Of a stretch of 64,000 bases of DNA, positions 1 through 64,000 are shown one piece after another. Position numbers and translations under genes: made by a program. The first letter of the stretch is position 1. Each line of letters opens with the position of its first letter. This DNA is from Glandiceps talaboti (taxonomy: Eukaryota > Hemichordata > Enteropneusta > Spengelidae). The stretch lies in the NCBI RefSeq assembly GCF_964340395.1, contig NC_135568.1, forward strand, positions 16,231,776 through 16,295,775, written 5' to 3'. Below the pieces are notes generated by a model. The model was given only the letters and a program-made list of their open reading frames with translations. It made no database searches and had not been told where the DNA came from.

Positions 1-119
1 AAATAAATCATTTCCAAACGGACACGTGGGCACCAATATTTTGATGTTAGCATTTGATGCCTGCATGTGGCAATTTGGTTCATTTCTATGGAAGCCCGGA
101 GGATTTTGCTGAAATTTGG

Positions 120-400
120 CAAGGAAGTTTCTTAGCTATGTCGAGATAACAAGATAGTTTGTCGAGATAACAGGATAGCTATGTCAAGATAATGAGATAG
201 ATATGTCGAGATAACAGGATAGCTATGTCGAGATAACGAGATAGTATGTCGAGAGATAACGAGATAGTAAGTAGAGATAACGAGATAGCTATGTCAAGAT
301 AACGAGATAGCTATGTCGAGATAACGAGATAGTATATCGAAATAACGACATAGCAAGTCGAGATAACGAGAGAGTAAGTCGAGATAACGAGATAATTCTT
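120..400. repeat. 22-bp minisatellite
   Basis: About a dozen imperfect copies of a unit built on 'gtcgagataacgagatagct' run head to tail, with small insertions and substitutions. No open frame or splice site suggests coding. It would lie in an intron or the 3' side of the minus-strand EndoU-like gene if that gene continues off the left edge. Confidence 0.85.
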
Positions 401-691
401 AACATTTTGCTCTACGCAAATGTCCCCTCCGGGCTTCAATACATTTCATATACACCAAATAGAACAAAAAACTGCTTCCATTCAATCATGATATCTTACA
501 GTGTAACGTGTAGTTTCGTGTTTCTGCGGGGTTGCATCATAAAGAACCGTTGAACAGTGAACACTAACATGACACGGGCTGTATATGTTCCTTGATAATA
601 TACTTCTTAGGGGATAGATCGTTGGTAGTGTTACTTAAATTAATAGCATACTTGTTAGGGGATAGATCAGCGCAGATGCTTGTGCTCATAC

Positions 692-1604
692 GCTCCTGTA
701 TGTCGTACGTTACATCTTCATCTGTTGCAGCGTTGACGTCACCAAAGTAGAGATCGTCAGCCAACTGAGATAGCTCTTCGTAAACTACGTAAATAAAAAC
801 AACTATCACAATTTTATCAAAATATCAAAATATTGGAAGATCTCATTCCATTTTCTTTTCTTTGTGTGTATTTAACAAGTATTAGCTCGTATTACAAGTA
901 TTGACCGGCCAATCGTGTGTTCATGAGTATCTTTCGTACATCTACCTTGTTTAAGAGTTTTTATTCGAAACTTCCTAGACTGTCGACAGTCGCTTGCGCC
1001 TTTTTTCCCTACGTTTTATCTAAACTTAAGTCGTTGCCGCGCTCCGATCCTGCGCAATACTACTATATAATCGCATACTGATATCGAGGGCCGAAAGCCC
1101 GAGCGCCTTCGGGCCTCGATCACTAGGGCCTTCGGCCCTCGATATCAGTATGCGATTATAGTAGTGTTGCGCGGGATCGGAGTTTAGATAAGACGTAGGA
1201 AAAAAAGACGCGAGTGACTGTCGACAGTCTAGAAACATCCATAATTTTTTACTAAGTTTCAGGGACTCTATTTACTAGCAGCTGCAAACATTCTTGGTTG
1301 CATAGGTATGTGACCTATGATATCTTAATTAGCCTTAATGTGTGATAAAAATAAATATTTTGTGAATGAATGAATGAATGAATGAATGAATGAATGAATG
1401 AATGAATGGATGAATGAATGTACCATGGCCTGTACAATTGTTATCTGATGTGGACCATGAAAATAGTTCAGTGGAACTAGTCTTGTCTATGTATGGCCTA
1501 TGTATGGTCTATGGTACATGTTTCTACATTTCAAATCGATAATGGGACGCAACGAACTTTCAGAAGAAAAGTACTAACAGCACGCACACGCACGTACGTA
1601 CGTA

Positions 1605-1664
<60 letters not shown>

Positions 1665-4009
1665 CATACATATCTATATACATGTGCTTTTGTTGTGTTT
1701 GTTTCGTTATCGTTCACATTTCGAAAGACTCACCGTTTGGGCATATTGCATCGTAGTCATCACAACAATTTCCAGCATTAGAACATTGGTCATCACAATG
1801 GCATTCATTTCGGTTGTCATAATTTTCACCACATCGGTTTACACACGATGACGTCATACCTGTAGGAGAAACAGTCACCACATCGAATTACCTATATGAA
1901 ACATGTGCACGGTCAACACATCGATTTACACATGGAGACGTCATACCTGTGAGAAACAGCTCCCACATCGAATTACCTAAAACATGGTCACCACACCGGT
2001 TTACACACGATGACGTCATACATGTGAAAGAAACAGTTCCCACATCGAATTACCTAAAACACGGTCACCACATCGGTTTACATACGATGCGCGATGACGT
2101 CATACCTGTAGGAGAAACACTCACCATATAGAATTACATGATGTATATGAAACACGGTCACCACGTATCGGTTTACACACGATGACGTCATACATGTGAG
2201 AGAAAATAAACAGCGCCCACATTGAATTATAATACCTTATATAATACATTATATACCTAATTGAGAACAGTTGCTACATCGGTTTGAAAACGTCAACGAT
2301 GACGTCATACTTGTCGGAGAAGCAGTCACATGTTTTATGATTATGAAAGATTTATTTATTGGTTTTCTTTATCGTGGTTCGTGACGTATCGGATCATGCA
2401 AATTAGCAAACCAAAGGGCAACTGGTCTGTGATCATGACAAAAAGTTCTTTGACTTAGAGTATTTAAAACCGTTCTTATACATTATCTTTCTGTTTTCAC
2501 CACATCAGCATTTGGTCTAGTCATGCATATCATTGGTGTTGTATAATTACAGTGTACACATTGAAAATCGTAGTATTGGCTTTTTTATTTCAGAGAAAAC
2601 AAACAGAAATACAATATTCCGCCGTGGGTAAAAGCCCCAGCTAAACGTATCCATGAAGATCTCTCTTACCGAACTCTAACCTGTACAGAGATGGCTAGCA
2701 TCTATTAAACTCTATTTATCTTACCTGCACAGTGATCTTCGTAGTCAGGGCAACAAATGCCATAGTAACCACACAGTGTGTTACAATAACAATCATCAGG
2801 AGCATTGTATTGGAAATTACAGCGGTTCTCACACGATGTCAAATCTACCAAAAAAAAACCAAACAAACAAAAAAAACAGGAAATACATGTACTTGGGTAA
2901 TCCGAATCAAATAACAGTAAAATAAAATGGGTGGAGATGTGATACAATGAAATGTGAACGTCCCCGATTCCATTTTACTCCCTCTCAAGTTCTTTTCTCT
3001 AAAACTTGACACCCCCACCCCGTTCAAATATTTCAAAAAACGTATGGATTAAAATGTAGTTGTGTTGTATTGCATTGTACTATATTGAATTGTATTGTAT
3101 TGTATTCAATCGTATTGCATTGTACTGTATTGTCTCTTATGTATTGTATTGTATTGTATTGTATTGTATTGCATTGTATTGTAATGTAATACATTGTATT
3201 GTATCGTATTGCACTGTATCGTATTGTATTGCATTGTTTTTATTTATTATTATTATTATTATTCTTTATTTCAGGCCAGCGGCCCATACAAATAAAAAGA
3301 AAAAGAAAGCACTAAAATGTAACACTGAAGTGAAAACCTTCCATAAAATAAAGTCTAAAAAGTACAAAAAGCACTAATAAAGAACCGACCTAAAGTGTTT
3401 CCAAAAGTTAGAATGAAAATAGGAATCGGAATGTACACAACTGTAAATAACGGTATTCTTGCTGTCCATTAAACGTTCACTAAATGTAAATAACAACTTA
3501 CGTTTTGTACTGCCACTTGTGTATTGTATGTTGTCTTGTATATTGTACTGTTTTATATATATTGTATCGTATTCCATTGTATTCCAATGTGCTGTACTGT
3601 ACTGTACTGTACTGTACTGTACTGTACTGTACTGTACTGTACTTTATCGCATTGCATTGCACTTCATTGCATTTTACTGTACGCGTACGTTTATTGCAGT
3701 CTCCTTATATGTGGATCGAATACTTTCATTCATTGGAGCCATGTCCCGGCACGTGTTTCAAAAGAAGTTAAACCGTGATTTACTTCATGGAAGTACCAAC
3801 CTACTAACATTTTAAAACTGTATATATGATATTATACAAAGAATATGTGGCCTATCCCAACAAACCACAATTGTAAAACATATGGAACTTTCGTGGTATA
3901 TGTTACTGTTTTAAAAACAAGTTGAAAGTCATTATATACATATATGATTCTTACCTTGAGCAGAAACCACTGTCAGACAGACGAGGGCAAGAAATCCAAT
4001 TTTTATCAT
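692..4009 (-). CDS. Secreted two-SMB, EndoU-like protein (5' part of gene)
   Basis: Four exons read on the minus strand and every junction is phase 1. Exon 1 (4009-3955) encodes an 18-residue signal peptide beginning MIKIGFLALVCL. Exon 2 (2844-2725, 120 bp) encodes a somatomedin-B domain with eight cysteines, including the CYC, CC and DY signatures. Exon 3 (1859-1734, 126 bp) encodes a second eight-cysteine SMB domain. Exon 4 begins at 784 and encodes YEELSQLADDLYFGDVNAAT, which resembles the start of the EndoU (XendoU, poly(U)-specific endoribonuclease) domain. SMB plus EndoU is the known architecture of animal ENDOU/placental protein 11. A phase-1 donor at 691/690 makes exon 4 a symmetric 93 bp; without it the frame runs to a stop at 564. 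The catalytic His/His/Lys region is not in the window, so the gene either continues beyond base 1 or is truncated. SMB identity is firm and EndoU identity is likely. Confidence 0.75.
976..1231. mobile_element. Foldback MITE with 9-bp target-site duplication
   Basis: Two arms of about 120 bp are near-perfect reverse complements, from 'tagactgtcgacagtc' at the left to 'gactgtcgacagtcta' at the right, meeting in a GC-rich hairpin near 1090-1140. The flanks are 'gaaacttcc' (967-975) and 'gaaacatcc' (1232-1240), a 9-bp direct repeat with one mismatch, read as a target-site duplication. Nine bp suggests a Mutator-like origin, but this is inference. The element sits in the intron between the second SMB exon and the EndoU-like exon. 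It has no coding capacity. Confidence 0.8.
1363..1421. repeat. (GAAT)n microsatellite
   Basis: A tetranucleotide run of 'gaat' with one 'ggat' interruption. Confidence 0.95.
1607..1662. repeat. (AC)n microsatellite
   Basis: An almost pure AC run of about 28 units, just downstream of the second SMB exon. Confidence 0.95.
1860..2335 (-). repeat. Array of decayed partial SMB-exon copies
   Basis: The acceptor and first part of the SMB exon ending at 1859, recognised by 'acacgatgacgtcata' and the neighbouring 'cacatcggttt', recurs at about 1930, 2005, 2090, 2175 and 2290. Spacing is 75-115 bp. The copies keep the splice-acceptor side and the first two cysteine codons but lose the rest of the SMB motif, so they cannot encode complete domains. 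They look like partial tandem duplications of the 5' half of an exon. Confidence 0.7.
3060..3245. repeat. (TGTAT)n-like microsatellite
   Basis: A degenerate pentanucleotide run of 'gtatt' with interspersed variants. Open frames across it are repeat artefacts. It lies in intron 1 of the SMB gene. Confidence 0.9.
3577..3650. repeat. (ACTGT)n microsatellite
   Basis: About ten perfect units of 'actgt' between degenerate 'attgt' and 'attgc' runs, in intron 1 of the SMB gene. Confidence 0.9.
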
Positions 4010-4087
4010 TTTGACGTCTTCTTCACAAAGCCCCAAGTGTTCACACAATTAGAGACCTGTTTTTAAGTAATGTACTATACTAGTGAA

Positions 4088-4094
4088 TATATAA
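4088..4094 (-). promoter_or_regulatory. Putative TATA box of the SMB/EndoU-like gene
   Basis: On the minus strand 'ttatatattc' lies about 80 bp upstream of the signal-peptide start codon at 4009. A start site 25-35 bp downstream would give a 5' UTR of roughly 45-55 bp. Single-motif evidence only. Confidence 0.4.
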
Positions 4095-4193
4095 CAAGAA
4101 CGACTGACGTTCATTTATTTGTGATGTTGATAACATGATTGATTACGTAAATTTACTGATGGCAAAAACAGATATGGACATAATGATGGACAT

Positions 4194-4442
4194 GTGAACA
4201 AATCGGTGGAGATTAGCTCAAACGTGAAACTGGGACAGAGCCTTGTCTTGGATAGTCTGCCTGGTTACTGCGCTGCCGAGATGCGCATCGTTGGCGCTAT
4301 AGCTGGTCGAACATCCTACCTCAAAGATACGAGGGCTAGGAGGTACGACCAGCTAAAGGTGTATCTCGACAACGCAGTAAACTGGCTACGTCTGGATCAT
4401 TCCAAGTCTGGAACTTGTACAAACCCTAAAGTAAAGTTTTGA
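4194..4442 (+). CDS. Unrecognised 82-codon ORF
   Basis: This ORF stands out from its AT-rich surroundings by higher GC content and balanced composition (it contains RIVGAIAGRTSYLKDTRARR and YDQLKVYLDNAVNWLRLDHS). I do not recognise it. No partner exon with a clear splice site was found next to it. It could be a relic of a mobile element or a single exon of an undetected gene. It starts about 185 bp upstream of the SMB gene and points away from it. Confidence 0.25.
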   Translation: MNKSVEISSNVKLGQSLVLDSLPGYCAAEMRIVGAIAGRTSYLKDTRARRYDQLKVYLDNAVNWLRLDHSKSGTCTNPKVKF

Positions 4443-5589
4443 CCGGACAGGATCGGGAATCCCAGCTTGCTGTCCGACTTTAAGATTTGATCTACCCTTA
4501 CATTTCTCGACTTCGTTGGATTCTGAAACGATTTACACCAACATTTAACCAATTACGTTATTGCAGTCCACATAGCTGTCAACATGGAATAATATATTTT
4601 GGAGAAAAAATAGAATATTTGAAAATATTCTGACATTTGCTATTCAAAAACTTGACTTGTAGAGTTTCCAAGCAAACATAAAAGCCTTTAAGATATATAT
4701 TTTTGGATTTATCGGGGATTTGTCTTAATTTTACACATTGAAATATAGTAACTCATATATTCTATTCTATTCTATTTTATTTAAAATAATATCACTAAGG
4801 AATAAAATATCTTTTGTTTTAGAATACAGAATAAATACTTAGTAGTTTTAGAAAGCCAATATTTTCCGCTGACGTAAATAAAAAGAATCCTCCACAGGTC
4901 ACAAACGTGAAATAACACTGCCGTAAAAGGGTTAGTAATTTACAACGATAGAATGAAGTGACTGTTAGAAAATCTAATTATTTTCTCTCTTTTTTTTCAT
5001 AAAAATGACTGGTACTCTGTCACAGTGTTACACTAGTCACGATTTATTTCAAACAAATTCTTTACAAAGCGTACAAACAAACTGACAGTTTGATAGAGAT
5101 AAAACATATTTGAAATAAATTATCTTGTCACAGTTATCACTAAAAACCTGTGTGTCTGCTTGTGATTCACACGATATCTCGTATGATTTAAACGAAGGAT
5201 GTGTCCTTAGATATACATATACTCATCATACGTAATTACAATCATTATGACAAGTGGTTATTTAAACGTGTCACATACCCACGATAAAAAATTACAACAA
5301 ACAGAGTTTTTCACGTTGTTAAAATGTTAGGGGTAAGGCCGTAAGCATATGTTACCCGATATTGGCGTGTAATACAAATTAAATGTATACATGTTACAGT
5401 ACCACTTTAGAATTCAAGACTAGAAATTGCTTGCAGGCGTTAATGATATTGCATATAAGCTCCTGAGGTCGAATCAAAATCTCTTTGGTAGGATAGATGT
5501 TGAATTGCTGATCTCACAAAGAAATGAAAGAATTGTCATCACAGTAAATGCATGGCATTAAAATACAGCACAGTGTCACAAAAAGACCT
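4443..5589. other. Intergenic, no gene seen
   Basis: AT-rich sequence without a convincing ORF, splice-bounded exon or long repeat. It contains a short 'tctat' run near 4760. Confidence 0.6.
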
Positions 5590-5840
5590 ATTTTTTGACT
5601 GTCGCTAAATAGATGAGCACGCCGCCAGCGGTGAACCATTTCGAAAGTGCGCGCATGTGCATACTTGTACGTTGCCAAGAGCAACTAGAATGTCGTTTGT
5701 TCCATGATTGTTAACGCATCGAACTCGTTGTTATTAGTTCAAATTATTCGGCTAGGAGGACGAAAGACGATGGCAACCACGGCAGCTTTTCATCATGATT
5801 CACCAGTTTACACTAAAATGACAAAGAATCACCCATAACT
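5590..5840 (+). other. Possible promoter and first exon
   Basis: CpG and GC content rise locally. An ATG at 5769 opens a short frame (MATTAAFHHDSPVY...) that stops after about 22 codons, just before a consensus donor 'gtaagt' at 5841. This looks like a noncoding or weakly coding first exon of a plus-strand transcript. No second exon could be assigned. Confidence 0.25.
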
Positions 5841-6400
5841 GTAAGTCAGTAATATTACTTACTTAATTCTAGAAAAAACTTTTTCGAAATTTATTTGTGT
5901 CATCAGACTGTAGAACAGCTGATAGTGAACACTTCAGAGTTCTCTTTATAGTGTAGAGTTATTTTGATGACGTACATATACACCACGTGTGTAGTAAAAC
6001 ATGACAGAAATATTAGTGTATACTTAGTGTGTTTATAATACTTATTACTCATGACATGGACTGATGGCACTAAAGGTTAATGTACGAAATAAAACCAAGT
6101 TTAAAAAAAAAGACGATTGAAAGCTAGGCTTTGGACTCCGGATTCTCAATTAAAATTTGTTGTTGTTGACTGTTTATGATTTTTCTTCTTCCTCGATCTT
6201 CTCCCGATTGTAATCATCATCACCGTCATTTCTCTTCTTCCTTTTTATTTATTTCACCTCTGACTTAATCGTCACAAGACTGTGTTTACAAATTATTTGA
6301 TTAGATATACTCCTATGAGAGACAATAACCAATTAGCTGTTCTATCATATGATGTCCATGCCATGGGTGATAATTGTAAAACACAGACATTTATACAATT

Positions 6401-6747
6401 ACAGCTAAAATGATGTTGGCTTGGTGTTTCACTCATGCAAGAAACAGGTACATAGGTGATGTACATAGTGGGGATGTAGAAGTTAATGATCGGTTAGAAA
6501 ATAAACAATTGCAGTCATTAAAATCACCAAGTACATTTGTAATGTTTTCATTAGAAGCCTGTTTTTACTGCAATGTGAAAGAATAGCAATGCTTATCAGT
6601 GTTCAATGTGATTGGGGCAAAGGATCCTGCTGTGTTTATTGTGTCTCTGTTATTGTTAGTCTAGAGTTGAAATATATCTATCTCTGTGTCAAAAACGTAA
6701 TGTCCCATGAGTGAAATTTAACTCCAAGCCTACATCATTTTAGCTGT
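6401..6747. mobile_element. MITE family A, copy 1
   Basis: The terminal inverted repeats are 'acagctaaaatgatgttggc' at the left and a near reverse complement ending 'ctacatcattttagctgt' at the right. The inverted similarity extends into 'ttggtgtttcactcatg'. A closely related copy lies at 38108-38558, sharing the internal 'ggggcaaaggatcctgctgt'. There is no coding capacity. Confidence 0.85.
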
Positions 6748-6822
6748 ACAGTGCACTGTTGTAGAACACATTGATGCATGATGGTATAAAGGGATACATA
6801 GTCAAATACACATCAGTATGTT

Positions 6823-7163
6823 CTAAAGAGGCACAAGTTGACTTTATAAGTTTCTTTTTTTACTAATTAAGGTGAAAATACATAAATCATTAATTAAACT
6901 ATTCTGTGTTATTGTTGATGTATATGTGTTCAATAAAATTACAATTATCTTCTGGCATTGTTAACACCATTGATGGCATATAGTAGGGATTTCATTAACA
7001 TTTTTACACATATACTAAATTACATCATCAGATCATGTCTAGGTTATATCTTAATACCAGGTTTGAGTTCAGTCAATTGTAAGTAATGATCAAGTACTTC
7101 TGAATCAGTAAATATAATATTGTGTGCCTAGAAACATAGAAACTCAGCTTGTGCCCCTTTAAG
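6823..7163. mobile_element. MITE family B, copy 1
   Basis: Inverted termini based on 'aaagaggcacaagttgac' and 'ctcagcttgtgccccttt' match a second copy at 12575-12992. The two also share an internal segment containing 'atatcttaataccaggtt'. The element starts only about 75 bp after the family A element. Confidence 0.8.
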
Positions 7164-7402
7164 GTATGCTTGATACAAAAATATACCAAAACATCTTAAT
7201 ATCAACATTTCCAAAATCATGGTAATTTCTGTAAATATAAATTGAATTCAAAATATCCACATCAGTGAAGTTGAAAAACAGTTACCAACTTGTATGAGTA
7301 ACATCTTGATAGCTGTTACTAAATTATTTTATATCTCAAAATCAAGAAAACAACTGTCTTCAAGACAAAAAATTTTTCTTCTATAAATAGAGCAACAGAC
7401 TA

Positions 7403-7755
7403 AGGGCAGTCATATTTAATTTTATGTTTCTCACCATGAAACCTTCAAAAAATGAGTTGGTTAGAAATAAATTTAGAAAAATCAGACTTTTACAATGTGA
7501 ATGACTTTGAAATGACAAATTCAGAATGAAACTATTGATCCATTTATTTTATTCAACATCCGGAATTTCAGAAATAAATGATGATGTTGTTTGCCAGATA
7601 TGTGCTTCTTAGTTTGCAATAGCTTACAAGCTGTGATGTTTTGACATTTTTCAACTTCTGCCATAAAGGACATTGTTTTTTTATTTTACAAAATTGAAGA
7701 AATATAGGGCAAGTCAGGTGATGAGAAACATAAAATTACTTAAGACTGGCCTTAC
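7403..7755. mobile_element. Inverted-repeat element, unclassified
   Basis: A segment around 'taattttatgtttctcacc' (about 7420-7438) has an imperfect inverted partner 'ggtgatgagaaacataaaat' (about 7717-7738), with similarity over roughly 37 bp. The interior is AT-rich and noncoding. Only one copy is seen here, so classification as a MITE is tentative. Confidence 0.45.
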
Positions 7756-8031
7756 AAGAAAAGATACATACAGAAGATCTGAATTGTTCAAACAGACAAA
7801 GTTTCAATTTGAAAGTAACAAAATGATAAACTAAGAGAACTCTGAAGTAGTACTTAAAAAGTGTTGTTGTATTGTCATCGTCTAATGCCTCCTAGATCAC
7901 AAAATATTAAATTAAGATTCCCAAGAGAACACTATTAAAAATTATAAGCACAGCCTTTCATAGGAATAATACACTCATAATAACAACATCATTGTCTAGA
8001 TAAAACAAACCATATTTTATTACATGTACAC

Positions 8032-8035
<4 letters not shown>

Positions 8036-8086
<51 letters not shown>

Positions 8087-8263
8087 CCACACACACACAC
8101 ACACACAGACACACAGACACACACACACACACCCATGCATGCACTCACACACACATTCACACGCATACACACACATACAAACTAAACTACTGGTACTCTG
8201 ACAATGAAAGTATTTAGTTATGTAAGTTTCACACACACATGTACACATACACATACACATACC

Positions 8264-8303
<40 letters not shown>

Positions 8304-8485
8304 TACACGCACATGCACACACACACACGCACACACACACACATACATACATACACACATATACACATGCATACACACATGCACATACACACACACATAC
8401 ACACACACATACATACACACACACACACACACATACATACACACACACACACACAGACACACACACACACACACACACACACACC
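8036..8485. repeat. Long interrupted (AC)n microsatellite
   Basis: About 450 bp of AC dinucleotides with 'at', 'gc' and 'ag' interruptions and a 60-bp unique break near 8165-8230. Six-frame ORFs here are poly-(Cys-Val) or poly-(His-Thr) artefacts. Confidence 0.97.
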
Positions 8486-8520
8486 GGTTCAAACCATATT
8501 TAATCAATGAAGTGAAGATA

Positions 8521-9025
8521 TAGATAGATGGTAAAGATCTATTCCAACGGTGGGTTAAGTGCTGGTAACCTCTGACTCCAAGAAGTAATGGAAAACTTAG
8601 TTGAAGAAAAAAACCCATGATTTAAGAAACAATAGATGGATTTATAGGAAGATATGAGATATTGCAATGGAAGATGAATGAATGATAAATTGTGACTAAA
8701 AAACTCCAAATGAAAAAAAAAGATTTTGAATTTCAATGTGGAAGAAATTATTGAAGATATAACAGAGAGAAATGGTATGGATAGATGGTAAAGATCTATT
8801 CCAACGGTGGGTTAAGTGCTGGTAACCTCTGACCCCACATGTATCCAAGTTATATTGTAGAAAATTAACAAAAAAAGAAACAATTCAAATGATGTTAGAA
8901 TTATTAGATTACAGAATTGAAGAAATTATTGAAGATGTTATAAAATGAGAGTCAGAAATGATATGGATAGATGGTAAAGATCTATCCCAACGGTGGGTAA
9001 AGTGCTGGTAACCTCTGACCCCAAA
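8521..9025. repeat. Three copies of a conserved 57-bp core
   Basis: The core runs from 'agatggtaaagatct' to 'gctggtaacctctgac'. It occurs at about 8521-8580, 8781-8837 and 8965-9023, nearly identical each time. The spacers are AT-rich and much more diverged, although 'gaagaaattattgaagat' is shared by two of them. This is an imperfect tandem array with unequal unit length. Confidence 0.75.
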
Positions 9026-10086
9026 GAAGAGATTGAAAGGTGAGAAGATACACACATGTTTGGATTGATGATTTGAATATGATTTAAATATAATTTCTTG
9101 AAGTACACAGTATTAATAGTTTGGAATTATTTTGACAGCACAAGATAAGTATCAGATGAACTTAATCAACAGAAAAGTTTCAGACTTAGTCTCCACACTG
9201 AAAACCACAGGTTAGCATTCTCTAAACTTGTTTTACTCAAATTTTGTTTCCATTTTTCTTTTATTTAGAATTTTTTGTAGAATTATTGCTTTAAGTGCAA
9301 CATACCTATCGCTTTTCCAGAGGATGTTTTCCTAAAGAAAAGGTTTTTCGATCTCTGGTTTTTAGTGCGAGGTTGTGTACTGTACAAAGCTTTTATATTT
9401 GAAATAAAGTCTGACTGGCTGTTTTAAAGCCAGGTACTGTATGTGAATTGTGTGTGGAGTTTTTTGTTATGGGCTTTGTGTCTCTGGAAGCTTAATTTAC
9501 CTTTGAGCCATTCAAAATCGATGTTTCTACTTTGGTGGCCAAACATGTGCACTTTATCTCCATTTTAAATGTTTTGACAAATGCAAAATTAAAAAAATAA
9601 TTGTATGTTTCCGATAACATGGCTTCAGAGAATAGTGTAGGCAAGTCGGGATTTGATTTTTTGTTTTATCTTTACACAAATTTTAAATAATCATTTTATA
9701 AATTCTTTGAAGGTTGTTTGGCTTTGAACATGAGGTCATTGTACATGCTTTAGCATGTGTAAAAGTAAAATTAAATTGAAAACAATAACAAAAATAGTGA
9801 AAAAAAATAGTCCACATTGCAGCAAATATACCTTTAATTGTTTTTATTTTTGAAAAATATTGCTTCGAACCAAAAGCAAACGAAATGTTGGTCAGAATAT
9901 TCCTCCTGTTAGTCTTAAGTTTGATGAAATATGTACAGACATCGCTTGGGAAAGAAAACATCTGCATGAAAGTCAAGAAGACACAGAATTTCTTATTTTT
10001 TTGTAAAAATGTTTAAGGTCGGCAGCTTAAAGTGGCCATATGGATGGTGATTCGCTCTTTATTTTTGATTTTTTATTGATAAAACT
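9026..10086. other. Intergenic, no gene seen
   Basis: AT-rich sequence without a supportable exon. A short ATG-started frame at 9620 (MASENSVGKSGF) ends quickly and has no clear donor. Confidence 0.5.
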
Positions 10087-10320
10087 ATTTTATCATGGCT
10101 TCCTACTTGGAAAATCAAAGTGAAATAACATAGACTTAGTCTGTGTTTGTCACTCTATATATTGCAAAAAGCTAAACAATGTGTAAAATGTTTGTTATTG
10201 TACGTACAATAAAAACATTTTACACATTTATCAATTTTTTTGCAATGTATTGAGTTACAAACAAGGACTTTGCCTATGTTGTTTCACTTTGATTTTTCAA
10301 GTAGGAAGCCATGATAAAAT
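10087..10320. mobile_element. Near-full-length foldback element
   Basis: The whole 234 bp folds on itself. The left end 'attttatcatggcttcctac' pairs with the right end 'gtaggaagccatgataaaat', and the pairing continues to a centre at 'gtacgtac' near 10203. A truncated relative of the right arm lies at about 31580-31660. Noncoding. Confidence 0.8.
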
Positions 10321-11639
10321 TGTTTTAAAATTATGAATTAAAATTCCAAAATAAGTACCCAGTCTTCATCCATATATGGCTACTTTGAACTAGGTTCAGT
10401 CAGGTTATTGGAAACATGATATCCTTTTTGTGTAGTGGAAATAAATCTGCCTTTAAGTATATGCAGTTATTCAGAATTTATCAGCTAAAAGTGATTCCAT
10501 TTTCAAACTAAATTTCAACCAGATGAAGTAAAATTACTTATAATGCATCCATTCATAGTATCTCAATGAAAGAGCTAATTGCTGCTGACCCCTGACCTCC
10601 CAAAATATGTGTAGAAAAGTTGAGACTGATTTTATCTTCAGCTGTATTTCTCGTGTTCCGTGAACTGCCAATAAAATCCCTTTCACCAATCCATAATGCA
10701 TAATCTATGGTTATCACATTGTAGAATGACCAGGATATATAATCTACATTTTCTGTTCAAAGACAATAACTTGGCTTGTGTATGGTACAATTAGATGTTA
10801 TTCAGCCAAGGAAAGTACAAGTGAACTAAGGGGCCTTTGCCACTACAAGCTGCTAGATGAGTGGTGACAACCCTTAGGTCATGAGTATTTTCCAGCTGAA
10901 TGAAGAAATGTATTGGAGAATAACATAATTATACCAGTGCCAGTAATATCAAAGAAGAATCGGGGAAGTAACGGCAATTTTGAATGTTTTGACTCATATT
11001 TGGAACACAGTAGAACCAGTGACGTAGACACACATTGTCATGAAGTAGATGACCAGAGTATATATTCCATATATTTTGTTCAACTCATGCATGCATGGTA
11101 TATAAAACATATTCTTTGGTGGTAGATAAGTGAAGGTGGAATGCAATTCAACTCAAATTTCTCTTAAGACAACACCTCAACACATAAGACAGACCCTGAG
11201 ATCCTGCCTTTTAGTGAGAATCACTGGATATATAGCTTGCTCACACATTTGGAGAATGAATGGCACCATCCCATGGCCCTGTTGTCAGAAACAAAAGATT
11301 GTACAGTCTAACCACTGTGGGGCGCTGTTCAGAAGTTAACAAGGTGAGCTAGCTGGCCTGGATTGATGACAACTCGTCATGAAAATGTTGATGGCATACT
11401 CTTGGTAAGTTGAAATAGTTACATTTGTTTTGTTTTTCGTGTAATTTCCTATAACTTCTTTATTTCCTTCATGACTTACTGTTGTACGGCTGTATGCTTG
11501 CAATCCAGGATGAAAATTAGAACACTTACAATAGGGTGATTTTGTACTTACAGCAGTGGCAAGCTAAGTGTAACATTTGCTCTGTTTTATCTACATTGAT
11601 GTGACTGTGGTTTCTTTGTTTATCAAGTGTCAAAGTTGC
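10321..11639. other. Intergenic with a dispersed repeat segment
   Basis: No supported gene. Two adjacent short open frames (10913-11125 and 11130-11339, plus strand) lack recognisable domains. Part of the first ('agagtatatattccatatat' near 11050) resembles 30906-30960, so it belongs to an interspersed repeat rather than a gene. Confidence 0.5.
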
Positions 11640-11930
11640 TTTAATACATGCACAGAGCAAATACCACACTGAACTTGCCATGTTGTACTTCATATGTCTG
11701 TTTATGAAGTTCTAGAAGTTGCTTACATGCAGAGCAAACACCACACTTAACTTGCCATAGCTGTACTTCATATGTCTGTTTATAAAGTCATAGTTGCTTA
11801 CATGTACAGAGAAAACACCACACTTAACTTGCCATGGCTGTACTTCAAATGTCTGTTTATGCAGTCATAGAAGTTGCTTACATGCATAGAGCAAACACCA
11901 CACTGAACTTGCCATAGCTGTACTTCTAAC
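11640..11930. repeat. About 78-bp tandem repeat, four copies
   Basis: Four copies of a unit containing 'agagcaaacaccacact', 'aacttgccat' and 'tgtacttcatatgtctgttt' run head to tail. No coding frame is conserved. Confidence 0.8.
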
Positions 11931-12574
11931 ACACAAATCAACATAAACGCAATTTTATGAAATGAGTTTATGTAAGTATTTATTTACAAAAAAAATGGTG
12001 TCTCACATGTAGCTAGTATGTAATGTGTTCATTATTACTTTTTCTGCAACTACATTTATTATACAAGTGAAAGTAACTACAACTTTTTCATTAATTTTTG
12101 TTAAAGCTGCACTAGCTGTAACCGGAGTATTATTTTTTCAATCAGATAACCAACAATATATTCACTGAAAATTGATAACCTACCAATAATTAGACATTGT
12201 ACATGTTAATTAGGGATTGATTCTATCAAGAAGTAATACAGAAACAGGTTGAAATTATGATCACATTGAGGGCGCTGTTTTTGGGGTATGGACCAAAAAT
12301 TCATTTGATTGGATTTATTGTACCATACAATGTATTATGTGTAGGGCTGCACAATTACAAATTTTATATATTTACCCATAGGTGTTTTAAGACTGTTCAG
12401 GGTGTACAATATTATGAGTAAATAATTATTTCTAACTGAACAGTTTTAAAAAAACGCCAGTTGCAACTAATACTGTAACAGCTTTTAACATTTACCAGTT
12501 GAAAAATACATCATACATTAGACTCAGTCTCAGTCTTTGCTAAATTGTCATCATTTTGCAGCTTATGAGTTCAC

Positions 12575-12992
12575 TTTAAAGGGGCACAAGCTGAGTTTAT
12601 AAGAATTCCACTCAAGTGAAAACACCTAATATAATAAAACCACATTCCAGTATAATGTTAATGTAAATGCATGTCTTCTATAACATTACAATTGTCTGCT
12701 GGCATTGTTAGAACAGTTGATTATATCATAGACCCTACACCAACATAGACCCTACAGTTGGTGTAGGGTCTATGATTACATTAAATACTACAGGAATTCA
12801 TGAACATTTTTTGACGCGTATCATAAATTATATCATCGGATTGTTTATTAGTTATATCTCAATACCAGGTTCAGGTTCAGTCAATTCCAAGTGGTGGTTA
12901 AGTATGCTTCAGTATGTACAATACTGTGAGTACCTTTTAAATATGCAATAAAAACTACACCTAAACATGTATAAACTCAGCTTGTGCCCATT
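12575..12992. mobile_element. MITE family B, copy 2
   Basis: It starts with 'aaaggggcacaagctgag' and ends with the reverse complement 'ctcagcttgtgcccat', matching the family B copy at 6823-7163. Inside it, 12727-12744 and 12757-12774 form a perfect 18-bp inverted repeat around a 12-bp loop that itself repeats part of the arm; this is absent from copy 1. Confidence 0.8.
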
Positions 12993-13083
12993 ACACTGCA
13001 GTTGACATGCAGCATTGAGTTCAACAAAGTCATTATGTATCTCATCTACTCACTGTATCATGGCCAGGACTCTAATACTATGA

Positions 13084-13256
13084 CAGAACCCCATGACACA
13101 CAAGTGCAAGTGTGGTGTACTCTGGTTTTTTGCATGAGTGCTTGCAATGTTCTCTGTGTCTGTACTTTCAAGAGCATAGCGAGTGACAGTGCAGCAGAAA
13201 ACACTGCAAATACCCCCAGAGTACCCACACTAGAACTCACATGCCATGGGGTTCTG
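13084..13256. mobile_element. MITE family C, copy 1
   Basis: The terminal inverted repeats are 'cagaaccccatg' and 'catggggttctg', about 173 bp apart. Two related copies lie at 32835-33009 and 33033-33200. Similarity to the 33-kb locus continues to the right ('ttattattac', 'gatttcatgt', 'tcatttgcat'), so the 173-bp unit may be part of a larger repeat. Confidence 0.8.
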
Positions 13257-13638
13257 TTATTATTACATTTTTATCTGAAATGGTAAAATTTCCATACAAA
13301 TCATACAACGTGATCAAGTGATTTCATGTGTACCTAGCTATTGCATCCTCATTTGCATATCATTTGCATGCAGGTGTGCAATAGTGTTTTCAGTATTGCA
13401 GTGGAGTGCAAATATGATTATTATGAATGCACACCAGTGCAAGTAATCTCTGGTACATATGTAATAATATGTGTTATCATTGACAGTACATTATAAACAT
13501 GAATTACAGAGACATCTATACATATATTATTATATTAACTACCTGACATACAATGATTACTCAAGTGACATTATATTCCTACGATAATTCTTTCTTACAA
13601 AAATTGCTCTTATATATTTTTGATTATACTAGACAAGT

Positions 13639-16600
13639 CTAAAAAAATTTAACACCTTCATTGCCATCGAATGATATAAGTTCAGCTTTTCTTTGTGCTT
13701 CTAATGTCTTTAATGATCTCTTCAGTAACATCATATCAAGACCATGGAATTCTGGAAAAGAAAAATAATGCATTATTAGCATGTATGCCTTGCCACACTT
13801 CACTATCATTCGGTATCCACATTTGCACTCCTGAATCTGAGCCTAGCTACAGTTTGACAGAATACATGTATGCATTCCAAATCTGAGCCTAGCTATAGTT
13901 TGACAGAATACATGTATGCATGCCAAATCTGAGCCAAGCTACACTTTGACAGAATACATGTATACATGCCAAATCTGAGCCAAGCTACACTTTGACAGAA
14001 TCTGTATATACATTCCTAATCTGAGCCTAGCTACACTTTGACAGAATACATGTAGGCATTACAGTCTGGAAACTGGTCACGCATGTGTAGCAAATATACA
14101 AATTCAAACCGCATGGTGGATCGTTGCCGTAGCACAAAACATAATTTGCTGTATCTAACGTTTACACTAGTCTCAAAAACGTTATGTGAATTACTGTGAA
14201 TTACAATAATGCCTGAGAGAGATAAAGCATGCCATCTGATTGGTATATTGGTACTACATGCAGCACGAAAACTCCTCGAAGCCATATTATGCGACCACGT
14301 TTCACAATCTACGGTAAGAACCACTGGGTTGGGTACATCCTCACTTTTTTTCGACATATATTTTCGCCGTGTCAGTATCGTTACCAAATGTTGACACATA
14401 CCTAAAGGCAGGTAGCAAGATTTTGCTCCAATAACTGCAGATCCAATGAATTAGATTGCATTTGAAACAAAATGTTTTACATCATTCCTCAGTAAATACA
14501 ATGTAGTAACATTCAGATTATAATAAATGTATTGAAATGATATCAAACAGGTAAGACTACTAATTCATGTTAGGATGTACACTGTAGTGGTGGGTATGCA
14601 TGTACATTTGTATATACCATTATGATATGTATGTGTGCATGTATATGTATTTGTACATTGACATTAAATGTTACCTATGTACATGTGCTTAAAATAAAAG
14701 TCTTGTTGTTCTCCAAATGTACCATCTGTTGAATAAAAATTATCAATTTATTTAATTTATATAAATACAATACAGTGTATAAAATATTTACAGTACATCA
14801 AAATTACAAATATCTAAATTGTACCTGGTGTAGCTGGTTTTCATGTGAAGAGCTGTAGTATCTATGTACAACTGATTAAAGTTACAGACACTGTATATGT
14901 TTATAATGTAGATATATATTTATGATTGGACTACATGTAAAAATCACACTCTCACCATAAGTATACATTTTGTGTAATTCAATATTTCACTATAGTTAAC
15001 GAGCCATAATGCTGATTATCACTCAGTGACACCTACAAAACAATGGACAATTCCTCAATATGAGACGTACTAACTGACAAAACTAAAGAGCCATAGCGAT
15101 TATGGTTGTCTCTTGAAGAGCTGGAATGAGAATGTGTATCTACAAAAATTATTCTATTATTTGCAAACATAAATAAATATGAACGACCATTTCGTATGTA
15201 TATGAGTGCAGTGTTGTTTGTGTGTGTGAGTTGGATGAGGTAATATAGAAGGTGTGATTGGTTTGTTTGGGAAGAATTGACCTTTAGATAGACAGGGCCT
15301 ACTTCTTGACCAATGTCCCTCACATGTAGCAAAGGACTTAGAAATGTAACTGCATCGTGGACACCAAAGTTGAGATGTCCAGTACATGTATGTGATGAAT
15401 GCATTTGTGTTATGTAATCATCATTTATTGCATTACCATTCAGTTTGCAGTGTATTAACATCTGAAGAAATGCTGGACTGAGAGATTGCTCAGGAATGTG
15501 GGATGAAGAATGCCTGATTTGTGAGATAAAGTTTGATGAGAAGAGAATGGCAATCAGTGTACATGCATTACTCCCTGTCAGTGTAGGGTTATACAGTTAG
15601 ACTGGCAGAGATCCAAAGGGAGTGTCCATATATGTACATGTTTGTGAGAAGAAGGAATGGTATGTGATTCTGCATGCATTGTACGTACTCTTTTTTTCAT
15701 TGACTATGGACCTGTTTGTGAATGGTTGTCACCTGTGTGTAGTGGGTTGACCTCTCTGTGTTGTGGGTTGACCTCTCTGTGTGAGATGGGTTGACCTCTG
15801 TGTATGGTGGGTTGACCTCTCTGTGTGAGATGGGTTGACCTCTGTGTATGGTGGGTTGACACATCTGTGTTGTGGGTTGAACTCTCTGTGTTGTGGGTTG
15901 TCCCGTGTGTGTGGTGGGTTGACCTCTCTGTGTGAGATGGGTTGACCTCTGTGTATGGTGGGTTGACACATCTGTGTTGTGGGTTGAACTCTCTGTGTTG
16001 TGGGTTGTCCCGTGTGTGTGGTGGGTTGACCTCTCTGTGTGAGATGGGTTGACCTCTGTGTATGGTGGGTTGACCTCTCTGTGTTGTGGGTTGAACTCTC
16101 TGTGTTGTGGGTTGTCCCGTGTGTGTGGTGGGTTGACCTCTCTGTGTTGTGGGTTGACCTCTCTGTGTGAGATGGGTTGACCTCTGTGTATGGTGGGTTG
16201 ACCTCTCTGTGTTGTGGGTTGACCTCTCTGTGTTGTGGGTTGTCCCCTGTGTGTGGTGGGTTGATCTTTATGTGTGGTGGGTTGTCCCCTGTGTGTGGTG
16301 GGTTGATCTCTCTGTGTGGTGCTTTGTCTTTATTTTGTGTTTCTGTGTGCTGGACATGTGATTGTTGGATGTCTCTGTGACAGCTAGCCTGTAGTGTTCA
16401 TTTCCTTTTCTATGTTAGCTTCTATAATGTTTGCATATGTTGGCATGACTATTGGAGAGTAGTTCTTAATGTCATTTTGTATTTGTGAATGTGCACGACT
16501 GATAGTAGTTACTGTCTGCTGTATTTGTGAATGTGCACAACTGATAGTAGTTACTGTCTGCTGTATTTGTGAATGTGCACGACTGATAGTAGTTACTGTC

Positions 16601-19600
16601 TGCTGTATTTGTGAATGTGCACAACTGATAGAAGTTACTGTCTGCTGTATTTGTGAATGTGCACGACTGATAGTAGTTACTGTCTGCTGTATTTGTGAAT
16701 GTACACGACTGATAGAAGTTACTGTCTGCTGTATTTGTGAATGTGCACGACTGATAGAAGTTACTGTCTGCTGTATTTGTGAATGTGCACGACTGATAGT
16801 AGTTACTGTCTGCTGTATTTGTGAATGTACACGACTGATAGAAGTTACTGTCTGCTGTATTTGTGAATGTGCACGACTGATAGTAGTTACTGTCTGCTGT
16901 ATTTGTGAATGTACACGACTGATAGTAGTTACTGTCTGCTGTATTTGTGAATGTGCAAGACTGATAGTAGTTACTGTCTGCTGTATTTGTGAATGTGCAC
17001 GACTGATAGTAGTTACTGTCTGCTGTATCTGTGAATGTGCACGACTGTTAGTAGTTACTGTCTGCTGTATTTGTGAATGTGCACGACTGATAGAAGTTAC
17101 TGTCTGCTGTATTTGTGAATGTACACGACTGATAGTAGTTACTGTCTGCTGTATTTGTGAATGTACACGACTGATAGTAGTTACTGTCTGCTGTATCTGT
17201 GAATGTGCACGACTGTTAGTAGTTACTGTCTGCTGTATTTGTGAATGTGCACGACTGATAGTAGTTACTGTCTGCTGTATTTGTGAATGTACACGACTGA
17301 TAGTAGTTACTGTCTGCTGTATTTGTGAATGTGCACGACTGATAGTAGTTACTGTCAGCTGTGTTTGTGAATATGCATGACTGATAGTAGTTACTGTCTA
17401 CTGTATTTGTAGGTCGTACATTGTCATCAGCAACACTGTCAGAACCTTGGCTTATGCCATCATGAGGAACATCTGGATCTTCATTTGATTGTCCTATTAT
17501 TGTCTTATTCAATTGCCAATACTTCAACTTCTTGAAGAAGGAGTGGAGTACACGTTACGCAACCATTTCCTTGTACATAAGTATTAAAACAGACTTGATG
17601 ATAAGAATGCCCACATGGAAGAAGTACTATCTCTGCTTATGAGGATGTGTTTGGTTGCTGACTTCATAGTCACACCTGAAAGGCAGTTTGAGAAATAACA
17701 TAATTACCATAAGTTAAAAAGTACCGACAAATGTACTATTGCACTAAATGTATGTGCAGATTCAAAGTTGAATTATTCAGAACTAAACCATAGAAAGTCA
17801 AATTGATATACAGGATAAACATTTGTGCATGATTTTATGTACCATGTCAGATAAGCTATCAAGATACAATTTTTTTTAGCAATGTTCATTTCTCTGTGAA
17901 ATTGTAAAAGAGAATTTTAAAGGTCAGAATAAGTAATCACATGTTAATTCTAACTTACTGTAAACTCTGATTTGGTTCACTGTCAGGTTGTTTGGAGAGG
18001 AAATTGTAGCCCAATGGAAGATACCTGTTGTCGATGATGTGTGTTTAGGCTGTCGTAGTCGTGGTGATCACACTGTGAATATACTCTGTAAATGCAAAAG
18101 GTAAACAAGTCAGTACTACCAATAATGCACCTAATTTAGCAAAAATAGGGCATAATATTAGAAGTTGTTTCTATGTAATATCATTGGGAGTAGGGAGTTG
18201 TTGTTATACTCTGGATCGTATAGCTATCAAATGTTATTAAACAGTAAGTAACACAGGGAGGGATGTCAAATCTCACAGCATACAGCAAAGACTTGCACAA
18301 CAGCTTTTCACTGAAAGGAGACTTGATTTGTTTTTCCACCTGAACTCAAAATCCAAACTAATATTTCACTTGAAAACATAAATAATTAAAACTAGTAAGG
18401 TTCTCTAACACCTCCCGAGATAATTGACATGCTACTCATTGGATAATCGTCCATCACATGATTACTCTTAAGCACTATGATTGGACCCATACATTAAATT
18501 ATGTAAATCTGCCATACATGTAGTTAATATATTATATCACTAGACATTAAGTATGTTTGTCAAGACATACCCCAGTGACATCGCCACACCAAGGTGTAAT
18601 TCACATTTAAATATTAGCTTTTTAAACATCCAATTAGACTTCTTATATTAGGGTCAAACATACTAGTAGCCATATTGATGACACTTGAAGCTTTGTTAGT
18701 CCGGTCTGGTAGTCTCGGTGTTCTTATGACTGTATAATCATCGATTATCAACATTCCAATTTTTTCCTTCTGTCAATGTAAAAGATCAAAAAAATGTTTT
18801 GTTGATTATATTTCTTTAAATAGGAACAAAGATAATGCTGACTTTACTATGGCTGCCTTTTTAGGTTTTGTATGACCTCTCAAAAAGACAGCTATAAACT
18901 GGACAAGTGTGGCTCAAAAGAGGCCTCAGTGTAGCAATTGGTCCGCTTTTGTAACTACAAATATACTCACTACCCCTTGTAACTTGTGACCTAAACACAA
19001 GAAATATCAGAAAGTTGTTGAATATCAATCAAGAATTGTACTAACATGACTTCTTTTTTTTAAATATAGGTAGAAAGTGTAAAGAAGATGTTGAAGTCCT
19101 ACAGTTACCTGAAATAGCAAAGTGTATGCAACAACGAAGATGTCCGCTGGTGTTGTAAAACCTCCCTGGACACACTGTGTTGCTTTTTTGTAGAGATGGA
19201 CTTCTGTATTGTATGATACAGTCCTGGCGCATGTTGCTCTGAAAATGACAACATACGCTTGTAGTCCATCAAAGGTGTTGGATTCTCTTGAACTTTGAGG
19301 GACTGTTGAAGTTTGTCAACAAGGCTTGGGAAATCTGCAAAATACCCAAAAAGAGAGAATAATAAATTGACCACATCAATTTAATATACTCTGTTCATGG
19401 ACATTGACTAGCTACCTGACAGATGAAAGATTATACAGTTTGGCCACTAGGGGTGCTATTACAGATTTTTTCAAAATTCAAGTAGTTGCAGTGTGACATG
19501 TTTGAACTTGTCCTGTATCACCACCATCTCACTGTAAAACACAATAGTATTCTAGGCAAGATATTTTTTGTACATTTGATGTTATTTTTACAAACTGTTC

Positions 19601-22600
19601 TATCTTCTTTCGCTGATAAGTAGTTGATCTGACAATGTCTGCCATGATATAGAAAATTAGAATGTAAAAAAAAAATATATAAATATATATATAAGTTTTT
19701 ATTTTACAAGATTTTGCATTTATTATTTAGAATGTTTACATTAATGATGTATGCATGGAGTCTGAGTGTTGATATATTTCAACAGAAATTGCTACCTCGC
19801 ACTGTTACATCCTCACCTTGCAAAGTTATTTCATCTGGAGAGTTTGTTTCTCCAGAGTCTCTTGGTAGATGATCATCATCGTTGTCGTCAATAGAATTAA
19901 CTGTCGCCTAGAAAGATATCACGGTAAAATTGTAACATTCAGTGTATCTTGTGAACAATTTTGAAAGGTGCATATTGTTTTCAAAAAATGGAGAAATATT
20001 ACTTGAACGTTCTGACATGATAAATTACTTCTTAAAAATTAAATTTAGCATTTTTAATATTCAAGTTGATAAAGGTATAATTATTTTACTTGAATAATAT
20101 ATTTGTATTTTTATTCATTTATTTATTTATTTAATCATTTATTTATTTATATTTATAAATTGGTGTTCATAAATTTGTTCAGTTGAATCTTGACTTGTGT
20201 GCACTGTGTAACTTGTAAAATCAGATATTATTATCAGACTTACCTTTCGTTTCTGAGGAGGAACAAAAAGTGGATGGTGTAGAAATAGAGATTCCAAGCT
20301 GTCTACCATCTTTCTACATTTTCTGCAAATTTGCTTACCACCTATCTCAGGATGACAAAGCTCTTAAAAAAATGTCAACAAACGTGTTGGATGTGGTTGA
20401 AGTGACCCGGAGTGTAGCCTTGGTGATGGACAGACACACTTTGACTTTCTTCGTAATAAATCGTAGTGATGTCTACAAAGAAAAGTATTTCTCCCACCTC
20501 CAACAGCCAATGACATTGATTTACCAGCTCTAATAAATTTGTCTGGATTTTCAATGGAGCAATCAACTTTTGACCGTGTTTTTGACCACAAACTGCAAAC
20601 ACGATGTCATTTTTTTCAGTCTTCCCGCCAGGTTGACAATATCTGACTTCCCACGCCTATGTCATGTATATATGTAGTGGTACATTAGTAGTACACTATT
20701 TCCAACTACTAATGTTTTACAATGACTATATTTTATTGCTATTAGAGTGCTCTGTTTTGAAGTCTACAATGACATAGTTGATCTTGAATGTTCATTTCCG
20801 TTACTTTACGCATTAATTTGGAACAGTCAATATTCCAATCACACCAATCGCTTCCTCTTCCGTAGAATTTGCAACCTGAGATGTGCGCATGCGTGACCAA
20901 TGTCCAGACTGTACTGAGGCCATGTATACATTCCAAGTCTGAGCCTAGCTACACTTTGACAGAATCCATGTACACACTTCTAATCAGAGCCTAGCTACAC
21001 TGACAATCTACGTATGCATTTCTAATCTGAGCCTTGCCACATGTTGACAGAATCCATGTATGCATTCCAAATCTGAGGCTAGCTACACTTTGACAGAATA
21101 CATGTATGCATTCTTAATCTGAGCCTAGCTACACTGTGACTTAATCCATGATGTATGCATTCTTAATCGGCGCCTAGCCACACTGATAGAATCCATGTAT
21201 GCATTCCTAATCTGAGGCTAGCTACACTTTGACAGAATCCATGTATGCATTCTTAATCTGAGCCTAGCTACACTGTGACTTAATCCATGATGTATGCATT
21301 CTTAATCGGAGCCTAGCCACACTGATAGAATCCATGTATGCATTCCTAATCTCAGCCTGAAAGCTAAATTACCAATTTTACATAAAGGTCTTATCTAAGC
21401 TTTTCCCTTCTTACACAAATTCCCAGTATACATTTACAATGCCAACCTTGTCCTAGCTAACTGAGATTACTTGAACATTGTTTACCGTGTGTATAGGGGC
21501 ACCTTTGACAAAGTAACATATACATATAGTTACTTTGGAACAAATAAATTGGAAATGAATACAATGTTTTTGATCCATCTACATTGTATTACCTCAGATC
21601 TGAAAGACAATCTCGATATCGAGGCAAAGATTCATACTTTTTATACCAGAGGGAATTGAATAATCCATGATTTCAAGTTTGCGTCTTTTCCTGTTAAATG
21701 TCACTTATTTTCTTTCTGTTTTCTGTGATTGTCATATTGTTCGTATCTGTAGAGTAACTTTTTGGTAACTGCTGGGAAATCTTATTCTCAGGTTTTTAGA
21801 AAGTTATCACAATATCAGGTTTAATGTTTGTCACTATGTCTATTCGTACTTTTAATGAAGTTTAGAGGAAAAAGACTGTCAGTTTTTTAGTCAGACTGTA
21901 TTTATCGTGTAATCCTATCATTTCAATTGTTGTGTCAAATATGATTTTGTCTCAGAGTATGCTGTGGAATACTTGGTGTAAGAGGATTTTTTAAGCTCCT
22001 CGTTTGTATATATTTTTTTTGTTTCCCTACTTTTATTTAATTCTGTATATGGATATTTTTTGTCTGAAATAAACTTAAATAAATAAATAATAATAAGCAA
22101 CCTTGATTAGAGCAATACATTGGACAGACGGATCTAATCATGACATTTGTTTCCAATTTACCGTTCCAAAGTAACTGGAGTTTACTGTCCTATTGATTCT
22201 TGAAGGTATAAACATTGTATTTGCCAGAAACTGTAGTACAAGAGACACATACCATTCCAAAAATCTGTTATAAAATGAACTCAATATATTGACATACCTT
22301 CTTTGCTAGTGTCATCTCCACTTACTAATTCATATAGTGTACAAACTGTATTTAATAAACCATTTGTTGATGCCTGCAATTAATTATTAAGAATTTATTA
22401 CCAAATTGTCTACAATTACATAACACTTTTGCAGAGTGTAATAGTTAAATAATAACACATGATAGCAAGGGCAATATCATGATTTATTGCCTACCTGAGG
22501 GATGGTGGTCATGATTGTAATATTGATGTCCGAGCTGAAGGTGAGGGTATCATCATTATTACGGTCATGACCACTACACTGAGGATGGGTAATGAATCGT

Positions 22601-25600
22601 GATATTGGCGGTGGAATCGTGTGTTATTTATTTTATTACACCGAACAAAATCTGTGTCAAAGTTGGGTTGTCAAATATGAGCTGTGTTACCACTGAAAAT
22701 ATTACCATTTCAGAAAAGTGGATGCAATCAAGCAGTTGAAACAGTTTTGAAAGATTGATAAGCTTAGTACAGCACTTGCCTTATGAATTTTACTGTTCGT
22801 TTGTTGCAGCTGTCGATTATTTTGTGTGTTAGTTACTTTCCATAGGCTAGCTAAACATGGGGTTGTACTTGTGAATGAGCACTTATTATGCATAGAGTGT
22901 ACGCGAAGACATTCAATTTGATGTCAAAGGGCAACATTACAGCACGCGACAGGGCAACATCAAAACATACCTGGCAACAACAGCATTTTTTAGAATGTCA
23001 CGTGTTCCTGTTGTAGCCAATGACAGCATCTCACTCGAAATACAGTATACACTCGACAGTGTTGAATCACCTGTTGGTAAATGTGTAACTGTACACATAT
23101 AACGGTACAACAAATCCAAAAAATAGTGCCAATGGCGTTGTAGCAATGTCTCCACCAAATACCAAGGCAATCGGTCTGGCACTTTTTGAGTTTAAGTTGC
23201 CCACGAAAACACACACACACACACACACACAGATGGACAGACACTGCACCATGCCTATAGCACTATTGAACCTTATCAGTTCATTTTTGGGTCCACACTC
23301 TAAAATCAGCATCCCGTTGCAATCACAATTGCAACCACTTCTTGCAGATAAAACTGATTTCTAACCAACATGTACAATGTCTAAGTAAGTGTATAGTATT
23401 GCCCTTACTGACAAGACATGTGTTATTACTTAAACAATAAATTCTATTCCTACCCATTGATAAAGTAGTGATCCCCATTCCTCGGGTGTTCTCCACATTA
23501 TCAGACATCTTCGTCTACTTTTATCGGCCCATTCAAGGTTACCTGTGAGGAAAAGCAATGAAATGAATTCATACAACAATACAGCTAAATACATACACAT
23601 GACATACAATACACAAAATATATTTTCTTAGGGACGATCACAGTGCCACACAAGCTTAATAAGAAATTTTGTTCATGGGGGGGGGGTCTGGCATCAATGC
23701 AATAGCTAAACTTCATTCACTTCTAACCACATTTTGAAAAGTTCACTTCTGATGTGATATACAGTGCTGGGTTTCTGGTAGTATTTTAATGTGTTTACAA
23801 TCTTAGTGGTAATAGTGACTGCTACAATTTTCACCATGGTTTACATCATATATATATATAAATGTGTTGATATTGCACTTGTGAACCTTTGTTTAGGGGG
23901 AGGGGATTTTGTCCTATAAATGAATCAGATTGGAAACAACAAAGAACACACTGTTACCTTTCTTTCTAAGTTCTTCCAATACAATATGCACTGCATCTAC
24001 TGGTAGTTTTCCTGGAGATTAGATTTAAGGAAAGGGACAACTATAGACAAAAGTGTCACCAATAACACCTGATGTTTTCTGAAGAAACATACAACTACTA
24101 ACATCAGGCCGTGGACAAACAGAATATGTTAAAAAAAGGGAAAATAAACAAATGAATTGGATTAATAACTATTGTCACAGCATGTTGGAACAGAAGAGAC
24201 ATGGTTACATGGTTTGATAAGAACAGTTTTATGGCCTAATGCCAGGGGAACTGGCAATTTGTTTGTGAATTTGAACTATTATTTAAAGTGGCCATAAATC
24301 TGTTCTTATCAAATAATGGAATGTAATACAAGTCTCTGTACTTCCAACATGCTGCGCGAAGTGTTATTAACCCAATCCATTTGTTTACTTTCCCTGTTTG
24401 TAACAGGTTCCATTCATCCACGGTCTGACGTCAGTAATTGTATCATAAATATCTACTAGAGTTTAACAAGACTCTTCCCAAACCTCCCCATCATCGTATT
24501 ACTATGATTAATTCAGAAACACTGCACACTGCAATACCATACATCTAAATGGAGTCATAACAGTCCAATGGTTACAGTGGATGGCTTGGAATCCGTAGGT
24601 TGCAGGTTCAAGCCTCAATGCTGCAAATTTGTTTCTGAATGAACCATGACTGTGCCACAGTCAACCCAGCTGTATAATTGGGGATCTTGTAGGATAGATG
24701 TTGCAATGGGAAATCAGTAATCTTACAGTTGTATGAGTTTTACAGTTACGAAGGCTTTAATGGGCTACATGTGCTCTCCATAGAATTGTGGAAATAAAAA
24801 AGGCCATTGTGTTGCCACTTAAAAATACAATGTAGGTCCATGCCAAGGGTCAGTGTGCCCTCTAGCCAATTTCATGAGCCACTGATGAGGACAATTTCTA
24901 GTGACACACCAAAATTTGGCGTTCTCATATGTCTTACTATGTGGTGACTCACAAGAAATGTCAGTTTTTATCATTTTGACTCAGAACAACAAAATTTGGC
25001 TATAACTAGAGGGAACACTGCCAAGGGTATACTGTAGTAATAATAATAATAATTAAGTGCTTTGATCACAGTGAGGGAAAGTGCTATATAAAAATTAACA
25101 TTATTATTCTGAAATTGACTACCATGCATATCTGACTAATGAAAGTATGACTCTTATTAACACTTTACATAATGAATCATTTCATTGACTAGATTTGATG
25201 AAATACCACCAAACAGACAACGATATTTTGAAGGATACTGTCAATTTGAGTGTTGTGGAAGAGTGGACTGGACTGTGCTTCTGTTACATCTAGACTAAAT
25301 ATTTTCTTGTGCTTGTGATAGGAAAGTACAAGACTACACCATGCTTGAAGCTGCTTCTGCCGAGTCTCTAAGTTTGGCTGAAGTCTGGAAAAAAATAGAC
25401 AGTATATAGTGAATTATAAGATACATTATCATGTATATCAGCAGAGTTACACTGCATCAATAATTTACAAGTTGTCCTGATGTCCTGATGTATGTTTACA
25501 TTACTTAGTAGAAGCATTATTTGTAATATTATTTAAAATATTCAAATATTATCTAACCAACACAGACAAGATTACATGTCCCCTTAGTCCTGTTGTAGAC

Positions 25601-26313
25601 ACACTCATGATTCTAACAATTACATGGGCACCCCACCCCATCATAATCTCAGAACAAATAGAGAAGGGACAGGGGATGGATGGGAACACAAGAGGCACGT
25701 GACGTACACATATTATTGCTTAGAGAATTAGATTGCCGCTTTCCTAAGGAAAATATCCCTCCTGCTACATATATATAAATCTCTACACTAGTAGATATTA
25801 ACACAAATTATTTGCTCACGGGTAGGAAATCATAGTCAAAACGTTGTCATATCTAGTCCGTAGACAAGGAAAATAAGAAAATACTATGTACACGCCCCTG
25901 TGCCCTGTGGATGAGGACAGGGGATGGTGTCAGAATCATGACTGGGAATCACGGTCTGATATTGCAAGCAGGAATACGCATTTGTCCTTGTGAGCGCTAG
26001 CCATATAAAGATTCGGCGTGGAATCTTTTCGGGGACTTTGATGACCAAGAAAGTCATTGAATTTGTTGCAGTCTGCACATGTCAACAAATGCGGAAATAC
26101 AACTCCATGACGAACTCACGCGCAAGCTGTGCGCATTGAATACAATGTATAATCGTGATCTTAGGTTAGATTCTAAAAAATATCGATACGGAAGCATGTT
26201 TAATTATGCTAATTAGATTAACAACAAACGATCGGCAAATTGTGCAGAATAGAAGAAACTTACGTAAAGAATGGTGGAAATTTGTACTGCCAAGGCCACT
26301 CGAACGTCGCCAT
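13639..26313 (-). CDS. VPS25: VPS25, ESCRT-II subunit, six exons, 175 aa
   Basis: VPS25 is the two-winged-helix subunit of ESCRT-II; two copies bind VPS22/VPS36 and recruit the ESCRT-III subunit CHMP6/VPS20 during endosomal cargo sorting. Minus-strand exons are 26313-26264, 25384-25239, 24011-23958, 23542-23454, 22373-22298 and 13751-13639. They total 528 bp (175 codons plus stop) against about 176 residues in human. The start gives MATFEWPWQYKFPPFFT, the conserved aromatic/PPFF N-terminus used to bind the ESCRT-II core. Later segments include LETRQKQLQAWCSLVLSY, IVLEELRKKG, LIMWRTPEEWGSLLYQW, TLYELVSGDDT and the C-terminal GVKFF. Every junction is GT-AG and phase-consistent. The last intron (22297-13752) is about 8.5 kb and holds a nested block of unrelated exons. 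The gene is divergent from UBE2F. Confidence 0.95.
13840..14056. repeat. 40-45 bp minisatellite, left flank of nested block
   Basis: Four to five copies of a unit with 'atctgagcctagctacac', 'tttgacagaat' and 'acatgtatgcatt'. The same repeat in the same orientation recurs at 20925-21360, on the other side of the nested exons in VPS25 intron 5. Confidence 0.85.
14209..14313 (+). other. Possible plus-strand first coding exon
   Basis: An ATG-started frame of 35 codons (MPERDKACHLIGILVLHAAR...) has a natural-looking composition. It runs into a good donor, 'acg' followed by 'gtaaga', in phase 0. Local CpG content is raised. No downstream phase-0 exon was identified with confidence. The opposite strand carries a 122-codon open frame with no recognisable domain, so the coding strand is uncertain. 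Confidence 0.25.
15033..15461 (-). CDS. Protease-like exon of a transposon-type protein
   Basis: An open frame of 142 codons. Its second half (SYLFMFANNRIIFVDTHSHS, then GSLVLSVSTSHIEEL) follows the pattern of a cysteine-peptidase-like fold common in large transposon-encoded proteins, where strand residues precede a F(D)(S/T)H(S) motif and a glycine-rich strand. The first half has INDDYITQMHSSHTC, reminiscent of the LNDEYI segment of Ulp1/C48-like proteins. The catalytic Cys cannot be assigned. It lies in VPS25 intron 5 in the same orientation, about 2 kb downstream of the RING-like exon, so it may be part of the same nested unit or a separate fragment. Family placement is from memory and tentative. 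Confidence 0.4.
   Translation of the reverse strand: MLIHCKLNGNAINDDYITQMHSSHTCTGHLNFGVHDAVTFLSPLLHVRDIGQEVGPVYLKVNSSQTNQSHLLYYLIQLTHTNNTALIYIRNGRSYLFMFANNRIIFVDTHSHSSSSRDNHNRYGSLVLSVSTSHIEELSIVL
15728..16345. repeat. About 20-bp minisatellite with compound units
   Basis: Roughly 30 copies of 'gtgggttgacctctctgtgt' and close variants ('gagatgggttgacctctgtg', 'gtgggttgtcccgtgtgtgt') occur in recurring combinations, so a longer compound unit has also been duplicated. Open frames on both strands (Thr/Gln/Pro-rich on minus, Trp/Val-rich on plus) come from the repeat. Confidence 0.9.
16478..17412. repeat. 42-bp minisatellite, about 22 copies
   Basis: The unit is 42 bp ('ctgtatttgtgaatgtgcac' followed by 'gactgatagtagttactgtc' and 'tg'). 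Copies differ at only a few positions (cac/caa/tac, gta/gaa, att/atc). Because 42 is divisible by three, the plus strand stays open for 303 codons as a Cys-rich 14-residue repeat. The minus strand gives a Ser/Asn/Tyr-rich repeat broken by stops where 'gat' becomes 'gtt'. It begins about 95 bp past the stop codon of the RING-like exon, so it is better read as 3'-UTR or intronic satellite than as coding. Confidence 0.9.
17505..20362 (-). CDS. Nested transposon-derived-type gene with RING-like end (model incomplete)
   Basis: These exons lie inside VPS25 intron 5 on the same strand. They are 20362-20244 (cysteine motif ICRKCRKMV), 19907-19817 (acidic linker with IDDNDDDHLP), 19334-19109 (DFPSLVDKLQQSLK and YKRMLSFSEQHAPGLYH), 18769-18664 (KIGMLIIDDYTVIRTPRLPD) and 17632-17505 (LPCGHSYHQVCF then CVTC and a stop). 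The first three join with matching phase (0, 1). Exon four joins to exon five in phase 1. Exons three and four do not match in phase, so an exon is missing or the gene is broken. The LIIDDY segment resembles a domain of transposon-derived uncharacterised proteins in marine invertebrates. The last exon has the C-x-H-x2-H-x2-C...C-x2-C half of a RING; its first half was not found. Function unknown. Confidence 0.5.
17987..18100 (+). other. Strand-ambiguous exon-like segment
   Basis: On the plus strand this 114-bp segment is bounded by 'cag' and 'gtaaac' and is open and symmetric (phase 2 in and out). It encodes LFGEEIVAQWKIPVVDDVC and then C-x2-C and C-x-C pairs, which looks like a small zinc-binding exon. 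On the minus strand the same region also has an acceptor and donor with one open frame (VYSQCDHHDYDS). It lies between exons of the minus-strand nested gene, but its minus reading does not fit their phase. I cannot decide the strand. Confidence 0.3.
20363..20605 (-). pseudogene. Zinc-binding-like upstream segment, interrupted by TAA
   Basis: Directly upstream of the first nested exon and in the same frame is an open stretch containing VDCSIENPDKFIRAGK and FLCRHHYDLLRRKSKCVC, whose Cys/His spacing suggests a small zinc-binding fold. It ends at a TAA (about 20364) next to a seven-T run, and the following codons continue into the CRKC exon. Either one base change has broken an N-terminal domain, or a short intron (donor at 'gct g|gtaaat', acceptor 'ttttaag') removes the middle; the latter keeps frame (phase 1). 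No in-frame ATG is seen upstream. Confidence 0.35.
20742..20936 (-). other. Open frame upstream of nested gene
   Basis: A 64-codon frame (HISGCKFYGRGSDWCDWNID...) on the minus strand with locally raised CpG ('acgcatgcgcac'). It could be a 5' exon or promoter region of the nested gene. No domain is recognised and the splice to the next segment is unresolved. Confidence 0.25.
20925..21360. repeat. 40-45 bp minisatellite, right flank of nested block
   Basis: About ten units of 'ctgagcctagctacactttg' plus 'acagaatccatgtatgcatt' variants, in the same family and orientation as 13840-14056. Confidence 0.85.
21361..22297. other. VPS25 intron 5, no further gene seen
   Basis: AT-rich sequence. A 62-codon plus-strand frame at 21471-21659 and a Lys/Thr/Tyr-rich minus frame at 21918-22100 have no domain or splice support. 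Confidence 0.5.
24091..24441. mobile_element. MITE family E, copy 1 (TA target site)
   Basis: In VPS25 intron 2. The termini 'caactactaacatcaggc' and 'ctgacgtcagtaattg' are inverted and flanked by TA on each side. A second pairing lies inside the ends ('ccaatccatttgtttacttt' against its complement near 24146). A second copy is at 36586-36940. TA flanks suggest a Tc1/mariner-type (Stowaway-like) origin. Confidence 0.8.
24545..24805 (+). mobile_element. Possible tRNA-derived SINE
   Basis: A match to the pol III B box, 'ggttcaagcc' (24605-24614), sits about 50 bp after a tRNA-like start ('gttacagtggatggcttgg'), followed by a non-tRNA body. No clear poly-A or target-site duplication is visible. 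One copy only in the window, so this is tentative. Confidence 0.4.
24851..25020. mobile_element. MITE family D, copy 1, with 8-bp target-site duplication
   Basis: A 170-bp element in VPS25 intron 2 with ends 'cagtgtgccctct' and 'agagggaacactg'. It is flanked on both sides by the identical octamer 'ccaagggt' (24843-24850 and 25021-25028). An 8-bp duplication is the hallmark of hAT-superfamily insertion. Related copies lie at 27388-27560 and 32153-32340, in the opposite orientation to this one. Confidence 0.88.
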
Positions 26314-26921
26314 TTGTAACGCTAAGTCTGCGCATGTCACACATTGACACAAGGAAAATCCACTTTATTTATTTTCCCTAGCCATCTTTTGCTTGCACTG
26401 TTGTCATCTCAAAACGTCTTATCGTTAATATGATTATTACTAAGGTTACAATCATCAAATTGAACATTAATTTGTTTATTTTAGCCGCAAACTTTTAACC
26501 AATGAACGTCCGTCTTGTTAACGACCAATCACAAACAATATCTCTTGAAATTCCTTCAATAATCTATACATCCTCTTTCGCAACAGATTTACATGCGTAC
26601 GTTATGCATTACTGTTTGTGCATGTAAGGTCAATAAATTGGCATAGAATATATTATTCTATATTTATAATAATTAAAGAAGGAAATTAAAATGTTATTTC
26701 TGATAGAAAGTTACCCTAATTTCAGTTTTTTCTTTCCGCATTAAAATCTCAACAGAAATGAGGATGACCTCTGAACTATTGAAAATCTCTTCCGCTAGCG
26801 CTAGACATATCGGACCGAGTCAATGTTTTGATACGAATATGTCGTAAATTTGTGGAGATTTCTACGGTCGACTGCCTGTGGACCTACGTTATTGTGATTT
26901 GTTAAAGTTTATACCTGTGTG
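26314..26921. promoter_or_regulatory. Divergent promoter region VPS25 / UBE2F, with UBE2F 5'-UTR exon
   Basis: The VPS25 start codon at 26313 (minus) and a consensus donor at 26922 ('tgtg' then 'gtaagtac', plus) lie about 600 bp apart. The right part (about 26780-26921) is CpG-richer and has no coding frame, which fits a noncoding first exon for UBE2F, whose first coding exon begins with an acceptor at 30996. No TATA box is evident next to either gene. The exact transcription starts are not visible. The exon assignment is inference from the isolated strong donor. Confidence 0.55.
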
Positions 26922-27387
26922 GTAAGTACATTATAGTATTATTACATTGTAAATGGTCACGTCAAAAGTATAAATGCTAAACTTGGTCCCAAGGCTGGAC
27001 CCAATGGATCGAGGGTACGTACATCACTACATGTAGTTAGTTAGACACTATTGAGTGTTACCATGTTTTGTAGACAGTCTGACTGTTAAATTTACATGTT
27101 CCAGTCTAATATTTAGCACTTGTCAAAGAAAGGGGCGTTTACGTTAGTTTATAAATCCAATGTACATACACCATGATGGTATCTAGTGAGAGTTGAGGAA
27201 ATTTGAAACAAAAAAATATTGTACAAAAAATTGAGTGACACAAGTCAGCAATGAGTCACTGTCATGTTACGTTGCATCACAATGTATTACACCTAAAACT
27301 CACCTTGTAAACCATAAACAGACTAAGATTCTAGGTGGAAATATCTAGCCACAGTTATTGTTGAAAGAAAAGTTGGTACATTGGGGT

Positions 27388-27560
27388 CAGTGTGCCCTCT
27401 ACTGATAGCCAAATTTTGTTGTGAGTCAAAATGATAAAAAAAACTGTCATATCTTGTGAGTCACCACATAGTAAGAGGTAGGGGAACACCGAATTTTGGT
27501 GTGTCACTAGAAAATGTGTGTATCAGTGGGTTGTCAGATTGACTAACAGAGGGCACACTG
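27388..27560. mobile_element. MITE family D, copy 2
   Basis: Ends 'cagtgtgccctct' and 'agagggcacactg', same family as 24851-25020 but inverted. It lies in UBE2F intron 1. The flanks show no clear 8-bp duplication. Confidence 0.85.
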
Positions 27561-28159
27561 ACTGTGATACATATATTATTGTTGATGTATGCACCTACAG
27601 GCAATAATGTACAAGTATCATGTATGATACGAGAAGTGTTTTAATTCCTTTATATTACATACTTTCCCTTCTCATCATTTTTATTTATATATCTTGTAAT
27701 AAAGTGATGCTGAGTACTTATTAATGAAATCATTGATTAGATTATGAAATACAATCATTCCAGTCATTTGCATCATTTAGTAGAGATACAAATGTAACTT
27801 GTGATCAGAATATCCATCATTTTGCCTAAAAATGTGAGCTAGCCCATGTAACACATGCCTTATTACTGAAATTGTTTGTTACAATTAAAAACAAACGTGT
27901 CTGTTCCTCAGTTCGATTGACTTGTATACAGGGTCACTACATGCCTTGAAGTAAAACCATTTACAGTGATTGTGAACTTTCCTAATTCCCATTCATTTTC
28001 CTTCCACAGTTTGCTACAAATAAACATGTTTTCTGTTAATTAGTTGTTGTGTCTGGAATCCAAAACTATAACGTTTACCTCGAAATCAAAGCTCTACTTG
28101 TACTTGTCAGCATAATTTAGTGAAGTTTTGGTTTGTTTTGGTCTAAATTTGCCTGAAAG

Positions 28160-28520
28160 CTGTGATTTTGAGGTTTTGGTTCGTTATAATCTTATGGTTT
28201 TATTGTTGCACTGGTTATGTTTTGATTGAGGCAAACACTTAAGTTTTGGTTCTTTATAATCTTATGGTTCTATATTTATTGTTGCACTGGTTAAGTTTTG
28301 ATGTTGAGGTATACATGACGTAAGTTTTGGTTCATTATAAAGTTATGGTTTCTATATTTTTTCTTCCATAAAGCTTTGAGTTTGTGACAAACATTAACGT
28401 TTTCTTTCGTTTGGAACTTACAGTTTCTATATTGGACGCAGGAAAGTTTTGATTTTGAAATGAACTAATATTAAAGTTTTGGTTCGTAATAGATTTACTG
28501 TTTCTATGAGAAGTTGAGCT
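28160..28520. repeat. Imperfect tandem repeat, about 80-110 bp
   Basis: Three to four diverged copies containing 'aagttttggttcgttataat', 'cttatggtt' and 'attgttgcactggtt'. They lie in UBE2F intron 1 and are noncoding. Confidence 0.7.
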
Positions 28521-29038
28521 GTATTTTGTAGTGAAGTATTCATTTCTTTGTTATGCTTATTTTAACATTTTGATGTTGAGTAACCGTGTGTGGTTTCATC
28601 AAAACTTCAGTTGCTCTATGTATGTCTTAGTACCTGACTGTGTGTGTGTGTGCCAGTATAGTGTCACTCTGTGGGGATGACTGGTCAGCTTTGATAAGGA
28701 TCTCATATCCAATTACTTCTAATGTTGTCTCGCTGGTAAAAAAAAATGTATGTGTGCCTAGTAAAGTGTATAAAATACAGTATTTCAATTTTGACAGAAA
28801 ATTACTTAACACTGAAAATTACTTAGACAGATTTTGTTAGTCCTGTTAATCCTATAGTTTGTCCTGAATGCTGACAAGCCCATGGTAGTACACCTCTGAT
28901 GATGTTGATCAGATATTAGCAAACATTTGGGTTTCACTATTTTGTGCATCACTCTTATAGTCTGAATAGAAACTAGTTTGATAAAACCTCTTTTGTAACC
29001 CAGTTCTTGCTTTATTGTCTCACATATTATAGCTTGTC

Positions 29039-29575
29039 TGGTCTGAGGAGGCTCTGACTTGAGTACAAAATCAAAATGTACATTGTACTTTGTCAGTACG
29101 ATGCCATTCTCAGTCAGAGATCCAAGTGGTCTCAAACTTGCAAACAGTGCATTTGAATAAAATAATGAGATAGTGAACCCTCATTCACTGACAAGCCAAC
29201 GCAGGCCAATATGATAGGGTCATGTGCGTGTGACAAATATTGTTCTAAATTAGTCATTAGTGAACAAGGACACAACATCTCAGTATCATTCATGACCCAG
29301 AAATCAACTTTTGCAGAGAAAAGTCGTCTTTCTTGAGCCAGGCAGTTCAAAACGTTGACTGGAAATCCATTGACAAGTTGCCTTTGAAGGTTGGAAGAGA
29401 AACATGATGATCTATTGATATTTTTACATATTTTACATGGAGAAAATCGATGCCAAGCTCAAAAGTTTCGACATCGGTGTTTAATCGCAAGTTTGAAAGC
29501 ACTTAGAGTCATACCAACCAAATATATCTGACTCTGTACACAAGTCAGAGCCTCTTCGGACTATACATATTGTTT
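29039..29575. mobile_element. Inverted-repeat element with 26-bp arms
   Basis: 'gtctgaggaggctctgac' (about 29040) and 'gtcagagcctcttcggac' (about 29545) are inverted copies over 26 bp with three mismatches. The interior has open minus frames without recognisable domains. Single copy here. It lies in UBE2F intron 1. Confidence 0.5.
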
Positions 29576-29895
29576 GTCCTGAATTTAGTTACATTTATGT
29601 GAATGAATGTACTAAAAAAAATAGACAGATGAACGTAATTATTTAAAATAACAATTCAAGTCATGGTAGATTTATGAATAGAATTCTGTATCATGCCCTT
29701 GTCATGTTAATGTCTCATACCATACCATTACATCACATTACAACGTTATGCATTAATTAACATGTGGAATAGATAGTTCATTTTTGAAATTGATTACCAT
29801 ACATTGCATGGGTGCATGTACATGTATGTTGTCTTTTTCTGAGTGGTTCGTACAGTTGCCTGTCACCACTAGTTATGCTATCAAATCCACTCACA

Positions 29896-30092
29896 AAACA
29901 CAACACAACACAGCACAACATCACATCACATCACATCACATCACATCACATCACATCACATCACATCACACAATGCACCGCAATGCAACACAACATAACA
30001 CAACACATCACATCACACCACACCACAAAACATATCACATCACAACACAACACAAAACAACACATATATCACATCACAACACAACATGTACA
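29896..30092. repeat. (ACATC)n / (AACAC)n microsatellite
   Basis: A pentanucleotide run of 'acatc' followed by mixed 'aacac' and 'acatc' units in UBE2F intron 1. ORFs across it are artefacts. Confidence 0.95.
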
Positions 30093-30533
30093 CAACACAT
30101 AAAAAAATGCTACAATTCCTGTAACATAAACGCAAATAGATGGAAGTGGCTCAGATCTGAATCACAAAGTTGGGTGAATTTTTCAGCTAAATTACACCTT
30201 ACCTGCCAAAAATTCGGACATTTTCTAACTCCAACTTTAATTACAGAGCCTTCAAGACCCAATAAATGTTCAGAGGTACCCCAATCCCATCAACATCGGC
30301 AAAAGTAACAACGCATGCAGCACTTTGAAACAGCCGTTACGCTGACATTTCATTCACATTTTCAGCGTGATCTCGTCTATTTCCATTAATGTTACAGGAA
30401 TTGTAGCATTTGCTTCCAGTTATTAAACATCGAAATGAGAAAAAAGTACAAATCAGAAGAAAATACCTTCAAAATCACAACAAACGCTACAATTATTGCA
30501 GCTAATGTAAACCATTTTAATGTAGATGAAGAT

Positions 30534-30547
30534 GGGGGGGGGGGGGG
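30534..30547. repeat. G14 tract
   Basis: An uninterrupted run of guanines in UBE2F intron 1. Confidence 0.95.
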
Positions 30548-31001
30548 AGTATTATGGTTATCTATTATTACTACATGTATGTACATGTACATTTATGGAA
30601 ATCTTGGGCATGTACAATGTATTCCCCTGGTGATTGGTACAATGTACAAAAAAATGTGAAAAACACTAAGATTACCTTGTAACCCCTGTAAAACTAAACA
30701 AAACACAGTCATGTACATGTACACTACAAGTAGCAAAGGTACATGTACAACCTACAATGCATGTATTCAATTGTTAAAATACCAATAATTAAAACATACA
30801 TGACTATAACATGTTAATTAGAGGCTGATTTTATCCATAAGTATTACAGTACTTAACAGGTCGACATTGTGATTGCATTTGGGCACTGATTTGTGTGTGC
30901 AGGCCCAGAGTATTTATTCCATATATCTTGTTGAACCTAGCTCATTCATGGTATGTATAATCCCCTGTAACCTTTTTCCTGTTATTTTTATCCAGACCAA
31001 C

Positions 31002-34000
31002 ATGATCACATTATCCAAGAAACTAAGACAAGATGCCGAAAGAAAACAACCTAAGCCTCCAGTGGATGATGGCAAAAGGGTTTCAATACGTGATAAGTTA
31101 TTGGTCAAAGAAGTACAAGAATTAGAAGCTAATTTACCAGGTAAGTTTAGGTGTTTTACTAAGTGTCTAAGTAGGGGGAGAACTGGAAAAAGTAGGGGGG
31201 CGGAGGGGGGTGCCCCCCCCCCCCCCCCCCCCCCCATTGAGAAAATTTGGGGAAAACGTGGACAGTGGAGGCCAGTCAAAGTACCATGTAGAGATACAAA
31301 ATCATTAAATTATATCGTAAAATTATCATGTACATTTACATAACTCATTGCCATGGTAATCATTATGGTATGTATGAATAATACATTACTTTTATGTTGC
31401 ACAAAGCCTTTTCAAACTGACATGATGTAGTCTTCTGCTGAATGCCTCCTGTTTTAGCTATCTGTACAATAAGATTATAATGCAAACACAATGTAGACTA
31501 AATACATGCAATTGTTTTTCAAATCATTTAAACTTTTTGCATGATATTTTAGCAAGATATATACATTATTTAGTTTTTTCAAATTTATTGAGTTACAAAC
31601 ACAGACGAGGATTATGTTGCTTCACCTTATATTTTTTCAAATAGAAAAACATGCCGCAGTATACATGTAGTTGTTTTGTTAATGAAAGGTCCGACATAAA
31701 TAGTCATTTCTCACCCAGTGGCCACTCTATAAAGGGGAACACCACTCCAAGAAGTAAAAGGCATTTTCATAAACTATATGGTTTCTGGAGAGTCATTTCA
31801 TGATTTTACATCAGCTGCACTATGCCATTCCAGACTACAGACAGGAAATTGAGAAATCAGCACCCTCGCTCAAATTGGGGGTATCATCACCTCATAGTAC
31901 TGTTTCTTAAGAGCTTTGACCCTTGGTATTCTGTAGAAGTGTAAATCAGGGATATTTGCATATTGTTCAGACATCGAGACATTGAGACATGAGGAAAGCA
32001 GCAGTGCTTTATGATAACCCGAGTAATCTATACCATGTATACTCCCAAGGTACACTCAGACAGGAAGTAAAGTGCAACCATGGCAAATTTTGGAAAGGCC
32101 TAATTAATAGGTGATTTCAGAGAATAATCAAGTTGATCTTGTGCATGGTGATCAATGTGCCCTCTAATAATAGTCAAATTTTGTTGTTGTGAGTCAAAAT
32201 GAGAAAAACTGGCACTTCTTGTGAGTCACTACATACATAGTAAGAGGTTGGGGAACACCAAATTTGGTGTGTCACTAGGAATTGTGTGCGTCGGTGGCAC
32301 GTGAAATTGGCTTTAATAGAGGGCATACTGATGTGGTCTATACATTTAGGGCTACTGAGCTTGACTAACTTTGCATTGTTTTAGTAAAAACCATACCAAC
32401 AGAATATTCATAAACCGCTTAATTATATTTTAAGATAGGATTGTCTTCTATTTTATTTTACAGCAAGTTGTAAGGTACATTTTGATGATGAACACAAATT
32501 ACATTTATTTAAAATAACTATATCACCCGAAGAAGGCCATTGGAAAAGTGGAAAATTTCATTTTAAAGTAGAAGTACCTGAAGATTACAATATGGTGGTA
32601 AGTGTACAAATCATAGCATATGTACCAGAGATTACTTACATTGGTGCATGCACATACTAGTGGTATTTTTACTGCAGTGCAATACCGAACACATTATTAC
32701 ATACCTGTATGCAAGTGATAAGCAAATGAGGACACGATCATTTACATGTATCTGCAGTACATGAAAGCATGTGATCTCGTTATAGTGACTGCGACATTTT
32801 TATTGAAATTTGTGGTTTTGGATAAACAGAATAACAGAACCCCATGCCATGTGAGTTCCAGTGTGGAACTCAGGGGTACATTGTATTTGCACTCATGCTT
32901 GCAGTGTTTTCTGCTTCACTTTCACGAGTGTACTGCCACAGAGAACACTAAGCACATGTGCAAATACCCCAAGTATGCCATATTTGCACTCACATGTCAT
33001 GGGGTTCTGTCATATGTTTTTACTTAGTAATATGACAAAACCACATGATGTGTAAGTGCAAGTGTGATGTACATGTACTTGGGGCGTTTGAACTTTGTGC
33101 GTGTCATCCTGTTCCCTGCAGTCATACTTTCATGAGCGTTTGCCACTTAATGCAAATACCTAGAGTACCCACATTTGCGCTCATGCGGCATGGGATTCTG
33201 TTATTATTACATACGTTTATCTTGTAAAAATCATACTGTGCGATCACATGATTTCATGTACAAGGAAAGATAGCACACTCATTTGCATAACATTAATACA
33301 CGTATGCAATAATGTGTTTGGTACACAGTGTAAAGACAACTGGTATGGACATACATGTATGTGCACCAGCACAAGTCATTCAGTATTCAGTGCAATCCAG
33401 CAGGACACCAGAGTCACAATGGAAAACGTGTGTTGTTTGGTAGAATCAAACTGAACGATTCTTTTCTTATTTATAGTGTGGCAAATTTAATGAAACCAAG
33501 AGTGAGTGCAAACTACAGTCCCAATGGTTTAACCACTCTACCACTGACATTCCTACCTACATTTTTTTTGTACATGTACTACCAAATGCATATTGAAATA
33601 TTGAAAATTGAAAAATATATCTGAAAAAAGGCAATTTGCAAGTGTTACACACAATTGCTGTACAAACAGTCCTACAACATTAACAATCAGACCTGTGATA
33701 TTCTGACCATTTCACTCTGTGTACACCTTAAAAGGAGAGGGATATTCACAAAATGACAACATTTCATCTAAATATGGTAATGATATAGACTGTACATTGT
33801 ACATGTACAAGCATGATAGGCCAACAAATGTTTACATGGAAACATGAAAGATGGAACAAAATGCATGTAAAATAATGCTCCTGCATACACAAACATACAT
33901 AATTGAAACATAACACAGTGGTTAGGAGCATCGATGGTGTCTCCTGAGGTCAAATGTGTGCGTTTTCAAATTGTTCTCTTTTCAGCCGTTAACATGACTC

Positions 34001-35895
34001 CATTTTCAAATCTATTTGTGCCCGTGTGTGCATGTATATGGCTCCATTTTCGATTGACAATGGTTCAATTTCAGCAGCATTTTCAAAATGTTGTGATTTT
34101 AGTGTCTCCATGGAAACAGGAGGTGCAAATGCAGCAAAATAGTTGTTTTCATATGAAAACGGTTCGTGTAAACAGGGCCTGAGAGTGAGACTTTCCTTAT
34201 GAAAAAACTTATCTTTACTGAGATTCACCATTAGACAGTATTGTTCACTGACTTGTTTATATATTGTATCTTTATACCTAACAGCCTCCAAAAGTTACAT
34301 GTGAAACTAAAATTTGGCATCCTAACATAGCAGAAAATGGTGACATATGTCTAAGGTAAGTGCCAAGTGTACTATTTTCACACACAAATCTTAATGGCTT
34401 GCATATCAGGTTTCCACGGTGATTTATTTTAGGTACCGATGTAACTAACAGACTAACAGTCAAAAACACACAGCCAGACTCGACTGCAAAACCACTAAGT
34501 TAAATTCAAGCCATATATCGTGTGCATATATTCGATTATCGATGCTAGTAGATTTGTCAAATTTGTTCAAGACTAAGCCTGTAAGATCCAGGCCTTGTTT
34601 CCGCAAATTCCGCTTATATAATATACTCAACCTGTAGGGAAGTGAGTTGTTACATAAGCGGTAGAACTTTCAAACTATTCAAAGACCTGAATTTGGTTGA
34701 TAAAGTTACAGCCTGTCATTCACTGTTGAAAATGTTACCATTCCCTGTTTGTATCTTAATTTTTCAGTTTATTACGTGACTACTCAGTAGATGGTACTGG
34801 TTGGGCACCTACAAGGAAATTAAAAGATGTAGTCTGGGGTCTTAATTCACTTTTTTCAGTAAGTACATGTATTCATCTGTATTACTAATATTTGTACTGT
34901 CTTCTTCAAATGCCAATCTGACAGTAATTGACAGTGAAGCTCTAGTGATGCCTTCCAGCTACTCTGTCTGGCTCCATGTTAGCACCTAGCTAATGCAGCA
35001 TGAACACCAAGTGAGTGTAAATGCTAGCCAATGCACCAAAAATATTAGAAAACTTTGGAAAGGAATGTTCATTCAATAGACAATGAGTGCTTTTGAATTA
35101 AACTTTGTAGTATTATTACATGCACCCATTGCACAGTTTGTTATTACACATTTCTTGCCATAGAGGGTGCTATTCCAAGACTGTCGGCCCCGTACTTCAA
35201 CTATAAGATACGTTGTGTGGTTCAGCCCAATCAGGCTTCTAAACCACAACTGTACTATATTGCCCAATATCCTGCACAGTGCGACCAGATTTGGTTGCAG
35301 CCAATCAAATATCATTATGCTGTAAAAGGTGTCAAATGACCACAGCACCAGCTTTTCTGTGTTGATTCATGAGAATAGCCACCTAATGTTATGTCAATAG
35401 TAGACAGTTATGTTTTAGGCCATAGTGTGGTATTTTATCAAGTACAAACAATTGATAAGTATCACCATAACAACAATTGTTCTTATCACCAGAAGCAGAA
35501 ACTATTCGACCTGTTTAATTTCTACATAATGACCTCTGTTTGACCTTCTAATTGCAAGTTCAAGGCCAAGGCCTAATTTCAAAAACTGCCTCTCAGTCCA
35601 GTAATACTTAACATCAAAAAGATTCGTCTGAAATATCAACTTGATCATAAATATCGCCCTCTATCATGAGTGAACAAGACTGACTGTTTGTAGTCGAAAG
35701 CTCTTGGCTTTTATCAAAAGTATGTTGCGTGGATTGGTTAAACTTGAACTTCACTTGTTTTATTTCTTTTTTTTGCAGGATTTACTTAACTTTGATGACC
35801 CTCTTAATATTGAAGCTGCTGAACATTTCTATAGAGATAGAGAAGGTTTTAAATCCAAGGCGTATGACTATGTACGTAGATATGCACAGAGATGA
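31002..35895 (+). CDS. UBE2F: UBE2F, NEDD8-conjugating E2 enzyme, 183 aa
   Basis: UBE2F is the second NEDD8-conjugating enzyme in animals; it takes NEDD8 from the UBA3-NAE1 E1 and, with RBX2, neddylates cullin-5. Coding exons are 31002-31140, 32464-32597, 34285-34355, 34768-34858 and 35779-35895. They total 552 bp (183 codons plus stop) against 185 residues in human, and all junctions are GT-AG and in phase. The N-terminus [10 protein letters not shown] is the conserved extension that contacts E1. The UBC core includes [15 protein letters not shown], whose cysteine (residue 113) is the expected catalytic one, then [19 protein letters not shown] and [16 protein letters not shown]. The start is the first ATG after the acceptor at 30995. 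Introns hold MITE families C and D and homopolymer tracts. Identification is secure. Confidence 0.97.
31213..31235. repeat. C23 tract
   Basis: A homopolymer about 70 bp after the first coding exon of UBE2F. It creates artefactual poly-Pro and poly-Gly frames and is prone to length error. Confidence 0.95.
32153..32340. mobile_element. MITE family D, copy 3
   Basis: Ends 'caatgtgccctcta' and 'agagggcatactg', with internal 'gtgagtcaaaatgag' and 'gtgtgtcactagg' shared with copy 2. It lies in UBE2F before the second coding exon. Confidence 0.82.
32835..33009. mobile_element. MITE family C, copy 2
   Basis: Termini 'cagaaccccatgcca' and 'tgtcatggggttctg', 175 bp apart, the same family as 13084-13256. 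It lies in UBE2F between the second and third coding exons. Confidence 0.82.
33033..33200. mobile_element. MITE family C, copy 3 (diverged)
   Basis: Starts 24 bp after copy 2 with decayed ends 'tgacaaaaccacatgatg' and 'gcatgggattctg'. The right flank ('ttattattac') equals that of copy 1 at 13257, so this is the copy closest in context to the 13-kb locus. Confidence 0.65.
33947..34182. mobile_element. Possible decayed inverted-repeat element
   Basis: The segment ends with 'acggttcgtgtaaacagggc', of the type seen at ends of short DNA-transposon derivatives. Its start has weak inverted similarity ('gcgttttcaaattgttc'). Single copy in the window. It lies in UBE2F just before the third coding exon. 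Confidence 0.3.
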
Positions 35896-36400
35896 TGACA
35901 AGCTAATAAAGTAACACCATACAATTGTTTGCAACTAGTGAAAGCAGTGTCCTCCCCCTACAAGAAGACTCAATGACTGAGGATTAGTTTCAGCGAAGTG
36001 TGTTTGCAAGTCCGGCAGGGAATTGCCTTTCTCTTTGAGATGATTCGTAAAATAACTGTTGGTACCTACTGTGGTGGCCAGTGATGTTTAATGACCATTT
36101 TGATACTAATTTTTGTACATTAATTGAAGTTATTTGAAATGTAAGGCTTTCTTTATTAATGAATGATGCATGGATATTACAGACGAATCCGTAATGCATT
36201 TTACCTTCATAACGGAGAATGCTCACTAGAATTAATAAGAAAATGTGAAGTTTGGTCAAAAATGTTATATGTGGTCAAAGTATTTAAACTCAGAGATATA
36301 GGCTGTGATTGGCTTTGGGGGTTATTTCTATGGTCACATTGGTGACTTGATGAAACAATGTGGAAGGCTAGATGGTCATATCCTTTTGGTGCATTTTGGA

Positions 36401-36406
36401 AATAAA
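36401..36406 (+). terminator. Polyadenylation signal of UBE2F
   Basis: A canonical AATAAA about 500 bp past the UBE2F stop codon, followed by a T-rich stretch. It is the first canonical signal I noticed downstream of the gene. Confidence 0.5.
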
Positions 36407-36585
36407 AATGTGATCATTTTAGTAGTAATTAATCACATTGTTTAATTTTTTGAGTAAAATTTTTTAAAGACAATGTTTTTTGTATTGAAACGGATGGAGC
36501 AACTGTTACCATGTGCAGTGAGAATGCAGAAAATACATGTTTTCTCAGAGTTTACTGTTTGTATAGGAAAACATTAATATTATGT

Positions 36586-36940
36586 ACAACTGCTGACATC
36601 AGACCATAGATGAATGAAACCTGTTACAAGCATTGGAAGTAAACAGCTGAATTGGATTAATAACACTTGGCATATTATATTTGAAGTACAGAGACTTATA
36701 TTACATTCCATCATTTAGATTTATGGTCACTTTACATAATAGTTCACATTCACAAACAAATTTCCAGTTCCTCTGGCATTTCATGTACAAATAGAGACCA
36801 TAGAACTGTTCTTATCAAACCATGTGCGTAATGCAAGTCTCTGCTGTTCCAACATGCTGTGCCAATTCATTTGTTTACTTTCCCTGGTTGTAACAGGTTC
36901 TGTTTGTTTAGTTTGTCCACGGCCTGATGTCAGTAGTTGT
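36586..36940. mobile_element. MITE family E, copy 2 (TA target site)
   Basis: Ends 'caactgctgacatcagac' and 'ctgatgtcagtagttg' flanked by TA, with subterminal inverted segments around 'cctgttacaagc' and 'gttgtaacagg'. It matches the copy at 24091-24441. Confidence 0.82.
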
Positions 36941-38107
36941 ATAGTCTATCCATTGTTCAGTGAGAACACGCATACACAGAAATCACAAATAGTCTAAATA
37001 GTCCATATTGCCAACATTCACATTAGTGCATGTGTTACTGTGTTTCAGGGAGACCACTGCTCTACTAATTACAACAAACATGTAGTCTAGATATCAACAC
37101 ACTAGTAACTTAAGTAAGTGAGTCTATGTGATAGTTTGAAGACGATGTGTTAACATGATCAACAGTTGTTACAAAGTGCTAATATTTTTTAACCAGAGTA
37201 AAAGACTCTCTCTGCCATCCTGATTTCCAAAATGATGGCATCTGATCAAAAATACCACTACTCTCAGAGGCTTTATTTCTGTTCCTCAAATCAGTGTGTA
37301 TTTTTTCTTTATTTCCGAGACATTAACCAGGAATAATTAAGTCATTTTTGTGTGATCAAGGTCGTCAGTAAATGAATCAAAATGCCCACGTTCATTTCTA
37401 ATTTACAAGATTCAAAGTAACTATATTTTGCCGACTTGTTTATTGTTTTCAAAAATTTATGTGTAAACAGTGCAGTGGTCAACGCTTCAATGTCAGTCTA
37501 GTATAGCAGATAGTCCTATACAGAGACATATGTAGAACAGTGTGCACCCATTGCTGACACTACTAATCAGGTGTATGCTAGGGAGTCTCATCTCATTCTT
37601 ATTCCAAACCCCAACTCCCTAGTTTGAATACAAATGTACGTGTGTTGTACAGTTGGTCCACTAGCTGTTCTACATTCCTGTTGTTATAGTGACCGAGATT
37701 TAGGTTTGTTTGTTTGTTATTATATTTATAACAATTGGCTGTATACAAATCATATTTTATGTTACTTTACTCAAACTAAATATTCATAATATCAATTCCA
37801 GCTATTCTTAACTCAAAGACATTTTACCGTCAAACACTTCAATTGATCAATTGTCAATATTTATATCTCATTTCACTCTCATTTTGACATTTTTTCCTTT
37901 TTTTCAAAGATCAATAAATACATTAGTTTATAGCATATGATTATGTAGTCATCTTTGTCCTGTTCTGAGTGTTATATCTTTACATGCACATGAAATGTCA
38001 GGGGGACTTAGAATCTGTTTGTGAGTGTGTGCTATGAAGCCATAAAAGTGTTCTTATGAAACCATGAAATGTAATGAAATGTAATATATGTCTCCATAGT
38101 TCCAATT
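36941..38107. other. Intergenic, no gene seen
   Basis: AT-rich sequence downstream of UBE2F without a supportable exon or long repeat. Confidence 0.6.
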
Positions 38108-38558
38108 ACAGCTAAAATGATGTTGGCTTGGTGTTTCACTTGTGTAACATGACATTTATTTCACACCCTCAGACAACTTCTGATGCAAAAGAAACAATTA
38201 CATAGGTACCATGCACAGTAGGGATGTAGAAGTAGTCAAGTTTAAATGTTGATTATCAGTTAGAAAATAAACAATTGCTGCCATAAAAATCATCAAGTCC
38301 AGGTGTTATGTTTTCATTAGAAGCCTGTTTTTACTGCACTGTGAAAGAATATCAACGCTTATCAGTGTTCAATGTGATTGGGGCAAAGGATCCTGCTGTG
38401 TTTATTCATTTCTCTGTTATTGTTAGTCTAGAGTCGAAATATGTCTATCTTTGTGTCAAAAACGTAATGTCCCATTAGTGAAACACCACGCCTACATCAT
38501 TTTAGCGAAAACGTGATGTCGCACGAGTGAAACACCCAGCCTACATCATGTTAGCTAT
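38108..38558. mobile_element. MITE family A, copy 2, with doubled right end
   Basis: Matches 6401-6747 through the body. The right terminal repeat occurs twice in tandem: 'cctacatcattttagc' near 38491 and 'cctacatcatgttagct' near 38540, each preceded by 'gtgaaacacc'. This makes the copy about 100 bp longer. Confidence 0.8.
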
Positions 38559-38869
38559 AATCCAGTATATGTTAACAAAATGGTTAACTTTATGAAATGT
38601 AACAAGTTCCGTTTGGCACTACCTGAATGTTCAGCTGTAGGTCACATACAAATTATTGTTACTTTAAATAGACTGTGTGGTATAGCATGGCAGTTGAATA
38701 GACTGTGGTATTGCATGGCAGTTGAATGTTTCTTTTGACAATTTTGACTTTATTTCTCTATAAAAGCATGGATGTTCATTCGGTTTCCTACAATATGTCA
38801 CAACATGTTGATACAACAGTGATAAGCTATTGAATGGATGTTGGTTTAATTATGGTCTCAGTAAAAGAA

Positions 38870-39115
38870 TTTAGTTTTTTATCAAACATTGAACTATTGA
38901 TCTCACAGGGGGGGGGGGGGGTTGAGGCCAAAGTAAATGAATTTAGTTTTTTATCAAACATTGAACTATTGATCTCACAGGGGGGGGGGGGGGGGGGGGG
39001 TTGAGGCCAAAGTAAATGAATTTAGTTTTTTATCAAACATTGAACTATTGATCTCACAGGGGGGGGGGGGGGGGCGGGGTTGAGGCCAAAGTAAATGAAT
39101 TTAGTTTTTTATCCT
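38870..39115. repeat. About 75-bp tandem repeat carrying long G tracts
   Basis: Units of 'gaatttagttttttatcaaa', 'cattgaactattgatctcac' and 'agg' are followed by runs of 12 to about 20 G, then 'ttgaggccaaagtaaat'. The G tract differs in length in each of the three main copies, and one contains a C interruption. Confidence 0.92.
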
Positions 39116-39216
39116 ACTTTAACTATTGATCTCAGACCTTAGACAACTGATCCAACCCACATACCCGGTATAAGCTCATGATTATGATGATACAGTGGAA
39201 AACGTTTGAAAGGTTT

Positions 39217-39663
39217 TTATATATATGAAAGGTGTCCATGGTGTTGAGCATTCCTGAATACGACTGAGCATTGCCATATTTGGGCGTATGGTCGCCTTAT
39301 ATGGCTGAAGTTCTTTTCGCGTGAACGTGGATGGGTATCACCATATTTTGGTTGTATGATTGCCTTAAAAGGCAGAAGTTGTCGCACGTCATTTTGAGTC
39401 CGCAAGGGCCTACCATCGAAGTACATTTGGGAAGTAATTTCGTACTCTTGCACAGCGCTACCGTAAAAAAGTCGAAATCTGCCCCCCCCCCACTGGGTTT
39501 GACCTCGTCCTTCAGCACACTGTCCGCCTATATTGGGATTTACCCACTTCCCACCAGGAAAACGTTTGTGCTTTCCACTATACCGTGGAAGTACCTTCCA
39601 CAACAGTTCATTTAGACGTATACAATGTGCGCCCCCCCCCCCGTCCATGTCTCCCCCTCCCAC
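39217..39663 (-). other. GC-richer segment with a 148-codon open frame
   Basis: The frame passes through C tracts at 39480-39490 and 39632-39642. It has an internally repeated 90-95 bp segment ('ccatatttgggcgtatgg' and 'ccatattttggttgtatg'). No family is recognised. Its openness may be incidental, or it may be a decayed exon. Confidence 0.2.
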
Positions 39664-40431
39664 TGTATCAAAATGAGAACGTCCTCATCACAATTCCTTA
39701 GGCCTTGTTTGCTCCCCTCCCGCCACCAATCGAAGAAAATTGCGGTGTTACGTTAGAACAACTTTTTGCAAGAACAGCTTCGTTGACAGCACCTGATTAC
39801 AGCATGTACGGCATGTATATTTTCTATGTATTATGTGATTATTCATAGGTACAGGTACATACTAGTAAGCCATATACGGCAGATTTTATTAACTAAATCT
39901 ATTTACTGTCTCGCTAAAATTTCACGAACGTCGATCATCGCTTTTACATAAGCAACATGAATCTCGCCAAACTATATTTAATATTTCATCGATCTCAAAT
40001 TTATACAGTAACATTTGCATAGATATAACGATGAATGAATACATACATGAATGGCACGTGTCTATATAGTTACAACATTTTCTTGTGTGTATTTTTGTCA
40101 TTGGTAGTTTTAAACAATACATGCACATTGGATGGTATTAAAATAACACAAGGGTATATAGTAGTTACCCATATATATTCTTTGGAGTTATGTTAATTCA
40201 ACAATAATATTCAGTGTGGTTTTTCTAAGCTTTGTTTATCTTTCAACTTGTATGTATGTATGTATGTACGTACGTATGTGTGTGTGTCTGCGTCTGTGTG
40301 TGTATGCGGTAGATAAATTGAATAATGTTTGATTCTGCTGCTAAGTTATATAATGGAATTTCAAGTTTCGAAGGGGTGAGGATTATTAAGATGGTTTTAT
40401 TAAATTGAAACTAAGTACATTGAAATATGTG

Positions 40432-40514
40432 AGTGCGGTGGCCGAGCGGTTAAGGCGTTGGACTTAAGTTCCAATGGACAATAGTCCTCGTGGGTTCGAA
40501 TCCCACCCGCACTA
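40432..40514 (+). tRNA. tRNA-Leu (anticodon UAA)
   Basis: A class II tRNA. The acceptor stem is 'agtgcgg' (40432-40438) with 'ccgcact' (40507-40513) and discriminator A. The A box is 'tggccgagcgg'. The anticodon stem 'ttgga'/'tccaa' encloses the loop 'cttaagt' with TAA at 40465-40467. It has a long variable arm ('tggacaatagtcctcg') and the B box 'gggttcgaatccc'. There is no intron. A T run (40517-40521) follows as a pol III terminator. The overlapping minus-strand ORF with 'GIRTHE' is the well-known artefact of translating tRNA-Leu. Confidence 0.97.
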
Positions 40515-40714
40515 TACTTTTTGCGACAGTTTACGGGAAAAAACTGTTTGGGAAAATAACCAAAGTGAGACTCTTTTCCAGCGTATTGCCCACAGTGCCA
40601 CACTTTATTTGTAAACCGGTCTGTCTACATCATGATCTGTGTGATTTTGCATCGCTTCACTAAACCTAGTTAAGCCTCAAGAAAATTGTTTAAATTTGGT
40701 TCCAGTTACCCCGG

Positions 40715-40952
40715 ACTTCACCTAGTTTTTCACTGCTGACTCTAAACTTTTTTTCACATTCGAGAAAAAAAATAAAATCGAGAAAAATTTAATTTCGCGA
40801 TAAATATTGGATGAGGAAACTGACATCAACTTATAAAGACAATATAAAAACTGTTCTTCCAATCTGTAATGGCTGTACATCTGATGGGAAGAAACCAATA
40901 ACATAGAGACCACATGGAAAACAACGAAAAACATAACTACCTGAACTAGATA

Positions 40953-40958
<6 letters not shown>
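40715..40958. repeat. Interspersed repeat family G, copy 1
   Basis: About 240 bp sharing 'tctgttcttccaatctgtaa', 'gaagaaaccaataaca' and 'cataactacctgaactaga' (with small differences) with 47210-47474. It is followed immediately by a (TA)n tract. Minus-strand frames in both copies give partly similar peptides, but with substitutions and no known domain. Confidence 0.75.

Positions 40959-41046
<88 letters not shown>
40956..41046. repeat. (TA)n microsatellite
   Basis: About 45 uninterrupted TA units. Confidence 0.97.
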
Positions 41047-41047
<1 letters not shown>

Positions 41048-42240
41048 TAACCTGATTTGATAAATAAAATTTGTATGATACATGGATGTACCCACACGAT
41101 ACACAGAAAACACATCCACTACCTATAAGTCATAACAACTGAAAAATGGCGACATTTTGTTGATCTCTGGCCTAATTATGATATTTTAATATCCAAAACT
41201 TTTGACAAAATATTTGTCAAATTGATTATTCATAGTATACAGTGTGTAGCATGTAAATATGACTTATAAGTAACTTTGACATGGTTTTATAGGCAGTAAG
41301 TATTAAGCCTACCAAAACATGTGTTTACCCATAGCAATACATGGTATTTTGGTTTTCTTGTGATATATAACAAAATGATGCCCAGGGGTGCGCGAGTGGC
41401 ACCCGTCAGATATGCTAACAGGACACCTTTCTGAGGTGGAATCTGCAAAAAAATATCATATAACTCACATTGCAAGGTTAACCCCCCAAAACCACCTCTG
41501 GCAACTGGACTATCAACTAGGGCGGTGACACTGATGATGTGTTAAAAGCTGAAACAAGCATCGTCGTTTACCACAGCCTCTGTTATGGCACCATCCAAGA
41601 CGCACCGCCAATTTCGCAGTGTCGTGGAAGAAATAACAGCTTTGCGAGCATGGGAAAAAGTGAAAGTAGATAATCGTATTTTGATGTTAGAGCGATTTGA
41701 ACTTTGAACCTCACCGACCTTTTAACTACCACAGTATACGAAAATGGTAGCCATGTCGAGAGGATCCCACCAAGAACGTCTACTTGTTCGAACACATGGG
41801 GGCGTAATACAGCTATGAGATTTCATAATATTCCCTAGATAGTGCGATAAATATTAAAACATGTATTATCTGAAATCACAGTATGGTGGCACATAGTTGT
41901 ACGTGTCCTCCCAGCAACTAGCAACCTCAGAATATATTTACTCTCTAAAACATCAAACTCTGAAACCATGTGTATATGCCTGAATCGACGCCAGTTCAAA
42001 GTACTAGTCGGTAAGTTATTCCAGTTTGATTGTAAGAGATATTGCTTGTTTGATTTGGGATTTCGCTATTAATTTTAAGCTTACATTTTATTTACTTTTA
42101 TAGGAAGCAAATCAAATTCTTCAAGTTGTCTTCCTAGGCGGGGATTGCATGATTTAGAACATACATGGTTCATTTAGTCTGTAACTTGTCATGCAACTCC
42201 TATCAGCTATCACTCGCTAAAAACAAACGAAAAATGTTGG
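41047..42240. other. Intergenic, no gene seen
   Basis: No supported exon. CpG content rises from about 41500 towards the first exon of the downstream gene. Confidence 0.5.
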
Positions 42241-42460
42241 TCGATGAATGAGGGCGCCCCACTACGCAAGAGTAAATTCGAACATGGAACAATCATGGCA
42301 TTGCGGACGGAGAGCGAACACGTCACTCCGCAAATAACTTTTGCATCGTCGAAAGCTCTATTGCTGTGTCCGACTGTATTTCTATACACGTCCGTCAAAT
42401 TGTCGTTCTACGAACCAATCTTTTTCTACTAAGATCAAGATTCACCAGTGACTATTTTAG
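42240..42460 (+). promoter_or_regulatory. Promoter / 5'-UTR exon of the 494-aa gene
   Basis: A CpG-richer stretch ends at a consensus donor ('attttag' then 'gtaagt' at 42461). The next acceptor is at 42715-42716, two bases before the ATG of the first coding exon. A short upstream frame from 42244 closes at 42432. The exon is inferred from this donor-acceptor pair; the transcription start is not visible. Confidence 0.5.
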
Positions 42461-42718
42461 GTAAGTTTTGGGTCATTTCTGTTTTTTAAAATAATTTTAT
42501 TTGTGAAAGTTTAGCGATGTGAACGCGAACTTGAAACGTGTGCAGTGGCAACTCCGTTGCTATGGACGGAACACGCTGCATCCAGCTAGCAACATGGAAC
42601 TTAGATACGCGTCAAGTCAGTGTAGTCGTCAATGAGAAATAGAATGATATTTTGTGCGTCAAGTTTGTAATTAGCACAATTGTATATAACATTTTTAAAT
42701 TCCTATCTTTCTATAGCT

Positions 42719-45700
42719 ATGCCTAAAAATACTCTACATGATCCAGTTTCTGGCCGCTTTATGCGCGGAACACCAAAGGCCCCTAAAAAGAACCGTGACC
42801 GTGTAAGTGAGAAGGAGGCCGAGAATATAATCAGTGTGTCTGATACGGCAGTATTGTCTGATGCTAGGATGTCTCCTCGTAGCATCCGTAGTAAGTATAT
42901 GACTTTTAAAAAACTGCACATTTTTAATTTTTCATTGCATATTGCTTTGTTGTAATTAATTTGTGATCTACTTTCAATATATTTTTTAAAGTACTTTTTG
43001 TGAAATTTTACAAGAAGTTGCTGTACAATTTTAGGTGATCTTTTGCCATCTATGGTCGTTCCTGAGGGAACCATTGCTGCTGTTCTGCCATCTATTAATC
43101 ATGAAGCACCCGATCAGTCTGACCGTCTTCTGCCAATGCGTCCAACGGTTTCTCCTTTGTTGATGAAGCAAGCTGACCCAGCTCTGCTACTTCAAGCTCT
43201 GCGTGAGCCTACTCCTGAGAACCTTGACACCGTGGATTTGAACGACGTTCTCCTCAACAGTAATAATAAAGGTAGGAATGTAATTTTTTTTTTTTATAAT
43301 AAAATAAATGTTGATGTCACAAAGATGAGAACAAAAGGGGATTATGATTGGAGAACTGAATATGCACGATTGACAACAGGAATTTGGCTGATGGAAGATT
43401 CTGAAGAAAATGCTAAATATAGTAAAGTTATTTTTATTTATGAATGTAAATTTATATTAAACACATTTGTTGACACCTTAGTTAATGAGCCCGTGTCTTA
43501 TATGATGCGCGAGTTTGCGCGGTCTCGTCGCGTCTCGTCCAGTAAATCTGAAATCTCGCGTGATGACATTAGCTCTCTGAACTGAAGTCTCACAACATGC
43601 TATAGCGGGGATTTTTGCAATACGTGACAGTAGAGACGTATTTTATACGTCTCTATTGAACATTATGCTATCCCATCGCATCAAACGCTCGGTTTGCGAT
43701 TCGGAAATCTCGCGTAGCCATCCAGGTCGGCCCTAAAGTCTCGCGTGACAAGTCGGATATTCAACCACACCACGTTCACGTACCGTGCCAAGGAATTACC
43801 GCTGTTCATCACCAAGTGACCTCTCTCGATATTCACATCCCAAGTATCAAGAATAAATATTCGGGAGTATTTATATGCCATGCAATTTATCCTAATGGAC
43901 TTTCAATATTTGTTTTCTGTCTTTTATTTTAACAAATATTTTAAAACTTTTTTTTTTGGAAAGTTTAAATTTTCGTTACATACACTTTTATAATAAATGC
44001 GAACAGTGCAATATTTTTTTAACGTTTAGACGACATCCCAGATAATGAATATGAGTGATAATTATTTAATGTTGCCAAAAATTTTTTTTATAAAACAAAG
44101 TAGCTGGTGCGTGGCTGGCAAAATACGAATGGGGGGGGGGGCTGACAAATGGAAGGAAGGGGAGGGGATGGCGGCGACATTGAAATGATGTAAAATTAGT
44201 AAAATAAAAAAAAAATTCAAATGAGCGATGATGCAAACAAGTGTGAATACAAAAATTAGTGAATAAAAGCCAGTGAATTAAAAAAAAGTTGGTGAAATAA
44301 AACACAATTCAAATAATTCCAATAAAGGTCAAACTTGACTTCGCAAGTAAAGTCCCAATCAAGTATGTTTACGAATATCTCTGACAACCGTTGGAAAATA
44401 AATTATCTGAGCCATAGTCTAGAATATGTTCCAAAACACAAAGGTATAAAAATGATACAAACTTAGAAAATTTGCTTTCACAACAATGACATTTATTTTT
44501 CTTATTATTCTTTTGTTTATTAAATATTCCAATTAGTAATTAAATTCCCGTCGCACTTTTTCAGCAGTTAGCACCGAGATGTTGTGAATCGATTAGGGTA
44601 GCTACATTCCCGATAATTTTTAGTTACGTTCGCGACCACGAAAAGTCAAATAAAAAGTCACAAACTTGATAAATTGGAGAAATGAATACATAATACGTAC
44701 ACCTTGTCTGTAAAGTATGCCGTGATAGGGCGCCCTCACACATCGGTCGGGAAAGGAGGCTGGTGAGGGCGGAGCGACACAACGTTACGTTCGCCCAGTG
44801 GTTCATTTAATTGACTAGTCTTGTGTATGGCACGAAAAGTTCGAGCAGAAACAAATAACACATAGACAATTCGGAAAACAAAACATAACTATCTGACCTA
44901 GACACTCACACATGAACTTTTTTTTTTTAAATTAAAAAAAAATTTACCTACCCCACCCATTTGAAAATCGAACGTAATCGGAACCACATAATTCTTTAGG
45001 CCTTAACTTGTTTATACTCAAGGTTTTATCAAATAACCGTAACGCGAATTCACACGGATCCATCCTACGAGATGTCAGTTTCCATAGTTTTCCCCAGTGA
45101 GTCGTCCACGCTATCCTTTGGTTCTTATTAATCATCGATCGATGACTGAGCTATCGTCTTTTCCATACTCTTGAAACGATAAACATAACCAGAATAGTAC
45201 AACGCTTCCTCAGCTAACATGGAAATAAGGAGTCTGAATACATGAAGAAAATAGCGCCAACAGTTGAAAACTTGATGTTTCTCCCTCGGGCAAAATGTCA
45301 CCTCGAATTCGTCGTGATCGGAAATTTTCTGACCTTCATGTTAACTACTGCCGATATTTCACCTGGCATGGAAGTTTGCCATCACAAGAAGTTACCCGGT
45401 TCTTTGCACGGTCATAACTAACCCGGTCTTGCCGAATGGTTTGAATCACGCACAACATACAACTATCCATTGACCATGGACTACTGCAGGATGATACACT
45501 GTGACCTGCCATATTTGATTCTGACTTTTCCGTTTCGCTTGTCCTCCCGAGTGTGGAAAGGCTGGGAACACACGTCAACACTTGCGAAAACAAAACCGTG
45601 AAATCCGTTTAGTTATAGCAAGAATTGTGCGAGTTAATTAATGATGGCTCTTTACTGCTCGTTTCTTGCAAGAAGTGACTGAGGCGCTCGAGCAAATGTT

Positions 45701-48700
45701 AATTCTCGGAATTTTACACCGACTTCTATAATTATGTATACAAGTAAATAACTAGACCAGTTGAACACAAAGATCATGGTTTGAATACCGAGAAGAAGAA
45801 GAAAATATTTGATCTTCAAAGACGTCTCAGTTGAAAGAAGAGATAAATTACTGACAGTTCGGGCCAGAAATAAAATACACATTGAAGACTGGTGAAATTA
45901 TCACTATATTTCAAATGAAAATGTTAAAACTTTGACAAAGTGATGAGCCATAAATTGTGACTGGTTCACGTTGGAGTTTACATTGGAATGAATCTACAGC
46001 AGCTTTATTGAAGTGTGTGACTTTTTAACAACAACTGTAATTTGACTATGATGATTTTAAAGAAGAAGTAGCTAGAATCGGATGTGCGCTGAGAATGACA
46101 ATTTCCTATCATATTCGGCCCAGCTTAACGTATTTGTGTAACCAACATGATCCCCGCAAGCCAGTGCACATATTTCTGCTATAAGCAACGAAAGCAACCT
46201 CAAGCGGGTACGTTCTGGACGATGCCGTAAAGACTGGGCCTGCAGTTTACGACGTTGGAGACCAGTGACGTACATATATCTATTCCTGCTGATAGAAGTG
46301 AGATTATAGTGTACGCATGATTCCAAAAATGGACGAAGAATCAAAGCCCTATGTCAAGTGAAGACGTCTTAAAGACAACATGATGTCCAATTAATAATCT
46401 GATGTTGTCGTCATCTTTCGTCATCTTTTTTCACACATACTACTGAAATAGCGGAAAAACTGTTCGTGTGGAGAAAGTTTTGACCTCAGTCCGATGTACA
46501 TTTAAAACATTGGTGTGATCAACAACTGTAAATTAGTAAATTTAGTAACTATTGACAGTAGACTTGAATCTACATGATTTCTTCCATATGCTAACTTTGC
46601 ACCAAGTCGGAGTAGCTCCTCCATCTTGACGTTATAAGGACAGGACGAGTAAAAGAGACCAAGCCAAAGCCCGCCCTCGTAGGGTCGGGAAGTGTAGTAG
46701 CGCTATCTACATGGTTGAACTTCAAAGTCATAAACTACACTATAAGCTTACAGGTGAAATATTACCAAAAAATGACTGAATTTTAAAGATGACGATATCT
46801 GAGACACTGTTGAAGATGAAAAAATAGGTTGTCTAAATTCAATCCAAATTATTTTCGAAGGGGATGGCACTAAGGAGTCTTCTGATAAACGCCAAAAAAA
46901 TAAGTGGCCATTGGTAGATTCGTGCAAACTTTTGTGTTGAAAGAAATCAAGTTCAAGATTACTGTAAGAATAGGCTTTATGAAGGCAACGTCAATCCACG
47001 CACTGCTTTGATTTCAACAATACCGGAGACACAATTCAGAAGATCAACAAATTTAACTTTTTGTAAAACCGACATGACTCCACTTGCTGTCGTCATCACA
47101 AATTGTCGTAAACCACTGTCTCTACATGACGTCATCATTACAAATTGTCGCAAACTACTGTCCTCTTTACGGCAACGTCAATAAGGCCTTAAAAAGTTGT
47201 TCGGTTCCGGTTACCCGATACCACCTAGTTTATTCACGCTGACCCTAAACTTTTTTTTACGTATTTGAGAACAAAATGATAAAAACGCCAAAATTGTGAA
47301 GTCTCGCAAGAATTAGTGGATGCGGAAAGTGACATCAACTTAAAAAGACAATACAAATCTGTTCTTCCAATCTGTAATGGATGTACATCTGGTGAGAAGA
47401 AACCAATAACACAGAGACCATATGGAAAATAACGGAACACATAACTACCTGAACTAGACACTCACACATGAAACAAATAAATCAGTGTATATATTGATAG
47501 TGTCTGGCAGTTTGAAACTGAGTCCAGCCTTTGGTACCCGTATGTACCACTCCGCGCATTATAAAAGTGGAAGCGACAAATGAATATTTTGCAGACTAAA
47601 ATATATGCATAAGGTCAACTTGATATATTTTGAGATTATTTGATCTCAATTCAAAAATATTGTACGGCAACCCTTCACACCCCTCTTGACTATAACTATG
47701 AATAGCTTAGACCTTTGATGAATGAAATAACATCAAATAGTCGAGGCTTTTATTTTTCATTCGCGAAGTACCACAGCTTTCTGAAAAATCATCTGATTAC
47801 AAATGGCGGTCGACTAGTATGCACACCTTGTTAAAGACCTTGTATTCGAAACTTCAGTGATTTTTTTAAATACAAATTTTGGGATCTGAATTATCTACAA
47901 CTTTCGCACCCTACTTGTATTCCTTGTAGGTGCTAAGGATGAATACCCTTTTGGATTAGAGCCTGGTGCTCCACGTACTGAATTCTTGAAGACCCCGGAT
48001 GTCCATATTGTTGGTATGCAGTATTTTAATTAGATATCACTCACACAGCCTAGGATATTGTCATGTTAGTGTTGGTGTTATTTAGAAGGGGTGGTATTAC
48101 ATGTAAACGGCATTGTTCAATGTAGTCTTCTAATTAGCTGTAACTGTTAAAACTGATTGTCAAAGTACAGGCTCATCAAACAAGAGAAAGTCAAATAACA
48201 AAAATGCACAAAACATAAGATATCCATTAAAAAAACTTTCACAATTAATTGGCAACTTATAAACATTTACCGCTATATTGGTGACGTCACTTCTGGCATG
48301 AAACTTTTCATTTCAAACATTGGCTGCTTGGTATATACAATCATAGTTTTGGCTGATGATTTGTAACGGTGCCTTAAGTTACCCGGATGAAGACGTCACA
48401 TTATTACAAACACCTTGGCCGTCTATTAGAAACTTATGCTCAGAAAGATAAAAGTCCTCTGTCAAAAAAATCTTGATAAAAAAAGCAAACGTTTTGGAAA
48501 TAAAAGTTCATTTATAGCTTAACTTCCCATACTTGCGCATAAAGTGATGTGGGAAAATACTTACACATAAAATTATGTTGGAAAGATGGTTGATCGATTG
48601 AGTAACTTGTTTGACATCCCTACTTTACGTGGTCGGCGCACTATTAAACTCGGCTGTGTTTATTCCCAGGTACAACACCAAGCCCAGATGGTCTGTTTAA

Positions 48701-49125
48701 CGCTTCGTATACACGTAATATGGAAACCGATTTTTACGATACCCCCACTCCTGAACCGAAATCCGAATCCGAATCTGAACCAGAAGTGATAGAGGACGTA
48801 GTGTATGAGATGGTTGCACCTGATGAGTCCGCACGTCGTATTGTGACTGACATTCCACGACCCCGTGCACCATACCGTCCTGAGATGCAACCTAAATTGG
48901 TGGCTCGTCCAAACCTGAAACATGTTGATAACGCTAGCGGCCAGCGTCCTCATGCCCCATCTCCAAATGCCTCTCGTGCCAAACAACAACCCTCCCGTCG
49001 TCATTCAAGTAACAGTAAGTTTCATTTTTTTCCTACAATATCTATGATTAACTGTCTGCGCCGCCTGAATGTCTTTCTGTAAATATGCGAGACTGATTTT
49101 GAACTTACTGTGAACTGACTGACTG

Positions 49126-49215
<90 letters not shown>

Positions 49216-50517
49216 AACTATCTGACTGACTGACTGACTGACTGACTGACGTTTACCGATATCTAATTTCATAAACTTCCTCGAGAAGCATACAATCCAT
49301 TGCATCCTCGATCTAGATCTGTAAACGCATATCTTAAAAGCGTTCCCATAGCAACCTCTATCCTACCAAGTTCCCAATTCTACACCTGGGTTGACTCATA
49401 TACGTTGGAGAGAAAATTTCTCTCCAACGACTATGGTCGATTCTAGAAAATTATGTTTCAAATCATAGACGATGCTCTCTCCATATACCCTCCACCAACC
49501 TTGGTGGCGGGCTAAGGTCTCTTAACGTCTATAACTAACGAACTAATTGAGGGACAAAGCAAAGAGAGATTTATGTTCTAATGAAATGTTCATCATTTTA
49601 TAGAGAAAACAAAGGCACCTCACTGACTAGATCAGTCGCTGAGGGCGCTGTGTCTATTTTACGTCTACATCTATTCAAACATTTATGTTTAGGGGACATG
49701 AAAACACGTTTGTTAGAACTGACTGTTCAATACAACAGGATTCGTTATAAAGAGATCACCATGTCCCACCCTTAAGTTCAAACGGGTGAACAAATCATTT
49801 ATTTCCTGAAAATGTTTGCAATATTTTATACTATCATGGGGTATGATGTTAAGTCGATTGGTATTTTCAGTGGCTGATTGGTGGACTCTGCAAGCTACGA
49901 CAGCACGTATGAACGTTGCTGCCAAGTACTCAAGTACCAATACTGAGAACCGCATTAAGGAAATGGCAAAACAAGCTGATGATGAACATGAGAATCATCA
50001 AGCCAGGAGACCACGTCCACCTACAGGTAGACGACCAACCTATCCTCCAATGCGCGTGCCAACTGCTAAACCTAGCCAGGCTAGAATGCCACGTCCACCA
50101 GCACGAGATAGACCAGCCGTCACCCGTCACTACAGTCGCGGTGATTCACACTGCCGTGCCAATCGTACCCTGACCTTGCCAACCATCAACAACGTTCGTC
50201 CACAACCACCAAAGAGAGAACGTCCAAAGGGAGCCCATTACTCTCGCCGCAGTAGAATTCCTCACCTGCCACCACCCGAAAAGGCCCCTCATCTGGTCAG
50301 CCAAGCTCTCAGTGATTGCAGCGTCCACTCTGGTATTGAAATAGAAGGCCTTGAAGTTACCGGTAACAACATGACGAAGTTGGAAGTCTTCATCAACAAT
50401 GGTAACATCGAGAGTGACTGCTCATCTCCTGACTCTGACTACGCTCAGGCCGATCTGCCAAAGAAGCAGAAGAAAGGCAAGGGCGGAAGATCAAGCGCCA
50501 CCCACTACTACGACTAA
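42719..50517 (+). CDS. Unrecognised basic Pro/Arg-rich protein, five coding exons, 494 aa
   Basis: Coding exons are 42719-42890, 43035-43271, 47930-48013, 48670-49014 and 49871-50517, totalling 1,485 bp. All four internal introns are phase 1 and the middle three exons are each divisible by three. Successive segments start MPKNTLHDPVSGRFMRGTP; then PSMVVPEGTIAAVLPSINHE and LLLQALREPTPENLDTVDL; then KDEYPFGLEPGAPRTEF; then a short acidic run (SESESEPE) and Pro/Arg-rich text; then ADWWTLQATTARMNVAAKYS, about 100 residues of Arg/Pro-rich sequence, LEVFINNGNIESDC and a Lys-rich tail ending THYYD. There is no signal peptide, membrane segment or known domain. Most looks disordered and strongly basic, which could suit cytoskeletal or nucleic-acid binding, but that is speculation. 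Coding reality is supported by phase and composition. Confidence 0.8.
43482..43585 (+). CDS. Possible alternative last exon of the 494-aa gene
   Basis: After coding exon 2, an acceptor at 43480-43481 opens a phase-1 exon encoding NEPVSYMMREFARSRRVSSS and ending in a stop at 43585. Splicing 43271 to 43482 would give a short isoform of about 170 residues. The 210-bp intervening stretch (43272-43481) is also free of stops and divisible by three, so retention would insert 70 codons, including MRTKGDYDWRTEYARLTTGI. Which form is used cannot be told from sequence. Confidence 0.45.
43631..43655. other. Perfect 10-bp-arm hairpin
   Basis: 'tagagacgta', a five-base loop, then 'tacgtctcta', about 45 bp past the stop of the alternative last exon. 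Such a stem could form in the 3' end of the short transcript. Function unknown. Confidence 0.6.
43656..47929. other. Large intron of the 494-aa gene
   Basis: The intron between coding exons 2 and 3, about 4.6 kb. It holds homopolymer tracts near 44130 and 44910, a fragment of repeat family G at about 44850-44917 and a fuller copy at 47210-47474. CpG-containing unique sequence at 44560-47000 shows open minus frames (for example 45345-45593) but no recognisable domains or paired splice sites. Confidence 0.6.
47210..47474. repeat. Interspersed repeat family G, copy 2
   Basis: Closely matches 40715-40958. Its terminal part ('cctgaactagacactcacac') also matches 44895-44915 in the same orientation, so two direct copies of the end lie about 2.5 kb apart. 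Confidence 0.75.
49122..49250. repeat. (GATT)n followed by (CTGA)n microsatellite
   Basis: About 23 GATT units and then six or seven CTGA units, in the intron before the last exon of the 494-aa gene. Confidence 0.97.
49403..49429. other. Perfect 13-bp-arm inverted repeat
   Basis: 'cgttggagagaaa', one central base, then 'tttctctccaacg'. It lies in the last intron of the 494-aa gene. No enclosing element was found. Confidence 0.75.
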
Positions 50518-51140
50518 ACCTGAGTCACTCCACTGTCGTGCGACTATGCTGGGCTTTACTATCCCGCCAAAGCAACACTTATAACATCGTAATTGCCGGC
50601 AGTTAAAGTGGGGGACAATGATAAGTGGGTTAGAGGAGGACTTGGCAGTTTTTTTCAGTACATATTTAAAATTAATTATTTATTTGGTTACATTTTCAAA
50701 AACACAATTAGTAGGAAGTCACGTCTTTAAGTTAAGGTGATCTTAAGATCAACATGGTCATCACAGATATATTCAACTCAACTTTTAAGTCATTCATAAC
50801 ATATTTTATCACACACAAATCGTAATAGTAAATAATAATGTAGTCATAGCAACACACAGATCAATCTTAATCCTAATCAGTATCAATCAAATATAATAAT
50901 CTATTTCGGCAATTTTCCAAATTCTTCTAAATCTTAATTTAAGTACATATCTAAACAGCAACATCTATCTAATCTTGTTTTAATTAATATGGGGTAGTGT
51001 AGGTTTGGGGTCCTTCCCAGTTCAACATCAGCTATCGTCATGACAACAAAAAGTGGACATCAATTAACATCTATCAACATCATCAGTGGCAGGTAGGATT
51101 GGGTATTTACACTGCATTTATTTGTTGTTCGTCCTTCGTT
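50518..51140 (+). other. 3' region of the 494-aa gene
   Basis: AT-rich sequence after the stop codon. No canonical AATAAA was identified with confidence, so the end of the transcript is not placed. No other gene is seen. Confidence 0.5.
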
Positions 51141-51143
51141 GAG

Positions 51144-51146
<3 letters not shown>

Positions 51147-51188
<42 letters not shown>

Positions 51189-51343
51189 CGTGTGTGTGTG
51201 TGTTTATTTGTTTGTTTGTTGGTGTGTCTGTTTGTTTTTGTGTATGTGGTTTCGTCTGTTGCGTTGTGTTCTGTGTTTGTGTGTTTGTATGTCTGTGTGT
51301 TTTTGTGTCTGGTTTTGTCTGTGTTGAGTGTGAGTGTGTGTGT

Positions 51344-51345
<2 letters not shown>
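51147..51345. repeat. (GT)n and degenerate GT-rich tract
   Basis: A pure GT run of about 20 units followed by GT-rich degenerate sequence up to the poly-T. Confidence 0.93.

Positions 51346-51377
<32 letters not shown>
51343..51377. repeat. T35 homopolymer
   Basis: A single long T run. Poly-Phe frames across it are artefacts, and its length is unreliable in assemblies. Confidence 0.95.
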
Positions 51378-51425
51378 CATTTTTCCGGTTACTCAAATCA
51401 TATTCTCATCTAATAACATTTTTTT

Positions 51426-52005
51426 TCAACGTTTTTTTTTTTTTTTTTTTTTTATACAATTTTCGATACCTCAGCTATTTTACCATCTCAAGCAAGCAAT
51501 GTGCAATCGATACGGTCATTTTTTTCAACTTTTTTTTTTTCAATGTTCGACACCTCAGCTATTTTACCATCTCAAGCAAGCAATGTGCATCCGATACGGT
51601 CATTTTTTTCAACACTTTTTTTTTTTAATGTTCGACACCTCAGCTATTTTACCATCTCAAACAAGCAATGTGCATCCGATACGGTCATTTTTTTCAACAC
51701 TTTTTTTTTTTAATGTTCGACACCTCAGCTATTTTACCATCTCAAACAAGCAATGTGCATCCGATACGGTCATTTTTTTCAACACTTTTTTTTTTTAATG
51801 TTCGACACCTCAGCTATTTTACCATCTCAAACAAGCAATGTGCATCCGGTTCGGTCAATTTTTTTCAAACTTTTTTTTCTCTCCAAAGTTCAACATCTCA
51901 GCTATTACGTCACTTTAAACAATCATTGCACGCATACGGTACGGTCATTTCTTCAACATTTTTTTTTCAAAGTTCGCTATCTCAGTTCGCCATTACATAA
52001 TGCGC
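51426..52005. repeat. 85-bp tandem repeat, about six copies
   Basis: Units contain a T10-T12 run, 'aatgttcgacacctcagcta', 'ttttaccatctca' and 'gcaatgtgcatccgatacgg'. The four central copies are nearly identical at 85-bp spacing; the outer ones are diverged. Confidence 0.93.
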
Positions 52006-52095
52006 ATACGGTACCACCACATCATCATCGGTTTAAACGTGTCTTCCAAGTTCGATACTCTCTCCGTCACGTCATCGGAAACACCAACGTACAAG

Positions 52096-52130
52096 TAACA
52101 GGTAAGTAAAAGGTAAGTGAAAGGTAAGTT
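52096..52130 (+). other. Cluster of three splice-donor-like motifs
   Basis: 'acaggtaagt', 'aaaaggtaagt' and 'gaaaggtaagt' follow each other within 35 bp, each a full consensus donor on the plus strand. This may be a short tandem repeat that resembles donors, or the end of an unrecognised exon. Confidence 0.4.
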
Positions 52131-52309
52131 AAATGCTGGTCGCGTTTGCTATGAAAAGAAAAAATTTAAGATAAAAAAAAGCCAATTCGGTCTAACATCT
52201 TTGAGATTTCTAAACTTAAAATAAAAACGGAATTCAAGATCAAGTGCATTAATCAAGTACGAACTAAAACAACGCGTCATAATTATTGAAAAAAATTATA
52301 TTAACATCA

Positions 52310-55300
52310 TATTAATTATAACATCAAACAACAGCGAAGAAATTAGAACCTTTGAAAAGAAATATAACATCGTAACATCAGACAGTGAGTAAGAGTGATA
52401 CAGAAATATAACATCATAACATCAGATTTTTCGGAAGAAATGAGAAATAGAGAAATTTAACATCGTAACATCAGACAGGGAAGAAATGAGAAATAGAGAA
52501 ATTTAACATCATAACATCAGAAAGTAGGGAAGAAATGAGAAATAGAGAAATTTAACATCATAACATCAGATAGTAAGGAAGAAATGAGAAATAGAGAAAT
52601 TTAACATTGTAACATCAGACAGTAGGGAAGAAATGAGAAATAGAGAAATTTAACATCATAACATCAGATAGTAAGGAAGAAATGAGAAATAGAGAAATTT
52701 AACATCGTAACATCAGACAGTAGGGAAGAAATGAGAAATAGAGAAATTTAACATTGTAACATCAGACAGTAGGGAAGAAATGAGAAATAGAGAAATTTAA
52801 CATTGTAACATCAGACAGTAGGGAAGAAATGAGAAATAGAGAAATTTAACATCATAACATCAGACAGTAGGGAAGAAATGAGAAATAGAGAAATTTAACA
52901 TCATAACATCAGACAGTAGAGAAGAAATGAGAAATAGAGAAATTTAACATCATAACATCAGACAGTAGAGAAGAAATGAAATAGAGAAATTTAACATCAT
53001 AACATCAGACAGTAGGGACGAAATGAGAAATGGAGAAATTTAACATTGTAACATCAGACAGTAGGGAAGAAATGAGAAATAGAGAAATTTAACATCATAA
53101 CATCAGACAGTAGAGAAGAAATGAAATAGAGAAATTTAACATCATAACATCAGACAGTAGGGAAGAAATGAGAAATGGAGAAATTTAACATTGTAACATC
53201 AGACAGTAGGGAAGAAATGAGAAATAGAGAAATTTAACATCATAACATCAGACAGTAGAGAAGAAATGAGAAATAGAGAAATTTAACATCATAACATCAG
53301 ATAGTAAGGAAGAAATGAGAAATAGAGAAATTTAACATTGTAACATCAGACAGTAGGGAAGAAATGAGAAATAGAGAAATTTAACATCGTAACATCAGAC
53401 AGTAGGGAAGAAATGAGAAATATAGAAATTTAACATCATAACATCAGACAGTAGAGAAGAAATGAGAAATAGAGAAATTTAACATTGTAACATCAGACAG
53501 TAGGGAAGAAATGAGAAATATAGAAATTTAACATTGTAACATCAGACAGTAGGGAAGAAATGAGAAATAGAGAAATTTAACATCATAACATCAGACAGTA
53601 GAGAAGAAATGAGAAATAGAGAAATTTAACATCATAACATCAGACAGTAGAGAAGAAATGAAATAAAGAAATTTAACATCATAACATCAGACAGTAGGGA
53701 AGAAATGAGAAATGGAGAAATTTAACATTGTAACATCAGACAGTAGGGAAGAAATGAGAAATAGAGAAATTTAACATCATAACATCAGACAGTAGAGAAG
53801 AAATGAGAAATAGAGAAATTTAACATCATAACATCAGACAGTAGGGAAGAAATGAGAAATGGAGAAATTTAACATTGTAACATCAGACAGTAGGGAAGAA
53901 ATGAGAAATAGAGAAATTTAACATCATAACATCAGACAGTAAAGAAGAAATGAGAAATAGAGAAATTTAACATCATAACATCAGACAGTAGGGAAGAAAT
54001 GAGAAATAGAGAAATTTAACATTGTAACATCAGACAGTAGGGAAGAAATGAGAAATAGAGAAATTTAACATTGTAACATCAGACAGTAGGGAAGAAATGA
54101 GAAATAGAGAAATTTAACATCATAACATCAGACAGTAGGGAAGAAATGAGAAATAGAGAAATTTAACATCATAACATCAGACAGTAGGGAAGAAATGAGA
54201 AATAGAGAAATTTAACATCATAACATTAGACAGTAGAGAAGAAATGAGAAATGGAGAAATTTAACATTGTAACATTAGACAGTAAGGAAGAAATGAGAAA
54301 TAGAGAAATTTAACATTGTAACATCAGACAGTAGGGAAGAAATGAGAAATAGAGAAATTTAACATCATAACATCAGACAGTAGGGAAGAAATGAGAAATA
54401 GAGAAATTTAACATCATAACATCAGACAGTAGGGAAGAAATGAGAAATAGAGAAATTTAACATTGTAACATCAGACAGTAGGGAAGAAATAAGAAATAGA
54501 GAAATTTAACATCATAACATCAGACAGTATGGAAGAAATGAGAAATAGAGAAATTTAACATCATAACATCAGACAGTAGGGAAGAAATGAGAAATAGAGA
54601 AATTTAACATCATAACATTAGACAGTAGGGAAGAAATGAGAAATAGAGAAATTTAACATCATAACATCAGACAGTAGGGAAGAAATGAGAAATAGAGAAA
54701 TTTAACATTGTAACATCAGACAGTAGGGAAGAAATGAGAAATAGAGAAATTTAACATCATAACATCAGACAGTAGGGAAGAAATGAGAAATAAAGAAATT
54801 TAACATTGTAACATCAGACAGTAGGGAAGAAATGAGAAATAGAGAAATTTAACATCATAACATCAGATAGTAGGGAAGGAATGAGAAATAAAGAAATTTA
54901 ACATTGTAACATCAGATAGTAGGGAAGAAATGAGAAATAGAGAAATTTAACATCGTAACATCAGACAGTAGGGAAGAAATGAGAAATAGAGAAATTTAAC
55001 ATCATAACATCAGACAGTAGGGAAGAAATGAGAAATAGAGAAATTTAACATTGTAACATCAGACAGTAGGGAAGAAATGAGAAATAGAGAAATTTAACAT
55101 CATAACATCAGACAGTAGGGAAGAAATGATAAATACAGAAATTTAACATTGTAACATCAGACAGTAGGGAGGAAATGATAAATAGAGAAATTTAACATCG
55201 TAACATCAAACAGTAGGGAAGAAATGAGAAATAGAGAAATTTAACATCATAACATCAGACAGTAGGGAAGAAATGAGAAATAGAGAAATTTAACATTGTA

Positions 55301-58300
55301 ACATTAGACAGTAGGGAAGAAATGAGAAATAGAGAAATTTAACATAGTAATATCAGACAGTAGGAAAGAAATGAGAAATAGAGAAATTTAACATCATAAC
55401 ATCTGACAGTAGAGAAGAAATGAGAAATAGAGAAATTTAACATTGTAACATCAGACAGTAGGGAAGAAATGAGAAATAGAGAAATTTAACATTGGAACAT
55501 CAGACAGTAGGGAAGAAATGAGAAATAGAGAAATTTAACATTGTAACATCAGACAGTAGGGAAGAAATGAGAAATAGAGAAATTTAACATCGTAACATCA
55601 GACAGTAGGGAGGAAATGATAAATACAGAAATTTAACATCATAACATCAGACAGTAGGGAAGAAATGAGAAATAGAGAAATTTAACATTGTAACATCAGA
55701 CAGTAGGGAAGAAATAAGAAATAGAGAAATTTAACATCATAACATCAGACAGTATGGAAGAAATGAGAAATAGAGAAATTTAACATCATAACATCAGACA
55801 GTAGGGAAGAAATGAGAAATAGAGAAATTTAACATCATAACATTAGACAGTAGGGAAGAAATGAGAAATAGAGAAATTTAACATCATAACATCAGACAGT
55901 AGGGAAGAAATGAGAAATAGAGAAATTTAACATTGTAACATCAGACAGTAGGGAAGAAATGAGAAATAGAGAAATTTAACATCATAACATCAGACAGTAG
56001 GGAAGAAATGAGAAATAAAGAAATTTAACATTGTAACATCAGACAGTAGGGAAGAAATGAGAAATAGAGAAATTTAACATCATAACATCAGATAGTAGGG
56101 AAGGAATGAGAAATAAAGAAATTTAACATTGTAACATCAGATAGTAGGGAAGAAATGAGAAATAGAGAAATTTAACATCGTAACATCAGACAGTAGGGAA
56201 GAAATGAGAAATAGAGAAATTTAACATCATAACATCAGACAGTAGGGAAGAAATGAGAAATAGAGAAATTTAACATTGTAACATCAGACAGTAGGGAAGA
56301 AATGAGAAATAGAGAAATTTAACATCATAACATCAGACAGTAGGGAGGAAATGAGAAATAGAGAAATTTAACATCGTAACATCAAACACTAGGGAGGAAA
56401 TGATAAATAGAGAAATTTAACATCGTAACATCAAACAGTAGGGAGGAAATGAGAAATAGAGAAATTTAACATCGTAACATCAAACAGTAGGGAAGAAATG
56501 AGAAATAGAGAAATTTAACATCATAACATCAGACAGTAGGGAAGAAATGAGAAATAGAGAAATTTAACATTGTAACATTAGACCGTAGGGAGGAAATGAT
56601 AAATAGAGAAATTTAACATTGTAAAATCAGACAGTAGGGAAGAAATGAGAAATAGAGAAATTTAACATTGTAACATCAGACAGTAGGGAAGAAATGAGAA
56701 ATAGAGAAATTTAACATTGTAAAATCAGATAGTAGGGAAGAAATGAAAAATAGAGAAATTTAACATTGTAACATCAGACAGTAGGGAAGAAATGAGAAAT
56801 AGAGAAATTTAACATTGTAACATCAGACAGTATGGAAGAATGAGAAATAGAGAAATTTAACATCATAACATCAGACAGTAGAGAAGAAATGAGAAATAGA
56901 GAAATTTAACATTGGAACATCAGACAGTAGGGAAGAAATGAGAAATAGAGAAATTTAACATCATAACATCAGACAGTAGAGAAGAAATGAGAAATAGAGA
57001 AATTTAACATTGTAACATCAGACAGTAGGGAAGAAATGAGAAATAGAGAAATTTAACATTGTAACATCAGACAGTAGGGAAGAAATGAGAAATAGAGAAA
57101 TTTAACATCGTAACATCAGACAGTAGGGAAGAAATGAGAAATAGAGAAATTTAACATCGTAACATCAGACAGTAGGGAGGAAATGATAAATACAGAAATT
57201 TAACATCGTAACATCAAACAGTAGGGAAGAAATGAGAAATAGAGAAATTTAACATCATAACATCAGACAGTAGGGAAGAAATGAAAAAAAGAGAAATTTA
57301 ACATTGGAACATCAGATAGTAGGGAAGAAATGAGAAATAGAGAAATTTAACATTGTAACATCAGACAGTATGGAAGAATGAGAAATAGAGAAATTTAACA
57401 TTGGAACATCAGACAGTAGGGAAGAAATGAGAAATAGAGAAATTTAACATCATAACATCAGACAGTAGAGAAGAAATGAGAAATAGAGAAATTTAACATT
57501 GTAACATCAGACAGTAGGGAAGAAATGAGAAATAGAGAAATTTAACATTGTAAAATCAGATAGTAGGGAAGAAATGAAAAATAGAGAAATTTAACATTGT
57601 AACATCAGACAGTAGGGAAGAAATGAGAAATAGAGAAATTTAACATTGTAACATCAGACAGTATGGAAGAATGAGAAATAGAGAAATTTAACATCATAAC
57701 ATCAGACAGTAGAGAAGAAATGAGAAATAGAGAAATTTAACATTGGAACATCAGACAGTAGGGAAGAAATGAGAAATAGAGAAATTTAACATCATAACAT
57801 CAGACAGTAGAGAAGAAATGAGAAATAGAGAAATTTAACATTGTAACATCAGACAGTAGGGAAGAAATGAGAAATAGAGAAATTTAACATTGTAACATCA
57901 GACAGTAGGGAAGAAATGAGAAATAGAGAAATTTAACATCGTAACATCAGACAGTAGGGAAGAAATGAGAAATAGAGAAATTTAACATCGTAACATCAGA
58001 CAGTAGGGAGGAAATGATAAATACAGAAATTTAACATCGTAACATCAAACAGTAGGGAAGAAATGAGAAATAGAGAAATTTAACATCATAACATCAGACA
58101 GTAGGGAAGAAATGAAAAAAAGAGAAATTTAACATTGGAACATCAGATAGTAGGGAAGAAATGAGAAATAGAGAAATTTAACATTGTAACATCAGACAGT
58201 ATGGAAGAATGAGAAATAGAGAAATTTAACATTGGAACATCAGACAGTAGGGAAGAAATGAGAAATAGAGAAATTTAACATCATAACATCAGACAGTAGA

Positions 58301-61300
58301 GAAGAAATGAGAAATAGAGAAATTTAACATTGTAACATCAGACAGTAGGGAAGAAATGAGAAATAGAGAAATTTAACATTGTAACATCAGACAGTAGGGA
58401 AGAAATGAGAAATAGAGAAATTTAACATCGTAACATCAGACAGTAGGAAAGAAATGAGAAATAGAGAAATTTAACATCGTAACATCAGACAGTAGGGAGG
58501 AAATGATAAATACAGAAATTTAACATCGTAACATCAAACAGTAGGGAAGAAATGAGAAATAGAGAAATTTAACATCATAACATCAGACAGTAGGGAAGAA
58601 ATGAAAAAAAGAGAAATTTAACATTGGAACATCAGATAGTAGGGAAGAAATGAGAAATAGAGAAATTTAACATCATAACATCAGACAGTAGGGAAGAAAT
58701 GAGAAATAGAGAAATTTAACATTGGAACATCAGACAGTAGGGAAGAAATGAGAAATAGAGAAATTTAACATCATAACATCAGACAGTAGGGAAGAAATGA
58801 GAAATAGAGAAATTTAACATTGGAACATCAGATAGTAGGGAAGAAATAAGAAATAGAGAAATTTAACATCGTAACATCAGACAGTAGGGAGGAAATGATA
58901 AATACAGAAATTTAACATCGTAACATCAAACAGTAGGGAAGAAATGAGAAATAGAGAAATTTAACATCATAACATCAGACAGTAGGGAAGAAATGAAAAA
59001 AAGAGAAATTTAACATTGGAACATCAGATAGTAGGGAAGAAATGAGAAATAGAGAAATTTAACATTGTAACATCAGACAGTATGGAAGAATGAGAAATAG
59101 AGAAATTTAACATTGGAACATCAGACAGTAGGGAAGAAATGAGAAATAGAGAAATTTAACATCATAACATCAGACAGTAGAGAAGAAATGAGAAATAGAG
59201 AAATTTAACATTGTAACATCAGACAGTAGGGAAGAAATGAGAAATAGAGAAATTTAACATTGTAACATCAGACAGTAGGGAAGAAATGAGAAATAGAGAA
59301 ATTTAACATCGTAACATCAGACAGTAGGGAAGAAATGAGAAATAGAGAAATTTAACATCGTAACATCAGACAGTAGGGAGGAAATGATAAATACAGAAAT
59401 TTAACATCGTAACATCAAACAGTAGGGAAGAAATGAGAAATAGAGAAATTTAACATCATAACATCAGACAGTAGGGAAGAAATGAAAAAAAGAGAAATTT
59501 AACATTGGAACATCAGATAGTAGGGAAGAAATGAGAAATAGAGAAATTTAACATCATAACATCAGACAGTAGGGAAGAAATGAGAAATAGAGAAATTTAA
59601 CATTGGAACATCAGACAGTAGGGAAGAAATGAGAAATAGAGAAATTTAACATCATAACATCAGACAGTAGGGAAGAAATGAGAAATAGAGAAATTTAACA
59701 TTGGAACATCAGATAGTAGGGAAGAAATAAGAAATAGAGAAATTTAACATCATAACATCAGACAGTAGGGAAGAAATGAGAAATAGAGAAATTTAACATT
59801 GGAACATCAGACAGTAGGGAAGAAATGAGAAATAGAGAAATTTAACATTGTAACATCAGACAGTAGAGAAGAAATGAGAAATAGAGAAATTTAACATTGT
59901 AACATCAGACAGTAGGGAAGAAATGAGAAATAGAGAAATTTAACATCGTAACATCAGACCGTAGGGAAAAAATGAGAAATAGAGAAATTTAACATAATAA
60001 CATCAGACAGTAGGGAGGAAATGATAAATAGAGAAATTTAACATCGTAACATCAAACAGTAGGGAAGAAATGAGAAATAGAGAAATTTAACATCATAACA
60101 TCAGACTGTAGGGAAGAAATGAGAAATAGAGAAATTTAACATCATAACATCAGACAGTATGGAGGAAATGATCAATAGAGAAATTTAACATCGTAACATC
60201 AAACAGTAGGGAGGAAATGAGAAATAGAGAAATTTAACATCGTAACATCAAACAGTAGAGAAGAAATGAGAAATAGAGAAATTTAACATTGTAACATCAG
60301 ACAGTAGGGAAGAAATGAGAAATAGAGAAATTTAACATCGTAACATCAAACAGTAGGGAGGAAATGAGAAATAGAGAAATTTAACATTGTAACATCAGAC
60401 AGTAGGGAAGAAATGAGAAATAGAGAAATTTAACATCATAACATCAAACAGTTGGGAAGAAATGAGAAATAGAGAAATTTAACGTCATAACATCAGACAG
60501 TAGGGAAGAAATGAGAAACAGAGAAATTTAACATCATAACATCAGACAGTAGGGAAGAAATGAGAAATAGAGAAATTTAACATTGTAACATCAGACAGTA
60601 GGGAAGAAATGAGAAATAGAGAAATTTAACATCATAACATCAGATAGTAGGGAAGAAATGAGAAATAGAGAAATTTAACATTGTAACATCAGACAGTAGG
60701 GAAGAAATGAGAAATAGAGAAATTTAACATCATAACATCAGACAGTAGGGAAGAAATGAGAAATAGAGAAATTTAACATTGTAACATCAGATAGTAGGGA
60801 AGAAATGAGAAATAGAGAAATTTAACATCATAACATCAGACAGTAGGGAAGAAATGAGAAATAGAGAAATTTAACATCATAACAGCAGACAGTAGGGAAG
60901 AAATCAGAAATAGAGAAATTTAATATCGTAACATCAGACAGTAGAGAAGAAATGAGAAATAGAGAAATTTAACATCATAACAGCAGACAGTAGGGAAGAA
61001 ATCAGAAATAGAGAAATTTAATATCGTAACATCAGACAGTAGAGAAGAAATGAGAAATAGAGAAATTTAACATCATAACATCAGACAGTAGAGAAGAAAT
61101 GAGAAATGGAGAAATTTAACATCGTAACATCAGACAGTAGGGAAGAAATGAGAAATAGAGAAATTTAACATTGTAACATCAGATAGTAGGGAAGAAATGA
61201 GAAATAGAGAAATTTAACATTGTAACATCAGACAGTAGGGAAGAAATGAGAAATAGAGAAATTTAACATTGTAACATCAGACAGTAGGGAAGGAATGAGA

Positions 61301-64000
61301 AATAGAGAAATTTAACATTGTAACATCAGACAGTAGGGAAGAAATCAGAAATAGAGAAATTTAACATCGTAACATCAGACAGTAGGGAAGAAATCAGAAA
61401 TAGAGAAATTTAATATCGTAACATCAGACAGTAGGGAAGAAATGAGAAATAGAGAAATTTAACATTGTAACATCAGACAGTAGGGAAGAAATGAGAAATA
61501 GAGAAATTTAACATTGTAACATCAGACAGTAGGGAAGAAATGAGAAATAGAGAAATTTAACATTGTAACATCAGACAATAGGGAAAAAATGAGAAATAGA
61601 GAAATTTAACATCGTAACATCAGACAGTAGGGAGGAAATGATAAATACAGAAATTTAACATCGTAACATCAAACAGTAGGGAGGAAATGAGAAATAGAGA
61701 AATTTAACATCGTAACATCAAACAGTAGGGAAGAAATGAGAAATAGAGAAATTTAACATCATAACATCAGACAGTAGGGAAGAAATGAAAAAAAGAGAAA
61801 TTTAACATTGGAACATCAGATAGTAGGGAAGAAATGAGAAATAGAGAAATTTAACATCATAACATCAGACAGTAGGGAAGAAATGAGAAATAGAGAAATT
61901 TAACATTGTAACATCAGACAGTAGGGAAGAAATAAGAAATAGAGAAATTTAACATCATAACATCAGACAGTATGGAAGAAATGAGAAATAGAGAAATTTA
62001 ACATCATAACATCAGACAGTAGGGAAGAAATGAGAAATAGAGAAATTTAACATTATAACATTAGACAGTAGGGAAGAAATGAGAAATAGAGAAATTTAAC
62101 ATCATAACATCAGACAGTAGGGAAGAAATGAGAAATAGAGAAATTTAACATTGTAACATCAGACAGTAGGGAAGAAATGAGAAATAGAGAAATTTAACAT
62201 CATAACATCAGACAGTAGGGAAGAAATGAGAAATAAAGAAATTTAACATTGTAACATCAGACAGTAGGGAAGAAATGAGAAATAGAGAAATTTAACATCA
62301 TAACATCAGATAGTAGGGAAGGAATGAGAAATAAAGAAATTTAACATTGTAACATCAGATAGTAGGGAAGAAATGAGAAATAGAGAAATTTAACATCGTA
62401 ACATCAGACAGTAGGGAAGAAATGAGAAATAGAGAAATTTAACATCATAACATCAGACAGTAGGGAAGAAATGAGAAATAGAGAAATTTAACATTGTAAC
62501 ATCAGACAGTAGGGAAGAAATGAGAAATAGAGAAATTTAACATCATAACATCAGACAGTAGGGAGGAAATGAGAAATAGAGAAATTTAACATCGTAACAT
62601 CAAACACTAGGGAGGAAATGATAAATAGAGAAATTTAACATCGTAACATCAAACAGTAGGGAGGAAATGAGAAATAGAGAAATTTAACATCGTAACATCA
62701 AACAGTAGGGAAGAAATGAGAAATAGAGAAATTTAACATCATAACATCAGACAGTAGGGAAGAAATGAGAAATAGAGAAATTTAACATTGTAACATTAGA
62801 CCGTAGGGAGGAAATGATAAATAGAGAAATTTAACATTGTAAAATCAGACAGTAGGGAAGAAATGAGAAATAGAGAAATTTAACATTGTAACATCAGACA
62901 GTAGGGAAGAAATGAGAAATAGAGAAATTTAACATTGTAAAATCAGATAGTAGGGAAGAAATGAAAAATAGAGAAATTTAACATTGTAACATCAGACAGT
63001 AGGGAAGAAATGAGAAATAGAGAAATTTAACATTGTAACATCAGACAGTATGGAAGAATGAGAAATAGAGAAATTTAACATCATAACATCAGACAGTAGA
63101 GAAGAAATGAGAAATAGAGAAATTTAACATTGGAACATCAGACAGTAGGGAAGAAATGAGAAATAGAGAAATTTAACATCATAACATCAGACAGTAGAGA
63201 AGAAATGAGAAATAGAGAAATTTAACATTGTAACATCAGACAGTAGGGAAGAAATGAGAAATAGAGAAATTTAACATTGTAACATCAGACAGTAGGGAAG
63301 AAATGAGAAATAGAGAAATTTAACATCGTAACATCAGACAGTAGGGAAGAAATGAGAAATAGAGAAATTTAACATCGTAACATCAGACAGTAGGGAGGAA
63401 ATGATAAATACAGAAATTTAACATCGTAACATCAAACAGTAGGGAAGAAATGAGAAATAGAGAAATTTAACATCATAACATCAGACAGTAGGGAAGAAAT
63501 GAAAAAAAGAGAAATTTAACATTGGAACATCAGATAGTAGGGAAGAAATGAGAAATAGAGAAATTTAACATTGTAACATCAGACAGTATGGAAGAATGAG
63601 AAATAGAGAAATTTAACATCATAACATCAGACAGTAGAGAAGAAATGAGAAATAGAGAAATTTAACATTGGAACATCAGACAGTAGGGAAGAAATGAGAA
63701 ATAGAGAAATTTAACATCATAACATCAGACAGTAGAGAAGAAATGAGAAATAGAGAAATTTAACATTGTAACATCAGACAGTAGGGAAGAAATGAGAAAT
63801 AGAGAAATTTAACATTGTAACATCAGACAGTAGGGAAGAAATGAGAAATAGAGAAATTTAACATCGTAACATCAGACAGTAGGGAAGAAATGAGAAATAG
63901 AGAAATTTAACATCGTAACATCAGACAGTAGGGAGGAAATGATAAATACAGAAATTTAACATCGTAACATCAAACAGTAGGGAAGAAATGAGAAATAGAG
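52310..64000. repeat. 49-bp satellite array, over 230 copies, continuing off the right edge
   Basis: The unit is 49 bp: 'catcagacagtagggaagaa', 'atgagaaatagagaaattta' and 'acatcataa'. The main variants are CATCAT, CATTGT or CATCGT before 'aacatc', 'caaacag' for 'cagacag', and 'gagaag' for 'gggaag'. Some units lack two bases. The first units (52310-52440) are degenerate, and units become near-identical inward. Longer periods are visible: blocks of 831 bp (17 units) repeat between about 56830 and 58200, and a block of about 1.76 kb at 55630-57390 recurs 6,218 bp later. There is no spacer and no stable open frame, so it is a satellite and not CRISPR or coding. Confidence 0.97.

Follow-up and report, generated by a model that had tools for sequence, protein, structure and literature searches.

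A probable DNA transposon relic within a minisatellite array in the last VPS25 intron of the hemichordate Glandiceps talaboti

The window analysed here, a stretch of 64,000 nucleotides from Glandiceps talaboti (NC_135568.1, positions 16,231,776 to 16,295,775), contains VPS25, which was read by eye as six minus-strand exons and whose spliced product matches the Pfam family ESCRT-II (PF05871, E 9.9e-58). Intron 5, the last one, spans 8,546 bp (13752-22297) between the exon 5 donor and the exon 6 acceptor, limits identical to those that an earlier note on this DNA had given for a last intron of about 8.5 kb, and the splice sites around it are kept. The same note had described one minisatellite in a single orientation on both sides of a gene block in this intron; TRF likewise found a 46-bp unit at 13834-14060 and 20920-21358, one repeat family with both halves in the same orientation. 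A pair of terminal inverted repeats of 26 bp, overlooked at that time, is present, with one copy at the inner edge of each array half. The host exons, the array and the predicted element are arranged as follows:

13639-13751, minus strand: VPS25 exon 6 (last exon, including the stop), EFHGLD...VKFF, acceptor CAG/AATTCC, Pfam ESCRT-II on the spliced protein
13834-14060, plus strand: left half of the 46-bp minisatellite (TRF: 4.9 copies, 89% matches)
14060-14085, plus strand: left terminal inverted repeat, TACAGTCTGGAAACTGGTCACGCATG
14060-20913, no strand given: predicted DNA transposon (about 6.85 kb), with terminal inverted repeats and a probable TA target duplication (14060-14061 and 20912-20913)
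20888-20913, minus strand: right terminal inverted repeat, TACAGTCTGGACATTGGTCACGCATG
20914-21358, plus strand: right half of the 46-bp minisatellite (TRF: 20920-21358, 9.6 copies, 78%; empty-site alignment)
22298-22373, minus strand: VPS25 exon 5, ASTNGLLNTVCTLYELVSGDDTSKE, donor AAG/GTATGT

The two inverted repeats are alike at 24 of 26 positions and represent the top inverted repeat between 13000 and 23000 (score 20), the next one being AT-rich with a score of 16; the best score in simulated sequences was 17, and 0 of 300 reached 20. In the TRF output, the last base of the left array, 14060, is also the first base of the left inverted repeat, and six bases separate the right inverted repeat from the right array, so that the repeats stand 0 and 6 bases off the array halves. 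By eye, CTGAGG at 20914-20919 is like part of a 46-bp unit. A 24-base piece of the unit, searched with up to 3 mismatches, has nine matches in the window, all within the two array halves. Since the inverted repeats lie at the inner array edges and are not equalled in the simulations, we conclude that the minisatellite array most likely harbours a DNA transposon some 6.85 kb long. The earlier suggestion of a large mobile element inserted in this repeat is thereby retained, with limits at 14060-20913 instead of the whole intron. The element was found once in the 64-kb window, which contains no second copy, and the case for its mobility therefore comes from a single copy. An exact-match search for the inverted repeat in the viral collection IMG/VR gave 0 hits.

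A TA adjoins CAGTCTGG at both ends of the element and is probably the target duplication; it may instead be the tip of the repeat, and the reconstructed pre-insertion unit is irregular. A longer target duplication (CATGTAGGCAT on the left, CATGTATACAT on the right, the latter separated from the right repeat by CTGAGGC) was rejected, because this word occurs in the array units anyway. When 14062-20913 was excised in silico and one TA was left, the array halves came together except for about 20 bases at the join that did not align. TRF did not fuse the halves into one 46-bp row, and only a row with a 200-bp period (2.0 copies) spanned the join. Part of the unaligned bases reads by eye as a shortened 46-bp unit.

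All coding pieces lie on the minus strand inside the inverted repeats, and the peptides listed in the earlier note are all present on the minus strand of VPS25 intron 5. Two minisatellites inside the element had been missed. In the order in which the gene would be read, the contents are:

20367-20606, minus strand: open stretch that includes FLCRHHYDLLRR and may be a zinc-binding-like N-terminal part, ended by an in-frame TAA at 20364-20366
20244-20363, minus strand: exon piece ELCHPEIGGKQICRKCRKMVD...QKRK, donor AAG/GTAAGT
19817-19907, minus strand: acidic-linker exon, acceptor TAG/GCGACA, donor AAG/GTGAGG, in phase with its neighbours
19109-19334, minus strand: DFPSLVDKLQ exon, acceptor GCAG/ATTTCC, donor CAG/GTAACT, in phase with the two preceding exons
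18617-18769, minus strand: LIIDDYTVIR exon piece
17508-17636, minus strand: second half of a RING finger, LPCGHSYHQVCF, CGHSYHQVCF...CVTC, Pfam zf-C3HC4
16478-17410, no strand given: 42-bp minisatellite (TRF: 22.2 copies, 95%)
15733-16328, no strand given: 21/107-bp minisatellite (TRF)
15033-15574, minus strand: C-terminal exon with possible acceptor GACAG/GGAG, C12 and D153-T-H155 (ORF numbering)

The three exons between 20363 and 19109 join in phase at GT-AG sites and give 145 open codons; the peptide QICRKCRK belongs to the minus-strand reading 20142-20363. The LIIDDYTVIR piece could be the start of a transposase core. The labels 'zinc-binding' and 'transposase-like', which had been attached to these parts, are backed by no search: the N-terminal Cys-rich, exon and LIIDDYTVIR pieces matched 0 Pfam families, either alone or as a joined chain, and no Pfam transposase family matched any piece. 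The 145-aa chain had four matches among PDB sequences, none of them meaningful (E 0.2 to 7.7). In IMG/VR no encoded close relative of the 91-aa, 187-aa, 52-aa, 80-aa and 145-aa pieces was found, and none of the 187-aa piece in the prokaryotic GTDB genomes, results that say little about animals. On the plus strand, visual inspection of the letters showed a reading at about 17985-18104 with four cysteines; it was set aside, as was the idea that the 42-bp array might be a coding repeat.

The RING-like exon proposed earlier is supported as the second half of a finger. It matches Pfam zf-C3HC4 with E 1.5e-5 and 25.2 bits, above the curated cut-off of 21, while the 12 other RING models listed for it all remain under their own cut-offs. 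The later zinc-ligand positions match, and the first C-x2-C of the eight-ligand cross-brace is absent from the open stretch.

The last coding piece contains FVDTHSH within an ORF of 187 aa (15036-15596, minus strand), a length matched by one of 500 first-order Markov sequences. C12, D153 and H155 follow each other in the order known from tegument-type (VTD) deubiquitinases, and the Cys-to-Asp distance of 141 is somewhat longer than that in the solved enzymes DrT1-VTD2 (129) and Wc-VTD1 (121), as given by residue numbers in PMC9741609. At the level of motif, the Cys and Asp-x-His resemble those of a VTD, and a protease identity of the C-terminal domain may be considered. Searches gave nothing to support it: in Pfam, with E limits of 5 and 10, only the non-significant bDLD1 and COX7B (0.1 each) appeared, and the PDB sequences contained no match within an E limit of 10. 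Since no Pfam or PDB sequence match was obtained, the ORF is not filed as a VTD member, and of the earlier term 'protease-like' the Cys and Asp-x-His pattern is what stands. The single-sequence AlphaFold2 model (pLDDT 35.1) was too poor for use; it places a helix over C12 and a strand ending at D153, which was not counted as evidence. With these results, and with a tripeptide as short as D-x-H, we give a little better than even odds that the ORF is not of the VTD type, either because Cys and Asp-x-His coincide by chance or because it represents another papain-like protease (OTU, Ulp1). Against this speak the stretch of hydrophobic residues that leads into D-x-H close to the C-terminus, the Cys 141 residues ahead of it in a VTD-like order and roughly VTD-like spacing, and the possible splice acceptor immediately ahead of the Cys.

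Between the LIIDDYTVIR and RING pieces (17637-18616, 980 bases) the longest open stretch reaches 54 codons and stays short of the random median (63). Since no coding signal is found where the transposase core would be expected, the copy is probably dead. The breaks between the coding pieces could partly be short introns and not decay, and some of them adjoin AG or GT dinucleotides. An intact and active copy, in which all breaks would be introns and much of the coding region would lie in small exons, would also suit inverted repeats that differ at just two of 26 positions; we regard it as very unlikely in view of the 980 bases lacking any open stretch above the random median, the in-frame TAA and the 1.5 kb of minisatellite within the element.

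Taken together, we propose, with a probability of about 0.8, that a pre-existing 46-bp array in VPS25 intron 5 was split by the insertion of a cut-and-paste DNA transposon, about 6.85 kb long and carrying a multi-exon gene, which is now dead. The transposon would have entered the array most likely at a TA. Its gene would have lain on the minus strand, as VPS25 itself does, and would have encoded a Cys-rich region at the N-terminus, followed by an acidic linker, the central LIIDDYTVIR part, a RING half-finger and, at the C-terminus, a domain with Cys and Asp-x-His in VTD arrangement. We infer that the pieces form one gene and that this gene encoded a transposase. In an intact relative, the inverted repeats would be the sites cleaved by the transposase, and the RING and protease-like parts might act on ubiquitin, for example by protecting the transposase. 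The present copy would have died, as suggested by the lost coding signal between LIIDDYTVIR and RING, the N-terminal stop and the minisatellites that grew inside.

Pieces of an ordinary host gene that lies inside the VPS25 intron would likewise have introns and GT-AG splice sites, and the apparent inverted repeat might be a coincidence of a palindromic minisatellite, since the 46-bp unit contains the palindromic ACATGT and the arrays give weak inverted similarity beyond the 26 bp (arm length 51, 78% complementary). The 26 bp are, however, not minisatellite, the last left unit match (14038-14061) overlapping them by the TA only; none of the 300 simulated sequences yielded such a repeat, and the pieces as a whole are not joined by a continuous frame, with a middle that has no coding signal, which makes a host gene highly improbable. 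Least probable is a 46-bp minisatellite that belongs to the element as an array at each end and was not its target: the element is indeed flanked on either side by this array in one orientation, but the arrays are external to the inverted repeats, are direct and not inverted, meet once the element is removed, and hold every match to the unit piece in the window.

Among known systems, Ginger1 elements are DNA transposons of invertebrates with terminal inverted repeats, 2.6-7 kb and 0-4 introns, and most of the listed families carry a C-terminal protease, OTU or Ulp1 (PMC2836005). The element presented here shares the inverted repeats, size range, introns and, by motif, a possible C-terminal protease. 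A Gypsy-like integrase is typical of Ginger1, together with TGTNR ends and 4-bp duplications of CCGG/CCGT (PMC2836005), whereas the present ends read (TA)CAGTCTGG and Pfam found no integrase family in the scanned pieces. VTD deubiquitinases are reported from Helitrons, and cnidarian VTDs are fused to transposon-associated domains (PMC9741609); likeness to these transposon-linked papain-like proteases with Cys ... Asp-x-His is again one of motif. Helitrons encode a Rep-helicase protein, whereas here inverted repeats are present and no helicase matched in the scanned pieces (Pfam). Target duplications are described as TA in Mariner/Tc1 and PHISTA, as 2 bp in PlavakaA and as 0-4 bp in PHIS (PMC10045372, PMC12730594), in common with the probable TA here, but the gene layouts are not comparable, and no transposase family of any kind matched in our element. 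In the Ghost MULE, an invertebrate DNA transposon, a RING zinc finger is encoded by a separate ORF beside the transposase (PMC6446971), whereas the RING half found here lies in one exon series. The domain combination had been called unusual in the earlier note, which is overstated given OTU/Ulp1 in Ginger1, VTDs in Helitrons and a RING in a MULE.

Animal proteins of a DUF6589-like layout have a Cys-rich N-terminus, an IIDDYT-like motif, a RING and a C-terminal protease-like domain, a set comparable to that proposed here. DUF6589 had no Pfam match to any piece of the element, its name is absent from the open-access literature searched, and no element laid out like the present one is described there. 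That the copy represents the remains of an invertebrate transposon from a new superfamily of TA-target DNA transposons, with a RING-type ubiquitin ligase and a VTD deubiquitinase in one protein and thus both arms of ubiquitin control, is unlikely; the object is of an ordinary kind and its cargo is mildly unusual.

This locus shows why a gene block between minisatellite copies needs to be checked first for inverted repeats at its breakpoints. The idea that transposons use the ubiquitin system in transposition has been raised for Ginger1 (PMC2836005) and for Helitron VTDs (PMC9741609), and it would become testable if the present element has intact relatives whose protein combines a RING with a deubiquitinase-like domain.

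VPS25 (ESCRT-II), with six exons read by eye on the minus strand, yields a spliced product that matches Pfam PF05871 at 9.9e-58. Its last intron has the limits proposed in an earlier note from the sequence (13752-22297), which had also rightly observed a transposon-type block within it. Both splice sites flanking this intron 5 are intact, and the element inside is a passenger. It is bounded by an inverted repeat lying between two halves of a minisatellite array, with arms alike at 24 of 26 positions:

14060-14085, plus strand: left inverted repeat, TACAGTCTGGAAACTGGTCACGCATG
20913-20888, read on the other strand: right inverted repeat, TACAGTCTGGACATTGGTCACGCATG

In an inverted-repeat search of 13000-23000 this pair ranked best (ungapped score 20), the runner-up (16) being an AT-rich run; none of 300 sequences simulated from a first-order Markov model of the same region reached 20 (maximum 17). 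Such repeats are the mark of a terminal inverted repeat DNA transposon, here of about 6.85 kb. The mobile element suggested earlier was right in kind; its ends are now located, and it is smaller than the intron. MITE-like fold-back inverted repeats also occur at 10064-10170/10237-10343 (arms 107 nt, 83% complementary) and, in a VPS25 intron, at 24089-24203/24329-24443 (arms 115 nt, 78% complementary).

The tandem-repeat finder TRF found the 46-bp unit in one orientation on both sides, as previously noticed, at 13834-14060 and 20920-21358; the left array stops at 14060 and the right one starts 6 bases past the right inverted repeat. When the element was excised in silico with one TA retained, the halves came together. 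TRF did not fuse them into a single 46-bp-period row; it spanned the join with a 200-bp-period row of 2.0 copies, and about 20 bases there did not align with the consensus unit. By eye, GCATTA-CTGAGGC-CATG at the join can be read as a shortened unit. Insertion into an already existing array is the simplest reading. The TA is a likely but unproven target duplication, since these two bases may instead form the outermost part of the inverted repeat. Tandem arrays abound in the window, and landing in one does not have to reflect target choice; further minisatellites lie at 11645-11926 and 51447-51976 (units 77 and 85 bp), and a 49-bp satellite (52358-64000, about 238 copies, 93% matches) continues past the window end.

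The element carries the following exon-like pieces:

20606-20367, minus: open stretch with FLCRHHYDLLRR, closed by TAA
ending at a GTAAGT donor, 20244, minus: piece ELCHPEIGGKQICRKCRK...QKRK
19907-19817, minus: acidic exon
19334-19109, minus: DFPSLVDKLQ exon
18769-18617, minus: LIIDDYTVIR piece
17636-17508, minus: RING half, zf-C3HC4 1.5e-5
15596-15033, minus: C-terminal ORF; a possible acceptor at 15574 may mark the start of its exon

Splicing the QKRK piece, acidic exon and DFPSLVDKLQ exon at their GT-AG sites keeps the phase and gives an open frame of 145 codons. The RING-like exon of the earlier note was borne out as a half-RING passing zf-C3HC4 (25.2 bits, cut-off 21), while 12 further RING models among the matches listed fell below their own cut-offs. 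With the preceding stretch joined on, the zf-C3HC4 score fell to 22.7 bits and that of zf-RING_5 rose to 26.5, short of its cut-off of 27.9, so the RING's first half is not established. RING aside, no piece, single or chained, had a significant Pfam match, including the supposed zinc-binding-like and transposase-like parts. A possible DUF6589-like gene layout found no support from Pfam.

The 187-aa C-terminal ORF is unlikely to have arisen by chance, an ORF of that length being reached in 1 of 500 random sequences. The Cys and Asp-x-His behind the earlier protease-like label are present (Cys12, Asp153-Thr-His155; 141 residues from Cys to Asp), but Pfam gave no match of worth and PDB sequences none at E up to 10; an AlphaFold model was unusable (pLDDT 35.1). 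PMC9741609 describes tegument-type deubiquitinases (VTDs) as a family, found among others in Helitrons and in the tegument proteins of herpesviruses, in which Asp-x-His is invariable. It also reports VTD domains from several Cnidaria that are fused to other regions, some of these being transposon-associated. Two solved VTDs described there (Cys322/Asp451/His453 and Cys319/Asp440/His442) have spacings of 129 and 121 residues; the residue order of our ORF fits and its spacing is near. We consider a VTD identity tentative, at slightly less than even odds, and do not file the ORF as a family member.

Scans sensitive to close relatives found no relative of the 91-aa, 187-aa, 52-aa, 80-aa or chained 145-aa pieces in IMG/VR (viral) and none of the 187-aa piece in GTDB (prokaryotic genomes); the inverted repeat had no exact match in IMG/VR, and the rest of the 64-kb window holds no second copy. 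Elsewhere in the window, four long open stretches at 43004-43582 (+), 49810-50514 (+), 30873-31340 (+) and 39220-39684 (-) matched no Pfam family at E up to 0.01, and Rfam and ARAGORN agree on a tRNA-Leu (anticodon TAA) at 40432-40514 (+).

In the 980 bases between the LIIDDYTVIR piece and the RING half the longest open stretch is 54 codons, against a median of 63 in 500 random sequences; a transposase core, if ever present, is gone or unrecognisable there. Two minisatellites separate the RING half from the C-terminal ORF. Through one of them, at 16478-17410 with a 42-bp unit, a minus-strand frame is open nearly throughout (337 codons, 16387-17397), since each unit spans 14 codons. This copy of the element is probably dead: it has no recognisable core, a TAA at 20364-20366 closing the N-terminal open stretch, and two internal minisatellites; some breaks in the coding pieces may be introns.

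In an intact ancestor, a transposase would bind the 26-bp repeats, excise the element and reinsert it at TA. Judging from their domain types, the RING and protease-like domains may act on ubiquitin by modifying it, possibly where it is attached to the transposase or to host repair factors; a comparable role has been suggested, in PMC2836005 and PMC9741609, for OTU, Ulp1 and VTD domains in transposons. Overall, elements of this kind are ordinary residents of genomes; the cargo here is moderately unusual, and a single decayed copy is not enough to prove it.
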